Position numbers and translations under genes: made by a program
Source: Mumia sp. Pv4-285
GTDB taxonomy: Bacteria; Actinomycetota; Actinomycetes; Propionibacteriales; Nocardioidaceae
Length of the DNA stretch: 64,000 nucleotides
Direction of reading: 5' to 3'
Assembly (NCBI RefSeq): GCF_041320275.1
Contig: NZ_CP162023.1
Location: 3,596,001 to 3,660,000, forward strand
Part shown: positions 1 to 64,000 of the stretch, piece by piece
Layout of the letters: every line of letters starts with the position of its first letter
Numbering within the stretch: the stretch's first letter is position 1
The notes under the pieces: generated by a model
Told to the model about the DNA's origin: nothing
Databases searched by the model: none
What the model saw: only the letters and a program-made list of their open reading frames with translations

Positions 1-1
1 C

Positions 2-1696
2 GAGCGCCAGACCTCGGGAGTTGACCGTCCGTCGTTCCTCGACGAACGCTTCACCGGATCGGTCGACCCGTCCCTGCGGGGCGAGATCGAGCGTCGCCTC
101 GAGCTGCTCTCCCCCGACGAGGACGAGCTCGTCGCCGCGCTCGCTGCCCGTGCGTCCGCCGAGGCCGAACGGGTCGCGGACGAGGCCGAGGCGATGGCAG
201 CGCGCGCACAGGCGCAGCACGACTCGGCCGACCTCGACCTCGACGAGTGGGAGAGCAGCGACACTGCCAGCGCCCCGGAGTCAGCCGACTCCCATGTGGC
301 GCAACCGCCGGTCGCGGGCCCGCAGGTGGCGGCCCCCCAGGTCGCGGCCGCCGAGCCTGTGGAGGCGGCAGAGACAGAGGCAGAGGCAGAGGCAGAGGCA
401 GAGCCTGAGCCCGAGACCCAGCCTGCGGCCGAGCCGGCACCTGCGGCGGAGGTTCCTGCCGTCGACGTCGACGCGGACGTCGACATCCCCGTCGCCGAGG
501 AGCCAGCAGACGGTACGGAGACGTCCGTCGCCGCAACCCGGGCCGTCGGAGACGAGGCACCCACTCCGGCCGACGAGGCCCCCGACCTGAACCCTCCCGC
601 TGAGGAGGAGTCCGAGACACCCGAGGCAGCACACAGCCTCGACGCACCGGACGAGTCGGGCTCCGAGGAGCGGGCCGACGACGTGGCGACCGCCGCGCCC
701 GCGGTCCCCGCCGGAGAGGCGCCGCCCGAGCAGCCGGCCGACGACGAACCGCTCGCTGCAGAGACGCCTGCCGAGGAGCCGGTCGCCGAGGTGCCGGTCG
801 CCGAGGAGCCGGTCGCCGACGAGCCGGTCGCCGAAGACGGCGGGACACCGTCGGCGACCGCCGACGCCGACGACGTACGACCCGGCGAGCACGCCACCGA
901 CGCCGACGCCGACGCACCTCCTTCGCGGTCCGCGTTCACGGACGAGTCACCGGCCCCTGCTGGCGGCGGCCGCCGCCGTGCGGACGTCCCGGTCAAGGGG
1001 CCCGACACGCCTCCGCCCGCACCCCCGTCCGGCTTCGCGATGCTCGCCGGCACCGATCCGATCACGCGGACCAACCCGCTCGCCGGCATCGCCGACGTCG
1101 AGGCCGCGTACCGTCTCGCTCGCGCACAGGAGGAGACCCAGTGGGACCTCCCGGCGTTCGTGGACGATCCCGAGCCGGAGCCGGGGCCGGCTGGTCCCGC
1201 GTCAGCGCCGATCGCTCCGTTGCCGGCCTGGTCGGGCATGACCTTCACTCCGTACGCGCAGTCGAGCTCCGTGCAGCGCGACGAGGACGAGCTGCCGACC
1301 GCGGAGTACCCCGCGATCCGGTTCGACACGTTCGGTGGGCAGGCGAGCGCGTTGTCCCCGCTCGTCGAGCCCGCCGAGACGCCCGAGCCGCCGACGACCT
1401 CGCACGAGCCGCGCGACGAGACCATCGACGGCGGCCTCGCCGACCCCGGCACCGACCTCGGCCCGCACGTCGAGGACGGGACGGAGCCCGACGCGCTGGC
1501 ACAGCGACGGGCCCGTCGCTCGCGCGAGCCTCGGACGCCCGGGGTGCCCACGGCGTACGAGTTCGCGTACGACCCCACGCAGGGCCCGGCGCACCCCAGC
1601 TTCCTGGATCCGCCGGGTGATGAGGGCGGCGACGACGCGCAGGTGTATCCGCTGCGCCCCCGCAACGACGACAAGCGCCCGGGCCAGCCCCGCTGA
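2..1696 (+). CDS. Acidic low-complexity hypothetical protein (5' end outside window)
   Basis: The frame is open from base 2 to a TGA at 1694-1696, so the start lies upstream of the window. The visible part has about 564 residues. It is dominated by Ala, Glu, Pro, Asp and Val, with E-A alternation (371-400) and a pentapeptide series of the type EEPVA (773-832). The last 200 residues are less repetitive, with segments such as GFAMLAGTDPITRTNPLAG and AYEFAYDPTQGPAHPSFLD that may be a conserved C-terminal element. I see no membrane segment or enzymatic motif. A long frame (51-917) exists on the opposite strand, but its Arg/Pro-rich translation is typical of a shadow. It converges on the glutamate dehydrogenase gene. 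I cannot assign a function; an intrinsically disordered acidic scaffold is a guess. Confidence 0.7.
   Translation, partial: ERQTSGVDRPSFLDERFTGSVDPSLRGEIERRLELLSPDEDELVAALAARASAEAERVADEAEAMAARAQAQHDSADLDLDEWESSDTASAPESADSHVAQPPVAGPQVAAPQVAAAEPVEAAETEAEAEAEAEPEPETQPAAEPAPAAEVPAVDVDADVDIPVAEEPADGTETSVAATRAVGDEAPTPADEAPDLNPPAEEESETPEAAHSLDAPDESGSEERADDVATAAPAVPAGEAPPEQPADDEPLAAETPAEEPVAEVPVAEEPVADEPVAEDGGTPSATADADDVRPGEHATDADADAPPSRSAFTDESPAPAGGGRRRADVPVKGPDTPPPAPPSGFAMLAGTDPITRTNPLAGIADVEAAYRLARAQEETQWDLPAFVDDPEPEPGPAGPASAPIAPLPAWSGMTFTPYAQSSSVQRDEDELPTAEYPAIRFDTFGGQASALSPLVEPAETPEPPTTSHEPRDETIDGGLADPGTDLGPHVEDGTEPDALAQRRARRSREPRTPGVPTAYEFAYDPTQGPAHPSFLDPPGDEGGDDAQVYPLRPRNDDKRPGQPR
371..400 (+). 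repeat. Hexanucleotide repeat encoding Glu-Ala runs
   Basis: One copy of gagaca is followed by four perfect copies of gaggca, encoding alternating Glu and Ala inside the acidic protein. Slippage here changes length without shifting frame. Confidence 0.8.
773..832 (+). repeat. Four 15-bp repeats (E-E/V-P-V-A pentapeptides)
   Basis: Four consecutive 15-bp units of the form gaggagccggtcgcc, differing by one or two bases, encode EEPVA, EVPVA, EEPVA and DEPVA. They lie in frame in the acidic low-complexity protein. Confidence 0.8.
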
Positions 1697-1708
1697 GCGG
1701 GGCCGGCC
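1682..1708. terminator. Hairpin with the stop codon as its loop, between convergent genes
   Basis: The arms ggcc-a-gccccgc and gcggggc-c-ggcc pair around a 3-base loop that is exactly the TGA stop of the acidic protein. There is one A/C mismatch and no T-run. It lies 20 bp before the end of the convergent glutamate dehydrogenase gene and could serve both strands. Confidence 0.5.
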
Positions 1709-1727
1709 GGGCGCCGGCTGAGCAGCC

Positions 1728-4700
1728 TCAGGTCAGGAGGGTCCGCACCACCCGCAGCCCGACGGACAGACGAGCGAGGTCGGGGCTGTCCTCGCCCCAG
1801 ATCTCCTCCAACGTCTCCTCGGCACGCTGCAGGACCAGCGCCTCCGACGCCCCCCACTCCCTCACCCGCTCGTGCGGCGAGAGGTCGCCGTCCGTCGTCG
1901 CCAGCACCTTGCGGGCCAGCTGACCCTGGACGCCCAGCAGGTCGTCGCGCAACGCGGCCCGCGCCATCGAGCGCCACCGGTCGTCGCGCGGCAGACCCTG
2001 GATCCGGTGCGCGAGCCGGTCGAGGCCCAGCTGCTCACCGAGCTCGAGGAAGACGAGAGCGACGGTCTCGACGTCCAGCCCGGTGGAGCGGACGACGTCG
2101 GCCATCTCGATCGCACCGTACGCCGGAGCGAGGACGGCGAACTCCTCGGCGTCCTCCCGGGGGACGCCGGCGGCCGCGAGCTCGTCGGCACGCGCTGCCC
2201 ACGCATCCCGCTCCCGGCCGAGCAGGAAGGTCGGCAGGCTGCGCAGCAGGTGCTCCACCGTCGTACCGAAGTAGTCGACGCTGCCCTCGACGTCGGTGTA
2301 GCGGCGATGGTTCACCAGCCACCGCGAGACGCGTTCGACGAGCGCTTGGACGGCACCGCGCATGCGCTCCTGGACGTCGGCGGGGACCACGTTGTCGAGG
2401 TCGGCGACGCGCTCGAGCATCGCGCGCTCGCCGCAGATCTCCGCCGCGATCGACCGGGCGCGTGCCAGGTCGGACGCGGTGATGCCGGTCTCTCCCGACA
2501 GCCGGTGGAAGTAGGAGATGCCGCCCCGGTTCACCATCTCGTTGACGATCGCCGTGACCACGATCTGCCGGCGCAGCGGATGCTCGGCCATGTCGGCGCG
2601 GTACTTGTGCTGCAGGGCCGACGGAAAGTATCTGATCAGGTGTGTCTTGTAGTACGGGTCGTCGGCGATGTCGGAGTCGAGCAGCTCCTCCTCGAGCACG
2701 ATCTTGGTGTAGGCCAGCAGGACCGCGAGCTCGGGCGCCGTCATCCCGACGCCTTGCGCCCGGCGCTCGGAGACCTGCTTCTCGCTCGGCAGGAACTCGA
2801 TCGCGCGATTGAGGTAGCCGGCCCGCTCGAGGCGCGTCATCCAGCTCGCGTGCGCGTGGAGCAGGCTCACGGCGGCGTCGACCGACCCGGCGAGCGACAC
2901 GTTCTGGTCGTAGTTGTCCTCGAGGACCAGCCGCGCCACCTCGTCGGTCATCGACGCGAGCAGCGTGTCCCGCTCGGACTCCGTCAGCTCACCGCGCGCG
3001 GTCACGCGGTTGAGCAGGATCTTGATGTTGACCTCGTGGTCGCTGGTGTCGACCCCTGCGGAGTTGTCGATGAAGTCCGTGTCGATCCGGCCACCGGACA
3101 GCGCGTACTCGATGCGTCCGAGCTGCGTGAAGCCCAGGTTGCCGCCCTCGCCCACGCACTTGCAGCGCAGGTCGGCCCCGTTGACACGGATGGCGTTGTT
3201 GGCCTTGTCGCCGGCGTCGGCGTTCGACTCCGAGGACGCCTTGACGTACGTCCCGATGCCGCCGTTCCACAGCAGGTCGACCGGCGCCTTCAGGATCGCG
3301 CGCAGCAGCTCGGGCGGGCTGAGGGTCGTGACGTCACCGTCGATGCCGAGCGCCTCCCTCATCGCGGCACTGACCGGGACGGTCTTCGCGGTGCGCGGGA
3401 AGACGCCACCACCCTCCGAGATCAGCGAGCGGTCGTAGTCCGCCCAGCTCGAACGCGGCAGCGCGAAGAGCCGCTGCCTCTCGATGAACGAGGTCGCCGC
3501 GTCCGGATCGGGATCCACGAAGATGTGACGGTGGTCGAACGCCGCGACGAGGCGGGTGTGCTCCGACAGGAGCATCCCGTTGCCGAAGACGTCGCCGGAC
3601 ATGTCGCCGATGCCGACGCAGGTGAAGTCCTCACGCTGGCAGTCCACACCCATCTCTCGGAAGTGCCGCTGCACCGAGACCCACGCGCCGCGGGCCGTGA
3701 TGCCCATGGCCTTGTGGTCGTACCCCGCAGAGCCGCCGGACGCGAACGCGTCGCCCAGCCAGAAGCCGTACTCGGTCGCGATCTCGTTGGCGATGTCGGA
3801 GAACGTCGCCGTGCCCTTGTCGGCAGCCACGACGAGGTAGGTGTCGTCGCCGTCGTGCCGGACCACGTCCGGCGGCCCGACGGCCTCGTCGCCGACCCGG
3901 TTGTCGGTGAGGTCGAGCATCGAGGAGATGAACGTCTTGTAGCACGCGACGCCCTCCGCCATCCATGCCTCGCGGTCGCTGGGGTCGGGCAGCCGCTTGC
4001 AGTAGAACCCGCCCTTGGCGCCGACCGGCACGATGACCGCGTTCTTGACCATCTGCGCCTTGACGAGACCGAGGACCTCCGTACGGAAGTCGTCGCGACG
4101 GTCCGACCATCGCAGCCCTCCGCGGGCGACGTTGCCGAACCTCAGGTGCACTCCCTCGACCCGCGGCGAGTAGCAGAAGATCTCGTGCTCGGGTCGAGGC
4201 TCCGGCAGGTCCGCGATCTCGCGGGGGGCGAGCTTGAACGACACGTACGACCTGGGCAGGCCGTCGTCGCCGCGCTGGTAGTAGCTCGTGCGCGCGGTGG
4301 CGCGTACGAGGGTCCGGTACGACCGCAGGACTCGGTCCGTGTCCAGCCCCTCGACGGCCTCCAGCCGCGCGCGGAGGTCGGTCTCGACGGACTCGGTGAG
4401 CGACTTCCGCTCGAGGTCGTCGACCACCGGGTCGAAGCGCGCTTCGAACAGGTCCACGATGCACCGCACGACGTCGGTCTCGGACATGAGGACGTTCTGG
4501 AGGGACTCGAGGCTGAAAGGGGTGCCAGCCTGCTGGAGGTAGCGGGCGTACGCGCGCAGCACGACGACCTGACGCCACTCCAGGTCGGCGGCGAGGACGA
4601 GCCGGTTGAAGCCGTCCACCTCGGCACGGTCGTCCCAGCACGCGACGAACGCGTCCGTGAGCCGGCGACGCCCCTCCTCGTCGGTGACGGTCTGCGAGCG

Positions 4701-6509
4701 GGCGTGGAACCAGTAGACCCAGACGGGCTCGGGCGTCCCGAGCCGGTACGGCCGCTCGTCGAGCACGTCGACGCCGTGCGAGGCGAAGACGGGGAGCACG
4801 TCGGTCAGCGCCGCCGGCTCACGGGTGTAGAGGCGGAGCCGCAAGGCGTGCGGGTCGTCGGTCGCAGGATCGGGCTCCACGGTCAGGTGGACCCGGGCCC
4901 GCGCTCCCTCGAGCAGGGACCGGGCAGCGAGCACGTCGTCGACGGCGTCCACGGCGGGGACGTCCTCCTTGTACGCCGCCGGGAAGACGTCGCGGAACCC
5001 CGAGAGCATCGCCGTGGTGCTGGCGGGGCCGAACCGGACGTCGATGGCCTCGCCGAGCGCGTCGGTCCAGGAGCGCACGGCCGCGGCGACCTCGCCCTGC
5101 AGCTCGGCGGGCTGGACCGTGCCGAGCTGCTCACCAGGGCGCGGACGGACGACGAGATGGACCCGCGCCAGGGGCGACTCGCTCACCCACACGCCGTAGT
5201 CGATCATCGGGTCTCCGCCGACCCGGTCCGCGATCATGGCCTCGACCTTGTGACGGACCGCCGTCGTGTAGAGGTCACGCGGGAGATAGACGAGGCACGA
5301 CAGGAAGCGCTCGTAGGGGTCACGGCGCACGAAGAGCTGCACGTGGCGGCGCTCCTGCAGGTGGATCAGCGCCTCGGCGATCTCCGACAGCCCGGCGACC
5401 GGCACCTGGAACAGCTCGTCACGCGGGTACGTCTCGAGGAGGTCGAGGATCTCCTTGGCCGCATGGCTGTCCGGGTCGTACCCGAGCGTCGAGACCACCT
5501 GGTCGACCTTGCGGTCGAGGATCGGGATGCGGGTGATGCTGCCCGTGTACGCCGAGGAGGCGAGCAGCCCGAGGAACCGGAGCTCGCCGACGACGTTGCC
5601 GGCGGCGTCGAACGTCTTGATGCCGATGTAGTCGAGGTAGCTGCTGCGGTGCACCGTCGAGCGGGAGTTGGCCTTGGTGATCACCAGGACCGTCCGCTCC
5701 CGCGCACGCTCCCGGGACGACTTCGGGAGGCGGTTGAGCCTCGTCGACTCGCGCCGCTCGTGCCGCAGGATGCCGAGACCGCTGCCCTTCACCGGGCGCA
5801 GATGCTCGTCACCGACCTCTCCCTCGAGGTCGTAGGCGCGGTAGCCCACGAACGTGAAGTTGTCGTCGGCCAGCCAGGCGAGCAGCTGGGCTGCCTCGGC
5901 GGCCTCCTCGGGCCGGATGCCCGTCGGCGGGTCGGCCCGCAGCTCGGCCACGATCTCGTGCGCGCGCGACCGCATCGGGTGCCAGTCCTCGTTGACCAGC
6001 TCCACGTCGTGCAGCACGCGGCGGACACCCTCGAGGACGAGCTCGGCGGCGTCGTCGCGGTCACTGCGGTCGATCTCGAGGTACATCCACGACTCGCGGA
6101 CGGTGCGGGACCCGTGGGCGCTCGCACCGGCGAGGTGGGCGGACTGCAGCCGACCGGACGCGTCCCGCTCGACGTCGAGCTGCGGGTGGACGAGCCAGTC
6201 GACGCCGAAGCCGGCGGTCGCGAGGAACGCGACGGTCGAGTCCACCAGGAACGCCCGGTCGTCGGTCACGACCTGGAGCACCAGGTGCCCGTTCGCCGAC
6301 CATCCGTCGGTGTCCTTCGTGGGCTCCCACGCCCGAAGCAGGGTCTCCCCCGGTCTGCGCTCCCGCGCGAGCTCGGCATGGCTGAGGACGGCGCCGCGCA
6401 AGGTGTCCGGCGACCGCTCCTCTCGTTCGTCAGACGGCACGTGCTGGTAGTACGAGGACACCAGGACATCGATGACCTCGGCGGGCAGCTCGCCTTCCTC
6501 CACGGACAA
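1728..6509 (-). CDS. gdh: NAD-dependent glutamate dehydrogenase, large (180-kDa) class
   Basis: Oxidatively deaminates L-glutamate to 2-oxoglutarate and ammonia with NAD+ (EC 1.4.1.2), mainly a catabolic cytoplasmic enzyme. The protein has 1593 residues, the usual size for the large GDH class of actinobacteria and proteobacteria. A long N-terminal regulatory part precedes the catalytic core. The core holds the substrate-lysine segment VGAKGGFYCKRLP (Lys832) and the nucleotide-domain stretches GGIGTYVK and VGEGGNLGFTQLGR. The start is TTG at 6509, because AAGGAG lies 7 bases upstream of it; the GTG two codons further in is too far from that site. The gene is monocistronic and divergent from the DUF2505 gene, with a CRP-like palindrome between them. 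The opposite strand is open for nearly the same length, which is a GC artefact. Confidence 0.95.
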   Translation of the reverse strand: MSVEEGELPAEVIDVLVSSYYQHVPSDEREERSPDTLRGAVLSHAELARERRPGETLLRAWEPTKDTDGWSANGHLVLQVVTDDRAFLVDSTVAFLATAGFGVDWLVHPQLDVERDASGRLQSAHLAGASAHGSRTVRESWMYLEIDRSDRDDAAELVLEGVRRVLHDVELVNEDWHPMRSRAHEIVAELRADPPTGIRPEEAAEAAQLLAWLADDNFTFVGYRAYDLEGEVGDEHLRPVKGSGLGILRHERRESTRLNRLPKSSRERARERTVLVITKANSRSTVHRSSYLDYIGIKTFDAAGNVVGELRFLGLLASSAYTGSITRIPILDRKVDQVVSTLGYDPDSHAAKEILDLLETYPRDELFQVPVAGLSEIAEALIHLQERRHVQLFVRRDPYERFLSCLVYLPRDLYTTAVRHKVEAMIADRVGGDPMIDYGVWVSESPLARVHLVVRPRPGEQLGTVQPAELQGEVAAAVRSWTDALGEAIDVRFGPASTTAMLSGFRDVFPAAYKEDVPAVDAVDDVLAARSLLEGARARVHLTVEPDPATDDPHALRLRLYTREPAALTDVLPVFASHGVDVLDERPYRLGTPEPVWVYWFHARSQTVTDEEGRRRLTDAFVACWDDRAEVDGFNRLVLAADLEWRQVVVLRAYARYLQQAGTPFSLESLQNVLMSETDVVRCIVDLFEARFDPVVDDLERKSLTESVETDLRARLEAVEGLDTDRVLRSYRTLVRATARTSYYQRGDDGLPRSYVSFKLAPREIADLPEPRPEHEIFCYSPRVEGVHLRFGNVARGGLRWSDRRDDFRTEVLGLVKAQMVKNAVIVPVGAKGGFYCKRLPDPSDREAWMAEGVACYKTFISSMLDLTDNRVGDEAVGPPDVVRHDGDDTYLVVAADKGTATFSDIANEIATEYGFWLGDAFASGGSAGYDHKAMGITARGAWVSVQRHFREMGVDCQREDFTCVGIGDMSGDVFGNGMLLSEHTRLVAAFDHRHIFVDPDPDAATSFIERQRLFALPRSSWADYDRSLISEGGGVFPRTAKTVPVSAAMREALGIDGDVTTLSPPELLRAILKAPVDLLWNGGIGTYVKASSESNADAGDKANNAIRVNGADLRCKCVGEGGNLGFTQLGRIEYALSGGRIDTDFIDNSAGVDTSDHEVNIKILLNRVTARGELTESERDTLLASMTDEVARLVLEDNYDQNVSLAGSVDAAVSLLHAHASWMTRLERAGYLNRAIEFLPSEKQVSERRAQGVGMTAPELAVLLAYTKIVLEEELLDSDIADDPYYKTHLIRYFPSALQHKYRADMAEHPLRRQIVVTAIVNEMVNRGGISYFHRLSGETGITASDLARARSIAAEICGERAMLERVADLDNVVPADVQERMRGAVQALVERVSRWLVNHRRYTDVEGSVDYFGTTVEHLLRSLPTFLLGRERDAWAARADELAAAGVPREDAEEFAVLAPAYGAIEMADVVRSTGLDVETVALVFLELGEQLGLDRLAHRIQGLPRDDRWRSMARAALRDDLLGVQGQLARKVLATTDGDLSPHERVREWGASEALVLQRAEETLEEIWGEDSPDLARLSVGLRVVRTLLT

Positions 6510-6536
6510 GATCGGACTCCTTCGGATTCACGTCGT

Positions 6537-6552
6537 TGTGACCCCTTGCACA
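6537..6552. promoter_or_regulatory. CRP/GlxR-like palindrome between gdh and the DUF2505 gene
   Basis: tgtga-cccctt-gcaca matches nine of ten positions of the cAMP-receptor consensus TGTGA-N6-TCACA. It sits in the 85-bp divergent intergenic region, 28 bp upstream of the gdh start. Binding is inferred from the sequence only; a class III adenylate cyclase is encoded later in the window. Confidence 0.45.
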
Positions 6553-6594
6553 CTACTTTGCCGCCACGAAGCCGCTGCCTGCCATGATGTCCGG

Positions 6595-7089
6595 ATGAAG
6601 CTGCACGAGACCGCCGACTACCCCGGCGCCACCCCGGACCAGGTGTTCGACATCATCCGCGACGACGAGTTCCGTGCCTCGGTGTGCGAGAAGATCCACG
6701 CCATCGCGTACGAGGTGACCGTCGAGGACGGCGGCGACCGGGTCGATGTCCAGATCGACCGTACGATGCCTGCCGAGATGCCCGACTTCATCAAGAAGAT
6801 CACCGGCGAGACCGTCGAGGTGCGTCAGGTCGAGTCCTGGGGCCCTCCGGCCGCCGACGGCTCACGGACGGGCACGGTGCGTCTGACGATCAAGGGCCAG
6901 CCCGCGTCGATGGACGGCACGATGACGATCCGGCCGGTCGCCGGCGGCTCCGAGCTGACCGTCGACGGCGAGCTGAAGGTCAAGATCCCGCTGATCGGTC
7001 GCAAGGTCGAGCCCGAGATCGCCAAGGCCGTCGTCGAGGCGCTGCGGGTGGAGTCGGCGGAGGGCAGGGCCAGGTTCGCCGCAGGCTGA
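6595..7089 (+). CDS. DUF2505 family protein (SRPBCC-like fold)
   Basis: The protein has 164 residues and no signal peptide. It starts MKLHETADYPG and contains segments typical of DUF2505: an N-terminal strand, then PDQVFDIIRDDEF, a central PDFIKKITGE element and a C-terminal helix PEIAKAVVEALRVESAEG. The family belongs to the START/SRPBCC superfamily of hydrophobic-ligand-binding folds. Ligand and role are unknown. ATG 6595 is the only in-frame start that agrees with the conserved N-terminus; the upstream extension of the frame overlaps the gdh promoter. It is divergent from gdh and followed by a strong hairpin. Confidence 0.85.
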   Translation: MKLHETADYPGATPDQVFDIIRDDEFRASVCEKIHAIAYEVTVEDGGDRVDVQIDRTMPAEMPDFIKKITGETVEVRQVESWGPPAADGSRTGTVRLTIKGQPASMDGTMTIRPVAGGSELTVDGELKVKIPLIGRKVEPEIAKAVVEALRVESAEGRARFAAG

Positions 7090-7107
7090 CGCAAGACCCG
7101 CAGGAAC

Positions 7108-7150
7108 GACCCCACGTTTCACCCCCGAATCTGGGGTGAAACGTCGGGTC
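7108..7150. terminator. Bidirectional terminator after the DUF2505 gene
   Basis: The 12-bp perfect arms acgtttcacccc and ggggtgaaacgt enclose a 7-base loop. They are extended by gaccc/gggtc across one C/C mismatch. It lies between the convergent DUF2505 and RDD genes. Confidence 0.8.
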
Positions 7151-7168
7151 CTGTTGTCGGGAGGCCCG

Positions 7169-7642
7169 TCAGACCGCGGTGCGCCACGAGTACACGACGG
7201 AGGTGCCCGTGGCGATGTCCTGGACGGACCGTGAGTGCCGGTTGACGGCCGACCAGAACAGACCGATCGGGAACACGACCACCACGAGGGCGCGCACCGC
7301 CGCCCGCCACAGGCGTACGCGGCCGCCGTGACGTCCCAGCACCCTCGTGCCCATCACCTGTCCGCCGAGGGTCTTGCCGCTCGTCGCCCAGCACGCGGTG
7401 AGGTAGCCGCCGAGATACAACGCGCCGAGGGCCAGCAGGACGATGAACGGCCAGCGTGGCCAGTGCCAGCTCACCGGGTTGTAGAGGAAGGTCAGCGCGG
7501 CGACCCCCGCGTAGGTGCCGGCGACCGCCAGCCCGGCGAGCGCGTAGTCGATCCCGCCTGCGATCGTGCGGGTCACCACACCGGCGGGCTTGCCCTGGAG
7601 GTTCGCCCCGGGACCGACCGGATGACTGTGCGCGACGTTCAC
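7169..7642 (-). CDS. RDD family integral membrane protein
   Basis: 157 residues. After a short hydrophilic N-terminus comes the RDD signature region TRTIAGGIDYALAGLAVA, followed by further hydrophobic helices around residues 60-82 and 120-135. The conserved segment SGKTLGGQVMGTRVL sits between them. RDD proteins are small three-helix membrane proteins of mostly unknown function; some are linked to ion or solute transport. The GTG start at 7642 overlaps the stop of the upstream repeat protein by 4 bp (GTGA), so translation is probably coupled and the two may work together at the membrane. Confidence 0.85.
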   Translation of the reverse strand: MNVAHSHPVGPGANLQGKPAGVVTRTIAGGIDYALAGLAVAGTYAGVAALTFLYNPVSWHWPRWPFIVLLALGALYLGGYLTACWATSGKTLGGQVMGTRVLGRHGGRVRLWRAAVRALVVVVFPIGLFWSAVNRHSRSVQDIATGTSVVYSWRTAV

Positions 7643-8430
7643 TGCTCGCCCCGCTCACGGTGGCGACGCCACATCAGCACGCGATCGACCGCTCGTGCGA
7701 CGACCTCGTCGGCGGTCGCCGCGCCGGACCGCGCCTCGACCACGAGGTCGGCGGCGACGCCGCTGGAGGAGTCGCGGATGATCTCGGGCAGGTCGACGTC
7801 CTCGATGACCTGGTTGGCGAGCGAGTCGAGGTCGACGCGGTCACGGACGAGGGCGGTGAGGTCGAGCCCGTCCAGCACGTGCGTGACGATGCGCTGGAGG
7901 TCGACCCGGTCGATGACGGTCGCGGTGAGGTCGAGATCGTCGAGCGCGGCCTGGACGACGTCGCCCAGAGCCACCTGCTTCGTCACGAGCTCGGTGAGGT
8001 CGAGCTGATCTAGGACGACCGTGACGACCGTCATGACGTCGACGCGCGAGAGGACGAGCGACGTGAGGTCGATCTGGTCCAGCACCGCGTCGGCGACGAC
8101 GGGGACCGCCTGACGCGCGGTGCGTACGGCGTACTCCTCGGTCTCGCGGCGACGCCGCGCCCCGCGCGACGCGAGACGGCCGATCAGGGTCCCCGGGGCG
8201 CGTGACGTGGGGACGAGCGGTGGGTACGCGAGGTGGTGGGCCACCTGCGAGATGGCGGGGCCGAGCAGGGCTCGGGCGGTCACCGCGGCACGCACGCCGA
8301 TCGTCAGCGTCAGGTCGGCGACTCCGACCACGACGTCGAACGCGGTGGCGGACGCACGTGCGGCCTCGTCGCCGGCGGGCGCGGCGTCGGCTACGTCACC
8401 GCCGTCGTCGTCGTCCGGTCCGCTGTCCAC
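7639..8430 (-). CDS. Unknown protein with four 23-residue tandem repeats
   Basis: 263 residues. The N-terminus is acidic (MDSGPDDDDGGDVADA). Residues 31-60 are hydrophobic (FDVVVGVADLTLTIGVRAAV) and could contact the membrane. An Arg-rich patch (90-96) follows. Residues 121-212 are four consecutive units of exactly 23 residues with the pattern DLTxLVxxRVDLxxVVxxVL, closed by DLPEIIRDS. The remaining C-terminus ends VDRVLMWRRHRERGEQ. Similar proteins occur next to RDD proteins in related genomes as far as I recall, but no function is known to me. GTG 8430 is used; no clear ribosome-binding site is visible. The gene begins only 9 bp after the glycerate kinase stop, so it may be the tail of that operon. 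Confidence 0.75.
   Translation of the reverse strand: MDSGPDDDDGGDVADAAPAGDEAARASATAFDVVVGVADLTLTIGVRAAVTARALLGPAISQVAHHLAYPPLVPTSRAPGTLIGRLASRGARRRRETEEYAVRTARQAVPVVADAVLDQIDLTSLVLSRVDVMTVVTVVLDQLDLTELVTKQVALGDVVQAALDDLDLTATVIDRVDLQRIVTHVLDGLDLTALVRDRVDLDSLANQVIEDVDLPEIIRDSSSGVAADLVVEARSGAATADEVVARAVDRVLMWRRHRERGEQ
7795..8070 (-). repeat. Four 69-bp coding repeats (23 residues each)
   Basis: The units encode residues 121-143, 144-166, 167-189 and 190-212 of the repeat protein. Each starts with DLT and ends in a VLDxL-like segment. They are divergent at the DNA level but invariant in length, suggesting an old solenoid and not recent slippage. Confidence 0.7.
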
Positions 8431-8439
8431 GGCTTGAAT

Positions 8440-9543
8440 CTAGAGCACGGACGACGCCACGTCAGCCGCAATGCGTTCGAGGAGGCTCGGCGCGTCGGTG
8501 ACGCAGCGTGCGAGGTCGGGCTCGAGATCCTGGAGGGCGAAGACACGGTCGACGCCGGCGCCGCGGGCAGCATCGTCGGTCAGGGTCGTACGACCGCAGA
8601 CGACGAACACCGCGGTCCCCCGCGCGGCGGCACGGGCGGCGACGACCGCAGGACCCTTTCCTCGCAGCGTCTGCTCGTCGAACGAACCCTCGCCGGTGAT
8701 CACCACGTCGGCCTCGTCGAGGGCTCGGTCGAGCCCGACGAGGTCCAGCACGAGCTCCGCACCCGACCGGGTCTCGGCGCCGAGCAGCGCGAGCGCCGCG
8801 AAGCCGACCCCGCCGGCGGCACCGGCGCCGGGCGCGTCGCGCAGGTCGTGTCCCGTCGCGGCCGCGACGACGTCCGCCCATCGCGCGAGCGCCGCGTCGA
8901 GGGCCGCGACCTGATCGGGGTCCGCGCCCTTCTGCGGCCCGTAGACGACCGCGGCACCGTGCTCACCCGTGAGCGGGTTGTCGACGTCGCATGCGACCAC
9001 GAGGGACACGCCGTCGAGGCCGAGACCGTCAAGATCGAGCGAGGCGACGTCGGCGAGACCGGCGCCCCCGTCGCGTACGGAAGCACCGTCCGCGTCGAGC
9101 ACCCGTGCGCCGAGGGCGGCGAGCATGCCCGCACCACCGTCGGTCGAGGCGCTCCCACCGATCCCGACGACGATGCGGGTCGCCCCGTCGGCGACCGCCG
9201 CAGCGACGGCCTCACCGAGACCGCGCGAGGTCGTCGTCAGCGGAGCCGGTCCGTCCTCGAGTCGGACCAGGCCGCACGCGTCGGCCATCTCGACGACGGC
9301 GTCGTCGCCGTTCCGCGCGATCGTCGTCGCGACCGGCTGGCCGGTGGGTCCGGCAACGGTCACCGGCACCGGCGTCCAGCCCGCTGCCAGGGCCGCCGCG
9401 ACCGTACCGTCACCGCCGTCGGCGATCGGGAGCTCCACGGCCTCGGCACCCGCGGCGCGCAGACCGCGAGCGATCGAAGCCGCGACCTGGGCGGCGTCGA
9501 GCGACCCCTTGAACTTGTCCGGCGCGACGAGGAACCGGGTCAC
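8440..9543 (-). CDS. glxK: Glycerate kinase (GarK/GlxK family)
   Basis: Phosphorylates D-glycerate with ATP, in this family usually giving 2-phosphoglycerate, and so feeds the product of an oxidative or aldolytic pathway into lower glycolysis. The 367-residue protein starts TRFLVAPDKFKGSLDA, the family hallmark for the substrate site. It has the Gly-rich stretches PIADGGDGTVAAALAAG and VGIGGSASTDGGAGMLAALG, and the late ITGEGSFDEQTLRGKGP motif. The start is GTG 9543, overlapping the stop of the TIM-barrel gene by 4 bp (GTGA). A longer frame upstream lacks similarity. It is the last enzyme of the LacI-controlled operon. Confidence 0.92.
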   Translation of the reverse strand: MTRFLVAPDKFKGSLDAAQVAASIARGLRAAGAEAVELPIADGGDGTVAAALAAGWTPVPVTVAGPTGQPVATTIARNGDDAVVEMADACGLVRLEDGPAPLTTTSRGLGEAVAAAVADGATRIVVGIGGSASTDGGAGMLAALGARVLDADGASVRDGGAGLADVASLDLDGLGLDGVSLVVACDVDNPLTGEHGAAVVYGPQKGADPDQVAALDAALARWADVVAAATGHDLRDAPGAGAAGGVGFAALALLGAETRSGAELVLDLVGLDRALDEADVVITGEGSFDEQTLRGKGPAVVAARAAARGTAVFVVCGRTTLTDDAARGAGVDRVFALQDLEPDLARCVTDAPSLLERIAADVASSVL

Positions 9544-10436
9544 AGGTAGGGCTCGACGAGCTCGGCGTAGCGGCGAGCCATCGTCGCGACCACGTCCTCG
9601 CCCGGCGCCGCCCACACGTCGGCGTTGAAGATCTCGACCTCGACGTCTCCGGTGTAGCCGGTCGCCGCGACCGCGCGCGTGAACGCCGGGAAGTCGACGT
9701 GGCCGTCGCCCATCATCCCGCGCCCGAGCAGGTTGTCGGCCGGGATCGGGGTGATCCAGTCACAGACCTGGTAGGCGACGATCCGGTCGCCGGCGCGGGC
9801 GATCTGCGCCTCCACGTCGGGCTCCCACCACAGGTGGTAGGTGTCGACGACGACGCCGACCTGCGCGACGGGGTGCTGCTCGGCGATGTCGAGCGCCTGC
9901 CGCAGGGAGGAGACGACGCCGCGGTCGGCAGCGAAGATGGGGTGCATCGGCTCGATGCCGAGGCGGACGCCTCGCTCGGCGGCGTACGGCGCGAGCCGGC
10001 CGATCGCCTCGGCCGCTCGTTCGCGTGCTCCGACGATGTCCTTGCTCCCGTCCGGCAGCCCGCCGGGGACGAGGACGAGCACGTCGGTCCCGAGCGCGAC
10101 GCACTCGTCGATCGCGGCGCGGTTGTCGGCGTGCGCGGTCTCGCGGGCGTCGGGATCGGCGGCCGTGAAGAAGCCGCCTCGGCACAAGGAGGACACGCGC
10201 AGCCCGCTGTCGGCGACCCAGCGGGCCGCCGTCTCCAGACCGACCTCGGCCACCGGCTCGCGCCAGAGGCCGATCGACGAGAGGCCCGCGGCACGCGTGC
10301 CGTCGAGCGCCTCCCGCAGCGACCACTGCGCGGTCGTCCGCTGGTTCAGCGACAGGCGTGACAGTCGCGGGTCGCCCACCGACGGCGTCTCGACGCGCGC
10401 TGCGACCCCGCTCGGGACGTCCACCACGGTCGTCAT
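9540..10436 (-). CDS. Sugar phosphate isomerase/epimerase (TIM barrel, AP-endonuclease-2 fold)
   Basis: 298 residues of the xylose-isomerase-like TIM-barrel superfamily, which holds sugar, keto-sugar and cyclitol isomerases and epimerases and some dehydratases. Candidate metal ligands lie at the ends of the beta strands: Glu in LGIEPMHPIFA, Asp-His in VVVDTYHLWWEPD, and Glu in DVEVEIFN. The N-terminal RLSLNQRTTAQWSLREAL holds the conserved strand 1. ATG 10436 overlaps the stop of the DUF993 gene (ATGA). The exact reaction cannot be read from the sequence. Sitting between an aldolase-like protein and glycerate kinase, it probably acts on an early keto-sugar or on an aldol product. Confidence 0.85.
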   Translation of the reverse strand: MTTVVDVPSGVAARVETPSVGDPRLSRLSLNQRTTAQWSLREALDGTRAAGLSSIGLWREPVAEVGLETAARWVADSGLRVSSLCRGGFFTAADPDARETAHADNRAAIDECVALGTDVLVLVPGGLPDGSKDIVGARERAAEAIGRLAPYAAERGVRLGIEPMHPIFAADRGVVSSLRQALDIAEQHPVAQVGVVVDTYHLWWEPDVEAQIARAGDRIVAYQVCDWITPIPADNLLGRGMMGDGHVDFPAFTRAVAATGYTGDVEVEIFNADVWAAPGEDVVATMARRYAELVEPYL

Positions 10437-11602
10437 GGACGCGCTCCTGCAGTCTCGAGGAGCAGGCCGAGCCGGTGTGCGGCGAGGTCGGGGTCCGGCA
10501 GCAGCCGCGCCTCGTTGGCGAGCGCGAACACCTCGGACAGGTGCACCACGCTGCGCGCCGACTGCAGGCCCGAGACCATCGTGAACCCGGGCTGGTGGCC
10601 CGACAGCCACGCGAGGAACGCGATGCCGGTCTTGTAGTAGTAGGTCGGTGCGCTGAAGATGTGCCTCGAGAGCGCCAGGGTCGGCGCCATCTCGGCGTCG
10701 TACGTCGCCAGGTCGCCGTCGTCGAGCGCGGCCAGGGCGGCCGACGCTGCTGGGGCGACCGCCGCGAACGCGCCGAGCAGCGCGTCGGAGTGGTGCGTAC
10801 CGTCTCCGCGGATCAGCTCGGGGTAGTGGAAGTCGTCACCGGTGTAGAGGCGTACGCCCTCCGGCAGGGCTGCGCGCAGACCTACCTCGTGCTCGGCCGA
10901 CAGCAGCGAGACCTTCACGCCGTCGACCCGGTCGGCGTGCGCCTCGACGAGCTGGAGGAACGTGGCCGTCGCCGTGTCGACGTCGGCCGAGCCCCAGTAG
11001 CCGGCCAGGTGGGGGTCGAACGCCTCGCCCAGCCAGTGCAGGACGACCGGCTCGCTGACCTGGCTGAGGACCGTGTCGTAGACCGTCAGGTAGTCCTCGG
11101 CCGTCGACGCGATCGCCGCCAGGTGCCGAGACGCCATCACGATCACCTGGGAGCCGGCGCCTTCGATCGCCGCGACCTGCTCGAGGTAGGCATCGGTCAC
11201 CTCGGCGAGCGTACGGAGCTCGTCACGGTGGTCGGTGCCGGCACCCGAGGCGATCCGCGCACCGACCTCGCGCGCCTGCTCGGCGCTGCGGGTCACGAGG
11301 TCGACCACGGCGGGCCAGTCGAGGCCCATGTTGCGCTGGGCGGTGTCCATCGCCTCGGCGACACCCATGCCGTACCGGAACAGGTGGCGCCGGAACGCGA
11401 GCGTGGACTCCCAGTCGACCGCCGCCGGGGCGCCGGGGACGTTCTCGCCGAACGGGTCGGCGACCACGTGCGCCGCGGCGAACACGGCCCGGCTCGCGTA
11501 CGGAGCGGGGTGGTCGGCGAACGTGCGCGCCTCGCGGAGCTCGATGCCCTGCCACGTGCCGTCGGCACGCGGGACCGCGACCGTGCCGCGCGTGGTCGTC
11601 AC
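10433..11602 (-). CDS. DUF993 protein, dihydrodipicolinate-synthase/aldolase-like
   Basis: 389 residues matching the DUF993 family, which is distantly related to the dihydrodipicolinate synthase (class I aldolase) group. Lys230 in ADRVDGVKVSLL is at the place expected for a Schiff-base lysine near the end of strand 6. The following GVRLYTGDDFHYPELI and the tail with FSAPTYYYKTGIAFLAWLSG are family features. No DUF993 member has a proven reaction that I know of; retro-aldol or lyase cleavage of a keto-sugar acid is an inference from fold and neighbours. GTG 11602 overlaps the oxidoreductase stop by 4 bp, so the four enzymes are translationally linked. Confidence 0.85.
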   Translation of the reverse strand: MTTTRGTVAVPRADGTWQGIELREARTFADHPAPYASRAVFAAAHVVADPFGENVPGAPAAVDWESTLAFRRHLFRYGMGVAEAMDTAQRNMGLDWPAVVDLVTRSAEQAREVGARIASGAGTDHRDELRTLAEVTDAYLEQVAAIEGAGSQVIVMASRHLAAIASTAEDYLTVYDTVLSQVSEPVVLHWLGEAFDPHLAGYWGSADVDTATATFLQLVEAHADRVDGVKVSLLSAEHEVGLRAALPEGVRLYTGDDFHYPELIRGDGTHHSDALLGAFAAVAPAASAALAALDDGDLATYDAEMAPTLALSRHIFSAPTYYYKTGIAFLAWLSGHQPGFTMVSGLQSARSVVHLSEVFALANEARLLPDPDLAAHRLGLLLETAGARP

Positions 11603-12756
11603 GCCGTCTCCTCGATGCTCACCGTCCGGCCCTCCCGCGACGACTCCAGCGCGGCATCGACCAGCTGGAGCCCGCGCACACCCGACCACAGGTCGTGGCG
11701 GTGCGGACGACCGGCGTGCCAGTCGAGGAGGAACTCCTCCCACTGCGCGCGGAACCCGTTCGCGAACTCCTGGTTGTCGGGCACCTCGGACCACTGGTCC
11801 CGGAAGACCTGGTCCGTCGGGAGATCCGGGTTCCAGACCGGCTTCGGCGTGCGCACCCGAGACTGCACCTTGCACCCGAAGAGGCCCGCCACTGCGGAGC
11901 CCTCCGTGCCGTCGACCTGGAACTCGACGAGCTCGTCCCGGTTGACGCGGACCGCCCACGAGGAGTTGATCTGCGCGACGATGCCGCCCTCGAGCTCGAA
12001 GATGCCGTACGCCGCGTCGTCCGCGGTCGCCTCGTAGGCCTCGCCCTTCTCGTCCCAGCGCTTCGGGATGTGCGTGACCGCGCGGGTCGTCACCTTCTCG
12101 ACCTTGCCGAGGATGTTCTCGAGGACGTAGTTCCAGTGGCAGTACATGTCGAGGACCATCCCGCCGCCGTCCTCGGCGCGGTAGTTCCAGCTCGGACGCT
12201 GGGCGGGGATGAGGTCGCCCTCGAAGACCCAGTAGCCGAACTCGCCCCGCACCGACAGGATGCGGCCGAAGTAGCCGGCGTCGACCAGCCGGCGCAGCTT
12301 GAGCAGGCCCGGCAGGTAGAGCTTGTCGTGGACGACGCCGTTGAGGATGCCTGCGGCGTCAGCCGCACGGGCGATCTCGACCCCCTCGCCGACGGTCTCG
12401 GCGATGGGCTTCTCGGTGTAGATCGCCTTGCCGGCCGCGATCGCCTTGAGGAGCGACTTCTTGCGCTCCGACGTGACGAGGGCGTCGAAGTAGATCGGCG
12501 CGGTCTCGTCGGCCAGGGCCTCGTCGACGTCCACCGTCCACTCGGCGATGCCGTGACGCTCGGCGAGCTCGGCGAGCTTGTCGGCGTTGCGGCCGACGAT
12601 CACCGGCTCGACCTGGAGGCGGCTCCCGTCGGGCAGCTCCACGCCGCCCTCGTCCCGGATCGCGAGGATCGAGCGGAGCAGGTGCTGGCGGTACCCCATC
12701 CGACCGGTGACGCCGTTCATGACGATCCGGACGCTCTGCTGTGCCATGGACTTCAC
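11599..12756 (-). CDS. Gfo/Idh/MocA family NAD(P)-dependent oxidoreductase
   Basis: 385 residues from GTG 12756. This start overlaps the livF stop (GTGA) and has GAGAG 5 bases upstream; an ATG at 12747 is the alternative. The N-terminal Rossmann domain carries RIVMNGVTGRMGYRQHLL. The family lysine is in YTEKPIAETV (EKP at residues 112-114 counted from the ATG), and the active-site region is GGGMVLDMYCHWNYV, with Asp200 and His204. Members oxidise or reduce sugars, inositols and sugar acids, often at C3 or C1 to a keto product. Here it most likely oxidises the imported compound before DUF993 acts. Confidence 0.88.
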   Translation of the reverse strand: MKSMAQQSVRIVMNGVTGRMGYRQHLLRSILAIRDEGGVELPDGSRLQVEPVIVGRNADKLAELAERHGIAEWTVDVDEALADETAPIYFDALVTSERKKSLLKAIAAGKAIYTEKPIAETVGEGVEIARAADAAGILNGVVHDKLYLPGLLKLRRLVDAGYFGRILSVRGEFGYWVFEGDLIPAQRPSWNYRAEDGGGMVLDMYCHWNYVLENILGKVEKVTTRAVTHIPKRWDEKGEAYEATADDAAYGIFELEGGIVAQINSSWAVRVNRDELVEFQVDGTEGSAVAGLFGCKVQSRVRTPKPVWNPDLPTDQVFRDQWSEVPDNQEFANGFRAQWEEFLLDWHAGRPHRHDLWSGVRGLQLVDAALESSREGRTVSIEETA

Positions 12757-13535
12757 CCGTTCTCTCGTGTGGCGGTCTCGGCCGGCGTGGCCTGTGCGTG
12801 GGCGGGCTCGCTCGGACGCCCGCCGAGGTAGAGCGCACCGAGCTGGGGGTCGGCGAGGAGCTCGGGCGCGGGGCCCGAGATGTGGACGCGTCCCAGGTCG
12901 AGCACGCAGCCGACGTCGGCGGTCTCGAGGGCGCGTCGGGCGTTCTGCTCGACGAGGAGCACGGCGATGCCCGCGTTGCGCATGCGGACCACCTGGTCGA
13001 AGACCGTGGCGGTCGTCTTGGGGTCGAGGCCCATCGACGGCTCGTCGAGGAGCACCACCTTCGGGCTCACCATCAGCGAGCGGGCGAACTCGACCTGCTT
13101 CTGCTGTCCACCGGACAGCAGGCCGGCGAGCTGCTTCCACCGCTCTCCGACGATCGGGAAGAGCGACTGGACGAACTCCATCCGCTCCGCCACCTTCGCC
13201 TTGTCGCGCACGGTGAACGCGCCGAGCATGACGTTCTCCTCGACCGTCATCTCGCGGAACACGCTGTGCCCCTGGAGGACGTGGGCGAGACCCGAGGCGA
13301 GCATCGCCTGGGGGCCTTGACCGGTCACGTCGACGCCGTCGACGACGACCGACCCCGACCGTGGGGTCAGCAGTCCGCTGGCCACCTTCAGGACGGTCGA
13401 CTTGCCGGCGCCGTTCGGGCCGACGAGGCAGACCACCGAACCGGCGGGCACCTTCACGGTGAGGCCGCGGAGCACGAGCGCGGCGCGCCCGTACCCGGCC
13501 TCGATGTCGTTGAGCTCGAGCAGGTAGTCAGACAC
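12753..13535 (-). CDS. livF: Liv-type ABC importer ATP-binding protein
   Basis: 260 residues. It has Walker A GPNGAGKST, signature LSGGQQKQVEFAR, Walker B VVLLDEPSMGL and the LivF-type switch region VLLVEQNARRAL. The ATPase pairs with LivG to power the LivH/LivM permease. The 25-residue Ala/Pro/Glu-rich C-terminal extension (RPSEPAHAQATPAETATREN) is longer than usual. It overlaps livG by 8 bp and the downstream oxidoreductase by 4 bp. Substrate specificity resides in LivK, not here. Confidence 0.93.
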   Translation of the reverse strand: MSDYLLELNDIEAGYGRAALVLRGLTVKVPAGSVVCLVGPNGAGKSTVLKVASGLLTPRSGSVVVDGVDVTGQGPQAMLASGLAHVLQGHSVFREMTVEENVMLGAFTVRDKAKVAERMEFVQSLFPIVGERWKQLAGLLSGGQQKQVEFARSLMVSPKVVLLDEPSMGLDPKTTATVFDQVVRMRNAGIAVLLVEQNARRALETADVGCVLDLGRVHISGPAPELLADPQLGALYLGGRPSEPAHAQATPAETATRENG

Positions 13536-14292
13536 CGAGATACGCCTCCAGCACTCGCGGATCGGACTGGACCTCCGACGGAGGTCCTTCGGCGATCGGT
13601 CGACCGCGGTCGAACACGATGACGTGGTCGCTCAGGCTCATCACCATCTCCATGTTGTGCTCCACGACGACGAAGGTCCTGCCCTCGGCGTTGAGCTCGC
13701 GGATGAGGGTGCCGATCCGACCGATCAGAGCCGGGTTCACACCACCGGCGGGCTCGTCGAGCATGATGAGGTCGGGCTCGGCCATGAGGACACCGGCGAG
13801 CTCGAGCAGCTTCTGCTGGCCGTACGAGATGTCGGCCGCCTCGGACCGCTCCAGGTGGTCGATGCCGACGCGCCGCAGGTAGCCCCGGGCGCGCTCGATC
13901 TCGTCGTCGTCGCGCGCACCCTTGAGCAACGAGCGCAGCCCGTCGGTGCGGTGGGCGACCAGGACGTTCTCGAGGACGGTCATCCGCGGGAAGATCCGGC
14001 ACAGCTGGAAGCTGCGACCGATCCCTGCTCGCGCGATCCGGTGCGGCGACCGTCCGGTGACGTCGTTGCCCCGGTAGGTGACCTTGCCCGAGTCGGGCTT
14101 GATCATCCCTGTGACGCAGTTGAAGAACGTCGTCTTGCCGGACCCGTTCGGGCCGATCAGCGCGTTCACCTTGCCCTCGTGGAAGGTCACGGTCGCGTCG
14201 TCCACGGCCTTCACCCCACCGAAGGCCTTGCTGAGCGAGACCGTGGCGAGGCTCTCGCGGGGAGGTGCGATCGGGTTCGCGCTGGTGGTCAT
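13528..14292 (-). CDS. livG: Liv-type ABC importer ATP-binding protein
   Basis: 254 residues. It carries Walker A GPNGSGKTTFFNCVTG, typical of LivG in having TTFFN. It also carries the signature in ISYGQQKLLELAGVLM (divergent, SYGQQ for SGGQ), Walker B LIMLDEPAGGVNP and the switch histidine in FVVVEHNMEMVMSL. It drives branched-chain-amino-acid-type (HAAT) uptake. The start at 14292 overlaps livM by 4 bp. Together with livF it shows that the whole transporter is encoded as one unit. Confidence 0.93.
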   Translation of the reverse strand: MTTSANPIAPPRESLATVSLSKAFGGVKAVDDATVTFHEGKVNALIGPNGSGKTTFFNCVTGMIKPDSGKVTYRGNDVTGRSPHRIARAGIGRSFQLCRIFPRMTVLENVLVAHRTDGLRSLLKGARDDDEIERARGYLRRVGIDHLERSEAADISYGQQKLLELAGVLMAEPDLIMLDEPAGGVNPALIGRIGTLIRELNAEGRTFVVVEHNMEMVMSLSDHVIVFDRGRPIAEGPPSEVQSDPRVLEAYLGV

Positions 14293-15380
14293 CGCTTCGT
14301 CCTCTCTGGTGTGGCAGCGCCCGTGGCGGCGGTGTGCCGATCCGCCCGCTCGGACGTCTCCTCCTCGTCGCGCTCCAGCAGCTGCGCGGCCGTCATCTCC
14401 CGGATCGAGCTGCGCTCCGGGGTGAACCGGTCGACGAGCTTCATCCCGGCCGGGATGATCCCGTCGGGCATGAAGAGGACGACGACGCCGAGCAGCAGAC
14501 CGGTGGCGACGAGGTGGAACTGGGTGTCACCGAACTCGAGCTTGAAGTACTCCAGAGCGGTGCCCACGATGAGCGCGCCGAGCAGCGGGCCGTACAGCTG
14601 GCGGACGCCGCCGAGCAGCGCCATCAGCACCATGTAGGAGCCGATCAGGATCGAGAACTGGAACACCGGGTCCAGGTCGCCGAACCACAGCGCGTACATG
14701 CCGCCACCGAGCGCGGTGAAGAACGCCGAGACGACGTACACGACGAGCTTGTACGAGTAGGTCGGGATGCCGAGGGCCTCCGCCTTGTCCTCGTCCTCGC
14801 GGATGGCCTTGAGACCCATCCCGAACCGGGAGCGGTCGATCAGCCACCAGCAGAGCAGCGTCACCGCGAGGAGCGCCGCGAACAGGTAGAAGAACGTCTC
14901 GTGGTGCTCGGGACGCAGCATGTCCGGGAACGGACGCGGCACGACCAGGCCGTTCGAGCCACCCGTGAAGTCGCTCCAGCTCTGGAAGACCAGCAGCATG
15001 ATGAGCACGAGCGCGATCGACACGATGACGAACGACGCCCCACGCACCCGCAAGGCAGCCCAACCGACCGGGATCGCGAAGATCGCGACCAGGACGCCCG
15101 CGACTGCCCAGGCGACGAAGCTCGAGAGCTCCATCTTGGTGATCAGCAGCGCCGTCCCGTACGCCCCGAGGCCGAACCATGCCGCGTGGCCGAGCGAGAT
15201 GTAGCCGGTGAACCCGCCGACGAAGTTCCACGACGTGGAGAGCACCGCGTAGCTGAGCACGACGATGCCGGCCGACAGGATGTAGGGGTTGGCGGCCCAG
15301 CTGGGGAAGGTCAGCAGTGCAGCCGCGCACGCGGCGAACACCACGACCTTCGCCACGAAGACCTTAGAAACGCTGGGCAA
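14289..15380 (-). CDS. livM: Liv-type ABC importer permease
   Basis: 363 residues with about ten hydrophobic segments, beginning VFVAKVVVFAACAAALLTF. It has the LivM signature SLGHAAWFGLGAYGTALL and the coupling loop GMGLKAIREDEDKAEALGI. The C-terminal 35 residues after the last helix are hydrophilic. It forms the membrane pore with LivH. The start lies within the end of livH (17-bp overlap). Members transport amino acids but also urea, amides, aromatic acids and other small organic compounds, so the name does not fix the substrate. Confidence 0.92.
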   Translation of the reverse strand: MPSVSKVFVAKVVVFAACAAALLTFPSWAANPYILSAGIVVLSYAVLSTSWNFVGGFTGYISLGHAAWFGLGAYGTALLITKMELSSFVAWAVAGVLVAIFAIPVGWAALRVRGASFVIVSIALVLIMLLVFQSWSDFTGGSNGLVVPRPFPDMLRPEHHETFFYLFAALLAVTLLCWWLIDRSRFGMGLKAIREDEDKAEALGIPTYSYKLVVYVVSAFFTALGGGMYALWFGDLDPVFQFSILIGSYMVLMALLGGVRQLYGPLLGALIVGTALEYFKLEFGDTQFHLVATGLLLGVVVLFMPDGIIPAGMKLVDRFTPERSSIREMTAAQLLERDEEETSERADRHTAATGAATPERTKR

Positions 15381-16248
15381 GACGACCTCCGAAGAATCCT
15401 TGCGGCCGCAGCATCAGCGTGGCGAACAGCGCCACGTAGAAGATGGTCTGCGCCCACGTCGTCCCCATCGGGATCTGCAGCAGGCTCTGCCCGATGCCGA
15501 GCACCATCGCGGCGATCGCGGCGCCGGGGATGCTCCCCAGGCCGCCCACGACGATGATCGCCATCAACGGGCCGATCCAGTGCCAGTGCAACGACGGGTA
15601 GATGGTCGCGTCGAGCGACAGCGCCGTGCCGCCGATCGCCGCGGTGGCCAGACCGAGGCCGAAGCCGTAGCCCGCCACCCGGTCGGTCTTGATGCCGACC
15701 AGCTGGGCGGCCTCCTTGTGCTGGATGGTCGCACGCAGCGACTGGCCGAACTTCGTGTACTTCATGATCACGTACAGCGCGGCGAGCGACGACGCGGCCA
15801 ACCCGAACGTGATGAGCTTGACCACCGCGACGTGGGCGCCGAACACCTCGATGCTCTCGCCGCTGTAGCCGAGCTGGATGCGGCGCTGCGTGCCCGAGAA
15901 CACGAAGCCCAGCAGGCCCTCGATCGTCAGGGCGATCGCGAAGGTCAGCAGCACCGACATCATCGTGAGTGTCACCGGTCGGAGCCTCGCCACGAGCAGC
16001 CGCTGCATCAGGACGCCGACGGCGAAGAAGAGCGGGACCGTGACGATCAGGGAGAGCAACGGGTCGATGCCGGTCTCGCGGTGGAACCACCACGCGAGGT
16101 AGGCCGCGAGGATGAGGAACGCCGAGTGCGCGATCATCACCACCCGCATGATCCCGAAGTAGAGCGTGAGCCCGGCTGCCAGGAGGGCGTAGAGCCCTCC
16201 CAGCAGGATCCCCAGGATCAGGCTCTGGAAGAGGAGCGAGCCATCCAT
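15364..16248 (-). CDS. livH: Liv-type ABC importer permease
   Basis: 294 residues with about eight hydrophobic helices, starting MDGSLLFQSLILGILLGGLYALLA without its longer in-frame extension. The start was set at ATG 16248 because residues from there match LivH N-termini. The EAA-like cytoplasmic loop is FGQSLRATIQHKEAAQLVGI. Partner of LivM. It starts 7 bp after the livK stop, in one operon with it. Confidence 0.92.
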   Translation of the reverse strand: MDGSLLFQSLILGILLGGLYALLAAGLTLYFGIMRVVMIAHSAFLILAAYLAWWFHRETGIDPLLSLIVTVPLFFAVGVLMQRLLVARLRPVTLTMMSVLLTFAIALTIEGLLGFVFSGTQRRIQLGYSGESIEVFGAHVAVVKLITFGLAASSLAALYVIMKYTKFGQSLRATIQHKEAAQLVGIKTDRVAGYGFGLGLATAAIGGTALSLDATIYPSLHWHWIGPLMAIIVVGGLGSIPGAAIAAMVLGIGQSLLQIPMGTTWAQTIFYVALFATLMLRPQGFFGGRLAQRF

Positions 16249-16255
16249 CAGCGCG

Positions 16256-17479
16256 TCACCAAGCCGGCTTCGGGTAGATGATGTCGGCTTCCTTGACGTC
16301 CTCCGGGAGGACGATCTTGATCTCGCCACCGACGTACTGCTGGATCATGTGGGCGCCCTGCGGGCGGCCGTCGGCGTCCCAGCTCAGCGGCCCGACGACG
16401 GTCTCGACCTCGTTCTCGTGGAGCCAGTCGATCATCTTCTGCTGGCACTCGCCCTGCTCGGCGCACCCGGCGGCCTCGACGGCGGCGGCGACGACCTGGC
16501 CGGTCGTGTAGGCGTTGGCCTCGTCCTCGCCGGGCGGGTTGCCGTTGCGCTTGGTGTAGCTCTCGACGAACTCCTTGTTGGTGGCCACGGTGGCCTCCGT
16601 CGTGTAGCCGGTGGGCGAGAGGATGCCCTCCGTCTTGTCACCGATCGCCTCGGGGAACTCGGGGTTGGTCGGTGCGGTCGAGAACGCCGCCAGCTTCGGC
16701 TGGTAGTCGAGCTGCTGGAGCGCCACGATCAGGTTGACCGCGTCCTGGTACTGGGTGCCGCCCACGATCATGTCGGCGTCGGACGACTCGATCTTCGCGG
16801 CGATGCTGCTGAAGTCGGTGGTGTTCGGCGGGTACTTCTCGTCGACCACGGTCTTGACGCCCGCGGCCTCCATCTTGTCCTTGAGGCCGTACGCCGTGCC
16901 CATCGCGAACGGGTCGTCCATGGCCGCGTACGCCGCGGTCTTGGGGCGCTGGTCGGCGGGGAGGGCCTCGATCCACTCGGCGAGGTAGTTGTAGTGGTCG
17001 TTCGCGACCGCGGGGGCGGCGTAGAAGAGGTTGCCGAAGCCCTGCTCGAAGACCTCCGGAGCCGCACCTGCCGGCTCGACGAACAACATGCCGTACTCGT
17101 CGGCGACGCGGGCTGCGGGGACGACCAGGCGGGTCGAGAACGGCCCGAACACCAGGTCGACCTCGTCCTGGGCGATCAGGGACTCGTAGTCGGCGACGAC
17201 GCGGTCCGCGTTGGACTGGTCGTCGAGGATCTTCAGCTCGACCTTGCGTCCGAGGAGGCCGCCGGCGTCGTTGACGTCCGCCGCCCACGCCTCGTACCCG
17301 CGCTGGACGCCCTTGCCCGGCTCGGCGAAGTCACCCGTCAGGGGGAGCGAGACGCCGATGGTGATGGGGCCTTCGTCGTCACCGGAGCCGGAGTCAGATC
17401 CTCCGCATGCGGTGAGGGCCAGGGATGCGGCGCCGAGGATGGCGCCGATCCGCATGATGCTCGTTGTCTTCATCGACAT
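16256..17479 (-). CDS. livK: Extracellular substrate-binding lipoprotein of the Liv-type importer
   Basis: 407 residues. The signal peptide has lipobox LTAC (AASLALTACGG), so it is anchored outside the membrane. The mature part is a type I periplasmic-binding fold of the Leu/Ile/Val class, starting ITIGVSLPLTGDFAEPGKGV. The family usually binds amino acids through a Ser/Thr-Ser pocket, but related members bind amides or aromatic acids. The presence of sugar-type enzymes and a LacI regulator suggests a polyol, sugar acid or modified sugar. The start is ATG 17479 with GTAGGAG 4 bases upstream; ATG 17473 is possible. It is the first gene of the operon, next to the dual operator. Confidence 0.92.
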   Translation of the reverse strand: MSMKTTSIMRIGAILGAASLALTACGGSDSGSGDDEGPITIGVSLPLTGDFAEPGKGVQRGYEAWAADVNDAGGLLGRKVELKILDDQSNADRVVADYESLIAQDEVDLVFGPFSTRLVVPAARVADEYGMLFVEPAGAAPEVFEQGFGNLFYAAPAVANDHYNYLAEWIEALPADQRPKTAAYAAMDDPFAMGTAYGLKDKMEAAGVKTVVDEKYPPNTTDFSSIAAKIESSDADMIVGGTQYQDAVNLIVALQQLDYQPKLAAFSTAPTNPEFPEAIGDKTEGILSPTGYTTEATVATNKEFVESYTKRNGNPPGEDEANAYTTGQVVAAAVEAAGCAEQGECQQKMIDWLHENEVETVVGPLSWDADGRPQGAHMIQQYVGGEIKIVLPEDVKEADIIYPKPAW

Positions 17480-17517
17480 GACACTCCTACGATTTGAGGT
17501 CCGCGTGTCCGGGCCGC

Positions 17518-17543
17518 CGTAAGCGCTTTCGTAAGCGCTTACG
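17518..17543. promoter_or_regulatory. Dual LacI-type operator between livK and the lacI-family gene
   Basis: Two AAGCGCTT palindromes (cores 17521-17528 and 17533-17540), centres 12 bp apart. The second is embedded in the perfect 14-bp palindrome cgtaagcgcttacg. The central CG and flanking A/T pattern is the classic form bound by LacI/GalR dimers. They lie immediately downstream of the predicted livK -10 box and about 110 bp upstream of the regulator start, so both repression of livK and autoregulation are likely. Confidence 0.85.
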
Positions 17544-17544
17544 T

Positions 17545-17574
17545 AGGATAGACAGGGAACGGCGACTGTGGCAA
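17545..17574 (-). promoter_or_regulatory. Predicted livK operon promoter
   Basis: On the minus strand TTGCCA (17569-17574) and TATCCT (17545-17550) are separated by 18 bp. The first operator half begins 4 bp downstream of the -10 box, so a bound repressor would cover the transcription start. Confidence 0.6.
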
Positions 17575-17649
17575 GCGTCACAAGTCGCGGGGGGCGGGCG
17601 TACCGCCCCAGGATGCATGCCCAACGCAAAGCCGAGAAGGGGGAACCGG

Positions 17650-18681
17650 ATGGCGAGAGGTCGAACCGCGCCACGGCTGGTGGACGTGGCCGAGCGGGCG
17701 GGCGTCTCGCTCGCGACCGCGTCGCGCGCACTGTCCGGACGCGACGGCGTCAGCCCGGCCGTCGCGCAGCGGGTCCAGGAGGTCGCCTCCGAGCTCGGCT
17801 ACGTGGTCAACGCGCACGCCCGCTCGCTGGCCGGCGGCTCCGCCTCGGTGGTCGGGCTCATCGTCCACCAGATCGACGACCCGTACTTCTCCGAGATCGC
17901 GGCCGGCGTCATCTCGGTCGCCTACGAGCACGGCATCACCGTGCAGATCTGCCACTCGGCGCGCGACCCCGAGAACGAGCTCCGTCAGATCCGTACGCTC
18001 ATCGCCAACAACGTCCGCGCGATCATCGTCGCGGGCTCCGGATACGTCGGCGAGGACGTCGAGACCGCCGCGAAGCGCGAGCTCGCCGCGTTCCAGGACA
18101 CCGGCGGCCGCGTCGCCGTGATCGGTCGTCACGCCCTGCGGGCCGACGCCGTGCTGCCGGACAACGAGGACGCGGGCGCCGCACTGGCCGAGCACCTGGT
18201 CGAGCTGGGCCACCGCCGGATCGCGATCGCTTCAGGGACGGTCAACCTGACGACCGTCGTCGACCGGCTCGCCGGCATCGAGCGCGCGCTCGCCGGCCAC
18301 GGCATCGACATCGACGACCTCCCGCTCGTGGAGGCCGAGTTCACCCGGGACGGAGGCGCGTACGCCACCGAGCGGATCGTCGCCGACCATCCCGCCACCA
18401 CCGCCATCATCGCCCTGAACGACGCGATGGCGATCGGCGCGCTCGCGACGTTGCGGTCGCACGGGATCGCCGTGCCGTCGCACATGTCCGTGGTCGGGTT
18501 CGACGACGTGACCGTCGCCGCCGACCTCGCACCCAGCCTCACGACGGTCCGGCTCCCGATGACCGAGATGGGTGCAGACGCGCTCATGATGGCGCTGAAG
18601 GACCACTCGTCGCGGCCTCGCCGTCGCCACACAGGCCACGAGCTGATGGTCCGCGACTCCAGCGGCCCCGCTCGCGTCTGA
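17650..18681 (+). CDS. LacI/GalR family transcriptional regulator
   Basis: 343 residues. The N-terminal HTH and hinge helix are seen in LVDVAERAGVSLATASRALS and the following SPAVAQRVQEVASELGYVVN. The effector domain is of the periplasmic-binding type (VVGLIVHQIDDPYFSEIAAG; ALNDAMAIGALATLRSHGI; SVVGFDDV). The start ATG 17650 has GAGAAGGGGG upstream; an ATG at 17617 lacks one. It is divergent from the livK operon and next to the GSDH/ThuA genes. The three dual AAGCGCTT operators in this window are its probable targets. The effector is presumably the imported substrate or an intermediate. Confidence 0.93.
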   Translation: MARGRTAPRLVDVAERAGVSLATASRALSGRDGVSPAVAQRVQEVASELGYVVNAHARSLAGGSASVVGLIVHQIDDPYFSEIAAGVISVAYEHGITVQICHSARDPENELRQIRTLIANNVRAIIVAGSGYVGEDVETAAKRELAAFQDTGGRVAVIGRHALRADAVLPDNEDAGAALAEHLVELGHRRIAIASGTVNLTTVVDRLAGIERALAGHGIDIDDLPLVEAEFTRDGGAYATERIVADHPATTAIIALNDAMAIGALATLRSHGIAVPSHMSVVGFDDVTVAADLAPSLTTVRLPMTEMGADALMMALKDHSSRPRRRHTGHELMVRDSSGPARV

Positions 18682-18690
18682 CACGCAGAA

Positions 18691-18720
18691 GGGGGCGACG
18701 GGCTCCGGCCCGCCGCCCCC
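18691..18720. terminator. Bidirectional terminator between the LacI and GSDH genes
   Basis: 13-base arms gggggcgacgggc and gcccgccgccccc with one A/C mismatch and loop tccg, between genes converging at 18681 and 18730. Confidence 0.8.
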
Positions 18721-18729
18721 TCCGTCACG

Positions 18730-21063
18730 TCACTCGACGCGGCGGAACTGCTGGTTCACCTCCAGCTTCGTGAGGGAGCTGTCGAGGAACATCAGGCTGT
18801 CCATCCGGCAGTTGCAGGGGTTCCGCTCGGAACCGTTCTGCGGGAAGCTGCCACCGATCTTGATACCGCGCGGGTTGGTCGCGGACGTGACTTCCTCACC
18901 GGGGGCGGCGTTGCCCCACGGGTCGTCGGTCCGGGTGTAGAAGCCCGGGATCGGCTTGCCGTTCTTGTACAGCGCCATGGTGCCGTTCGTGTAGTTGAAC
19001 GTCGCGGCGATGTGGACCCACTCACCCTGCGGGAGCAGCGTGCGCCAGTCCTCCGACGCGGCGAACGTCTGCGACGCACCGGTGTCGACGCGTCGTCCGA
19101 GCGCGACCAGCCGCAGCTCGCCGTTGACGTCGATCAGCTCCAGCAGCGCCCGGACACCGTGGCCGTCGGAGTTCCCGGAGAGCACCCCGGCGAGCCCGAT
19201 CGCGTTGTAGCGGTCGTTCGGGTCGGGAGTGTTCGTGTTGAGGGACGGTCCGTCGCCGGTCATCTTGACCCAGCCCATCACCGTGATCCCCTTGGCCGAG
19301 CTGAACCGCGACAGCGACTCCACACCGTCGGCGTCGTCCTCGTAGACCCCTGCCTTCCACGGCAGCTGACCGTTCGCCGGGTCGGCTTCGCGCAGCTGGA
19401 TCGAACGCTTGCTGCCGTCGAACGCCCCGTCCTTCACCCGCATGTCGGAGCCACCGTTGATCAGGTCGATCGTGGTGCCCGACGGGCCTCGGTCGAGCTC
19501 GACGTCGCGCGACCAGGGCCGCTCGAAGTCGTAGTGGGAGACCATGTACGGCGTCAGCGCCGGGTGGACGTCGCGGTCGTGCTTGACCTTCTTGGTGCCG
19601 ACGATCTTCCACACCTTGCCGTTGGCCTTCGCGAGCAGGTAGAGCTCGTCGCCACCGTCGCGGCCGAGCCGCAGGTCGACCCGCCGGTCGCCCGACAGGA
19701 TCGGCGTCGTGACCTCGTTGCCCTGCTCGTCGAACAGCGTGAGCTCGTGGATCTGGGCCGCCGGACCGCCGCGGACCATCTCGTCGTCCTCGGTGTACAT
19801 CACGCGACCGTCGACGAGGTCGGCGAAGAGGTACTTGTCCTTGAGCTTCGGGACGTCCTTGCCTCGGTAGACGAAGCCACCGCTGACGGCGTGACCGACG
19901 TCCGCACCGCACGGGTACCCCGGCGGCGGGTTGTGGTCGTACTGCGCGACCGGGTAGTTGTAACCGTTCTCCTCGTCGCCCTCGGGCAGCGGGTACAGGT
20001 TGCAGCGGTCCGCCTTGTCGAACAGGAAGGACCCCTCGCGCTCGCTCCAGCCGGAGTTGTCGCCGGCCTTGATGTCGTAGATCGCCTCGACGTCCTTCTC
20101 GCCGATGTGGCCGAGCAGGAGGCGCTCCGAACCGCCGGTGTCCCAGCTGAAGCGGTGCGGGTCGCGGAAGCCGTACGCGTAGATCTCGCCGATCGCGCCC
20201 GGCGTGCCGACGAACGGGTTGTTCGACGGGATGCCGTACTTGCCGTTGTCGCTGCTCGTCCCGGTGGGGTCGATGCGCAGCAGCTTGCCCTGGGGGGTGC
20301 CCAGGTTCTGGGGCTCGTCGGTGCTGACGCCGATGCCGCCGTCGCCGGACGCGACGTACAGCAGGCCGTAGTCGTCGTCGCGCCGGTCGGCGTTCGGGTT
20401 GAACTCGATCTGCTGGATGCCGTGGATGCGCGTGGCGTAGCCGAGGCGGAGCACCTCACGGTGCGTGCCGCTGAAGGTGTTCGCCCTCGGGTTGTCGGCG
20501 GTCCACTCCGTGATCACGCCGTGGTACGCCGTGTTGGGCTGCGGCGTCAGGTCGGGCGTCTTGTTGGTGAGCGCGCCGAACGCCTCCGTGTGCACGGTGT
20601 AGAACTTGCCGTTGCGCTTGAAGTCGGGGTGCCAGGTGACGAAGCCGAAGCCGCTGCCCATGCCGGCACCGGAGAAGAAGTCGGCACCCACCGCGGCCTT
20701 CAGGTCGAGGTACGGCGTGGGCGCGCCCGGGTTGCCGTGCTTGCCGCCGCCACGCATCAGGTAGAGCGTGCCGTTGAGGTCGGGCACGTAGAGCCTTCCG
20801 GAGTCGTCCGGGAGCTCGCCGAGGTAGTTGATGCGCGCGTGCCGCATCAGGCGCGGGTCGGTCGGGGCGGGTGTCGGCTCCGACTTCGGGAATTGGGCGA
20901 CCTCCTCGACCACGAGCCCGAAGTCGGCCATGACCGGCTCCGGGAGCGGGTCGGTGAGGGGTGCAGGCGCGGCGGGATCTGCCGCCGTCGCCATCGTGGC
21001 TGTGGTCATCGTCGCGGCGACCAGTGCGGCCGCAGCGACGAGACTCCACCTTCGTTGGGTCAT
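18730..21063 (-). CDS. Secreted PQQ-type sugar dehydrogenase (GSDH) domain protein with LamG domain
   Basis: About 777 residues. A signal peptide (RRWSLVAAAALVAATMTTATMATAADP) is followed to about residue 490 by a six-bladed glucose/sorbosone dehydrogenase propeller: YLGELPDDSGRLYVPDLNG, the GSGFGFVTWHPDF segment, RIHGIQQIEFNP with LLYVASGDGGIG, and AYGFRDPHRFSWD. A LamG/concanavalin-like jelly roll follows (YDFERPW, MGWVKMTG, GEWVHIAATFNYTNGTMALYKNGK). The family oxidises aldoses with PQQ, or binds sugar derivatives. No pqq genes are in view, so the cofactor must be imported or the domain may be non-oxidative. ATG 21063 has GGTGG 5 bases upstream; ATG 21075 is possible. Preceded by its own promoter and dual operator. 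Confidence 0.88.
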   Translation of the reverse strand: MTQRRWSLVAAAALVAATMTTATMATAADPAAPAPLTDPLPEPVMADFGLVVEEVAQFPKSEPTPAPTDPRLMRHARINYLGELPDDSGRLYVPDLNGTLYLMRGGGKHGNPGAPTPYLDLKAAVGADFFSGAGMGSGFGFVTWHPDFKRNGKFYTVHTEAFGALTNKTPDLTPQPNTAYHGVITEWTADNPRANTFSGTHREVLRLGYATRIHGIQQIEFNPNADRRDDDYGLLYVASGDGGIGVSTDEPQNLGTPQGKLLRIDPTGTSSDNGKYGIPSNNPFVGTPGAIGEIYAYGFRDPHRFSWDTGGSERLLLGHIGEKDVEAIYDIKAGDNSGWSEREGSFLFDKADRCNLYPLPEGDEENGYNYPVAQYDHNPPPGYPCGADVGHAVSGGFVYRGKDVPKLKDKYLFADLVDGRVMYTEDDEMVRGGPAAQIHELTLFDEQGNEVTTPILSGDRRVDLRLGRDGGDELYLLAKANGKVWKIVGTKKVKHDRDVHPALTPYMVSHYDFERPWSRDVELDRGPSGTTIDLINGGSDMRVKDGAFDGSKRSIQLREADPANGQLPWKAGVYEDDADGVESLSRFSSAKGITVMGWVKMTGDGPSLNTNTPDPNDRYNAIGLAGVLSGNSDGHGVRALLELIDVNGELRLVALGRRVDTGASQTFAASEDWRTLLPQGEWVHIAATFNYTNGTMALYKNGKPIPGFYTRTDDPWGNAAPGEEVTSATNPRGIKIGGSFPQNGSERNPCNCRMDSLMFLDSSLTKLEVNQQFRRVE

Positions 21064-21178
21064 TCCATCCACCATCCGTGTGTCGTCAGAGGGTTTCGCA
21101 GATGGCTCGAGACGAGGTCGTCGAGAACGTGCATTCCGAGACCGTCGTCTCCCCGAGACCGAGCCTTCTCAGATGTGC

Positions 21179-21204
21179 CGAAAGCGCTTCCGTAAACGCT
21201 TTCG
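21179..21204. promoter_or_regulatory. Dual LacI-type operator upstream of the GSDH gene
   Basis: Cores AAGCGCTT (21182-21189) and AAACGCTT (21194-21201) with the same 12-bp centre spacing and 26-bp total length as the livK operator. It lies just downstream of the predicted minus-strand -10 box. Confidence 0.8.
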
Positions 21205-21207
21205 TGA

Positions 21208-21237
21208 AACGTACGGGTATGACGTAGGTCACGTCAA
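21208..21237 (-). promoter_or_regulatory. Predicted GSDH gene promoter
   Basis: TTGACG (21232-21237) and TACGTT (21208-21213) on the minus strand with an 18-bp spacer, the same spacing as at livK. The operator begins 6 bp downstream. Confidence 0.55.
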
Positions 21238-21278
21238 GCGCACGTTACGGCGCCGTGTCGCTGCCGGTACGTCCCCTC

Positions 21279-21307
21279 TTGACGCATTGCGCCGGGAGGA
21301 GGATCGT
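21279..21307 (+). promoter_or_regulatory. Predicted ThuA gene promoter
   Basis: TTGACG (21279-21284) and a weak -10 GATCGT (21302-21307) with a 17-bp spacer. The dual operator follows 7 bp downstream, as in the other two promoters of the set. Confidence 0.45.
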
Positions 21308-21311
21308 CCGA

Positions 21312-21338
21312 CGCAAGCGCTTCCCGCAAGCGCTTGCG
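21312..21338. promoter_or_regulatory. Dual LacI-type operator upstream of the ThuA gene
   Basis: Two perfect AAGCGCTT cores (21315-21322 and 21328-21335), centres 13 bp apart. The second is inside cgcaagcgcttgcg. It lies 59 bp upstream of the ThuA start codon. Confidence 0.82.
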
Positions 21339-21396
21339 CCACTCCTCCGGGTGGCGCCCCGATGCGTCAAGGACGTCGCACACCGAAGGAAGTGTC

Positions 21397-22359
21397 ATGA
21401 GGATGAGAAAGATCCTGGCCGGAGCGTTCGCGCTGCTGGTCGGCGCGACCGTGCTCGCAGCATGGCCATCGGTCGCCGAACGCGGCGGCACGCGGTGGGC
21501 GGTCGACGACGACACCCGAGCCGACTACGGCGTCTGTCGCGGCACGGACGACGACTGCTACCACGAGTGGCAGACCGCGTTCCGCACCGACGGTGTCGAC
21601 CGTGTCCTGGTCTACAGCGCGACCGGCGTCTCCCGCCACGCGCACCTCGGCCCGCGGCTCGCCGCAGGGATGAACCCCGCACTGGGCGACGCCAACGTCG
21701 CCCAGAAGGCGATGCTCCGCTGGGGCGCCGAGAACGACCTCACCGTCGACTGGACCGAGGACGTCGCCCAGCTCGACTCCCCCGCCAAGCTGCTGCGCTA
21801 CGACGCAGTGGTGTTCCTGAGCAACTCCCGCGACATCCTCGACGATGCCGCGCAGACCACGCTCATGCAGTACGTCCGTGCCGGCGGCGGATTCGTCGCC
21901 GTGCACAACACGCTCGGCGCCGAGTACCACTGGCCCTACTTCCAGGGACTCCTCGGGGGCGCCAACTTCTACGACCACGGACCGTCCCGCAACGGCGTCG
22001 TCGAGAAGGCGAGCCGACGAGACGTCTCCGTCGCCGAGCTTCCCAAGCGGTTCACCATGAAGGACGAGTTCTACAACCTCGTCCCGTTCCCGACCGGTGT
22101 CCGGGTGCTTGCCCGCGTCGATCCCGAGACCCTCGAAGGAGGCGGGAAGGGCTTCAACGGCCACCCCGGCCACCCGGTCGAGCACCCGGTGACCTGGTGC
22201 CAGTACTACGACGGCGGTCGGTCGTGGGTGACCTCGCTCGGCCACGAGGTCGCGCTCTGGCAGGACACGCCCGGTGACGAGCAGGCTCGCCTGTTCAAGA
22301 GCCACGTCGTCAACGGCCTGCTCTCCACGATGGGCAAGAAGCCCTTCTGCCGAGCCTGA
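21397..22359 (+). CDS. Secreted ThuA-domain protein
   Basis: 320 residues with a signal peptide (MRMRKILAGAFALLVGATVLAAW). The ThuA fold (glutamine-amidotransferase-like) is recognised from VLVYSATGVSRHAHL, the YDAVVFLSN strand, and GGGFVAVHNTLGAEYHWPYF followed by LLGGANFYDHGP. The end has PVTWCQYYDGGRSWVTSLGHE. The founding member ThuA takes part in trehalose utilisation via keto-sugars. Secreted actinobacterial versions often occur with GSDH-type propellers, and a role in processing keto-glycosides has been suggested for related proteins. ATG 21397 has GAAGGAA upstream. The gene is divergent from the GSDH gene and under a dual LacI operator. Confidence 0.87.
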   Translation: MRMRKILAGAFALLVGATVLAAWPSVAERGGTRWAVDDDTRADYGVCRGTDDDCYHEWQTAFRTDGVDRVLVYSATGVSRHAHLGPRLAAGMNPALGDANVAQKAMLRWGAENDLTVDWTEDVAQLDSPAKLLRYDAVVFLSNSRDILDDAAQTTLMQYVRAGGGFVAVHNTLGAEYHWPYFQGLLGGANFYDHGPSRNGVVEKASRRDVSVAELPKRFTMKDEFYNLVPFPTGVRVLARVDPETLEGGGKGFNGHPGHPVEHPVTWCQYYDGGRSWVTSLGHEVALWQDTPGDEQARLFKSHVVNGLLSTMGKKPFCRA

Positions 22360-22368
22360 TCCTCGGCA

Positions 22369-22411
22369 GTGACCCTGCCGTCCCCGCAGCGACGGGCGAC
22401 GGCAGGGTCAC
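22369..22411. terminator. Terminator after the ThuA gene
   Basis: Perfect 14-bp arms gtgaccctgccgtc and gacggcagggtcac with a 15-base loop, starting 9 bp after the ThuA stop. It separates the LacI island from the aminotransferase gene. Confidence 0.82.
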
Positions 22412-22446
22412 GGTCCTGGGCGCTCCAGCCACCTAGGCTGCTGGGC

Positions 22447-23841
22447 ATGTCCGCAGACCACCAGACGCCCGCGTCCGACCACGCAGTCACGGCGATCGAC
22501 CGCCGACGGCTCGCGGAGGCGTACGCGCGCGAGCTCGCCACCTTCGCCGACGCCCATCCGCGCTCCCGCGCCGCGTACGCCTCGGCCGACCACCTCTTCG
22601 GCCAGGTGCCTATGACGTGGATGAACAAGCTCGCCACGGGGTTCCCCGTCTACCTGGATCGAGCCCAGGGTCACACGGTGCGCTGCATCGACGGCCACGA
22701 CTACCTCGACCTCGCGCTCGGTGACACCGGAGCGATGGCGGGCCACTCCCCCGAGCCGACGGTCCGGGCCGTACGCCGGCGGCTCGAGGAGCTGGGCGGC
22801 ATGACGACGATGATGCCGACGGAGGACGCCGAATGGGTCGGCGCCGAGCTGACGCGGCGCTTCGGTGCCGCGCGATGGAGCTTCTCCCTCACCGCGACCG
22901 ACGCCAACCGCTGGGCCATCCGGCTGGTCCGCGCGCTCACCGGGCGGCCCAAGATCCTCGTGAACCCGTACTGCTACCACGGCACGGTCGACGAGTCCCT
23001 GATCGTCGTCGGACCGGACGGGCACGGCGTGGACCGCCCCGGCAACGTCGGAGCGCCGGTGGACGTGACCCTGACGAGCCGCGCCGCGGAGTTCAACGAC
23101 CTGGCGATGCTGGAGCGCGAGCTCGCCCACGGTGACGTCGCCGCGGTGCTGATGGAGCCGGCACTGACCAACATCGGCATCGTGCTGCCTGAACCGGGCT
23201 ACCTCGACGGGGTGCGTGAGCTCACCCGGGCGTACGGCACGCTCCTGATCAACGACGAGACCCACACGTTCTCGGCCGGTCCAGGTGGCGCGACGGCGGC
23301 GTGGGGCCTCGAGCCCGACGTGGTGGTCGTCGGCAAGGCGATCGGCGGCGGGATCCCCAGCGGAGCGTACGGGTTGTCCGAGGACCTCGCCGCCCGGGCA
23401 CTCGCTCGCACAGACCTCGATCTCGTGGACATGGGTGGCGTCGGCGGCACCCTGGCAGGCAACCCGCTGTCCGTCGCCGCGATGCGGGCGACGCTCGGCG
23501 AGGTCCTCACGGACGAGGCGTTCACCGGGATGTCCGCACGCGCCGAGCGGTTCGCCGCCGGCGTGGACGCCGTCATCGACCGGTACGACCTGCCCTGGTC
23601 CGTGAGCCGCCTGGGCGCCCGCGCCGAGTACCGCTTCGCGCGACCCGCACCGCGCAACGGCACCGAGTCTGCCGCGGCCGCCGACGGGCCGCTCGAGGAC
23701 TACCTGCACGTCTTCCTGGTCAACCGCGGCATCATGCTCACGCCGTTCCACAACATGGCGCTCATGTCGCCGACGACCACCGACGCCGACGTGGACCGGC
23801 ACACCGAGGTGTTCGAGGAGGCCGTCCGCGCGCTGGTGTGA
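22447..23841 (+). CDS. Class III PLP aminotransferase, glutamate-1-semialdehyde aminomutase-like
   Basis: 464 residues. Lys297 in VVVVGKAIGGGIPSGAYG is the PLP lysine, and Asp270 in LLINDETHTFSAG is the pyridine-nitrogen partner. The N-terminus FPVYLDRAQGHTVRCIDGHDYLDLALGD is typical of the GSA-aminotransferase subgroup. It is not a clear HemL: the SLTATDANRWAIRLVRALTGR region differs from the HemL gating loop and no haem genes are near. It probably transaminates an amino acid or amino-sugar derivative. ATG 22447 is used although the frame opens earlier inside the preceding terminator. It stands alone between a terminator and a convergent operon, and no operator is seen upstream. Confidence 0.85.
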   Translation: MSADHQTPASDHAVTAIDRRRLAEAYARELATFADAHPRSRAAYASADHLFGQVPMTWMNKLATGFPVYLDRAQGHTVRCIDGHDYLDLALGDTGAMAGHSPEPTVRAVRRRLEELGGMTTMMPTEDAEWVGAELTRRFGAARWSFSLTATDANRWAIRLVRALTGRPKILVNPYCYHGTVDESLIVVGPDGHGVDRPGNVGAPVDVTLTSRAAEFNDLAMLERELAHGDVAAVLMEPALTNIGIVLPEPGYLDGVRELTRAYGTLLINDETHTFSAGPGGATAAWGLEPDVVVVGKAIGGGIPSGAYGLSEDLAARALARTDLDLVDMGGVGGTLAGNPLSVAAMRATLGEVLTDEAFTGMSARAERFAAGVDAVIDRYDLPWSVSRLGARAEYRFARPAPRNGTESAAAADGPLEDYLHVFLVNRGIMLTPFHNMALMSPTTTDADVDRHTEVFEEAVRALV

Positions 23842-23844
23842 CCG

Positions 23845-24165
23845 TCAGCGCTCGAGGTCGGCGACGACCGCGTCGAGCTCCTGGGCGGCGTACCAGGCGA
23901 GCTCGTCGCCGACATGGATCGCGGCGACGTCCGGCAGCGCGACGGCACCGGTGACGTCGGCGCCGTCGGTGTCGGTCGCGACGACGAGCACCGTGCCCCA
24001 ACGCTCCTCGGCGATCTCGCCGGCGACGGCCATCGCGTCGTACTCGTCCTGCTCGTCGTCGCTCTCGGCAACCACGCACGCGTACGCGTCGGCCGGCAGC
24101 GCACCGTCACGCGCGAGCGCGCGCAGCCCGTCGCCGTGCGTCGCGAGATAGGCGCGTCGGCTCAC
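23845..24165 (-). CDS. Small protein resembling DUF6912
   Basis: 106 residues from GTG 24165, which overlaps the WS/DGAT stop by 4 bp. The frame continues far upstream but that part is a shadow of its neighbours. The sequence SRRAYLATHGDGLRALARDG, then CVVAESDDEQDEYDAMAVAG, resembles actinobacterial DUF6912 proteins (a short N-terminal strand and helix, then an acidic DEEExEY stretch). Function unknown. As last gene of the SAF-ATPase-WS/DGAT operon it is probably co-translated with the acyltransferase. Confidence 0.65.
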   Translation of the reverse strand: MSRRAYLATHGDGLRALARDGALPADAYACVVAESDDEQDEYDAMAVAGEIAEERWGTVLVVATDTDGADVTGAVALPDVAAIHVGDELAWYAAQELDAVVADLER

Positions 24166-25616
24166 GCCCCTGCTCCCATCCCGCGCGAAGAACCGTCCGT
24201 GCGCGCGCCCCGCGGTGCGCGCACCCGGGTCGGGCTCGACGCCTCCACGAGCTCGGCGAGCGCCTCCTCGATGCACTGCCCCAGGACGTCCGGCTCCGGC
24301 ACGGCCGCGCGGTCGGTGACCAGGCCGTAGTAGACGCCGCCCGCGTACGAGGTGACCCCGATCGACAGGGTCCGCCCGTGCGACAGCGGGATGCCGGGGT
24401 AGGTCTCCACGATCGGCGCGCCGGCGATGAACATCCGCTCCTGCGGCCCTGGCACGTTGGTGACCACGATGTCGTACGGGTGGTGCGCCTGCGTCTCCGC
24501 CACACGAGCACCGACCGCGTGGAACGTCGTCGGCGCGAACCCGGGCAGCGAGGCGAGGGTGTTGGCAGCGACGGCGACCCCGGTCTCCTTGTGGGCCTTG
24601 AGCGCGTACGACACCTGGTGCAGGCGAACGATCGGGTTGGTCTCGCCGACGGGCAGGGTCAGGAGCTGACCGCGGACGGTCGAGCCGTACGAGGTCGGCA
24701 CACCGTCCGGGGCGGCGACCGACATCGGGACCATCGCCCGGACGCGGGTCTTGGCGCTGACGGGCTCGGCCTGCGTGAGCATCCAGCCACGGATGCCGCC
24801 GGCGATCGTGGTCATGATGACGTCGTTGACGGTGCCCCCGCGGGCGTCGCGCACGAGCCGGTAGTCGTCGAGGCGGGTCCGGACGGTGACGTAGCGGCGG
24901 TGCGGGCTGAGCCGGGCCGAGAACGGACCCGAGGCGTCGGCAGCGACCGGGCCGACGACCGGGAGGCTCTGCACCACCTTGCCGACCGCGGACTGGACGC
25001 GGTCGATGCCGCCCGAGATGCGCTCCGCCGCACGGCGGGGATGCGTCGCGACGTCCCACAGCGACCCCGCGACCAGCGACGGTCCGCCCGGCGCGCCGCG
25101 CGGGACCCACCCGTCCGACGGGACGTCGCGGTCGTGCGCCGTCTCGTCGAGGAGCACCTGAGCGAGATCCACCGTCACGGAACCGTCGACCAGAGCCTGG
25201 TGCGACTTGATGAGGACGGCGACCCGCCCGCCCTCGAGCCCTTCGATGAAGTAGGCCTCCCACAGCGGCCGCGACAGGTCGAGGTGGCGGCCGACGAGCC
25301 GGCTCACGAGCTCTCTCAGTGCCGCGTCGGTGCCCGGGGACGGCAGCGCCGAGCGGCGCACGTGGTAGGTGAGGTCGAAGTCCTCGTCGTCGACCCACAC
25401 GGGCGCACCGAGCCCGCCGGGGACGTTGGCGACCCGTCGTCGGTAGCGCGGGACGAGGCCGATCCGCTCGTTGACCACGCCGACGAGCGTGTCGTAGTCG
25501 AAGGTGCGCTCGCCGGGCTCGATCACGACGAGCGTCATGACCTGTCGGGGCGCGGTCGAGGTCTCCTCGTCGAGGAACGTCACGTCGAGCGCATCGAGAC
25601 GGCGGGGCACGGCCAC
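24162..25616 (-). CDS. Wax ester synthase/diacylglycerol acyltransferase family protein with altered HHxxxDG motif
   Basis: 484 residues. Family members transfer an acyl group from acyl-CoA to a long-chain alcohol or diacylglycerol for storage lipid. The N-terminal hallmark PRRLDALDVTFLDEETS is present, and NDVIMTTIAGGIRGWM and DIVVTNVPGPQERMF mark the C-terminal domain. The catalytic HHxxxDG motif appears as HQALVDG (residues 139-145), so the second His, reported as the more important one in AtfA-type enzymes, is Gln. Activity or substrate may therefore differ, though such variants may be common in actinobacterial paralogues. GTG 25616, 3 bp after the ATPase stop. Confidence 0.9.
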   Translation of the reverse strand: MAVPRRLDALDVTFLDEETSTAPRQVMTLVVIEPGERTFDYDTLVGVVNERIGLVPRYRRRVANVPGGLGAPVWVDDEDFDLTYHVRRSALPSPGTDAALRELVSRLVGRHLDLSRPLWEAYFIEGLEGGRVAVLIKSHQALVDGSVTVDLAQVLLDETAHDRDVPSDGWVPRGAPGGPSLVAGSLWDVATHPRRAAERISGGIDRVQSAVGKVVQSLPVVGPVAADASGPFSARLSPHRRYVTVRTRLDDYRLVRDARGGTVNDVIMTTIAGGIRGWMLTQAEPVSAKTRVRAMVPMSVAAPDGVPTSYGSTVRGQLLTLPVGETNPIVRLHQVSYALKAHKETGVAVAANTLASLPGFAPTTFHAVGARVAETQAHHPYDIVVTNVPGPQERMFIAGAPIVETYPGIPLSHGRTLSIGVTSYAGGVYYGLVTDRAAVPEPDVLGQCIEEALAELVEASSPTRVRAPRGARTDGSSRGMGAGA

Positions 25617-25619
25617 AGA

Positions 25620-26858
25620 TTACGCCAGTTCTGCGTCGTGAACCCGCAGCCGATCCACCAACGTGACCAACGCCGTACGAAACGGCGATCCTGCTGCACC
25701 CTCGACCGTCGTGTAGCCGTGCACGAGGCAGTGGTCGAGCGCTGCAGGGTCGTCGGGCAGGAGGGCCACGGGCCGCAGGCCGGTGAACCGTTCGACGGCG
25801 TCGGCGACCTCGCCGGCGCTCCACCCCAGCGTCGGGCGCAGCCGATTGACGACGACGTCGGGCTCGATCCCCAGCCGCGTACGGACGTCGAGCACGGCCC
25901 GCGCCAGCCGGGACAGCCCGACCGGGTCGGGACTCCCCACGACGAGGACGCGGTCGGCGACCGCGAGGGTGTGCCGAGCCACCGCCGCCCGCCTCGGCGC
26001 CGCGGAGTCGAACCCCGGCTCGTCGACGTCGTCGAGGGCGAGCCCGAGGTCGACCACGACGTCGTCGGCGATCTCGCGAGCGACGTCGAGCAGTGCCTCG
26101 TACGCCGCCGCACGCAGGCTCGGCCACCGGTCGGCCCGGGGAAGGCCGGTCAGGACGCCGAGGTCCGGACCGATCCAGCGCAGGGACGCGGTCAGTGTCT
26201 CCGGCGTGAGCGTCCCGGCGTTGGCGTCGCGAGCGGCGACGAGGATGCCGCTCACCTCGTCGAGGAGGGCGAGCGCCGCCGCCTGGGTGCCGCCGTCGAC
26301 GTCCGCGTCGATCAGCGCCGTACGCCGCCCGCGCGCTGCGAGCTCAGCGGCGATGCTGCGCGCCAGGGTGCTTCGGCCCGGCGCTCCCGACGGCCCCCAC
26401 ACCGCCGTGAGGAGCCCGTCGCGACGGCGATCGGTGACGGGCACCGCTGCGTCGTCGCGCTCGACCGCGGTCGGTCTGAGCGCGAGCTCGGCGACGCTCT
26501 CGCGACGCGTGTCCCGTGCGAGCGCCGGCACCTCCCGCAGGCGGGTCCAGGGCACGACGGCGGCGATCCCGAGGGCCGACGCGTGCTGCCGTGCGGCCTG
26601 CTCCGTCTCGTTTCCTCCGACGACGGCCACCACGAGGACGTCGGTCCCCGCGAGCCGGCGCACCGCGTCCGCGTCGAGCCCGGGCAGACCGACGGACACG
26701 AGCGCGACACCGACCGAACCGCTCGACGCCGTCGCGACGGCGTCCGCGACGTCCACGCAGCGGCGGACGACGTCGATGCCGTCGGTCGCCACGGCGGCGG
26801 CCACCAGATCGGCTTCCCACGGCTCGCCCCCGGCAGCGATGAGGACGGGGACGCTCAC
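25620..26858 (-). CDS. MinD/CpaE-like P-loop ATPase with non-canonical Walker A
   Basis: 412 residues. The N-terminal receiver-like half (residues 1-110, with VGVALVSVGLPGLDADAVRRL) and the C-terminal ATPase-like half resemble CpaE of Tad pilus systems. The P-loop reads GPSGAPGRST (155-164), with Arg in place of the invariant Lys. TALIDADVDGGTQAAAL follows as the switch region. Such Lys-less versions recur in actinobacteria next to SAF-domain genes, as far as I recall. No secretion ATPase (CpaF), prepilin or TadB/C gene is near, so pilus assembly is doubtful. GTG 26858 overlaps the SAF gene stop (GTGA). Confidence 0.75.
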   Translation of the reverse strand: MSVPVLIAAGGEPWEADLVAAAVATDGIDVVRRCVDVADAVATASSGSVGVALVSVGLPGLDADAVRRLAGTDVLVVAVVGGNETEQAARQHASALGIAAVVPWTRLREVPALARDTRRESVAELALRPTAVERDDAAVPVTDRRRDGLLTAVWGPSGAPGRSTLARSIAAELAARGRRTALIDADVDGGTQAAALALLDEVSGILVAARDANAGTLTPETLTASLRWIGPDLGVLTGLPRADRWPSLRAAAYEALLDVAREIADDVVVDLGLALDDVDEPGFDSAAPRRAAVARHTLAVADRVLVVGSPDPVGLSRLARAVLDVRTRLGIEPDVVVNRLRPTLGWSAGEVADAVERFTGLRPVALLPDDPAALDHCLVHGYTTVEGAAGSPFRTALVTLVDRLRVHDAELA

Positions 26859-27550
26859 GCCGGACCTGTCCGCCGCACGAGCGTGGTGCGTCCGTCGGAT
26901 AGTGCCGCGAGCGCGGTCGGGAGGACCGCGGCGCGTGCGTCGTCGACCAGCACGACCACGCTCCGCAACGTGCCTTCTCCGAACGCGCCGCTGTCACCGT
27001 GGACGGCCACGACGCCCACGTCCTCGATCACCCGGCGTGCCGCCGCGGCGTCACCCCGCCCTCCGGGCTCCGGAGCGACCCACACGTCGACCCGGTGTCC
27101 GGCGGCGAGGTCGGCGGGCATCGCCGTACCGGGGACCTGGAGCGGGACCTCCACGCCGGAGGCGTCCGCGGCAGTGGTCAGCGCGGCGACCGGCACCAGT
27201 GCACCCGCGGAGAGGTCGTGGGCCCACCTCGACCCGGACACGCGACGAGCGAGGGCTGCCGGGTCGCGCTCGGACACGTACGCCGCGAGGGCGCCGTCAG
27301 CCAGCCGGACGTCGACCCGCTCGAGCTGCTCGGCCCGCACGGGTTCACCGGCGCGCACGTCGGCGCGGACCGCCCACACCTCGGTCGTGCGAGCGACGTT
27401 GGCGACGAGGACTCCGCCGAGGAGCATGGACACCGCGACCAGCGCGGCGCCGGCCGCCGCCCGCGGGTGCGTCCAGCGCGGTCGCTGGAGCCGGCGGGCG
27501 TCCGTCCGGGAGGGCGACGTGGGTCGCGCTCGCGACATGAGCGTGGGCAT
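26855..27550 (-). CDS. SAF-domain membrane protein (CpaB/RcpC-like)
   Basis: 231 residues. A cytoplasmic Arg-rich N-terminus is followed by one helix (HPRAAAGAALVAVSMLLGGVLVA) and a SAF domain (VWAVRADVRAGEPVRAEQLERVDV). The later part, from PLQVPGTAMPADLAAGHRVDVWV, resembles the RcpC/CpaB beta-clip. In Tad systems CpaB sits at the outer part of the pilus machine; in actinobacteria many stand-alone SAF proteins exist. First gene of a four-gene operon. Start ATG 27550 is uncertain; ATG 27538 is possible. Confidence 0.8.
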   Translation of the reverse strand: MPTLMSRARPTSPSRTDARRLQRPRWTHPRAAAGAALVAVSMLLGGVLVANVARTTEVWAVRADVRAGEPVRAEQLERVDVRLADGALAAYVSERDPAALARRVSGSRWAHDLSAGALVPVAALTTAADASGVEVPLQVPGTAMPADLAAGHRVDVWVAPEPGGRGDAAAARRVIEDVGVVAVHGDSGAFGEGTLRSVVVLVDDARAAVLPTALAALSDGRTTLVRRTGPA

Positions 27551-27654
27551 GGGCCCTATTCATGCCGGACACAGGCCCGCCGCGTCCACCCTCTGTCCAC
27601 AGTCCGTGCATCCGCGCTCGCCGCGGCAGCGGCCGTGACTGGCATGATCGAGCC

Positions 27655-27924
27655 ATGCCTCTCGGTTCCGAGTCCCCCCGGTTCCTGCGGCTCTCGGACG
27701 TGGCCGACGTGCTCAACGTCTCGGAGCGGCAGGTCTACGCGCTGGTGCGCCGCGGCGACCTCGCCGCCATCAGGGTCGGTGGGCGTGGGGTCTGGCGGGT
27801 CGAGGCGGAGGCGCTCGAGGCCTTCATCGCCGACCAGTACGCCGCAGCGCGCGACCACATCGCCGCCCACCCGTGGGTCGAGCCCGAGGACTCGCGGGGC
27901 GAGGACGTCAACGCGGACACCTGA
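27655..27924 (+). CDS. Excisionase/MerR-type helix-turn-helix protein
   Basis: 89 residues. The HTH is FLRLSDVADVLNVSERQVYA followed by the wing LVRRGDLAAIRVGGRGVWRV, the pattern of the HTH_17 excisionase family to which BldC also belongs. The C-terminal helix is EAEALEAFIADQYAAARDHI. Such small proteins bind direct repeats, often cooperatively. No phage or integrase gene is near, so it is likely a transcription factor. It is divergent from the SAF operon and overlaps the convergent downstream gene by 17 bp. Start ATG 27655, chosen because the earlier frame is not conserved-looking. Confidence 0.82.
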   Translation: MPLGSESPRFLRLSDVADVLNVSERQVYALVRRGDLAAIRVGGRGVWRVEAEALEAFIADQYAAARDHIAAHPWVEPEDSRGEDVNADT

Positions 27925-28417
27925 CCGCGACCACGGCGGCGTACGGGACGAGCTCGTCGCCGATCTGGACGTAGTCGCTCCCGGCGCGTGACGGCGCTCC
28001 GCGCAGGGTGCTCCCGTCGACCAGCATCGCGGTCACGACGTCGCGGTCCCGGATGAGCTCCGTCCAGGCCTGACGCCACGTCGTACGACGCTCGATCTCC
28101 TTGCGTGCGGCCGCGGGGCCTCCTCCCGCGACGGTCGCCCCGAGCACGTGCGTGACGGCGACGACCCAGTCCGTGGCGGTGTCCTGGTGGACCAGCAGCC
28201 AGTCGGCCGTGGCCATCGCGAGCTCACCGCGGATCGTGCCGAGCACGGTGACCCGGAGCGTCACCTCGCGCCCGCGGCAACGGTCCGTCCAAGAAACGGT
28301 CGCCGACCGCTCGACGGCGAGCTCGTCGATCTCGCGGTCCCGGTCGGTCTGCTGCTCGCCGTCGGCCTCGAGAGCGAGACCGGTCTCGAGGGCAACGAAT
28401 CGTTCGTCCCAGCGCAT
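27908..28417 (-). CDS. Conserved hypothetical protein
   Basis: 169 residues, soluble. It starts MRWDERFVALETGLALEAD. A long amphipathic middle contains ELAMATADWLLVHQDTATDW, and GSDYVQIGDELVPYAAVVAVRCPR ends it in beta strands. I do not recognise a characterised domain, though I recall similar proteins beside HTH and SAF genes in related actinobacteria. The 3' end overlaps the convergent HTH gene by 17 bp, and the start faces the LysM gene. Confidence 0.72.
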   Translation of the reverse strand: MRWDERFVALETGLALEADGEQQTDRDREIDELAVERSATVSWTDRCRGREVTLRVTVLGTIRGELAMATADWLLVHQDTATDWVVAVTHVLGATVAGGGPAAARKEIERRTTWRQAWTELIRDRDVVTAMLVDGSTLRGAPSRAGSDYVQIGDELVPYAAVVAVRCPR

Positions 28418-28481
28418 GGCGGCACTCTAGCGACCCCGCACAGCTCTGTGGACGAACGCTTGACGACGTATCTCGCTGTAC

Positions 28482-28499
28482 GCAAACGTAGGCAAACGT
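28482..28499. promoter_or_regulatory. Direct repeat gcaaacgt x2, 10-bp period, upstream of the LysM gene
   Basis: Two perfect 8-bp repeats one helical turn apart (28482-28489 and 28492-28499), 20 bp before the LysM start and right beside its ribosome-binding site. Directly repeated sites one turn apart would suit a cooperative HTH_17 protein; this is speculative. Confidence 0.35.
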
Positions 28500-28518
28500 C
28501 ATCAAAGGAGGTGGAGCG

Positions 28519-29427
28519 ATGCCACCACGAAGTCGCCCGACGGGGGTCGCGTTCCTGCCGGTCGTGGCTTTCGCCGTGCTGGTCCCGCACCTCGGAGAGG
28601 CCTGCGGACGCCTGGCGACGGTGGCCGCACCGTACGGGCCCACCCTGGACACCGCGCTCGCAGACGTGGCACTGCTCGCCGCCGCGGCCGCGACGGGCTG
28701 GCTCACGGTGCTGACCGCGATCGCGTACGCCTTCCGGCTCGCCCGCCGTCCCGTCCCCGCGATCCTCCTCCTGCTCGCTCCCCGGGTCTGGCGGCCGGTG
28801 GTCGCTGCCGCGGCCGGCGCAGCGGTGCTCGCCGCTTCACCGGCAGCCGCGATGTCCACGCCTGACTCGGCCCGGGCGACAGGATCGGAAGGCGGCGCCG
28901 CGAGCTCGCTCACCGCAGCACCGCCGGCGTCGAGGCTCGCCGGGCTCCCGCTCCCCGACCGTCCTGGCGACGCGGCCCTCGGCCGACGCGATGCCCGGCT
29001 CCCCCGTGCAGGTGCACCCTCCCCAGCGCGCGCGGCGTCCGATCGCCACGAGGCGCGCGAACGCGACGAGACACGCGCTCCGAGCACGGCGCGCGGCGAG
29101 ACGACCGCCGCCGGGCCGAGCACGGGCACGGCCGGCACGGCGGCGCCGCGGCCCCGGCGCCAGACCTACGAGGTGCGCGTCGGCGACAGCCTGTGGGGCA
29201 TCGCCGCCGACTCCCTCCGCACCGCAGGTGTCCGCGCGACCCGGGACCGCACCGACCGGGAGTGGCGCCGCTGGTACGCAGCGAACCGCGCCGCCATCGG
29301 ACCCGACCCTGACACCCTCCGCGCCGGACTCACGCTCCGCGAGCCGCGCACCGACCCCGCCCCGCCAGACGCCCCCGCACCGCACCTCGACCCAGCCCAG
29401 CACACCGACGGAGGACCCCGCCGATGA
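28519..29427 (+). CDS. Membrane protein with C-terminal LysM domain
   Basis: 302 residues. Hydrophobic segments lie around residues 9-25, 45-75 and 78-115 (VAAAAGAAVLAASPAAAMS). A long Ala/Pro/Arg/Thr-rich linker leads to a LysM-like module from about residue 214 (YEVRVGDSLWGIAADSL, then WRRWYAANRAAIG). LysM binds peptidoglycan GlcNAc residues, so it probably tethers membrane and cell wall. A strong ribosome-binding site (aaaggaggtgg) lies 7 bases before ATG 28519. The stop overlaps the Rv3235-like gene by 4 bp (ATGA). Confidence 0.83.
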   Translation: MPPRSRPTGVAFLPVVAFAVLVPHLGEACGRLATVAAPYGPTLDTALADVALLAAAAATGWLTVLTAIAYAFRLARRPVPAILLLLAPRVWRPVVAAAAGAAVLAASPAAAMSTPDSARATGSEGGAASSLTAAPPASRLAGLPLPDRPGDAALGRRDARLPRAGAPSPARAASDRHEARERDETRAPSTARGETTAAGPSTGTAGTAAPRPRRQTYEVRVGDSLWGIAADSLRTAGVRATRDRTDREWRRWYAANRAAIGPDPDTLRAGLTLREPRTDPAPPDAPAPHLDPAQHTDGGPRR

Positions 29428-29921
29428 CCATCGAAGCCCCGTTGCACACCCTCGAACCGACGCCGTCCGTCCAGTGGTCGCTGCCCCTCGTCGAGGGATC
29501 GCTCGCCCTCGCGCTCGACCGCGGTGCCCCGCCACCGACACCACCTCGTCCCGCGCTCCGACTGGTCCCCCCACCGGAGCGCGACCTCGAGCAGCACGCC
29601 GGCCGGTTCGTCCAGGCCGTCCTCGAGGTCTCGGCCGGCACTCGCCCGCTGCAACAGCTCGTGCGCGTCCTTCGTCCCGACGTGTACGAAGAGCTTCGAC
29701 ACCGGCTGTCCGTGCTCTCGCGGGCCCGGACCCGCACGCCACGCAGACCGGCCGCCGGACGGGTCGCGAGCGTGCGCGTCTACCGTCCCCGCGACGACGT
29801 CGCGGAGGTCACCGCCAGGGTCGCGCGCGACGGGCGTTCGCGCGCCGTCGCCGTTCGCCTCGAGCACGACACCGAGCGCCGCGATCCGACGTGGGTGTGC
29901 ACCGCGCTCGTCTGGGTCTGA
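29424..29921 (+). CDS. Rv3235 family protein
   Basis: 165 residues. The conserved part is ALRLVPPPERDLEQHAGRFV, leading into QAVLEVSAGTRPLQQLVRVL, with a C-terminal strand set ending TWVCTALVWV. Homologues sit next to secA in Mycobacterium (Rv3235 lies near secA1), and the same neighbourhood is seen here. Function unknown; the fold recalls small secretion- or ribosome-associated proteins, but that is weak. Translationally coupled to the LysM gene. Confidence 0.8.
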   Translation: MTIEAPLHTLEPTPSVQWSLPLVEGSLALALDRGAPPPTPPRPALRLVPPPERDLEQHAGRFVQAVLEVSAGTRPLQQLVRVLRPDVYEELRHRLSVLSRARTRTPRRPAAGRVASVRVYRPRDDVAEVTARVARDGRSRAVAVRLEHDTERRDPTWVCTALVWV

Positions 29922-29925
29922 ACGG

Positions 29926-29976
29926 ACGAAAGACCAGGCATCAGCCCCGTGAGGGTCTGGATGCCTGGTCTTTCGT
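29926..29976. terminator. Strong bidirectional terminator between Rv3235-like gene and secA
   Basis: A 17-bp perfect stem (arms acgaaagaccaggcatc and gatgcctggtctttcgt) with a 17-base loop, lying between convergent genes. Confidence 0.88.
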
Positions 29977-29988
29977 GCGGTGCCGCGG

Positions 29989-32712
<2,724 letters not shown>

Positions 32713-32844
32713 GGAACGCACTCCTGAGAACTTGCTCGCCGAGCCGTCGCGATCGGGCCCTGAGCGGGCGTGCCGACCGACGGCAGAATCGCGTCCATCC
32801 TAGGCGACCAGCGGGCACAACCGTAAGCGCACCGGAGATCGGGG

Positions 32845-34065
32845 TCACACGACGCCCGCAGGATCCCTGACGGCGGAGGCGAGTGCGGGTGCCAGGTCAC
32901 CTCGGGGCTCGATCTCGACCGTGTCGAGCGACGTCCACCCGGCGACCGCCCACAGCTGCTTCGCGAGGGCTGCGGCGACGGCTTCGACGGGACGCCCCGG
33001 CTCGGCCCAGGCGGCGCGCACCAGGAGACGACCGGAGGGGCGGTCCGCCTTGAGGTCGACCCGGGCCACGATCGCCTCGTCCAGCAGGCACGGCAGCACG
33101 TAGTAGCCGTGGACCCGCTTGTGCGCCGGGACGTAGATCTCGATGCGGTACCGGAACCCGAACAGCTCCTCGGTCCGGGCCCGCTCCCACACCAGCGGGT
33201 CGAACGGGCTGAGCAGGGCAGCGGCGCGGATCTCGCGCGGCGTCGTCGCAGCGACGTGCCGGTAGGCGGGCCGCGCCCAGCCCTCCACCCGGACCTCCTC
33301 GAGAGTGCCGTCCTCGACGAGCTCGGCGACCGCCGTACGGGTCGGTGCGAGGTCCATCCGGTAGTAGTCGCGCAGGCTCGCGAGGGTCGCGACCCCGGTC
33401 GACGCCGCGGCCCGTCGGACGAGCTCGCGTGCGGCCTCGGCAGGATCGGGCTCGGGAGCGTCCAGGACCGCCATCGGCAGGACGCGTTCGGGAAGGTCGT
33501 ACACGCGCTCGAACGCCCCGTTGCGCCGGGCGACGGCCAGCTCGCCGGCGAGGAAGAGGTACTCGAGGGCGAACTTCGTCTCCGACCAGTTCCAGCCCCA
33601 GTTCTCGCGGCTCCGCTCCGTCGCCGGGTCGAGGTCGCGGGCTGTCACCGCTCCGCGGCGCGTCACCTCGGCGAGGAGCGCGTCGGCGACGTCGGGCCGC
33701 CCTGCACGACCACCCCACGCGTGGCCGTTGTCGCGGTAGTGCCGCATCCGGTGCTGCATGGTGGGCCACAGCTCGACGGGCATGTAGGCGGCGACGTGCG
33801 CCCAGTACTCGACGAGCCGGCGCGGGCTGCGCTCCGCCGCCCGGTGCAGCAGCTGTGTGTCGTAGGGACCCAGCCGGCTGAACAGGGGCAGGTAGTGAGC
33901 CCGTTGCAGGACGTTGACCGAGTCGATCTGCAGCACCCCGGTGCGGGAGACGGCACGGTCGAGCGAGCGCGCCGTGGTGCGGCGATGGGGGCGGTCCGCG
34001 AATCCTTGGGCGGCGAGCACCGTACGCCGTGCCGCCGCCGCGGACATCTCCTGCGGGCGGCTCAC
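32845..34065 (-). CDS. YcaQ/AlkX-type DNA glycosylase (winged-helix HTH_42 family)
   Basis: 406 residues. The HTH_42 family unhooks interstrand crosslinks and removes alkylated bases. The QxD active-site element is in VLQIDSVNVLQRAHYLPLFS, the YcaQ form (AlkZ has QxQ). YWAHVAAYMPVELWP and WNWSETKFALEYLFLAGEL are also characteristic. Streptomyces AlkZ protects against azinomycin; YcaQ acts on nitrogen-mustard crosslinks. GTG 34065 overlaps the response regulator stop by 4 bp, an odd pairing that may mean damage-linked or stress co-expression. Confidence 0.88.
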   Translation of the reverse strand: MSRPQEMSAAAARRTVLAAQGFADRPHRRTTARSLDRAVSRTGVLQIDSVNVLQRAHYLPLFSRLGPYDTQLLHRAAERSPRRLVEYWAHVAAYMPVELWPTMQHRMRHYRDNGHAWGGRAGRPDVADALLAEVTRRGAVTARDLDPATERSRENWGWNWSETKFALEYLFLAGELAVARRNGAFERVYDLPERVLPMAVLDAPEPDPAEAARELVRRAAASTGVATLASLRDYYRMDLAPTRTAVAELVEDGTLEEVRVEGWARPAYRHVAATTPREIRAAALLSPFDPLVWERARTEELFGFRYRIEIYVPAHKRVHGYYVLPCLLDEAIVARVDLKADRPSGRLLVRAAWAEPGRPVEAVAAALAKQLWAVAGWTSLDTVEIEPRGDLAPALASAVRDPAGVV

Positions 34066-34736
34066 GGCAGGTCGAGCAGGCGTTCGCGGACGGCGTACGT
34101 CGCGGCCTCGACCCGCGAGCGCAGCTGCAGCTTCTCGAGGATGTTGCGGACGTGGTTCTTGACGGTGTTCTCACTGATGAACAGCGCGCGCCCGATCTCC
34201 TTGTTGTTGTTGCCGAGGGCGACGAGCCGCAGCACCTCGAGCTCACGGTCGGACAGCTTGGTGCCCCGCGGCTCGGGCTCGTCACGGGACGCGAGGAGCC
34301 GGAACTCCTCCAGCAGGCGGGTGGCGACCTGCGGACTGATCAGCGACTGCCCCGCTGCGACCCGCCGCACGGCGTCACTGACCTGGTCGACCGACGAGTC
34401 CTTCAACAGGTAGCCCGCAGCCCCGTTGCGGATCGAGTCGAGCAGATCGCTCTCCTCGTCGCTGGCCGTCAGCATCACGATGCGCGCCGACGGCGCGGCC
34501 TCCTTGATCGAGCCGGCGGCCTCGGGGCCGTTCATGCCGGGCATGCGGACATCGAGAAGAACGACGTCCGGGGGGCTCGCGGTCACCTTGGCGACGGCGG
34601 ACAGCCCGTCCTCTGCCTCCTCGACCTCGAGGCCGGGGTCTGCTTCGAGGACCATGCGCAGCCCGCGCCGGAAGAGCTCCTGGTCGTCGACGAGTAGGAC
34701 CCGGATCGTCTCGGCATGATCGGCTGCGAACGTCAT
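34062..34736 (-). CDS. NarL/LuxR-type response regulator (orphan)
   Basis: 224 residues. The receiver domain has acidic pocket Asp17-Asp18, phospho-acceptor Asp62 (VVLLDVRMPG) and Lys112 (GYLLKDSS). The DNA-binding LuxR domain is TKLSDRELEVLRLVALGNN and EIGRALFISENTVKNHVRN. No histidine kinase is adjacent, so it is orphan in this window. It shares an operon with the DNA glycosylase gene and lies 26 bp after hpf, so it may respond to growth or damage stress. Confidence 0.92.
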   Translation of the reverse strand: MTFAADHAETIRVLLVDDQELFRRGLRMVLEADPGLEVEEAEDGLSAVAKVTASPPDVVLLDVRMPGMNGPEAAGSIKEAAPSARIVMLTASDEESDLLDSIRNGAAGYLLKDSSVDQVSDAVRRVAAGQSLISPQVATRLLEEFRLLASRDEPEPRGTKLSDRELEVLRLVALGNNNKEIGRALFISENTVKNHVRNILEKLQLRSRVEAATYAVRERLLDLP

Positions 34737-34762
34737 CGCAGCCGATCATGCCATGGGACGGC

Positions 34763-35413
34763 TCAGCCGACCGCTGCGTCGAGGCCGTCGGCGGACTGGT
34801 CGATGTGGATGACGCCGTAGTCGTAACCCCGCCGGCGGTACACGACGCTCGGGTGGCCGGAGTCCTTCTCGACGAAGAGATAGAAGTCGTGCCCGACCAT
34901 CTCCATCTCGTTGAGGGCCTGGTCCAGAGTCATCGGAGCGGCCGCGTGCGTCTTCTCGCGGACGACCAGCGGCCCCTCCCCGCGGACCTCCACAGGACCC
35001 GCGTAGTGGATGGCGTCGATCGGCTCCTCGGCGTCGGAACCCCCGCTGGAGCCGTCGACGGACGCGGCGAACTCGGCGACCGACATCGGCGTGCGGTTGC
35101 CGCGGTGGACGCGGCGACGGTCCTGGACCTTGCGGACCTGGGTCTCGAGCTTGTCGACGGCCTTGTCGAGGGCGGCGAGGGCGTCGTCGGAGCACGCCTC
35201 GGCACGAACCACGGGTCCGCGACCGCGGAGGGTGATCTCCACCCGCTCGCTACGGCCGCTCTGACGCGGGTTGTACTCCTTGGTGAGCTCGACCTCGACG
35301 CGTTGGATCTTCTTGCGTTGGTCGTACTTGTCTATCCGGTGCGTCTTCTCGTCCACGTAGTCACGAAAACGCTGGCTGACCTCGCAGTTTCGGCCCTTGA
35401 CGACAACTTCCAC
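34763..35413 (-). CDS. hpf: Long ribosome hibernation promoting factor
   Basis: 216 residues. The N-terminal HPF/YfiA domain (MEVVVKGRNCEVSQRFRDYV to about residue 105) binds the small subunit. After a linker, the C-terminal dimerisation domain (from about 155: PMTLDQALNEMEMVGHDFYL, then VVYRRRGYDYGVIHI) makes 100S dimers of 70S ribosomes. The long form is the usual one in actinobacteria. GTG 35413 has AGGAGG 4 bases upstream. Confidence 0.95.
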   Translation of the reverse strand: MEVVVKGRNCEVSQRFRDYVDEKTHRIDKYDQRKKIQRVEVELTKEYNPRQSGRSERVEITLRGRGPVVRAEACSDDALAALDKAVDKLETQVRKVQDRRRVHRGNRTPMSVAEFAASVDGSSGGSDAEEPIDAIHYAGPVEVRGEGPLVVREKTHAAAPMTLDQALNEMEMVGHDFYLFVEKDSGHPSVVYRRRGYDYGVIHIDQSADGLDAAVG

Positions 35414-35536
35414 GAGTCCTCCTCAGATGAGCGTCGGCCACCGCTGACGGGTGACCGAGGCGCGGCGGATGACGTTCACATGTCTCGACCGTAGACCGGA
35501 CCGAGGCATTTCTCCACAGGAAGCCACGAAGATCTG

Positions 35537-36268
35537 TCATGCCGGACGTGACTCGTCCCACGCGTGGCCTCGGCGGCGCCGTGTCGCCGCGACGGTGACC
35601 ACGGCAACAGGGCGACGACCCCCCGCGGTAAGCACCCGGACCGCCTCCGCGGCGCTCGCGCCAGTGGTCAGGACGTCGTCGGTGACGACGACGAGCCCGA
35701 CGCTCGGCCGTCGGCGCAGGTCGTACGCGCCGGCGAGGTTCTCGACCCGCTCGGCGGCCGAGAGACCCGTCTGGTCGGCGATGCGACCCACCCGCAGCAC
35801 GGGTCTGGCCCGAGCCGGGACACCCCGGCGGCGCAGCGCCGCCGCGGCGGCGCGTGCGAGCGTCGCACCGGCGTCGAAGCCTCTCGCGCGTACGGCGCTC
35901 CGACGCGACGGGACGGGCACGAGACAGACTGGCCCCGGGGTCCGCCGGCGATCGAGCACCGATCCGACCGCACCAGCCAGAAGCCGGCCGAGAGGCGCCG
36001 CCAGCGCTGTGCGTGACTCCTCCTTGTAGGCGTGCAGGACCGGGACGACGACGCCTTCGTACACGGTGAGCGACACCGGGACGACCGGGGTGGGTCGTAC
36101 GAGTGCAGCCGGTGACGGGTCGGGCGAGCGCACGGCCGGACGGCGACCGAGCTCCGCCGCGCAGTGCGCGCAGAGCACGCGCCCGGGCGCCTCGCAGCCG
36201 GCGCACCGGACGCCCAGGACGAGATCGGCCATGGCCGCGCGGAGGAGCTGCACCTGCTCAGCGTGCAC
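35537..36268 (-). CDS. comF: ComF family phosphoribosyltransferase-like protein
   Basis: 243 residues. An N-terminal zinc ribbon with Cys22, Cys25, Cys33 and Cys36 (CAGCEAPGRVLCAHC) precedes a PRTase domain whose PRPP loop is VVVTDDVLTTGASAAEA. PVPSRRSAVRARGFDAG is another ComF hallmark. ComF proteins are linked to DNA uptake and replication-fork repair. GTG 36268 is chosen for length; ATG 36232 is also possible and neither has a good ribosome-binding site. The hpf gene follows 123 bp downstream and a DnaA-box-like pair lies upstream. Confidence 0.88.
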   Translation of the reverse strand: MHAEQVQLLRAAMADLVLGVRCAGCEAPGRVLCAHCAAELGRRPAVRSPDPSPAALVRPTPVVPVSLTVYEGVVVPVLHAYKEESRTALAAPLGRLLAGAVGSVLDRRRTPGPVCLVPVPSRRSAVRARGFDAGATLARAAAAALRRRGVPARARPVLRVGRIADQTGLSAAERVENLAGAYDLRRRPSVGLVVVTDDVLTTGASAAEAVRVLTAGGRRPVAVVTVAATRRRRGHAWDESRPA

Positions 36269-36302
36269 GGACGCCGCCGCTCATGCCGCCTACCGCCCGC
36301 TG

Positions 36303-36336
36303 CCCTGTGGACAGCACCGCCCTGTGGACAGCACCG
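36303..36336. repeat. 17-bp tandem repeat with DnaA-box-like sequence
   Basis: Two perfect adjacent copies of ccctgtggacagcaccg in the gap between lpqB and comF, with a 4-base third start. Each contains TGTGGACAG (36306-36314 and 36323-36331), one base off the complement of the actinobacterial DnaA box TTGTCCACA. Confidence 0.7.
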
Positions 36337-36391
36337 CCCTGGAGATGCCCACCACGTCGCACTGCCCGCGGCCAGCCGCGGGCGACGGAGG

Positions 36392-38155
36392 TCAGCCCGG
36401 GAACGCGGCGACGTCGACCGGGTCGTCGCCGGTCTGCTTCCAGCGTCCGTCCGCGGTCTGCGTCCACAGCCCACCCTCGGTATCGAGCACGTACAACGGC
36501 GCCGTCGGCTGCCCGGGCCCGAGGACCTGGATCGCGCCGTCCTGCGGGAACAGCCCCACCCGCACCGCACCGGTGACCGGCGTCGAGGAGTCGATGGCGA
36601 CGATCGACACCTGCGGCACCCGCTGCTGCGCGCGGGCGAGGACGGCGAGGGAGGTGCTCGAACGCCACGCGGCGGAGACCGGGACGCCCGTGTCCGCGGG
36701 GACGGGGATCTCGGCGACGTCCACGAGCCCGACCGGAGTCCCCTCCTCGTCGTAGCGGATCGCGCCCACGTAGAGACCGTCCCGCCCACCGACCCGGGCC
36801 GTCGCGACGACCCGCGCCTCGTCCGGCGAGAGCTCGAAACCGGTGACCTGTCCGGTGGCGAGGATGCCCAGGTCCACCGACCGTGGCGGCTTGTCGGTCG
36901 GGCCGACGGTGAGTACGGACCCGGTCGCCGTCCGGTCGATCGTCCACAGCCGCCCCCCGGCGTCCCAGCTCGGCCGCAGCAGGTTCGTCCCCTGGCGCAC
37001 CGCGGTCAGCTCGGGCTCGCCGGCGAGCGGTGAGACCCGTACGACCCGGCGGCCGTCGGTGACAAGGGCGATCCGCTCCGCGTCGAGCGACACGCGGAAG
37101 TCCTCGGAGCGCACCGGATCGGTGCCCCACGCACCGGCGAACGGGCTCGTGCTCGCCCGGCCGACGACGTACAGCGTGCCTTCCCGCATCGCGAACAGCT
37201 GCTGGGACGACCGGTCCGCGGCGGGGTCGTACTGGTTCCAGGTGTCGAGACGCTGGACGTCAGGTGTGCTCGGCAGCGACAGCGGACGGTCGCCGACCCG
37301 GATCTCGACGCCGGTGATGGTCGGGATCTGCCGCAGGCTCGCGACGAGCTGCGCCGAGAGCCGCTGCCGGTCGTCGAGCGAGAGGCCCGAGTCGGACCCG
37401 GCGAAGCGCACGACCGCGACGCCCTCGTCGTCGATCTCGACCGGACGCGCCAGCACCCACGTCTCCGGAAGGAAGGTCCTCGCCTGCCCCCCGAGCACGC
37501 CCTGGGGGCCCATGAGCAACGACGAGACGAGGTAGGTCGCACGGCCGGTGTCGTCGGGCAGGTGCACCGGCGCCGCCACGAGCTGCGTCCCGGCGGAGTC
37601 GAAGAAGTACAGGTTGAGCGGGTCGTAGTAGCTCTCGAAGAAGGACTGCGAGATCAACGCACCCTGGGGCGGGTCGGCGATCCGCCACTGCTCGTCCTCC
37701 TGCACCAGCGTCAGCCCGAGGTGCTGCTCACGGGAGTCCGGCACCGTGAAGCGGCCCTGAGCCGTGAGGACGGCCTCGCGGGCGAGGTCGACGTCGACGC
37801 TCGCGCCGACAGCCGGGGTGTCGCCCTCGGACACCGACGTCTGCGAGTACACCGTGACCGACGCCCGGGGAGACCAGTCGTCCGAGGCTCCCTCGGTGAG
37901 GAACCGTCGCGCGATGTCGTAGCGGACCGGCGACGACATCATCGCCTGGAGGAAGCCGTTGACGATCTCGGTGGGCGCGGCGTCGGTGACCGGGCCCGCC
38001 GGGCGGATGCGGGCCGGGGAGACCTGCTGCGGCCGGCCGCCCTCGACGGTCTGCACGGTGCCGTCGTCGGGGATGGACACGCAGCCCCCCACGAGAGCGG
38101 CGAGCGCGGCGAGGACGAAGGCGGTGCGCCCGGGTCGGACGTGCATGGTCGTCAT
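36392..38155 (-). CDS. lpqB: LpqB lipoprotein (MtrAB accessory)
   Basis: 587 residues. The signal peptide ends in lipobox LVGGC. A GerMN domain (about residues 45-290, with APTEIVNGFLQAMMSS) and a beta-propeller follow, the LpqB layout. LpqB interacts with the sensor domain of MtrB and tunes MtrA phosphorylation, affecting envelope and division. ATG 38155 overlaps the mtrB stop (ATGA), giving a mtrA-mtrB-lpqB operon. Confidence 0.93.
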   Translation of the reverse strand: MTTMHVRPGRTAFVLAALAALVGGCVSIPDDGTVQTVEGGRPQQVSPARIRPAGPVTDAAPTEIVNGFLQAMMSSPVRYDIARRFLTEGASDDWSPRASVTVYSQTSVSEGDTPAVGASVDVDLAREAVLTAQGRFTVPDSREQHLGLTLVQEDEQWRIADPPQGALISQSFFESYYDPLNLYFFDSAGTQLVAAPVHLPDDTGRATYLVSSLLMGPQGVLGGQARTFLPETWVLARPVEIDDEGVAVVRFAGSDSGLSLDDRQRLSAQLVASLRQIPTITGVEIRVGDRPLSLPSTPDVQRLDTWNQYDPAADRSSQQLFAMREGTLYVVGRASTSPFAGAWGTDPVRSEDFRVSLDAERIALVTDGRRVVRVSPLAGEPELTAVRQGTNLLRPSWDAGGRLWTIDRTATGSVLTVGPTDKPPRSVDLGILATGQVTGFELSPDEARVVATARVGGRDGLYVGAIRYDEEGTPVGLVDVAEIPVPADTGVPVSAAWRSSTSLAVLARAQQRVPQVSIVAIDSSTPVTGAVRVGLFPQDGAIQVLGPGQPTAPLYVLDTEGGLWTQTADGRWKQTGDDPVDVAAFPG

Positions 38156-39792
38156 CGCGGACCTCCCGTGCGGTCGAGCGCGGAGCCTCGGTCGGGCACC
38201 AGCGGCAGCGGCGACCGCAGCGGGTCGTCGCCGGCGTGCCGGGGCAGCGTGAGCCGGAACTGGGCGCCGAGTCCCGGCTCGCCCCACGCCTGCAGCCAGC
38301 CGCCGTGGAGGACGGCGTCCTCGAGAGCGATCGCCAGGCCCAGACCGGTGCCGCCGCGGCTGCGCTCGCGCGCCGGGTCGGCGCGCCAGAACCGGTTGAA
38401 GACGAGCTGCGACTGGCCGGGGTCGAGCCCGACACCGAAGTCGCGGACTGCGATCGCCGCACTGCTCGTGCCGTGGGCGACGAGGAGCTCCACCACGTCG
38501 GACCCCGAGTAGTGGATGGCGTTGGCGACCAGGTTGCGGACGATGCGCTCGATGCGACGGACGTCCGCCTCGACGATCGCCGAACCGTCGCGGTTGACGA
38601 CCCTGAGCTCGACGCCGTGACGGTGCGCGAGCGGGGAGTACTGCACGCAGACCCGCTCCGCGAGCTCGACGAGATCGATGCCGTCGAGGTCGAGCCGCGC
38701 GGCCCCCGCGTCGAACCTGCTGATCTCGAGCAGGTCGCTCAGCAGGGCCTCGAACCGGTCGAGCTCGGCCTGCATGAGCTCAGCGGACCGGTGGGAGCTC
38801 GGATCGAAGTCGTCGCGGTTGTCGTAGAGGACGTCGGCGGCCATGCGGACGGTCGCGATCGGCGTCCGCAGCTCGTGGGAGACGTCGGACACGAACCGCT
38901 GCTGCAGCCGGGACAGCTCCTCGAGCTGACGGATCTGTCGCTGCAGGCTCTCTGCCATCTTGTTGAACGAGACCGACAGGCGTGCAATGTCGTCCTCGCC
39001 CCGGACGACCATCCGCTCCTCGAGCCGGCCGTCGGCGAGCCTCTCGGCGATGCGCCGCGCGAGCCGGACCGGCGTGACGACCTGGCGCGTCACCAGCCAC
39101 GCGACCCCGGACGAGAGCAGCACCAGCGCGAGGCCGGCGTAGAGCAGCGAGTTGCGCACCAGGGCCAGCGTGCGCTCCTGGTCGGCCATCGAGAACGCGT
39201 AGTACAGGGCGTACGTCTGCGTGCCGTCCGGCATGCGCAGGACGTCGCCCACGAGGATCGCGGCGGGCTGCTCGTCGGTGTCCTCGATCTGCATGCGCGT
39301 GAACGTGTACGCGACGCCGTCGCCCTCGGCGACCGCGCGCGCGAGGTCGTCGGGGATCGTCTGCGGCGCGATCCCCGAGGAGGACACCACTGCCGCCTCG
39401 CCGTCACCCGTGTTGTCGAGCGGGCCTTCGAGGAGCACCTGGTACGACGGTGGCGAGCCCGCCCTCGAGGCGAGGTCGTTGACGAGCGTGCGCAGCGCCT
39501 CCGGCTCGGACGACGCGTCGGAGATCGCACTGACGTCCAGAGCCTGCTGCGCGGCGGAGAAGCCGGCGCGCGCCTCGGAGAGCGCGACGGTCTTGCGCGC
39601 CTCGACCATGCCGTCGGCGACGCCTTGGAGCATCAGCCACCCGACGCCTCCGATCACCAGCGCGCTGATCGCCATCGTCGTGATGACGACGCGCGCCTGG
39701 ATCGACCGGCGCCACAGCGACACCGCCGGGAGCAGCGCCTGACGCACCCGCAGCAGCCCTCGACGCAGCCAGCTCGGCGCCCGCCACGCCAT
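38152..39792 (-). CDS. mtrB: Sensor histidine kinase MtrB
   Basis: 546 residues. TM1 (about 33-58), an extracellular sensor loop, TM2 (214-235), HAMP, then the HisKA helix FVSDVSHELRTPIATVR with His306. The ATPase has N-box VRNLVANAIHYS, then DFGVGLDPGQ and GGTGLGLAIA. Partner of MtrA; in actinobacteria it links cell-wall hydrolysis, division and osmotic state. It ends overlapping lpqB and starts 5 bp after mtrA. Confidence 0.95.
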   Translation of the reverse strand: MAWRAPSWLRRGLLRVRQALLPAVSLWRRSIQARVVITTMAISALVIGGVGWLMLQGVADGMVEARKTVALSEARAGFSAAQQALDVSAISDASSEPEALRTLVNDLASRAGSPPSYQVLLEGPLDNTGDGEAAVVSSSGIAPQTIPDDLARAVAEGDGVAYTFTRMQIEDTDEQPAAILVGDVLRMPDGTQTYALYYAFSMADQERTLALVRNSLLYAGLALVLLSSGVAWLVTRQVVTPVRLARRIAERLADGRLEERMVVRGEDDIARLSVSFNKMAESLQRQIRQLEELSRLQQRFVSDVSHELRTPIATVRMAADVLYDNRDDFDPSSHRSAELMQAELDRFEALLSDLLEISRFDAGAARLDLDGIDLVELAERVCVQYSPLAHRHGVELRVVNRDGSAIVEADVRRIERIVRNLVANAIHYSGSDVVELLVAHGTSSAAIAVRDFGVGLDPGQSQLVFNRFWRADPARERSRGGTGLGLAIALEDAVLHGGWLQAWGEPGLGAQFRLTLPRHAGDDPLRSPLPLVPDRGSALDRTGGPR

Positions 39793-39797
39793 GGGCG

Positions 39798-40538
39798 TCA
39801 GGAACCGCCCGCCTTGTAGCCGACCCCGCGCACCGTGACGATGACCGTCGGGTTGTCAGGATCGGGCTCGACCTTCGAGCGGAGCCGCTGGACGTGCACG
39901 TTGACGAGTCTCGTGTCGGCCGCGTGACGGTAGCCCCAGACGCGCTCGAGCAGCACCTCGCGCGTGAACACCTGCCGCGGGCTGCGTGCCAGGCACACCA
40001 GGAGGTCGAACTCCAGCGGGGTCAGGGACAGCTCCTCGGAGCCACGGCGCACCGCGTGGCCGCGGACGTCGATCTCGAGGTCGGAGATCGACAGCAGCTC
40101 CGGGTCGGGCTGGTGGTGGACCCGGGTCCGTGCCCGGACCCGAGCGATCAGCTCCTTGGGCTTGAACGGCTTGACGACGTAGTCGTCGGCACCGGACTCG
40201 AGACCCAGGACGACGTCGACCGTGTCGCTCTTGGCGGTCAGCATCACGATCGGCACGCCGGACTCGGCGCGGATGTGCCGGGCGACGTCGATGCCGTTCA
40301 TGCCCGGCAGCATCACGTCGAGCAGGACCAGGTCGGGCTGGTAGGTGCGGAAGGCCTCCACCGCCGCAGTGCCGGTCGACGCCACCGCGGTGTCGAAGCC
40401 CTCAGCACGCAGCACGATCGTGAGCATCTCCGCCAGCGCCCGGTCGTCGTCGACGACCAGGATCTTGCCGCCGGAGCGTACGGGTGCCGGCGGCTCCTCG
40501 CGGGCCGCCGGCTCCCTGACAGCGTCGTTGCCGTCCAC
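39798..40538 (-). CDS. mtrA: Response regulator MtrA (OmpR/PhoB type)
   Basis: 246 residues. Receiver with Asp31-Asp32, phospho-acceptor Asp74 (LVLLDVMLPGMNG) and Lys123 (DDYVVKPFKP), followed by a winged-helix effector (SLTPLEFDLLVCLARSP, RLRSKVEPDP). An extra N-terminal 23 residues precede the usual KILVVDDD. GTG 40538 has GAGGAG 7 bases upstream, which supports this extended start. MtrA activates cell-wall hydrolase and, in mycobacteria, replication-related genes. Confidence 0.95.
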   Translation of the reverse strand: MDGNDAVREPAAREEPPAPVRSGGKILVVDDDRALAEMLTIVLRAEGFDTAVASTGTAAVEAFRTYQPDLVLLDVMLPGMNGIDVARHIRAESGVPIVMLTAKSDTVDVVLGLESGADDYVVKPFKPKELIARVRARTRVHHQPDPELLSISDLEIDVRGHAVRRGSEELSLTPLEFDLLVCLARSPRQVFTREVLLERVWGYRHAADTRLVNVHVQRLRSKVEPDPDNPTVIVTVRGVGYKAGGS

Positions 40539-40575
40539 GCCAGATCTCCTCGCCTGTTCTCCTCGGCCAATCGCC

Positions 40576-42006
<1,431 letters not shown>

Positions 42007-42060
42007 TGCACCATCGTAGCGGCGCACCGCACACGGACCACGCGCGCGGCCACGGCGAGC

Positions 42061-43074
42061 TCAGCGCCCGAGCCCGATCCCGAGGTACGCGGCCGTGTAT
42101 CCGCCGGTCGCGACGAGCGACGCGTAGCGTGCGAGATCGCCACCCTCACCCGCGAAGACCTCGTCGTGCCGCGCGCCGTGACGGGCCGCCGCGCCGAGGA
42201 TGTTGCCGCGATCGATGCGGACCGAGGGCGCCTCCACCCGGTCGTCGAGGAGGACGAGGGCAGAGGCCGGACGACTCGCCACCGGGTCCTCGAAGGGGTC
42301 GGCGAACAGGTCACGGGGCGGGTTCGCGTCGAGCACCGCGACGATGTCGTCCGCCTCGGCGGCGAGCGCAGCCTGTCCCGACGCACGTCGCAGCCCTTCC
42401 GCCCACCGGCGTGCCGCGCGAGCGGCGAGAACGCTCCCGCCCCACAGCAGCGGGACGTCGTCACCGATGCTGCTGGCGAGCTGCTTCGTACGGTTGGTGC
42501 CGAGGTCGACGTACGGCGAGGAGGAGAGCGCCACCTCGTCGAGCGCCTGCGCGACCTCCTCGGTCTCGAACGGCGCCGCGAGCCCGGCAGCGGCGAGGGC
42601 CTGGATCGTCACGACGGCGACAGCGAGCGGATCGGCCGTCGCGGTCGGGACGAGGGTCGTCCAGCGCGACGCCGCGACCTCGGCGAGGGGCGACGTCGCG
42701 ACGGTGACGACGAGCAACGGGCAGCCGCGCCGGATCGCCTCCGCGGCAGCCGCGTGCACGCCAGGACCGTCCGGTGCGCCGAGGGCGACGACGAGGTCGA
42801 GGCTCCCGGCCCAGCCGGGGAGCCCGGGACCGGGCCACGCCACGAACGGGACGGGGCACGCCGGCTCGAGCACGGCCCTGACGAGCCGTGCAGCGGGCCC
42901 CACCGCGACGACGGCACGCGGACGCTGGTCGGCGTCACCGACGAGGCTCCCGATCGCCTCCTGCGCCGTGTGCGCGTCCAGCCGAACCCGCGCACCGCAC
43001 CCCGCCAGGTCGCGCAGGACGCCGTCGGCACGCGTCAGCGCGCTCTCGTCGTCCAGCAGCGCGTCGTCGAACAT
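42061..43074 (-). CDS. SIS-domain protein (phosphoglucose/phosphomannose isomerase-like)
   Basis: 337 residues matching the mycobacterial Rv3256c type near manB. The N-terminal half starts MFDDALLDDESALTRADGVL; the SIS fold is seen in RAVVAVGPAARLVRAVL and GCPLLVVTVATSPLAEVA. The C-terminal half keeps the DDVPLLWGGSVLAARAARRW segment of the PGI/PMI subfamily. It may isomerise phosphosugars beside ManB, but catalytic residues cannot be confirmed. ATG 43074, 17 bp after the Trm112-like stop, is the first start past the upstream gene. Confidence 0.82.
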   Translation of the reverse strand: MFDDALLDDESALTRADGVLRDLAGCGARVRLDAHTAQEAIGSLVGDADQRPRAVVAVGPAARLVRAVLEPACPVPFVAWPGPGLPGWAGSLDLVVALGAPDGPGVHAAAAEAIRRGCPLLVVTVATSPLAEVAASRWTTLVPTATADPLAVAVVTIQALAAAGLAAPFETEEVAQALDEVALSSSPYVDLGTNRTKQLASSIGDDVPLLWGGSVLAARAARRWAEGLRRASGQAALAAEADDIVAVLDANPPRDLFADPFEDPVASRPASALVLLDDRVEAPSVRIDRGNILGAAARHGARHDEVFAGEGGDLARYASLVATGGYTAAYLGIGLGR

Positions 43075-43091
43075 CGCACTCGCCGCCGACG

Positions 43092-43265
43092 TCAGTCCGT
43101 GAGGCTGCGGGCCTCGCCCACGAGCATCACCGGGATGTCGTCGCGGACGGGGTAGGCGAGGCGGCACATGTTGCAGACCAGCTCGTCGCGGTCGACGTCG
43201 ACCGCGAGCGTGGCGCGGCACTGCGGGCAGACGAGGATCTCCAGCAGCGCGGGATCGAGGTTCAC
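43092..43265 (-). CDS. Trm112 family zinc-ribbon protein
   Basis: 57 residues. Two CxxC knuckles (CPQC at 13-16 and CNMC at 31-34) with [14 protein letters not shown] match Trm112/UPF0434. Bacterial members are small partners of unknown enzymes. The GTG start overlaps the manB stop by 4 bp. It occupies the same place beside manB in mycobacteria-like clusters. Sure of family, not of role. Confidence 0.88.
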
Positions 43266-44653
43266 GAGGTTGCCTCCTGGCGGATGAGGGTGAGGACGGC
43301 GTCGCGGACCGACTCCATCGTCGCCTCGTCGTCGGCCTCGACGTTGAGACGGAGCAGCGGCTCGGTCTGCGAGCTGCGCAGGTTGAACCACCAGTCTGCG
43401 GCCGTGACCGTCAGGCCGTCGAGCCGGTCCTGCTCGTGATCCGCGTACGCCGCCGCGACCCGCGCCGTCACAGCACCGGCGTCGGCGACGCGGGAGTTGA
43501 GCTCGCCCGACGACGGGTAGCGCTCGAACTCGGCGATGACCTGCGACAGCGGCGAGCCGGACTCGCTCGTCGCGGCGAGCACGTGGAGCGCGGCCAGCAT
43601 GCCGGAGTCGGCGAGGAAGAAGTCGCGGAAGTAGTAGTGGCCGGAGTGCTCCCCGCCGAACACGGCCCCGGTGCGTGCCATCTCCGCCTTGATCAGCGAG
43701 TGGCCCACAGGGGTACGGACCGGCGTGCCGCCGTTCTCGACGATCACCTCGCGCACGGCACGTGAGGTGATGACGTTGTGCAGGATCGTCTCGCCGGGGT
43801 GCTTCGCGAGCTCGCGCGCGGCGATCATCGCCGTGACCGCCGACGGCGACACGAGCTCGCCCCTCTCGTCGACGACGAAGCAACGGTCCGCGTCGCCGTC
43901 GAACGCGAGGCCGATGTCTGCGCCCTGCTCGCGCACCGCCTTCTGGAGGTCGACCAGGTTCGCGGGGTCGAGCGGGTTGGCCGGGTGGTTCGGGAACGTC
44001 CCGTCGAGCTCGAGGTAGAGGCCGTCGACCTCCACGTCGAGGCGTGCGAGGACCGCGGGTGCGATCAGCCCGCCCATGCCGTTCGCGGCGTCGACCACGA
44101 CCCGAAGCGGCCGCCGACCGGCCGGGACGCCCACGAGGGCGATGACGCGCTCGACGTACGCGGTCAGGGCGTCGCGCTCGGTCACGGCACCCGCGGCGTC
44201 GGCAGGCTCGACGCCCGCTACCGCGCGTTCGGCGATCGCCGACAGGCCGGTGTCGCGACCGATCGGACGAGCGCCAGCACGGCACAGCTTGAGCCCGTTG
44301 TCGCCGCTGGGGTTGTGGCTCGCGGTGACCATGATCCCGGGCATGTCCCACTCGCCCGACGCGAAGTAGAGCATGTCGGTCGACGCGAGACCGATCGCGA
44401 CCACGTCGGCCCCGGTGCTCGTGATTCCGTCGGCGAGCGCCTCGGCGATCTGCGGCGAGGTGACGCGCATGTCGTGCCCGACGACGACCGAGCCGGCCGT
44501 CCTGTCCGGACGTGCCGCGACGCCGGTCTCGACGGCGAAGGCCGCACCGAGTGCCCGAGCCACGTCGGCGTCGAGCACCTCGGGCGAGGCGCCGCGCACG
44601 TCGTACGACTTCACGAGGGACGCGAGGCGCGCGGCGAGGGTCTGCTGGTCCAT
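43262..44653 (-). CDS. manB: Phosphomannomutase/phosphoglucomutase
   Basis: Interconverts hexose 6-phosphate and 1-phosphate (mannose-1-P for GDP-mannose and so for mannolipids and glycans). 463 residues. Phospho-serine Ser112 in [11 protein letters not shown], metal loop DGDADR (252-257), sugar loop [10 protein letters not shown], and phosphate loop [15 protein letters not shown] (the SSQTEP form of the PMM/PGM class). Start ATG 44653, 5 bp after the DUF3499 stop. Confidence 0.94.
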
Positions 44654-44658
44654 GTGGT

Positions 44659-45006
44659 TCAGTCCTGGGGTCCGAGGACGCGGAGGTGACCGCGTCGGTT
44701 GCTCTCTGCTGGCGCCGCGACCGGCGGCGGCGCCTGTGCTGCCTCTCGAACCGCGTCTGCGAGCGCCTCGAGGTCGTGCGACGAAGGTGCCTGCGCGGCC
44801 GCGAGGTCGATCTCGAGCCGGAGCACCTCCCACCCCTTCGGCGCCGACAGGCGCAGGGCGTGGTCCTCGCAGAGATCGTAGCTGTGGGGCTCGGCGTAGA
44901 CCGCCAGCGGGCCGAGGACCGCGGTCTTGTCGGCGTACACGTAGGTCAGGGTCGACACGGCGGGGCGGAGGCACGCCGGACGAGTGCATCGACGCTGGGG
45001 GCTCAC
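44659..45006 (-). CDS. DUF3499 family protein
   Basis: 115 residues. N-terminal Cys pair CTRPAC, then [20 protein letters not shown] and [22 protein letters not shown], the DUF3499 pattern; Cys7, Cys12 and Cys46 with His49 may bind zinc. Found just upstream of manB in mycobacteria (Rv3258c). Function unknown. GTG 45006 with no clear ribosome-binding site. Confidence 0.87.
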
Positions 45007-45132
45007 AACGCTGAGAGTAACGTGCCGGCCGCCGACGGCCTGATGCGGCGCTCCGTGCGGTCGGCGCCTCCGCACCGCTGTGCGGAGGCCCGGCTGCTTG
45101 CGACGACACACCCGTCGCGGTAGGACGGTCCC

Positions 45133-45588
45133 ATGGCCCGACGGAGCAACCCGCGCGTGGAACCCCTGACCGGTCCGCGCGGCGGTCGCCGCCGTGACCG
45201 CCGGGGCCGTGGGTTCCGCGGACCGGTGGCCGTGCCCGGGCCGTTGTCTCCGCGCGGCGTCCCCGGCGGCTGGGACCACGGCTCCCAGTTCGACACCGCC
45301 GTCCTGGGTGCGCTGGCGAGGCTGCGACCGTCGCACGCGGCCGCGCTCGCGGAGCTCGACGTCGCGGTCGAGGACGTCCCGGTCCTCCCCCGCCGCTGGC
45401 GCGACGACGTCCCCCTCGGCACCGTCGTACCCGACCACGAGCGGGCGCGGGTCGTACTCTTCCGGCACCCGATCCAGCACCGTGCGGAGACCCGCGCCGA
45501 CCTCGACGACCTCGTTCTCAGCGTGCTCGTCGACCAGCTTGCGACGCTGTGGCGCTGCGAGCCCGAGGACATCGATCCCCGGGCCTGA
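45133..45588 (+). CDS. Zincin-like metallopeptidase-family protein lacking HExxH
   Basis: 151 residues, orthologous by position to the gene after DUF3499 in actinobacteria. Arg/Gly-rich N-terminus, then PSHAAALAELDVAVEDVPVL and VVLFRHPIQHRA of the zincin family. Where family members show HExxH, this protein reads LVDQLATLW, so no metal site and probably no protease activity remain. A binding or regulatory role is likely. Divergent from DUF3499. Confidence 0.8.
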   Translation: MARRSNPRVEPLTGPRGGRRRDRRGRGFRGPVAVPGPLSPRGVPGGWDHGSQFDTAVLGALARLRPSHAAALAELDVAVEDVPVLPRRWRDDVPLGTVVPDHERARVVLFRHPIQHRAETRADLDDLVLSVLVDQLATLWRCEPEDIDPRA

Positions 45589-45591
45589 ACC

Positions 45592-47115
45592 TCAGGGCGC
45601 AGCCGGCTTGACGACCGGGGCCGCCTCGCGGACCGGAGCAGGCAGGAGCGGTGTCACCGCGAAGCCTCCGGTCTCGTACGCGGCCGCTGCGCGCACGGCG
45701 CCACCGGTGGCCTCGACCGTGAGGTAGGCGACGTCGTCGGCGTCGACCCCGACGCCACCGGCGCCGAACGGGTCGAGCGTCGTCGTCGCGCCGGCGGGCG
45801 ACTCGAGCTCCGTGTTGCCGACCTCGGTGCCGTCCTCGGCGTGCGCCGTGACCCGGACCGTCGACGGCTGGTCGCCGGCGGGAGTCACCATCAGGCGCGT
45901 CGAGCCGGGCGCCAGCGCGCGACCCACCTGAACGGGCACGACCGCGGTGTCCTCCCAGGCGACGGTGGCGACGGAGTAGCCGACGTCGCTGCCGACGGTG
46001 GTGCGCACCGAAGCCGTCACGGGTACGTCGGAGGTGAGTCGCACCGCGTACGCGCGGGGGCTGATGTCGGCGGGGAGGCGTACGGAGGTCACCGACTGCG
46101 GCGCGACGTCCACCGACTCGAGGCCGGTCGGGGTGAAGAGACCGTCCTTGGTCGCGATCGACAGCCCGACGGTCGCCGTCCGGTCGGAGGGGTTGGCGAC
46201 CAGCAGCGTCCGGGCGCTGCGTCCCGCGGGGACGCCCGCCACCGTCACGTCGTTCGCCGGGAGCGCGGAGCTGGGGAGGAACTCGCTGCCGGCGGGAGCG
46301 GTGACGCCCGACCGCGAGACGTCGACGGCGGCTGCGGCGACCGCGCCGCGACGTACGACGGCACGGACGGCGAGCTCCGGCGAGCCCGACGTGAGCTGCG
46401 CGAGCCGGACGACCTTCGAGGTGCCCGGGTCGACGGTGATGCCGCTCGTCCCGACGCCGTCGACCTCGCCCGCGTCGCCGTACAGGGTGAGGTCGACGAC
46501 GCCCGGCGACGTCGACGTGTTCGTCAGCACCAGCGCGGTGCTGTGCTCAGCGGTGCTGCCCGCTCCGACGAACCACCGCTCGGGCAGCGGGCGCGGGCAC
46601 GCGCCGACGGCCAGGCCGCCACCGTCCCCGCTGCTCGCCCTCGCTGCGGAGTACGCCACGGTCCCGGGTGCTTGCGGCCCCGTGACGTCCACGAGCAACG
46701 ACGCCGTCTTCTGGCCGGCAGCGGCCGTCGCCCACGTCCCGCGCGGTGCATCGGCGAGCGCGGCGACGGGGTCGGCGCCGGGGAGCCGGACGACCGTGCG
46801 GGAACCGCCGTCGACCGCCGCACCAGGAAGGGTTCCGACCGCGACGGTGGTCGGCGACGACTCCCCCGCGTGGGTGAATGCGGGGCACCCGTAGGCCAGC
46901 ATCGAGACCTTCTCGGCCGACGGCGGCGCAGGGGCGTCGCCGCTCGACGCGGTGCGCACCTCGCCGACCACGAGCAGCAGCGCAGCGAGCAGGATGGCGC
47001 CGATGACCAGGCGTCCCGACTGGGCGCCCAGCGCGATCGCCGCCGAGGTCGTCTCGACGACCTGGTCCTTGACGCGGCGGCCACCGGCCTTGCGCTTCGG
47101 CGTGCGGGGACTCAT
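45592..47115 (-). CDS. DUF5719 family membrane-anchored protein
   Basis: 507 residues. One helix near residues 35-52 (GRLVIGAILLAALLLVVG), then a long extracytoplasmic beta-rich region with repeated Ig-like blocks (TALVLTNTSTSPGVVDLTLY, RTLLVANPSDRTATVGLSIA). DUF5719 proteins always seem to follow large GT2 enzymes, here by ATGA overlap (start 47115). Role unknown, perhaps in presenting or handling the glycan. Confidence 0.85.
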   Translation of the reverse strand: MSPRTPKRKAGGRRVKDQVVETTSAAIALGAQSGRLVIGAILLAALLLVVGEVRTASSGDAPAPPSAEKVSMLAYGCPAFTHAGESSPTTVAVGTLPGAAVDGGSRTVVRLPGADPVAALADAPRGTWATAAAGQKTASLLVDVTGPQAPGTVAYSAARASSGDGGGLAVGACPRPLPERWFVGAGSTAEHSTALVLTNTSTSPGVVDLTLYGDAGEVDGVGTSGITVDPGTSKVVRLAQLTSGSPELAVRAVVRRGAVAAAAVDVSRSGVTAPAGSEFLPSSALPANDVTVAGVPAGRSARTLLVANPSDRTATVGLSIATKDGLFTPTGLESVDVAPQSVTSVRLPADISPRAYAVRLTSDVPVTASVRTTVGSDVGYSVATVAWEDTAVVPVQVGRALAPGSTRLMVTPAGDQPSTVRVTAHAEDGTEVGNTELESPAGATTTLDPFGAGGVGVDADDVAYLTVEATGGAVRAAAAYETGGFAVTPLLPAPVREAAPVVKPAAP

Positions 47116-49919
47116 CGGACCTCCCTCGCTCGACCGGGCGCCGCGGCGATCGTGACGACCACGAGCAGCCCGAGCTGGACGTAGGCCAGGATCGGACGGA
47201 TCGCCGAGTCCGGTGCATCGACCCGACCCGACTCGGTGGTGAACGTCCACACCCGCGAGCCCTCAGGGCTGCCGGAAGGCTTGAGACCCGGGACGATCTC
47301 GAGCGCGTCGACGAGGGCGGGATCGGCAGGTGCCGGGACGTAGATCGCCTGGATGCCGTACTGGCCGATGCGCTCGAGCACGCCGGTGGACGGGTTGGTG
47401 AGCAGCCGACGGACGTCGGTGTCGAGGTCGCGGAACGCTTCGGGCGGCGGCATCACGGCTTCGTCACCGAGCCGAGTGCCGTCTCCTGCCACCACCTGCT
47501 GGAACACGCCCTCCTCGCGCGACCCGGTGAGGACGAGCGTCGAGGACCCGTCGGCGGCACGGTCCGCGAGATAGGCGGGCACCTCCGTGATCGGGCCCCG
47601 CTCGAGCGGGTCGTCGACGCTGCGGACGACCCACCAGCCGGTGGCGAGCAGCGGACCGGCGATCGCGACCACGACCCCGATGGCATAGGCGCGGCGGCGC
47701 AGCGGGCGCTCCGCCCACCGCTCGGTCAGGCCGTCTGCCGCCATCCCCGCTGCAGCGGCAAGGGCGGCGACCCACAGCGTGGCGGGCACGCCGACCCATG
47801 CGGGTCCGGACGAGATGCCATCGGTGAACCGCGCCCCGGCACCGAGGCTCGCCCAGGCGAGACCCCACAGGCCTGCTGCCCAGGCGACGAGGACGCCGGC
47901 CCGGCGATCGGTGCGCATCAGCGCGAGCAGGCCGAGGAGCACCAGCGCTCCGGTCGCGTACGTCGCCGCGCCTGGTCCGCCGGCGTGCCCGAGGGCGAGC
48001 TGCCAGGTCGGCGGGTCGAGGTCTCCGACGCCGGCGTCGGCGCGTCCGGCCTCCCACCACCAGGCGCCCGGGTTCAGCGCGCGGGTCCACATCCAGGACC
48101 CCAGCAGGGCCCACGGGACCAGCAGCGCCGTGGCGATGCTCGGCCACCCGCGGCGGCGCAGGAGGACCCCGCCGGCGAGGAGCAGCGGCGCGGCGGTCAG
48201 CACGTACGTCAGGGGTGCGAACGCGGTCGCCAGCGTCAGCCACAGCCCGAGACGCAGGCCGTCGGTGACCCGAGGACGTGTCGTGAGCAGGTAGGCCGAG
48301 TTGACGATCGCGGGGGCGGCGGCGAGTGCCACCACGGAGCCGATCCGACCCTGGGCGACGGCACCGGAGGTCGCCACGAGGATGCCGTAGGTGGCGCCCC
48401 ACCAGAGCGCGATCCACGGCGAGGCGAACAGTCGGCGCGCGAGGCGGTGGGCGGTCAGTGCGGCGAGGACGGAGCCGGCGAGCAGCACGACGGAGACGGC
48501 GAGATCGGCGTTGCCGCCGAAGAGCGTCCCGAGCAGCGCCAGCGGGACCACATAGCCCGGCGCCGCGACGTCGCTGCCGATGCTCACGTCGTGGGAGCCG
48601 GACGTGAACAGCGACCACCAGGCTCCGGCGCTGTCCGGTGCCGGGAGCAGCGCGCCGCCGGCCAGGAACCCCGATCCGATCACGGTCCGCGCCGCCACCA
48701 GCGCGACGATCGCCAGCATCAGCACCGTCCCGGCCCACGGGTGACGCGACAGGAGCGACCCGCTGACGGGCAGCTCGTCCTCGTCGTCGTCGCGCGCCTC
48801 GACCGCGGCGCGGCGCCCGGTCATCTCGGGGGCTGGGCCGACCAGGGTGTTGATGAGCTCGCCGACCGCGTCCAGCCCGTGCCGGTACGGGATCAGGGGC
48901 GACGGCAGCAGCCTCTCGCGGACCGACTTCTGGTCCACGCGCGACGCCGCCGCGCGGCGGCGTCGCGCCCGGAACATCGCTCCGGGCCGAAGGTAGACCG
49001 CGAGCGTGCCGGCCAGCTCGTCGGCGGCCTCGCGAGGCGCCTTCGCGACGAGCAGCGCGAGGGTGCGGAGCACGGAGCCGAGCAGGAGCCGGACCGACTG
49101 CCACAGGAATCCGGGGCGGCTCGCGTTGGCGAGCAGCGTGTAGACGGCCGCCCGGCGCAGGTCACGGCGCGGGCGGCGCGCGATCGACCCGACGCGTACG
49201 GCGGTCGCGGACGCCTCGACGTGGAAGGCCACCGCCGCAGGCACGACCCGGACCCGGTAGCCACGGCGTGCGGCCCGCCAGCCGAGGTCGATGTCGTCGA
49301 AGAAGAGCGGGAGCTGCGGGTCGAAGCCGCCGAGGTCGTCCAGCACGCGGCGGCGTACGAGCATCCCTGCTGTGCTGACCGCGAGCACGTCGTGGGGGCG
49401 GTCGTGCTGGCCCTGGTCGGGCTCACCGCGCTCCAGCCCGGTCTCGCGCGCTCCCGTGCCGGTCACCGTCACCCCGACCTCGAGCAGCCGCTTCAGCGAC
49501 GGCCACTCGCGCAGCTTCGGGCCGACGATGCCGATGTCCTCGGACTGCGTCGCCTGGTCGAGCAGGTGGGCGAGGGCGTCCGGACCGGGCGACGAGTCGT
49601 CGTGGAGCAGCCACACCCACTCGGTCTGCTGGGCACCGTCGAGCGCCACGCGGACCGCGTCGCCGAAGCCGGTGCCTGCCGGCGCCGTACGGATGGACGC
49701 CGGGTGGAGGTAGCGGCCGAGGATCTCGCGCGTCTCGTCAGTGGACGCCACGTCGACGGCGACGACCGCGTTCGGCAGGTGGGGCAGGGACGCCAGCGCG
49801 TCGAGAACCTGGGGAAGCCAGCGAGCGCCGTTGCGGCACACGATCACGGCGGTGACGCCAGGGGGCGAGGAGATCCACTCGCGGGAAGGGACCAAGCCCT
49901 CGTCGACGCCTTCGAACAT
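47112..49919 (-). CDS. Very large membrane glycosyltransferase, GT2 domain
   Basis: 935 residues. The N-terminal GT-A domain (about 15-270) has VTAVIVCRNGARWLPQVLDA, metal-site WLLHDDSSPG and FFDDIDLGWRAARRGYRVR. After a linker there is a long multi-spanning part (about 12 helices, from residue 390). Such proteins build cell-envelope glycans in actinobacteria; the acceptor is unknown. ATG 49919; DUF5719 is co-translated, and whiB lies 137 bp upstream. Confidence 0.9.
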   Translation of the reverse strand: MFEGVDEGLVPSREWISSPPGVTAVIVCRNGARWLPQVLDALASLPHLPNAVVAVDVASTDETREILGRYLHPASIRTAPAGTGFGDAVRVALDGAQQTEWVWLLHDDSSPGPDALAHLLDQATQSEDIGIVGPKLREWPSLKRLLEVGVTVTGTGARETGLERGEPDQGQHDRPHDVLAVSTAGMLVRRRVLDDLGGFDPQLPLFFDDIDLGWRAARRGYRVRVVPAAVAFHVEASATAVRVGSIARRPRRDLRRAAVYTLLANASRPGFLWQSVRLLLGSVLRTLALLVAKAPREAADELAGTLAVYLRPGAMFRARRRRAAASRVDQKSVRERLLPSPLIPYRHGLDAVGELINTLVGPAPEMTGRRAAVEARDDDEDELPVSGSLLSRHPWAGTVLMLAIVALVAARTVIGSGFLAGGALLPAPDSAGAWWSLFTSGSHDVSIGSDVAAPGYVVPLALLGTLFGGNADLAVSVVLLAGSVLAALTAHRLARRLFASPWIALWWGATYGILVATSGAVAQGRIGSVVALAAAPAIVNSAYLLTTRPRVTDGLRLGLWLTLATAFAPLTYVLTAAPLLLAGGVLLRRRGWPSIATALLVPWALLGSWMWTRALNPGAWWWEAGRADAGVGDLDPPTWQLALGHAGGPGAATYATGALVLLGLLALMRTDRRAGVLVAWAAGLWGLAWASLGAGARFTDGISSGPAWVGVPATLWVAALAAAAGMAADGLTERWAERPLRRRAYAIGVVVAIAGPLLATGWWVVRSVDDPLERGPITEVPAYLADRAADGSSTLVLTGSREEGVFQQVVAGDGTRLGDEAVMPPPEAFRDLDTDVRRLLTNPSTGVLERIGQYGIQAIYVPAPADPALVDALEIVPGLKPSGSPEGSRVWTFTTESGRVDAPDSAIRPILAYVQLGLLVVVTIAAAPGRAREVR

Positions 49920-49991
49920 AGGTTGGCGAGTCTAGCCGTGCCGATCCAGGGGCTTCCGCGGGGTACGCGCCGCATGCACGCACCCCCGCAG

Positions 49992-50022
49992 CGACGGGCC
50001 GATCGGCACCGTCGGCCCGTCG
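49992..50022 (-). terminator. Terminator after whiB
   Basis: 11-bp arms cgacgggccga and tcggcccgtcg with a 9-base loop, 35 bp past the whiB stop and before the GT2 gene. Confidence 0.65.
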
Positions 50023-50056
50023 ACGAGCGACTGCCGCCCGCCGTCAGGACCGCGCT

Positions 50057-50305
50057 CTAGATCGCGCGCTTCTTGAGCTTTCGTCGCTCGCGCTCGGACA
50101 GACCGCCCCAGATCCCGAACCGTTCGTCGTTCTCGAGCGCGTACTCCAGGCACTCGCCGCGCACGTCGCAGGTCAGGCAGACCCGCTTCGCCTCACGTGT
50201 CGAGCCGCCCTTCTCCGGGAAGAATGCCTCCGGGTCGGTCTGCGCGCACAAGGCGCGGTCCTGCCAACCCATCTCCTCGGCGTCTGCTTGGAAGATGTCT
50301 TCCAT
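50057..50305 (-). CDS. whiB: WhiB-family iron-sulfur transcription regulator (WhiB2/WhmD type)
   Basis: 82 residues. Cys20, Cys43, Cys46 and Cys52 ligate the 4Fe-4S cluster; GIWGG at 64-68 and the basic tail RERRKLKKRAI complete the family signature. Adjacent to fbiA/fbiB as in M. tuberculosis whiB2, so it is probably the division/sporulation regulator that acts with WhiA-type partners. ATG with gtaggagg 7 bases upstream. Confidence 0.95.
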   Translation of the reverse strand: MEDIFQADAEEMGWQDRALCAQTDPEAFFPEKGGSTREAKRVCLTCDVRGECLEYALENDERFGIWGGLSERERRKLKKRAI

Positions 50306-50444
50306 CAGTCTCGCCTCCTACCCCTCGTGATTCCCCGTGGCCAGCGCCGCCCGTGCCCTGGTGCTGGCTCGCGACCCCTCGCGAGCCGGTGACCCGGGAG
50401 CTGGAGAGCCCCTGAATCGTGCACCTGGGAAGTCCAAGAGGACG

Positions 50445-50471
50445 ACACTAGTGAAATTACATGCCTGTCAA
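50445..50471 (-). promoter_or_regulatory. Candidate whiB promoter
   Basis: On the minus strand TTGACA (50466-50471) and TAGTGT (50445-50450) 15 bp apart, in an unusually AT-rich patch, about 140 bp before the whiB start. Confidence 0.4.
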
Positions 50472-50502
50472 TACCCATCCGTCAAGCCGAGTGGTGCTAA
50501 TG

Positions 50503-50533
50503 CGAAGGCCCGTACCTGTGGTACGGGCCTTCG
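50503..50533. terminator. Terminator after the Q/W-rich membrane protein gene
   Basis: 14-bp perfect arms cgaaggcccgtacc and ggtacgggccttcg around a 3-base tgt loop, 19 bp past the stop of the gene. It also shields the whiB promoter. Confidence 0.85.
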
Positions 50534-50551
50534 AGAGTGATGGAGATCGCG

Positions 50552-51850
50552 TCAGGAAGGGCTTCCCGGCGACCACCAGGACGTGGTCCGTGAGCCGTCG
50601 TCGCCACGGTCGTCGTCGTTGTCGGCGGCCGGGCGCTCGCCCGACTCCGAACCCGTCGACGCGTCGGCCGCGTTCGGGTCGGTGGTGTCGAACGTGGGCT
50701 CCGTCGCCGGCGGGTCGAAGGTCGCGTTGCCGAAGCGGGCGTACGGCTGCTCTGCCTCGGGCTCGGTCGCTCCCCAGCCGCTCGACGGTGCCGGGCTGCC
50801 CCACCCCTGCGACGGCTGCTCGGTGCCGTACGGCTGCTGCGCCGGCTGCTGGGTCGGCTGCGACCAGGAAGAGCCGTACTCGGTCGCCGGCTGCCACGCG
50901 GGCTGCTCGGTGGCCTCCTGGGCCCACGTGTTCTGGGCCGGCTGGGCGGGCTGCGACCAGCTGTTGTCCTGACCCCATGCGGAGTCCTGCGGCGCGCCCC
51001 ACGTGGGCTGCTGCTCCTGCTGGGGCGCACCCCAGCCGGGCTGCTGGTCCTGCGCCTGCTGCTGGCCCCACGGGTCCGGCTGCTGCTCGGCCGGGGGCGT
51101 CCAGACCGCCGTCGACTGCTCGGCCGGCTCGACGTCGGCCGGGCCGTCCTGCTGCTGAGGGGCCTGCTGCTCGGGCTGCGCCACGTGCTGCGGGGCCGCG
51201 TGCTGCGGCTGGGACCACGACACCTGCTGGGCGCCTTCTGCGGCGGCGTAGCCGGCGGCACCGGCGGCGTACGGCTGCCAGCCCTGCTGGGCCGACTGCT
51301 GCGACGCTGCCTGCGGCTGCTGCCAGCCGGCCTGCTCGCTGCCGCCCCACTGCTGCGCGGGCGCGGCCGGCCAGCCCTGCTGCTGGCCGCCCTGCTGCTG
51401 GGCCCAGGGACCCTGCTGCTGGCCGCCCCAGGCCTGGGGCTGCTGCTGGCGCACCGGCGCGGGAAGCGAGCCGAGGACGAGGACGCCGGCGAAGATCGCC
51501 AGTCCGCTCAGGGCGAGGGTGGCGAGCTGCACGATCGCGAGCGAAGCCTTGCCCTGGAGGAGGTCGGTCGAGAGCATCGAGAAGAACCCCCACAGCCCGA
51601 GCACCACGCCGACTCCGAGGACGGAGATCGCAGCGATCGTGATCAGGCGCGCGTGCGAGCTCGAGGCGTCCTTGCGCGGGGCGGCGATCGCGACGGCGAG
51701 GACGACCAGCAGGACCGGTCCGACGCCGAGGGTGCCGTCGAGCGTGCGGTCGTCGAGCAGCGCGATGAACGTCGCGAGCAGTGTCGCGGCGACCACGCCG
51801 AGCAGCGCGAAGGAGAAGATGTCGCGGTAGGTACGCAGTGAGTCGGTCAC
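50552..51850 (-). CDS. Small multi-pass membrane protein with long Gln/Trp/Pro-rich tail
   Basis: 432 residues. Four hydrophobic segments in the first 130 residues (YRDIFSFALLGVVAATLLATF; GVGPVLLVVLAVAIAAP; LITIAAISVLGVGVVLGLWG; LATLALSGLAIFAGVLVLGS). Then about 240 residues rich in Gln, Trp, Pro, Ala and Gly with QPAQ/WGxPQ-like patches, ending acidic (DNDDDRGDDGSRTTSWW). I know of no function; a disordered cytoplasmic tail is inferred. Start GTG 51850, from the first hydrophobic block. Confidence 0.8.
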   Translation of the reverse strand: MTDSLRTYRDIFSFALLGVVAATLLATFIALLDDRTLDGTLGVGPVLLVVLAVAIAAPRKDASSSHARLITIAAISVLGVGVVLGLWGFFSMLSTDLLQGKASLAIVQLATLALSGLAIFAGVLVLGSLPAPVRQQQPQAWGGQQQGPWAQQQGGQQQGWPAAPAQQWGGSEQAGWQQPQAASQQSAQQGWQPYAAGAAGYAAAEGAQQVSWSQPQHAAPQHVAQPEQQAPQQQDGPADVEPAEQSTAVWTPPAEQQPDPWGQQQAQDQQPGWGAPQQEQQPTWGAPQDSAWGQDNSWSQPAQPAQNTWAQEATEQPAWQPATEYGSSWSQPTQQPAQQPYGTEQPSQGWGSPAPSSGWGATEPEAEQPYARFGNATFDPPATEPTFDTTDPNAADASTGSESGERPAADNDDDRGDDGSRTTSWWSPGSPS

Positions 51851-51864
51851 GGATCCCCATCTCG

Positions 51865-51900
51865 TGGTTCGGGGGCAGAGCATGGTTCGGGGGCAGAGCA
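51865..51900. repeat. 18-bp perfect tandem duplication
   Basis: tggttcgggggcagagca occurs twice in direct tandem, 15 bp upstream of the membrane protein start in the divergent region shared with cofD. Confidence 0.85.
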
Positions 51901-52001
51901 CGGCCCTGGTCCCCACGGACGGACCTACCCTACGCAGCAACGGGTGCAGGAGTCTCCCCCGGGCGTGCAGGACCACCCTGTCGAGAAGGGACAATGGGCC
52001 C

Positions 52002-53138
52002 ATGAGGATCACTGTTCTGTCCGGAGGGATCGGCGGCGCGACGTTCGTCCGCGGTCTTCTCGACGAGGTCGACGACGCCGATGTCACGGTCGTCGGCAAC
52101 ACTGCCGACGACATCTGGCTGTTCGGCCTCAAGGTGTGCCCGGACCTCGACACCCTCATGTACACGCTCGGGGGCGGCATCGATCCCGTGCGCCGCTGGG
52201 GCCGCGCCGACGAGTCGTGGAGCGTCAAGGAAGAGCTCGCCGCGTACGGCGCGCAGCCGACGTGGTTCGGTCTCGGGGACCGTGACGTCGCGACCCACCT
52301 CGTGCGGACCCAGATGCTCCAGGCCGGGTACGCGCTCAGCGACGTCACGCGCGCGCTCTGCGTGCGGTGGGAGCCGGGGGTGACCCTGATCCCGATGACC
52401 GACGACCGGGTCGAGACGCACATCGTCGTAGACGATCCGAATCAGCAGAGCGTCGTAGACGATCCGAATCAGCAGAGCGTCGTAGACGATCCGAATCAGC
52501 AGAGCGTCGTAGACGATCCGAATCAGCAGAGCGTCGTAGACGATCCGAATCAGCAGAGCGTCGTAGACGATCCGAATCAGCAGAGCGTCGTAGAGGACGG
52601 CGGGCAGCGCAGCGCGATCCACTTCCAGGAGTACTGGGTACGGCACCGCGCGGCGATCCCCGCCCACGACGTCGTGATGATCGGGATCGAGGACGCGAAG
52701 CCCGCACCCGGCGTCGTCGAGGCCATCGCCACGGCCGACGTCGTGATCGTCCCGCCGTCGAACCCGGTCGTGTCCGTCGGCCCGATCCTCGCGGTCCCGG
52801 GCATCGCCGACGCGCTGCGGGCGACCCGCGCGCCGGTGGTCGGTGTGTCTCCCATCATCGGGACGGGGGCCGTGCGGGGCATGGCCGACCAGCTGCTGAC
52901 CGCGCTCGGGGTCGAGGTGAGCGCCGGTGCGGTCGGCGCCCGGTACGGCGCGCGTACGGCGGGTGGGGTCCTCGACGGCTGGCTCGTCGACACGTCCGAC
53001 GCGAGCCAGGTGCCGACACTCGAGGCAACGGGGCTGACCACCCGCGTCGTCCCGCTCTACATGTCCGACCCGGCCACAACGCGGACGCTCGCGGCCGACA
53101 CGCTCGCGCTCGCGCGTGAGATCGGCGACGCCCGATGA
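52002..53138 (+). CDS. cofD: 2-phospho-L-lactate/phosphoenolpyruvate transferase with tandem-repeat insert
   Basis: Transfers the activated lactyl- or enolpyruvyl-phosphate from the guanosine diphosphate donor to the deazaflavin Fo, making F420-0 or dehydro-F420-0 (FbiA). 378 residues; the normal length is about 330. The extra length is six VVDDPNQQS units at residues 142-195, in the segment that normally reads straight from DDRVETHIVVDD into RSAIHFQEYWVRHRAA. The donor site RITVLSGGIGGATFV and VVIVPPSNPVVSVGPILAV are intact. ATG 52002; the frame opens earlier but lacks conserved sequence. ATGA overlap with cofE. Confidence 0.93.
   Translation: MRITVLSGGIGGATFVRGLLDEVDDADVTVVGNTADDIWLFGLKVCPDLDTLMYTLGGGIDPVRRWGRADESWSVKEELAAYGAQPTWFGLGDRDVATHLVRTQMLQAGYALSDVTRALCVRWEPGVTLIPMTDDRVETHIVVDDPNQQSVVDDPNQQSVVDDPNQQSVVDDPNQQSVVDDPNQQSVVDDPNQQSVVEDGGQRSAIHFQEYWVRHRAAIPAHDVVMIGIEDAKPAPGVVEAIATADVVIVPPSNPVVSVGPILAVPGIADALRATRAPVVGVSPIIGTGAVRGMADQLLTALGVEVSAGAVGARYGARTAGGVLDGWLVDTSDASQVPTLEATGLTTRVVPLYMSDPATTRTLAADTLALAREIGDAR
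52425..52594 (+). repeat. Six perfect 27-bp tandem repeats inside cofD
   Basis: Copies at 52425-52451, 52452-52478, 52479-52505, 52506-52532, 52533-52559 and 52560-52586, all identical, plus an 8-base partial. In frame, each encodes VVDDPNQQS. GC is about 56 percent, far below the surroundings, and gta and aat codons are otherwise rare. The identity indicates very recent expansion. Confidence 0.97.
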
Positions 53139-54118
53139 GCCTCACGCTGTGGCCGGTGACCGGCGTCGGCGAGGTCGGCGCCGGTGACGACCTCGTCCAC
53201 CTGCTTCTCGGTCGCCTCGACGAGCCGCTCCGCGACGGCGACGTCGTCGTGATCACCAGCAAGATCGTCAGCAAGGCTCTGGGCCTCGTCTCGACGGCCG
53301 ACCGCGAGACCGTCATCGACGACGAGACCGTACGCGTCGTCGCGCGACGCGGCCCGACCCGCATCGTGCGCAACCCCGCCGGTCTGACGATGGCGGCCGC
53401 CGGGGTCGACGCCAGCAACACCGTGCCGGGGACCGTCCTCACGCTGCCGCGCGACCCCGACGGCGAGGCGCTCGCGCTCCGTCGGCGCCTGCAGCGGCGC
53501 GCCGGGGTCGAGGTCGGCGTGGTGCTCTCGGACACCGCCGGCCGTGCCTGGCGCACGGGCCAGACCGACATCGCGATCGGGAGCGCCGGCCTGAAGGTCG
53601 TCGACTCGCTGTCCGGCACCCTGGACACCTACGGCAACGCGCTGCAGGTCACCGAGCGCGCGATCGCCGACGAGATCGCCGGAGCGGCCGAGCTGGTCGC
53701 CGGCAAGACCGGACGCACCCCGTTCGTGGTGGTCCGCGGTCTCCCGAGGCACTGGGTCGGAGACCACTGGGCGTCGGCCCGTGCCGGCGCCAAGGACCTG
53801 CTGCGTCCGGACGACGAGGACATGTTCGGCCTGGGAGCTCGTGATGCGGTCGAGGTCGCGCTGGGGTCGGACGTGCCGCTCGGTTTCCCGAGCGCACCGC
53901 CGGACGCACTCGAGCGGGTACGGGACCTCGCGTCAGCCGATCCTGCGCTGGTCGATGTCGAGATCGTCGACGACGCGATCCGTGTGACGGCGCGCAGCGA
54001 CGCCGCGGACGCGCTGATCGAGGCGGGGCGCGTGGCCGAGCGGCTACGGGTCGCGGCCCGCGCGCACCGCGTCGTGCACCGTGTCGAGGTTCGGGCCACC
54101 GTCGCCTCCGGCCGTTAA
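53135..54118 (+). CDS. cofE: F420-0:gamma-glutamyl ligase without C-terminal nitroreductase domain
   Basis: Adds L-glutamates to F420-0 with GTP. 327 residues. Catalytic-domain features: VITSKIVSKALG, VLSDTAGRAWRTGQTDIAIG, ATGA-coupled to cofD. FbiB of mycobacteria has about 448 residues with a fused FMN-binding domain that reduces dehydro-F420-0. Here only about 80 residues follow the ligase domain (DEDMFGLGARDAVEVALGSD onward), the start of that linker. Dehydro-F420 reduction, if needed, must come from another gene. Confidence 0.92.
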   Translation: MSLTLWPVTGVGEVGAGDDLVHLLLGRLDEPLRDGDVVVITSKIVSKALGLVSTADRETVIDDETVRVVARRGPTRIVRNPAGLTMAAAGVDASNTVPGTVLTLPRDPDGEALALRRRLQRRAGVEVGVVLSDTAGRAWRTGQTDIAIGSAGLKVVDSLSGTLDTYGNALQVTERAIADEIAGAAELVAGKTGRTPFVVVRGLPRHWVGDHWASARAGAKDLLRPDDEDMFGLGARDAVEVALGSDVPLGFPSAPPDALERVRDLASADPALVDVEIVDDAIRVTARSDAADALIEAGRVAERLRVAARAHRVVHRVEVRATVASGR

Positions 54119-54128
54119 AGTTGGCAGC

Positions 54129-54842
54129 GTGACACTTGCCGAGCTGCTCGCCGACGCCGCACGGACCGACGCCTCACGCCCGGTCGTGACGTACTACGAC
54201 CTCGAGACCGGCGAACGCGTCGAGCTGAGCGTCACGACCGCCGCCAACTGGGTCGCCAAGACCGCCAACATGCTGCAGGACACCCTCGGCACCGACGACG
54301 ACACGACGGTCGACGTCCTGCTGCCCCTGCACTGGGAGACCGTCGTCTGGCTGCTCGCCTGCTGGGTCGCGGGGTGCGCCGTCAGCGTGCGGCCCGGCGA
54401 CAGGATCGTCGTCGTCGGTCCGGACGATCTCGACATCGCGGGCAGCCAGGGCGCCGACGACGTCGTCGCCCTCTCCCTGCGCCCGCTCGGGGGTCGGTTC
54501 ACCACGCCGCTCCCGCCCGGCGTCATCGACTACAACGCCGAGGTCCCGTCGCACGGTGACCGGTTCGTCGCCTACTACCCACCTACCGACAGCTCGCCGG
54601 CCGTGCGTGATGACGGCGACATGCTGACGCACGCCGATCTCGTGGCCGAGACGGCGGCCCGTTACCCGGACGGGTCCCGGGTGATGCTGGTCGGCAACCG
54701 CGACGCGGTGCCGCTGCTGCACGTGGTCCCGGCCGTCCTCCACGCGACAGGGTCGCTGGTGCTCGTGCGTTCCGCCGACCCTGAGGCCGACAGCGACCGG
54801 ATCGCGGCGATCGCCGAGACCGAGCGCGTCACCGTACGCTGA
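54129..54842 (+). CDS. TIGR03089 family protein
   Basis: 237 residues. LAELLADAARTDASRPVVTY at the start resembles the N-terminal lobe of AMP-binding (ANL) enzymes but the protein lacks the P-loop and the C-terminal lobe. The family is actinobacterial and of unknown role. The GTG start lies 10 bp past cofE, so it is probably co-transcribed. Confidence 0.88.
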   Translation: MTLAELLADAARTDASRPVVTYYDLETGERVELSVTTAANWVAKTANMLQDTLGTDDDTTVDVLLPLHWETVVWLLACWVAGCAVSVRPGDRIVVVGPDDLDIAGSQGADDVVALSLRPLGGRFTTPLPPGVIDYNAEVPSHGDRFVAYYPPTDSSPAVRDDGDMLTHADLVAETAARYPDGSRVMLVGNRDAVPLLHVVPAVLHATGSLVLVRSADPEADSDRIAAIAETERVTVR

Positions 54843-54849
54843 CGTCCGC

Positions 54850-56292
54850 TCAGCAGGCCGACGCGAGGTCCTCGGAGTCGTTCACCTTCGCGGACCGTCG
54901 CTTGTCCGGGTCGGGGTCGGCCTTCTGGTCGCCCGCCTTGGTCGCCTTGGCCGAGGACGGCGCAGCTGTCGCCGTCGGGCCCGACTCCGAGCGGTCGACC
55001 GCCTTCTCGACCATCGCGCGGATCTTCTTGAAGTTCGGGTCGCCCGTATCGACGGCCGGCGGTACGAGGGACACCGTCGAGATCTTCGCCCCGCGGGCCT
55101 TCAGCGCGAGCTCGACGAAGGTGTCGAGCTCGCCTGCCGGGATGTCCGTGCTCAGCATCTTCTTGCTCGACTCGGCGATGCCGGTGGCCTTGAGGAGGAC
55201 GGTGTTGGGGTCGAGCTGCTGGAGCATCGCGTTCATCACGCACTTCTGGCGAGCCATGCGGGAGTAGTCGGAGTTCTGCACGCGGCTGCGGGAGTACCAG
55301 AGGGCCTCCTTGCCGTCGAGCACCTGGCGACCCTTCGGGATCCAGCCGGTGATCGGTGATCCGATGCCGCCGATCGCCGTCCGCTGGCGGACCCGGACCT
55401 TGACGCCGCCGACCGCGTCGACGAGCGAGGCGAAGCCCTTCATGTTGATCATCACGTGGTAGCTGATCGGGAGACCGGTGATCTCCTCGACCGCGGCCTG
55501 CGTCGCCGCGACGCCCTCGTGCCCCTTGCCGCCGAACAGGTCGGGGTGGTCGTCCGCCCACGTGTTGACGCTGTTCAGGTAGCAGCCCTCGCAGTCGAAC
55601 CCGTCGGGGAACTCCTCGTGCATCGGGAAGTCCTCCGGGAACGGCACGTCGGCCAGGTTGCGCGGCAGCCCGACCAGCACGGTGTCGCCGGTGTCGGCGT
55701 CGATGCTGGCAACGGTGATCGAGTCCGGGCGGAGACCGTCACGGCCCTTGCCCGAGTCGCCGCCGAGCAGCAGCACGTTGTAGCGGCCGCCGTCGGCCTC
55801 GTGCACGACGGAGCTGCCGAAGACCGTGGTGATGAAGTCCTTCTGGACCGCCATCAGGTTCGACGCGACGAAGAGCAGTCCCGCGGTGACGAAGCAGAGC
55901 ATGCCCGTCACGCCGCTCAGCGCGAGCCGGTGGCCGCGGTCGAGACGCAGCGGCGCTCCGAGGCGCCACGCGTCCGCGAACAGCGCGACCCAGCCCAGTG
56001 CCAGCGCGATCAGGCCGAACCGGAGCAGCCAGAGCATCCACGGCGTGGTGAGGATCGAGATGACGATGCCCCGGTCGAGCAGCCCGAGAAGGACGACGAG
56101 CGCGACGACGGCCCACAGCGCCGCCCAGACGCGCAGGGCGATCCTGCCCACCCGGCGGTTGCCCGCGACGAGCTGTGCCGATCCGGGTGCGACGAGCGTC
56201 ATCAGCATCAACGACAACGCGCGCCGGAAGCGTACGCGCGCCGATGCGAGCTCGGCCGGCGTCCGGGCGTAGCCGTCTGCGTGGTCGGACAT
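54850..56292 (-). CDS. LytR-CpsA-Psr (LCP) family ligase, multi-helix N-terminus
   Basis: 480 residues. Four hydrophobic helices up to about residue 155, then the LCP domain (RYNVLLLGGDSGKGRDGLRPDSI; VLVGLPRNLADVPFPE; KGFASLVDAVGGVKVRV). LCP enzymes transfer glycan polymers from polyprenyl carriers to peptidoglycan. The C-terminus is Lys/Asp-rich. It faces the TIGR03089 gene tail to tail and is divergent from the second LCP gene. Confidence 0.93.
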   Translation of the reverse strand: MSDHADGYARTPAELASARVRFRRALSLMLMTLVAPGSAQLVAGNRRVGRIALRVWAALWAVVALVVLLGLLDRGIVISILTTPWMLWLLRFGLIALALGWVALFADAWRLGAPLRLDRGHRLALSGVTGMLCFVTAGLLFVASNLMAVQKDFITTVFGSSVVHEADGGRYNVLLLGGDSGKGRDGLRPDSITVASIDADTGDTVLVGLPRNLADVPFPEDFPMHEEFPDGFDCEGCYLNSVNTWADDHPDLFGGKGHEGVAATQAAVEEITGLPISYHVMINMKGFASLVDAVGGVKVRVRQRTAIGGIGSPITGWIPKGRQVLDGKEALWYSRSRVQNSDYSRMARQKCVMNAMLQQLDPNTVLLKATGIAESSKKMLSTDIPAGELDTFVELALKARGAKISTVSLVPPAVDTGDPNFKKIRAMVEKAVDRSESGPTATAAPSSAKATKAGDQKADPDPDKRRSAKVNDSEDLASAC

Positions 56293-56433
56293 GACCCCCC
56301 GTGCTGTCGTCGTCGTGCGGCGCCCCGCTGACTCGGGGACGCCCCGTCAGTATCACCAGCGGCCCCGCCGACGCTGCGACGACGCGCCGATGACTCCGCG
56401 GGCCGAGAACGGGCGTCCGGTACCTTCGAACGC

Positions 56434-57654
56434 ATGCCCGATCCCGATCCGCGCCGCGGCGACGGTGGCGACTACCAGTGGCTGTACGGCCCTGACGACG
56501 ACGCCACCAAGGTTGTGCGACCCCCGTCGTCGCAGCCGACCGGACCCTACGGAGCTGCTCCGTACGGTGGCCCTGGCCCGCAGCAGACCGGCCCGGCCCC
56601 CCAGCAGCAGCCGTCGAACCTGCCGCCGATGCAGTTCCCCGACCAGCGACCGCCCGCGGGTGGCTCGCGGTCGGGCCGTTCGGGTGGCGGCGGCGGGTGG
56701 TGGCGACGCTGGCTGCGTCCTCGCCGGCTCATCCCGCTGCTCCTCGGAGCGTGGCTGGTGTTCCTGATCGCCGTCCCGATCTGGGCGTGGGGCAAGATCG
56801 AGAAGGTCGACGCGACGCCCGACGGCGAACGCCCTGCCGAGCAGGGCGGCACGACCTACCTCCTGGTCGGCTCGGACAGCCGCGAGGGTCTGACCGCCGC
56901 ACAGCGCAAGGAGCTGCGGACCGGCGACGCCGAGGGCCGCCGTACCGACACGATCATGCTCATGCACGTCGGCAGCGGTCCGACGACCCTTGTGTCGATC
57001 CCGCGCGACTCGATCGTGCCGATCCCGGGGTATGGGCGGACGAAGATCAACGCCGCGTACGCCTATGGCGGACCGAAGCTGCTCGTCGAGACGCTGGAGC
57101 AGTCCACCGGCGTCCGGATCGACGACTACGTCGAGATCGGCTTCGGCGGCTTCGTCAACATGGTCGACGCCGTCGGCGGCGTCGAGATCTGCCCCAAGCA
57201 GCGGATCAAGGACAAGGACGCCGGCCTGAACATCAAGAAGGGCTGCCAGGAGGTCGACGGGGCGACGGCCCTCGGATATGCACGCTCTCGCCACACCTAC
57301 GCGTCGCAGGACCTGCAGCGCGTCCAGTCCCAGCGCGAGGTGCTCGGCGCGATCGCGGGCGAGGTGAAGACGCCGTCGACGTTCCTCAACCCGTTCCGCT
57401 ACGCCGGCGTCGTGAGCTCCGCGACCGGCTCCTTGCGCATCGGCGACAATGTCGGCCCCCTCTCGCTCGGGCGGTTCGCCTGGAACCTGTCCGGCGCGAT
57501 GGGCGGCTCCGGCCTCAACTGCACGGTCCCGATCGCCGACGCGTCGGTGCGGTGGGACAAGAAGCGTGCGTTGGAGCTTTTCGGCTACATCAAGGCCGAC
57601 GAGACCGACAAGATCACCAAGGCGGTCTGCACCAAGGACGGGCTCCAGCACTGA
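56434..57654 (+). CDS. LytR-CpsA-Psr (LCP) family ligase, single-span
   Basis: 406 residues. Pro/Gln-rich cytoplasmic N-terminus, one helix (RLIPLLLGAWLVFLIAVPIW), LCP domain with YLLVGSDSREG, RTDTIMLMHVG, TLVSIPRDSIVPIPGYG, VNMVDAVGGVEICPK and LGYARSRHTYAS. Related to the arabinogalactan/teichoic-type ligase Lcp1 (Rv3267), whose gene lies in the same stretch of the M. tuberculosis chromosome. The active-site Asp and Arg are present. Confidence 0.94.
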   Translation: MPDPDPRRGDGGDYQWLYGPDDDATKVVRPPSSQPTGPYGAAPYGGPGPQQTGPAPQQQPSNLPPMQFPDQRPPAGGSRSGRSGGGGGWWRRWLRPRRLIPLLLGAWLVFLIAVPIWAWGKIEKVDATPDGERPAEQGGTTYLLVGSDSREGLTAAQRKELRTGDAEGRRTDTIMLMHVGSGPTTLVSIPRDSIVPIPGYGRTKINAAYAYGGPKLLVETLEQSTGVRIDDYVEIGFGGFVNMVDAVGGVEICPKQRIKDKDAGLNIKKGCQEVDGATALGYARSRHTYASQDLQRVQSQREVLGAIAGEVKTPSTFLNPFRYAGVVSSATGSLRIGDNVGPLSLGRFAWNLSGAMGGSGLNCTVPIADASVRWDKKRALELFGYIKADETDKITKAVCTKDGLQH

Positions 57655-57922
57655 CGTGACGCCGGGGAGGCGGATCGCGGTCGGCCCCCGCCGGAAGAGC
57701 AGGCCGTCCAGCTCGACGACGACTGGGCGAGATCGACGTCCCGGTGCGCCTGTGTCGATGTCGTGCAGCACCGAATCGATCCACCTCCGGCGGGTCGCGG
57801 CCGGCGCGCAGCGAGGATCTTGCGCGACGGACGAGACGGCGTCCACAGGTGTTCACGCGAACGAGGACGGCGGTAGTCCACGGTCGGATTCTGACCGTGG
57901 GCTACCGCCGTACGGGGTGACC
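57655..57922. other. 268-bp gap with no convincing gene
   Basis: Between the LCP stop and the acyl-CoA dehydrogenase stop. A minus-strand GTG frame (from 57846) runs on into the LCP antisense without a stop, so it is not accepted as a gene. A strong hairpin lies near the right end. Confidence 0.55.
57867..57911. terminator. Bidirectional terminator between LCP and acyl-CoA dehydrogenase genes
   Basis: 19-base arms acggcggtagtccacggtc and gaccgtgggctaccgccgt (one T/G wobble), loop of 7 bases, ending 11 bp before the acyl-CoA dehydrogenase stop. Confidence 0.85.
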
Positions 57923-59095
57923 TCAGAGCTCGGACTGGATCCCGGCCAGGAGCTGGCGGGCCATGACGATCCGCTGGACCTGGTTCGTGCCCTCGTAGAT
58001 CTGGGTGATCTTCGCGTCGCGCATCATGCGCTCGACCGGGTAGTCGCGGGTGAAGCCGTAGCCGCCCAGCAGCTGCACCGCGTCGGTCGTCACCTGCATC
58101 GCCGTGTCCGACGCGAAAGCCTTGGCGGCCGCGCCGAAGAACGTCAGGTCCTTGTCGCCACGCTCGCTGCGCCCGGCCGCGGCGTACGTGATCTGGCGGG
58201 CCGCCTCGACCTTCATGCCCATGTCGGCCAGCATGAACTGGAGACCCTGGAACTCGGCGACCGCCTTGCCGAACTGCTGACGCTCCTTGACGTAGCCGAT
58301 CGCGTAGTCGAGCGCACCCTGGGCGACGCCGACCGCCTGGGCGGCGATCGTGACTCGGGTGTGGTCGAGGGTCCGCATCGCGGTCGCGAATCCGGTGCCC
58401 TCGGCGCCGATCATGCGGTCCGCCGGGATCCGGACGTTGTCGAGGTAGACCTCGCGGGTCGGCGAGCCCTTGATGCCGAGCTTCTTCTCGGGCGCCCCGA
58501 ACGACACGCCCTCGTCGCTCTTCTCGACGACGAACGCGCTGATGCCCTTCGACCGCTTCTCGGGGTCGCTCACCGCCATCACGGTGTAGAAGTCGGACTC
58601 GCCCGCGTTGGTGATCCAGCGCTTGACGCCATTGAGCACCCAGGAGTCGCCGTCGCGGACCGCGCGCGTCTTCATGCCGGCCGCATCGCTGCCGGCATCG
58701 GGCTCGGAGAGCGCGTACGAGAACATCGACGTGCCGGCTGCGAGCGGCGTGAGGTACTTCTGCTTGAGCTCCTCGCTGCCCGCGAGGATGACCGGCAGGC
58801 TGCCCAGCTTGTTGACCGCGGGGATCAACGAGGACGAGACGCAGGCGCGCGAGACCTCTTCGATCACCAGCACCGTCGCCAACGCGTCAGCGCCGGCGCC
58901 GCCGTACTGCTCGGCGACGTGCGGTGCATGGAAGTCGGACGCGACCAGCACGTCGTACGCCTCCTGCGGGAAGCGCGCCTCCTCGTCGACGGCGGCGGCG
59001 AACGGGGCGACCTTGGCGTCGCAGACCGCACGGACGGCTTCGCGGATGGCCTGGTGCTCTTCGGACAAGGCGTACATGGGCTGGTCGTTGGTCAC
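57923..59095 (-). CDS. fadE: Acyl-CoA dehydrogenase (FadE25-like)
   Basis: Introduces the 2,3-double bond in acyl-CoA with FAD. 390 residues. FAD/substrate motifs SYALSEPDAGSDAAG and WVLNGVKRWITNAGE; the catalytic Glu is in ITQIYEGTNQVQRIVMARQL (short/medium-chain type). In Mycobacterium fadE25 (Rv3274c) lies beside purE, as here. GTG 59095 with a ggggg stretch upstream. Confidence 0.93.
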   Translation of the reverse strand: MTNDQPMYALSEEHQAIREAVRAVCDAKVAPFAAAVDEEARFPQEAYDVLVASDFHAPHVAEQYGGAGADALATVLVIEEVSRACVSSSLIPAVNKLGSLPVILAGSEELKQKYLTPLAAGTSMFSYALSEPDAGSDAAGMKTRAVRDGDSWVLNGVKRWITNAGESDFYTVMAVSDPEKRSKGISAFVVEKSDEGVSFGAPEKKLGIKGSPTREVYLDNVRIPADRMIGAEGTGFATAMRTLDHTRVTIAAQAVGVAQGALDYAIGYVKERQQFGKAVAEFQGLQFMLADMGMKVEAARQITYAAAGRSERGDKDLTFFGAAAKAFASDTAMQVTTDAVQLLGGYGFTRDYPVERMMRDAKITQIYEGTNQVQRIVMARQLLAGIQSEL

Positions 59096-59149
59096 GCCCC
59101 CATGCTAATGAGTGTTAACCGGCCACCGGCAGGGCCCTAGGCTGGGGCC

Positions 59150-59791
59150 ATGACAGCGACCGTCCCTCCGCCCGCCTCCACCACCGAGATCACGTCCGCC
59201 GAGCAGCTCCGCGCCGTCGTCGGGCATCCGCTCCAGCCGGTGATCGACAAGGTGCGCGCCGAGCTGGAGGACGACCACGTCGACTGGCTGGGCGCGTCGC
59301 CGTTCTGCCTCGTGGCGACCTCCGACGCGACCGGTCGCGTCGATGTCTCGCCGAAGGGTGATCCCGGCGGGATCGGCTACGTCGTCGACCGCACCACGGT
59401 CGCGATCCCCGAACGCCCGGGCAACAAGCGGGTCGACGGGTTCCTCAACGTCCTCGAGAACCCGCACGCCGGCCTGCTCTTCGTCGTGCCCGGCCGCGGC
59501 GACACGCTACGGATCAACGGGCGCGCCCGCATCGTGTCGGACGCCCCGTACTTCGACGACCTCGTCGTCAAGGGGCACCGTCCGATCCTGGCGCTGGAGG
59601 TCGCGATCGAGGAGGTGTTCTTCCACTGCGCGAAGGCGTTCCTGCGCTCACAGCTCTGGAAGCAGGAAAGCTGGCACCCCGAGGTGCTGGCGACCCGCGC
59701 GCAGATCGCCAAGCGCCTCGAGCGACGTGAGGAGTCGCTCGAGGCACTGGAGGCGTACTACGGCGAGGCGTACTCGAAGAACCTCTACTGA
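59150..59791 (+). CDS. PPOX-type FMN-binding flavoprotein (MSMEG_1061 family)
   Basis: 213 residues. The split-barrel signature WLGASPFCLVATSDATGRVD, GNKRVDGFLNVLENPHAGLL and the C-terminal FFHCAKAFLRSQLWKQESWH place it in the pyridoxamine-5'-phosphate-oxidase-like FMN family of the MSMEG_1061 type. Substrate unknown, probably an FMN-dependent reductase. ATG 59150, divergent from the acyl-CoA dehydrogenase; it meets the lipase gene tail to tail with no bases between the stops. Confidence 0.87.
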   Translation: MTATVPPPASTTEITSAEQLRAVVGHPLQPVIDKVRAELEDDHVDWLGASPFCLVATSDATGRVDVSPKGDPGGIGYVVDRTTVAIPERPGNKRVDGFLNVLENPHAGLLFVVPGRGDTLRINGRARIVSDAPYFDDLVVKGHRPILALEVAIEEVFFHCAKAFLRSQLWKQESWHPEVLATRAQIAKRLERREESLEALEAYYGEAYSKNLY

Positions 59792-60814
59792 TCAGCCGAT
59801 CAGCTGCATGTTGCCCGTGATCGGCGCCTGCGGGTAGCACCAGACACGGTGCTGCCTCGCGGGCTCCAGCTTGTTCATGACGATCTGCGCGACGTTCTTG
59901 GAGTACGTGATCGATAGGTGCTCGGACAGGTCGATCCCGCAGACGTCCTGGAGGTGGATGTTGTCGACCGCCGACCCGCCACCGACGATGTACGCCTGGC
60001 GCCACGGGGTGACCACCTCGTCGTACTGCGTCGCGATCACGGTGTAGTCGATCCCCGGCACGGTCTCGCCGGCGTCGTTGAGCTGCTGGTAGAACGGTGA
60101 CTGCGGCGCAGGGCTCTTGTCCGCCTGCTGCTGGGCCGCGGGCATGTTGACCAGCTCGAGCAGATCCATCGCAAGGCCGAAGAGGCGCAGCGTCTTGCCG
60201 AGCTCGGTGATGCCGGACAGCGTCGTCGGGTGGTTCGACGGCGCGATCCCGATGACCTGGTCGACCTTGGCGGCACCCCCGATCTTGTTGGCGTAGAAGC
60301 GTGCGGTCGCGCCGCCCTGCGAGTGGCCGACGAGGTCGACCTTCTCCGCACCGGAGGAGGCGAGGACCCGGTCGACGAACGGAGCGAGCTGGTGCGCGCT
60401 CTCGATCATGTCGCCCGTGCCGTTGAGGAACGGGATGCCCGTCGAGTTGCCGTAGTTGAGGGCGTACACGCAGTAGCCCTGGTGCTTCAGCACCGGCGAG
60501 AGCCCGTTCCAGTTGTTGTACGCGTTCTCCCAGGTGCCGTGGACGAGCACGACCGGGTTCGGGTGCCGGCTGCTCGGCCGGCACGACCAGTCGTTGGCGC
60601 CGATCGGGTTGAGGTTCGGCGCGATCAGCGTCTTGCCGAAGGCGGCCGGGAAGGATGAGTCCTCCCCCAACGGAGCGAACCGCATCGGGCGTGGCAGCGG
60701 ATTGACCCAGGCCGCCTCGGCAGGCGCGGGAACGGTGACGAAGGCGAGCAGCAGCGCGGCGAACGCAGCGAGCAGACGGGGGAATCGCGAGTTGGCAAGG
60801 GCAGGAGCTTTCAC
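59792..60814 (-). CDS. Secreted triacylglycerol lipase/esterase
   Basis: 340 residues. Signal peptide ending AEAAW, oxyanion segment NPVVLVHGTWENAYNNW, nucleophile elbow VDLVGHSQGGATARFY, with the acid and histidine likely in YTVIATQYDEVVTPWRQA and NIHLQDVCGIDLSEH. Family of extracellular lipases (LipA/EstB-type). The four Cys (in DWSCRPSS, GYCVYA, DVCGIDL and VWCYPQ) may form disulphides. A CRP-like site lies about 85 bp upstream. Confidence 0.9.
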   Translation of the reverse strand: MKAPALANSRFPRLLAAFAALLLAFVTVPAPAEAAWVNPLPRPMRFAPLGEDSSFPAAFGKTLIAPNLNPIGANDWSCRPSSRHPNPVVLVHGTWENAYNNWNGLSPVLKHQGYCVYALNYGNSTGIPFLNGTGDMIESAHQLAPFVDRVLASSGAEKVDLVGHSQGGATARFYANKIGGAAKVDQVIGIAPSNHPTTLSGITELGKTLRLFGLAMDLLELVNMPAAQQQADKSPAPQSPFYQQLNDAGETVPGIDYTVIATQYDEVVTPWRQAYIVGGGSAVDNIHLQDVCGIDLSEHLSITYSKNVAQIVMNKLEPARQHRVWCYPQAPITGNMQLIG

Positions 60815-60897
60815 GGAACGTCACCTCGGGTCGGCGGGTGACGCCGGCGTCCGACCGGTCGGCGAACACCGAGGGAGAGGCGTCGTCAGGACTGTAC

Positions 60898-60913
60898 TGT
60901 GACGCCGATCACG
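60898..60913. promoter_or_regulatory. CRP/GlxR-like palindrome upstream of the lipase gene
   Basis: tgtga-cgccga-tcacg matches nine of ten positions of TGTGA-N6-TCACA. It lies between purE and the lipase, 84-99 bp before the lipase start, a position suited to activation. Confidence 0.5.
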
Positions 60914-60943
60914 CTGTAAAGTCCGCTGTCACAGGCCGTTACA

Positions 60944-61453
60944 TCAAGGTTGGCGAGTCGCTTCACCCCTGACGACCGCGCCCTTGGCGCGTGCCGCGTC
61001 GGCCAGGCGTTCCTGGAACGCCACCATCGCCTCGGCGAGCCTGGGATCGGACGCCGCGAGGATGCGCACCGCCAGGAGCCCGGCGTTGCGGGCGTTGCCG
61101 ACCGCCACCGTCGCCACCGGAACCCCGGCCGGCATCTGCACGATCGACAGCAGCGAGTCCATCCCGTCGAGATATTTCAGCGCGACCGGGACCCCGATCA
61201 CCGGCAGCGGCGTCACTGCCGCGAGCATGCCGGGGAGGTGTGCCGCTCCCCCGGCACCGGCGACGATCACCCGGAGCCCACGGCCGTGAGCCTCCCGGCC
61301 GTACGCGATCATCTCGTCCGGCATCCGGTGGGCGGAGACGACGTCGGCCTCGTACGGGACGCCGAACTCCTCGAGCGCCTCGGCGGCGGCCTTCATCGTG
61401 GGCCAGTCGGAGTCCGAGCCCATCACGATGCCGACCTGCGGTGACTCACTCAT
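60944..61453 (-). CDS. purE: N5-carboxyaminoimidazole ribonucleotide mutase
   Basis: Moves the carboxyl group of N5-CAIR to give CAIR in purine synthesis (EC 5.4.99.18). 169 residues, class I Pur[25 protein letters not shown] and [13 protein letters not shown] are the active-site signatures. ATG 61453 overlaps purK by 8 bp. Confidence 0.96.
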
Positions 61454-62648
61454 GCGTCGCTCCTTCGTCGATCTCGTCGTCCAACCGGCCCTCGAACCAG
61501 GCTGCGGCGTGGCGTGCCCGCTCGAGCAGGTCGTCGAGGTCGTCGCCGTAGACGTTCACGTGCCCCACCTTGCGGCCCGGCTTCACCGACTTCCCGTACA
61601 GGTGGACCTTGAGTCCGGGGTCGCGCGCCATCACGTGCGGGTACGCGTCGTACAGGCGGCCGACCTCACCACCGAGGATGTTGACCATCACCGTGTACGG
61701 CGCACGGGCCTGTGGCGACCCGAGCGGGAGATCGAGCACGGCACGCAGGTGGTTCTCGAACTGGCTCGTGCGTGCGCCGTCCATGGTCCAGTGGCCGGTG
61801 TTGTGCGGGCGCATCGCGAGCTCGTTGACGAGGACGCGCCCGTCGGCGGTCTCGAACAGCTCGACGGCGAGGATCCCGACCACGTCGAGCTCCCCCGCGA
61901 CCTTCATCGCCAGCATCTCGGCCTCGGCCGCCAGCTCGGGGGCGAGATCCGGCGCAGGGGCGATCACCTCGCGGCAGATCCCGTTCTCCTGGCGGGACTC
62001 GACCACCGGGTACGCCGCAACCTGCCCCGATGCGGAGCGGGCGACCAGCGCGGAGAGCTCGCGACGGAACGCCACGAGCTCCTCGGCGATCAGCGCGACT
62101 CCGGCGGCGAAGGCTTCGTGGGCCTCCTCGGCGGACCTGACCACCCACACGCCCTTGCCGTCGTAGCCGCCGCGGGTCGTCTTCACGACCAGGGGATATC
62201 CCTCGCCGTCGGCGGCGAACGCGTCGAGGTCGGCCGGGGTCGAGACCGGCGCCCAGCGCGGGCACGCGATGCCCAGCCCGGTGAGGACCTGCCTCATCTC
62301 CAGCTTGTCCTGCGCGAACAGCAGCGCGTGCGGGCCCGGACGGCAGGCGTGGCCCTCCGCGTCGAGCGTACGAAGGTGCTCCGGCGGGACGTGCTCGTGG
62401 TCGAAGGTGACGACGGCGCAGTCGGCCGCCACCTCACGCAGGGTCGCGAGGTCGCGGTAGTCGCCCACCGTGGTGGCCGGGTTGACCTGGGCCGCGCTCA
62501 CCTCGGGCCCCTCGGCCAGGAGGCGCACCGGCACCGCCAGGGAGACCGCGGACTGCTCCATCATCCGGGCGAGCTGGCCGCCACCGATGATCGCGAGGAC
62601 AGGGCTGTCGATGGGGCTCTGCACGGACACATCGTACGGGGCGGACAC
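61446..62648 (-). CDS. purK: N5-carboxyaminoimidazole ribonucleotide synthase
   Basis: Carboxylates AIR with ATP and bicarbonate (EC 6.3.4.18), an ATP-grasp enzyme; PurE then acts. 400 residues. N-lobe [20 protein letters not shown]-grasp [18 protein letters not shown]; metal site [20 protein letters not shown] 62648; a GTG seven codons later would also fit. Confidence 0.95.
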
Positions 62649-62691
62649 GGCGCGGAGGCTCCGACGGTCGGGCCGGCCGGGTCGACGGGCG

Positions 62692-63666
62692 TCAGCCGTT
62701 GTAGGACCAGCGGTGGCGGACGGTCAGCGGCGCCACGTTGCCGAAGCCGCGCAGGTTGCGCTGCGCCATCGCCCGGGTCTCGAAGCGGTCGCTCAACCCT
62801 GCGGCGGTGGTGTCGTCGATGATCACCCGGTTGCGCCGGGCCACGGCGGTCAGGCGTGCCGCGAGGTTCACCGGCGGGCCGTACACGTCACCGAGCCGCG
62901 AGATGACCGGCCCGGTGCCGAGGCCGACGCGGACGTCGGGCAGGCTCCGGTCTCCGCCGATCTCCGCCACGATCGCGAACGCGATGTCGGTGGCGACCTC
63001 GGGCGACTCCGCGACGTACAGGACGGAGTCACCGAGCGTCTTGATCGGACGCCCGCCGCCCTCGGTGACGAGGTCGATGCACCGCGTCTCGAACTCCTCG
63101 ACCAGGTCCGCGAGCCCGTCGTCGTCGAGGCCGTTGGACAGCTTCGTGAACGCGACCAGGTCAGCGAACCCGACCGTGACGACCATCCGCAGGACGTCCT
63201 CCTCGTCGGCGGCGAGAGCCTGGGCGCGACCGGCGGAGGCCGCGAGATGGCGCCGCCAGGCATAGACCAGGAGCCGCTCGAACACGGGGCCCATCGTCTG
63301 AGCGACGGCACCGGCTCCGGTGGACCACGGGACGCGGTCGGCGGGCTCGGCGGTGCGGTCCTCCAACGCCTCGGCGAGCGTGGAGACCTGCCAGTCGGCC
63401 AGACGCGACATGGTCGTGCCCAGCGCCCGGGTGAGCCGGACGACGGTGTCGTCGTCGATGGCGCCGGAGCCGAGGACTGCCTGCACCATCTTCAACGCGT
63501 CGACGTCGGCAGGGACGAACGCCTTGGCGTCGAGGGCGTCCGGGAAACCGAGCGCTCGCCAGAGACGGCGCGCCTCCTCGTACGTGACGCCGGCGGCGGC
63601 TGCGACCTCGTCGCTGGTGAAGGTGGGATCCGCACCGAGGATGGCGCGGGAGAGCTCGTCGGACAC
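62692..63666 (-). CDS. Class III adenylate/guanylate cyclase with N-terminal regulatory domain
   Basis: 324 residues. The N-terminal half (1-145) has an HTH-like start (SDEVAAAAGVTYEEARRLWR) typical of actinobacterial adenylate-cyclase regulatory domains. The catalytic domain has the first metal Asp in VGFADLVAFTKLSN, Lys in GGRPIKTLGDSVLYVAE with the second metal Asp, and PPVNLAARLTAVARR with Asn and Arg of the transition-state site. All key residues are present, so cAMP synthesis is likely. Starts 1 bp after the PH-domain gene stop. Confidence 0.92.
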   Translation of the reverse strand: MSDELSRAILGADPTFTSDEVAAAAGVTYEEARRLWRALGFPDALDAKAFVPADVDALKMVQAVLGSGAIDDDTVVRLTRALGTTMSRLADWQVSTLAEALEDRTAEPADRVPWSTGAGAVAQTMGPVFERLLVYAWRRHLAASAGRAQALAADEEDVLRMVVTVGFADLVAFTKLSNGLDDDGLADLVEEFETRCIDLVTEGGGRPIKTLGDSVLYVAESPEVATDIAFAIVAEIGGDRSLPDVRVGLGTGPVISRLGDVYGPPVNLAARLTAVARRNRVIIDDTTAAGLSDRFETRAMAQRNLRGFGNVAPLTVRHRWSYNG

Positions 63667-63667
63667 G

Positions 63668-64000
63668 TCAGATCTGCTCGTCGGTCGCCGTCGGTTGGTG
63701 CGCCTCGAGCACGAGCGAGGTCAGCTGGCGGTGGACGTCCTCGACGTGGGGGACGTCGCGGATCTGGAGGCCCGCCTGCTCGCTGGCGTCGTGCACGATC
63801 AGCGTCCCGCAGCCGAGGACCCGGTCCAGCAGGTGCTTCTCGTACGACACGTCGTTGATGCGGGTCAACGGGATGATGCGGCCGGTCCGCGTCAGGAGGC
63901 CCTTCTGCTCGACGAGGCGGCGGTTCGTGACGGTGTACGTCCAGGTGAACCAACGCAGGAACGGCAGCACCGCCCACCACACGATCACGACGAGCGCCAC
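63668..64000 (-). CDS. PH-domain (bPH2-type) membrane protein, cut by the window end
   Basis: The last 110 residues of a protein whose start lies beyond the window. One helix (VIVWWAVLPFLRWF) is followed by the bPH2 strand pattern FTWTYTVTNRRLVEQKGLLT, RINDVSYEKHLLDRVLGCG and TLIVHDASEQAGLQIRDVPH. Such proteins are common, membrane-linked and of unknown function. Probably co-transcribed with the cyclase. Confidence 0.82.
   Translation of the reverse strand: MALVVIVWWAVLPFLRWFTWTYTVTNRRLVEQKGLLTRTGRIIPLTRINDVSYEKHLLDRVLGCGTLIVHDASEQAGLQIRDVPHVEDVHRQLTSLVLEAHQPTATDEQI

Follow-up and report, generated by a model that had tools for sequence, protein, structure and literature searches.

The analyzed window, a 64,000-nt stretch of the Mumia sp. 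Pv4-285 genome (GCF_041320275.1, NZ_CP162023.1 positions 3,596,001-3,660,000; coordinates below are window-based), contains a compact operon that encodes a Liv-type importer (livK-H-M-G-F), a Gfo/Idh/MocA oxidoreductase (GFO), a DUF993 protein, a PF01261 TIM-barrel protein (TIM), and a glycerate kinase (GK). The lacI gene is divergent from the livK operon, and the GSDH-LamG and ThuA genes are divergent from each other (Table 1). Pfam matches and coordinates confirm the operon content and order given by the initial annotation: two ABC ATPases, two BPD_transp_2 permeases and Peripla_BP_6 for the Liv genes, PF22725, PF02894, and PF01408 for GFO, PF06187 for DUF993 (E-value 2.1e-176), PF01261 for TIM (3.9e-41), and PF02595 for GK (3.5e-120), the last protein also scoring 339 bits against TIGR00045 (cut-off 168). 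GSDH (5.7e-20) and Laminin_G_3 matches occur in one protein, and the ThuA family is matched at 1.7e-42. Neighboring genes overlap by 4 bp at livM/livG, livF/GFO, GFO/DUF993, DUF993/TIM, and TIM/GK, and by 8 bp at livG/livF; thus, the statement that nearly every junction overlaps holds with certainty for six of the eight, but not for livK/livH, which are separated by 7 bp, while livH/livM shows either a 17 bp overlap or a 7 bp gap depending on the start codon.

Table 1. Genes and predicted operators of the locus, in window coordinates.
Feature	Coordinates	Strand	Basis
GK, PF02595	8440..9543	-	Pfam; GTG start; 4 bp overlap with TIM gene
TIM, PF01261 isomerase/epimerase-like TIM barrel	9540..10436	-	Pfam; PDB relatives 7vpf, 3ju2 (SMc04130), 3qc0
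DUF993 protein, predicted Schiff-base lyase (Lys230)	10433..11602	-	Pfam, model, alignments
Gfo/Idh/MocA oxidoreductase (GFO)	11599..12756	-	Pfam; PDB relative 3oqb, 468 bits
LivF-type ABC ATPase	12753..13535	-	Pfam, NCBIfam
LivG-type ABC ATPase	13528..14292	-	Pfam; BCA_ABC_TP_C match
LivM-type permease	14289..15380 (alternative start 15356)	-	Pfam
LivH-type permease	15364..16248	-	Pfam
LivK-type solute-binding protein	16256..17479	-	Pfam, PDB relatives
Paired LacI-type operator, lacI/livK intergenic	17521..17540	.	Motif scan
LacI-family regulator, 343 aa	17650..18681	+	Pfam
GSDH + LamG protein, signal-like N-terminus	18730..21075	-	Pfam; His218, Arg304 invariant in 17 sequences
Paired operator, GSDH-LamG side	21182..21201	.	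Motif scan
Paired operator, ThuA side	21315..21335	.	Motif scan
ThuA-family protein, signal-like N-terminus	21397..22359	+	Pfam

A sample of 394 genomes spanning the class yielded 120 with DUF993. The genomic context was compared in 121 loci chosen for containing DUF993, using a simple codon-score gene caller that recovered DUF993 in 118 of them and misplaced some starts (e.g., LivK of L034 and L078). In 112 of these 118 loci, mainly actinobacterial, DUF993 is flanked directly by GFO and TIM, mostly with overlapping genes, and this conserved arrangement rules out a chance neighborhood. The Liv-GFO-DUF993-TIM block was found in 20 loci of Nocardioidaceae, Amycolatopsis, and Saccharopolyspora, equivalent to 19 independent loci since L082 and L037 are identical in sequence, and most of them share descent. 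The order livK-H-M-G-F-GFO-DUF993-TIM is constant in all 20 Liv loci, which include GSDH in 19 cases and GK in 13, although the L038 sequence stops just past lacI and a GK there could be missed. The initial annotation had proposed a genome search for the co-occurrence of DUF993 with these families; ThuA was found in only three of the 121 loci, all of this genus. The combination of a HAAT importer, a LacI regulator and sugar-type enzymes that the annotation had singled out is conserved and, with 20 loci, not peculiar to this genome.

Plasmids of other bacteria, represented by 16 records hand-picked among 40 matches listed of 147 (15 of the 16 annotated), show a looser trio: relatives of both GFO and TIM are near DUF993 in 9 of the 16 contexts, and in one of them (L155) the gene order differs. 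CoA-transferase and enoyl-CoA-hydratase or related genes, which are not needed by a simple aldolase route, are located nearby in four cases (L154, L157, L158, and L164). Further PF01261 proteins are encoded near some trio loci. Enolase-superfamily proteins, which may be sugar-acid dehydratases, are neighbors in some contexts: that of L134 is nearest to muconate cycloisomerases, below cut-off, that of L165 matches MR_MLE_C, and that of L163 matched no model.

The predicted operator is a pair of the form AARCGCTT-N4/5-AARCGCTT, and three of the four such sites in the genome are located within the window, the last two between the divergent GSDH-LamG and ThuA genes. The form with a 5-base spacer had no match across 100 shuffles of the window. 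The fourth site is remote, at a gene pair for a PIG-L deacetylase and a Tat-signal PF01261 protein, and was not found in two other DUF993-bearing genomes of the same genus. Among 22 genomes of the same family, the operator pair is present in 12 of 14 that carry DUF993 vs. none of eight that lack it, and every site is at the DUF993 locus, save the fourth site of G000. The region upstream of livK contains the pair in 18 of the 20 Liv loci, the remaining two keeping one intact half, and lacI adjoins livK in 18, the exceptions being the two Amycolatopsis loci. Of the 94 loci without Liv genes, only three have the paired form; a looser single palindrome, AANCGNTT, lies no more than 300 bp from GFO in 72 of them, as compared with 0.033 occurrences per 330 bp elsewhere. 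Thus, the importer-enzyme operon, lacI, the GSDH-LamG and ThuA genes, and the remote gene pair are marked by one putative LacI-type paired operator, in agreement with the earlier proposal that the GSDH and ThuA genes share the operators of the Liv operon.

The model of the DUF993 protein (pLDDT 95.3), which supersedes a poor model built from 12 sequences (pLDDT 67.7), is a (beta/alpha)8 barrel with C-terminal helices. In a Foldseek search its first match after 4dnh is YagE (2v8z; E 4.5e-11, TM 0.83 by target length), followed by DHDPS and N-acetylneuraminate lyases; we take YagE to be a KDG aldolase, while its PDB entry itself says DHDPS-family protein. A profile alignment (E 2.7e-5, probability 74.5) places Lys230 on the Schiff-base lysine of DHDPS, a residue invariant across 14 DHDPS-family proteins. 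Lys230 is located in strand 6 (residues 226-232), as in that superfamily, and is invariant in 66 DUF993 sequences. However, DUF993 differs from the superfamily in being about 90 residues longer, in lacking a PF00701 match at E 0.001 (PF06187 alone matches), and in the absence from the profile alignment of the catalytic Tyr on strand 5, where an equally invariant His189 is aligned. No GTTGE-type motif was seen by eye in DUF993, the corresponding region being beyond the profile alignment. The fold and the aligned lysine make a C-C lyase role plausible, consistent with the splitting step assigned to DUF993 earlier, whereas His189 at the position of the catalytic Tyr means that the reaction may not be that of a standard aldolase. 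The literature searched yielded no paper mentioning "DUF993" or "PF06187," and nothing on function was found in the accessible text of sources on the solved structures, the gene combinations, or keto-glycosides.

A PF02595-type GK is encoded in 18 of the 121 loci and was not found in the other 103. Nine of the 15 annotated plasmid contexts, a hand-picked rather than random sample, contain a GK, which is of the PF02595 type in two (Actinomycetota) and of the DUF4147/MOFRL type in seven (Pseudomonadota), two of the latter being near-copies. These kinase families are unrelated, and they adjoin DUF993 in different phyla; that both were recruited speaks for GK activity in the pathway and for the earlier view of GK as a genuine partner of DUF993. 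None of the genes in the window operon encodes a lactonase, a dehydratase, or an aldehyde dehydrogenase, which leaves gaps in the route to glycerate.

The GSDH-LamG and ThuA proteins have signal-like N-termini, as judged by eye. The two invariant residues of GSDH may be the catalytic His/Arg of the PQQ-type aldose dehydrogenase propeller; its best structural-database match is Hedgehog-interacting protein, with weaker matches to 2g8s, 2ism, 3das, and 3a9g. ThuA is ruled out as a core component by its rarity and looks like a genus-level accessory. In its place, 14 of the 20 Liv loci encode c12, a protein of about 235 aa without a Pfam family, which in L134 is fused to GSDH; a search for c12 in the genome of the window, run without a positive control, was empty. 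Its matches, e.g., to Laminin_G_3 (3.6e-4) and lectin folds, are all sub-threshold and do not support its assignment as a DUF1080-like 3-keto-disaccharide hydrolase.

The importer has the complete HAAT composition of a binding protein, two permeases and two ATPases of branched-chain type (Pfam, NCBIfam), and the nearest PDB relatives of LivK are amino-acid-binding HAAT proteins. It could therefore serve an ordinary amino acid or amide, the sugar-type genes being a separate downstream function, and Asp246 of LivK remains acidic where 4n0q and 3ip5 have Glu. However, Ala139 replaces the Thr of both structures, at a position that we take to be Thr102 of the LIV-binding protein (the roles of the pocket residues being likewise assumed); LivK is at most 35% identical to six other matches in its own genome; and the constant livK-to-TIM order with an operator upstream of livK also makes this explanation highly improbable. 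The importers near the trio vary (TTT, NMT1, HAAT, and sugar-type), so that the use of an amino-acid-type transporter appears to be particular to the lineage.

Two other explanations retain the enzymes as one pathway, with different chemistry. On plasmid pAO1 of Paenarthrobacter nicotinovorans, genes for a GMC oxidoreductase, AldH, GFO, DUF993, and a PF02595 GK are consecutive, AldH is tagged in the record as D-xylose catabolism, and the GFO is 65.7% identical to that of the window over 379 residues; we presume that it is ORF40, a xylose dehydrogenase. By analogy, GFO would be an aldose (e.g., D-xylose) 1-dehydrogenase, DUF993 would cleave or dehydrate a 2-keto-3-deoxy acid, and GK would take a glycolaldehyde- or glyceraldehyde-derived product. 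The Peripla_BP_4 binding protein of the pAO1 locus would fit this analogy. That locus differs from the window in its sugar-type importer, and no TIM relative, Liv, GSDH, or ThuA was found in the stretch of pAO1 covered. We consider this route unlikely: the TTT, NMT1, and HAAT importers near the trio are unlike those for a plain pentose, and the window operon is without a sugar-acid dehydratase or lactonase. Alternatively, in 3-keto-sugar chemistry of the levoglucosan or 3-keto-disaccharide type, GFO would oxidize C3 and TIM would catalyze beta-elimination, with DUF993 acting late. The levoglucosan (LGDH) pathway likewise combines GFO-type and PF01261 enzymes with an ABC importer (PMC10066097), GFO is weakly similar to levoglucosan dehydrogenase and disaccharide 3-dehydrogenase models (NCBIfam), and the additional PF01261 proteins, encoded next to the fourth operator and close to some of the trios, would fit. 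Nevertheless, GFO reaches 54.7 bits against the levoglucosan dehydrogenase (LgdA) equivalog cut-off of 650, and the accessible text of PMC10066097 names no DUF993- or GK-like enzyme, and the term "dihydrodipicolinate" is absent from that paper, so that we regard this chemistry as quite improbable.

We therefore lean, with some reservation, toward a dedicated catabolic regulon comprising a secreted stage, import, oxidation, rearrangement, cleavage by DUF993, and departure of one part as phosphoglycerate. The secreted GSDH-LamG and ThuA (c12 in relatives) would act on an extracellular carbohydrate-derived substrate, and LivKHMGF would take up the resulting small molecule, a sugar or sugar acid. 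GFO would then oxidize this compound with NAD(P), TIM would isomerize, epimerize, or eliminate, and DUF993 would form a Schiff base at Lys230 and cleave a C-C bond, the C3 product being converted to glycerate and phosphorylated by GK. The flow envisaged in the initial annotation is supported in part, namely in the single operator-linked unit, the conserved HAAT/LacI/sugar-type set, the plausible DUF993 lyase, and the GK partner; the action of GSDH or ThuA on a glycoside or keto-sugar, the ligand of LivK, the order of the steps, and the exit of the C3 part as phosphoglycerate are more tentative. More tentatively, DUF993 may be a new Schiff-base C-C lyase, with His for Tyr, at the core of an undescribed GFO-DUF993-TIM-GK pathway that is spread over different phyla, with importers that can replace one another and GKs of two unrelated families. 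The Nocardioidaceae/Pseudonocardiaceae form may have added to it a secreted oxidative stage in front and a HAAT importer whose cargo derives from a carbohydrate and is not an amino acid.

For each protein of the trio there is a relative whose structure is solved but functionally unexplained, namely SMc04130 (3ju2) for TIM, SMc04132 (4dnh) for DUF993, and 3oqb for GFO, which their depositors named uncharacterized protein or oxidoreductase and on whose function nothing was found in the literature searched; SMc04132, SMc04133, and SMc04135 are co-listed in one table of a PhaR study (PMC12542648). The paired operator offers a direct means of identifying the inducer. Judging from its genes, this soil-type actinobacterium probably imports and degrades a sugar-derived compound via a tightly regulated gene set. 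Once named, the pathway would allow this gene set to be annotated in many soil bacteria and would reveal a nutrient that they evidently use; its identification would also test whether carbohydrate catabolism can be served by an importer of the Liv type.

The minus-strand row livK, livH, livM, livG, livF, Gfo/Idh/MocA oxidoreductase (GFO), DUF993, PF01261 TIM-barrel protein (TIM) and glycerate kinase (GK), which the initial annotation had described in the window, is confirmed, with overlaps of 4-8 bases at six of its eight gene junctions. The genome carrying it (G000) has 4.65 Mb, of which the window covers 3,596,001-3,660,000, and belongs to the same family as Nocardioides lianchengensis. The lacI gene is divergent from livK, and next come the genes for GSDH-LamG (minus strand) and ThuA (plus strand), which are mutually divergent and whose products both have signal-like N-termini, as judged by eye. 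The two genes past the glycerate kinase may extend the operon, and the class-III aminotransferase is a possible member of the regulon; these and other features are listed in the table.

Coordinates of features in and around the compared loci (L-numbers denote compared genomic contexts)
Feature	Location	Strand	Remarks
Two overlapping genes (157 and 263 aa)	window 7169-8430	-	begin 9 bp past GK; 263-aa protein without Pfam match
Class-III aminotransferase	window 22369-23841	+	adjoins ThuA; common to L035 (clustering)
Two antisense open frames (1593 and 1571 codons)	window 1728-6587		overlap almost fully; minus strand favoured by codon-score gene caller
Fourth paired site in G000	L162:6149-8267 (G000:C1 about 1754148-1756266)		~1.86 Mb from window locus
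GSDH joined to c12 domain, LamG protein separate	L134:14089-17201		same three modules, otherwise arranged

The comparison covered 121 contexts, all picked for carrying DUF993: the window itself, 40 from the order and 80 from named genomes. The gene caller recovered DUF993 in 118, and TIM and GFO were found on the same strand in 116 and 114 loci, respectively. Co-occurrence of DUF993 with its partner families is conserved in these loci: both GFO and TIM are immediate neighbors of DUF993 in 112 of 118, nearly all from Actinomycetota, and the genes overlap by a median of 4 bases; 20 loci carry LivKHMGF upstream of this trio. Among 16 plasmid contexts, mostly from Pseudomonadota, GFO and TIM relatives both occur near DUF993 in nine. 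DUF993 is encoded in 3 of 6 genomes of the genus; the corresponding figures are 70 of 196 for the order, 69 of them above the cut-off, and 120 of 394 for the class. Streptomyces loci such as L100 also show, close to the trio and mostly on the opposite strand, a GH3 family gene (14 loci) and an additional PF01261 gene (24 loci, with L083 and L085).

The 20 Liv loci are made up of the window and 13 fetched contexts from its own family, together with two from Amycolatopsis, three from Saccharopolyspora, and N. lianchengensis again (L082, whose DUF993 row is identical to that of the same-family genome L037). Thus, the Liv version is present in all 14 DUF993-bearing genomes found in the family, and all 20 Liv rows fall inside one well-supported set of 28 on the DUF993 tree (SH-aLRT 99, quick method). 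Their partners include GSDH (19 of 20), c12 (14), a protein of ~235 aa that reaches the curated cut-off of no Pfam family, and GK (13). Nine of the 13 fetched family contexts have GK after lacI on the opposite strand; in the window's genus, L084 and L134, it comes directly after TIM. A search of the 118 loci for relatives of three binding-protein types gave 20 HAAT, eight NMT1-like (five on the opposite strand) and six SBP_bac_1-like (one opposite); none of the three was found in 84 loci within the stretch covered. In L134 from Micromonospora, the trio and GK are accompanied by an NMT1-type binding protein with an ATPase, lacI genes, a LamG protein and a fusion of GSDH to c12; this is much the same gene set as in the Liv loci with a different importer. 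On annotated plasmids, the genes nearby are of TTT (L161, L165, L170), MFS (L155, L158), NMT1 (L163), sugar-type ABC (L154, L156, L160, L164, L167, L169) or, on the other strand, TRAP type (L159).

Paired LacI-type operators (two half-elements with a 4/5-base spacer) are predicted once in the lacI/livK gap and twice in the GSDH/ThuA gap, in agreement with the suggestion that the importer operon, GSDH and ThuA have operators in common. The fourth and last distinct paired site in G000 is bordered by genes for a PIG-L deacetylase (PF02585, 1.7e-26) and a Tat-signal PF01261 protein, which may therefore belong to the regulon; in the genus, the remaining two genomes that carry DUF993 showed no paired site outside the DUF993 locus. 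Among 22 genomes of the family, the paired operator occurs in 12 of 14 that carry DUF993 versus none of the eight that lack it. Of the 20 Liv loci, 18 have the full pair ahead of livK and the remaining two retain a single intact half; lacI adjoins livK in 18, and the two Amycolatopsis loci keep the operator with no close lacI within the stretch covered. For the 94 loci that lack Liv, the 300 bp upstream of GFO contain a looser, single palindrome in 72 cases and a pair in three. Since all these loci are related by descent, none of the counts represents independent events. The paired sites are predicted to be LacI-type operators of one regulon.

The DUF993 structure model (66 sequences, pLDDT 95.3) matched 4dnh (SMc04132), then YagE, DHDPS and N-acetylneuraminate lyases among the best 50 Foldseek matches listed. 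In a profile-profile alignment with 14 DHDPS-family proteins taken from relatives, Lys230 (GVKVSLL) and His189 of DUF993, both invariant in 66 of 66 sequences, fall on an invariant lysine and a near-invariant tyrosine, respectively, which we take to be the catalytic residues of that family. The fold matches and the aligned, invariant Lys230 make a Schiff-base mechanism likely. The GSDH profile matched 2g8s, 2ism, 3das and 3a9g weakly and Hedgehog-interacting proteins best; His218 and Arg304, presumably catalytic positions of PQQ enzymes, are kept in 17 sequences, and GSDH-LamG is a candidate dehydrogenase. LivK has a mean column identity of 80% (17 sequences) and, across a short stretch, shares at most 35% identity with the six other matches in G000. 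Compared with 4n0q and 3ip5, it keeps an acidic residue and has Ala in place of their Thr, with an invariant Arg117 nearby, a pattern compatible with either an amino-acid-like ligand or another kind.

PF02595 kinase genes, two in G000 and usually one to three per genome (57 genomes of the order), are expected by our own arithmetic from these counts in ~1% of 20-kb stretches. They occur in 18 of the 121 loci, including 13 Liv loci of common descent; the DUF4147/MOFRL type, presumably glycerate 2-kinases by record annotation, is found in none of the 121. A glycerate kinase is annotated in 9 of 15 annotated plasmid contexts: PF02595 in two from Actinomycetota (L157, L160), and the unrelated DUF4147/MOFRL family in seven from Pseudomonadota (L155, L156, L159, L164, L166, L167, L169). 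Among these, L156 and L169 are almost duplicates of each other, and in L164, L166 and L167 the kinase adjoins DUF993 with the rest of the trio missing. The recruitment of two unrelated kinase families argues that glycerate is a real end product; as most loci lack a kinase gene, the enzyme may be encoded elsewhere in those genomes.

Several plasmids show other arrangements. On the nicotine plasmid pAO1 (L160), aldH is directly followed by GFO, DUF993 and glycerate kinase. DUF993 is accompanied by a GMC oxidoreductase, a Dabb protein, lacI and a MOFRL-type glycerate kinase in Roseibium (L166) and Peteryoungia (L167), with GFO and TIM relatives absent beside it. In Sinorhizobium (L154) and Microvirga (L164), it is divergent from lacI and occurs with a different GFO-family gene, a CoA-transferase, an enoyl-CoA hydratase and an aldehyde dehydrogenase; such loci may represent another type of DUF993 pathway.

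For the window locus, the best fit, in which we place moderate confidence, is that a secreted stage would precede Liv import, oxidation by GFO, rearrangement by TIM, C-C cleavage by DUF993 and phosphorylation of glycerate by GK. The island noticed in the initial annotation is real, and more general than could be seen from this stretch of DNA: it is a Liv and secreted-protein form of a widespread, uncharacterized GFO-DUF993-TIM pathway under predicted LacI control.
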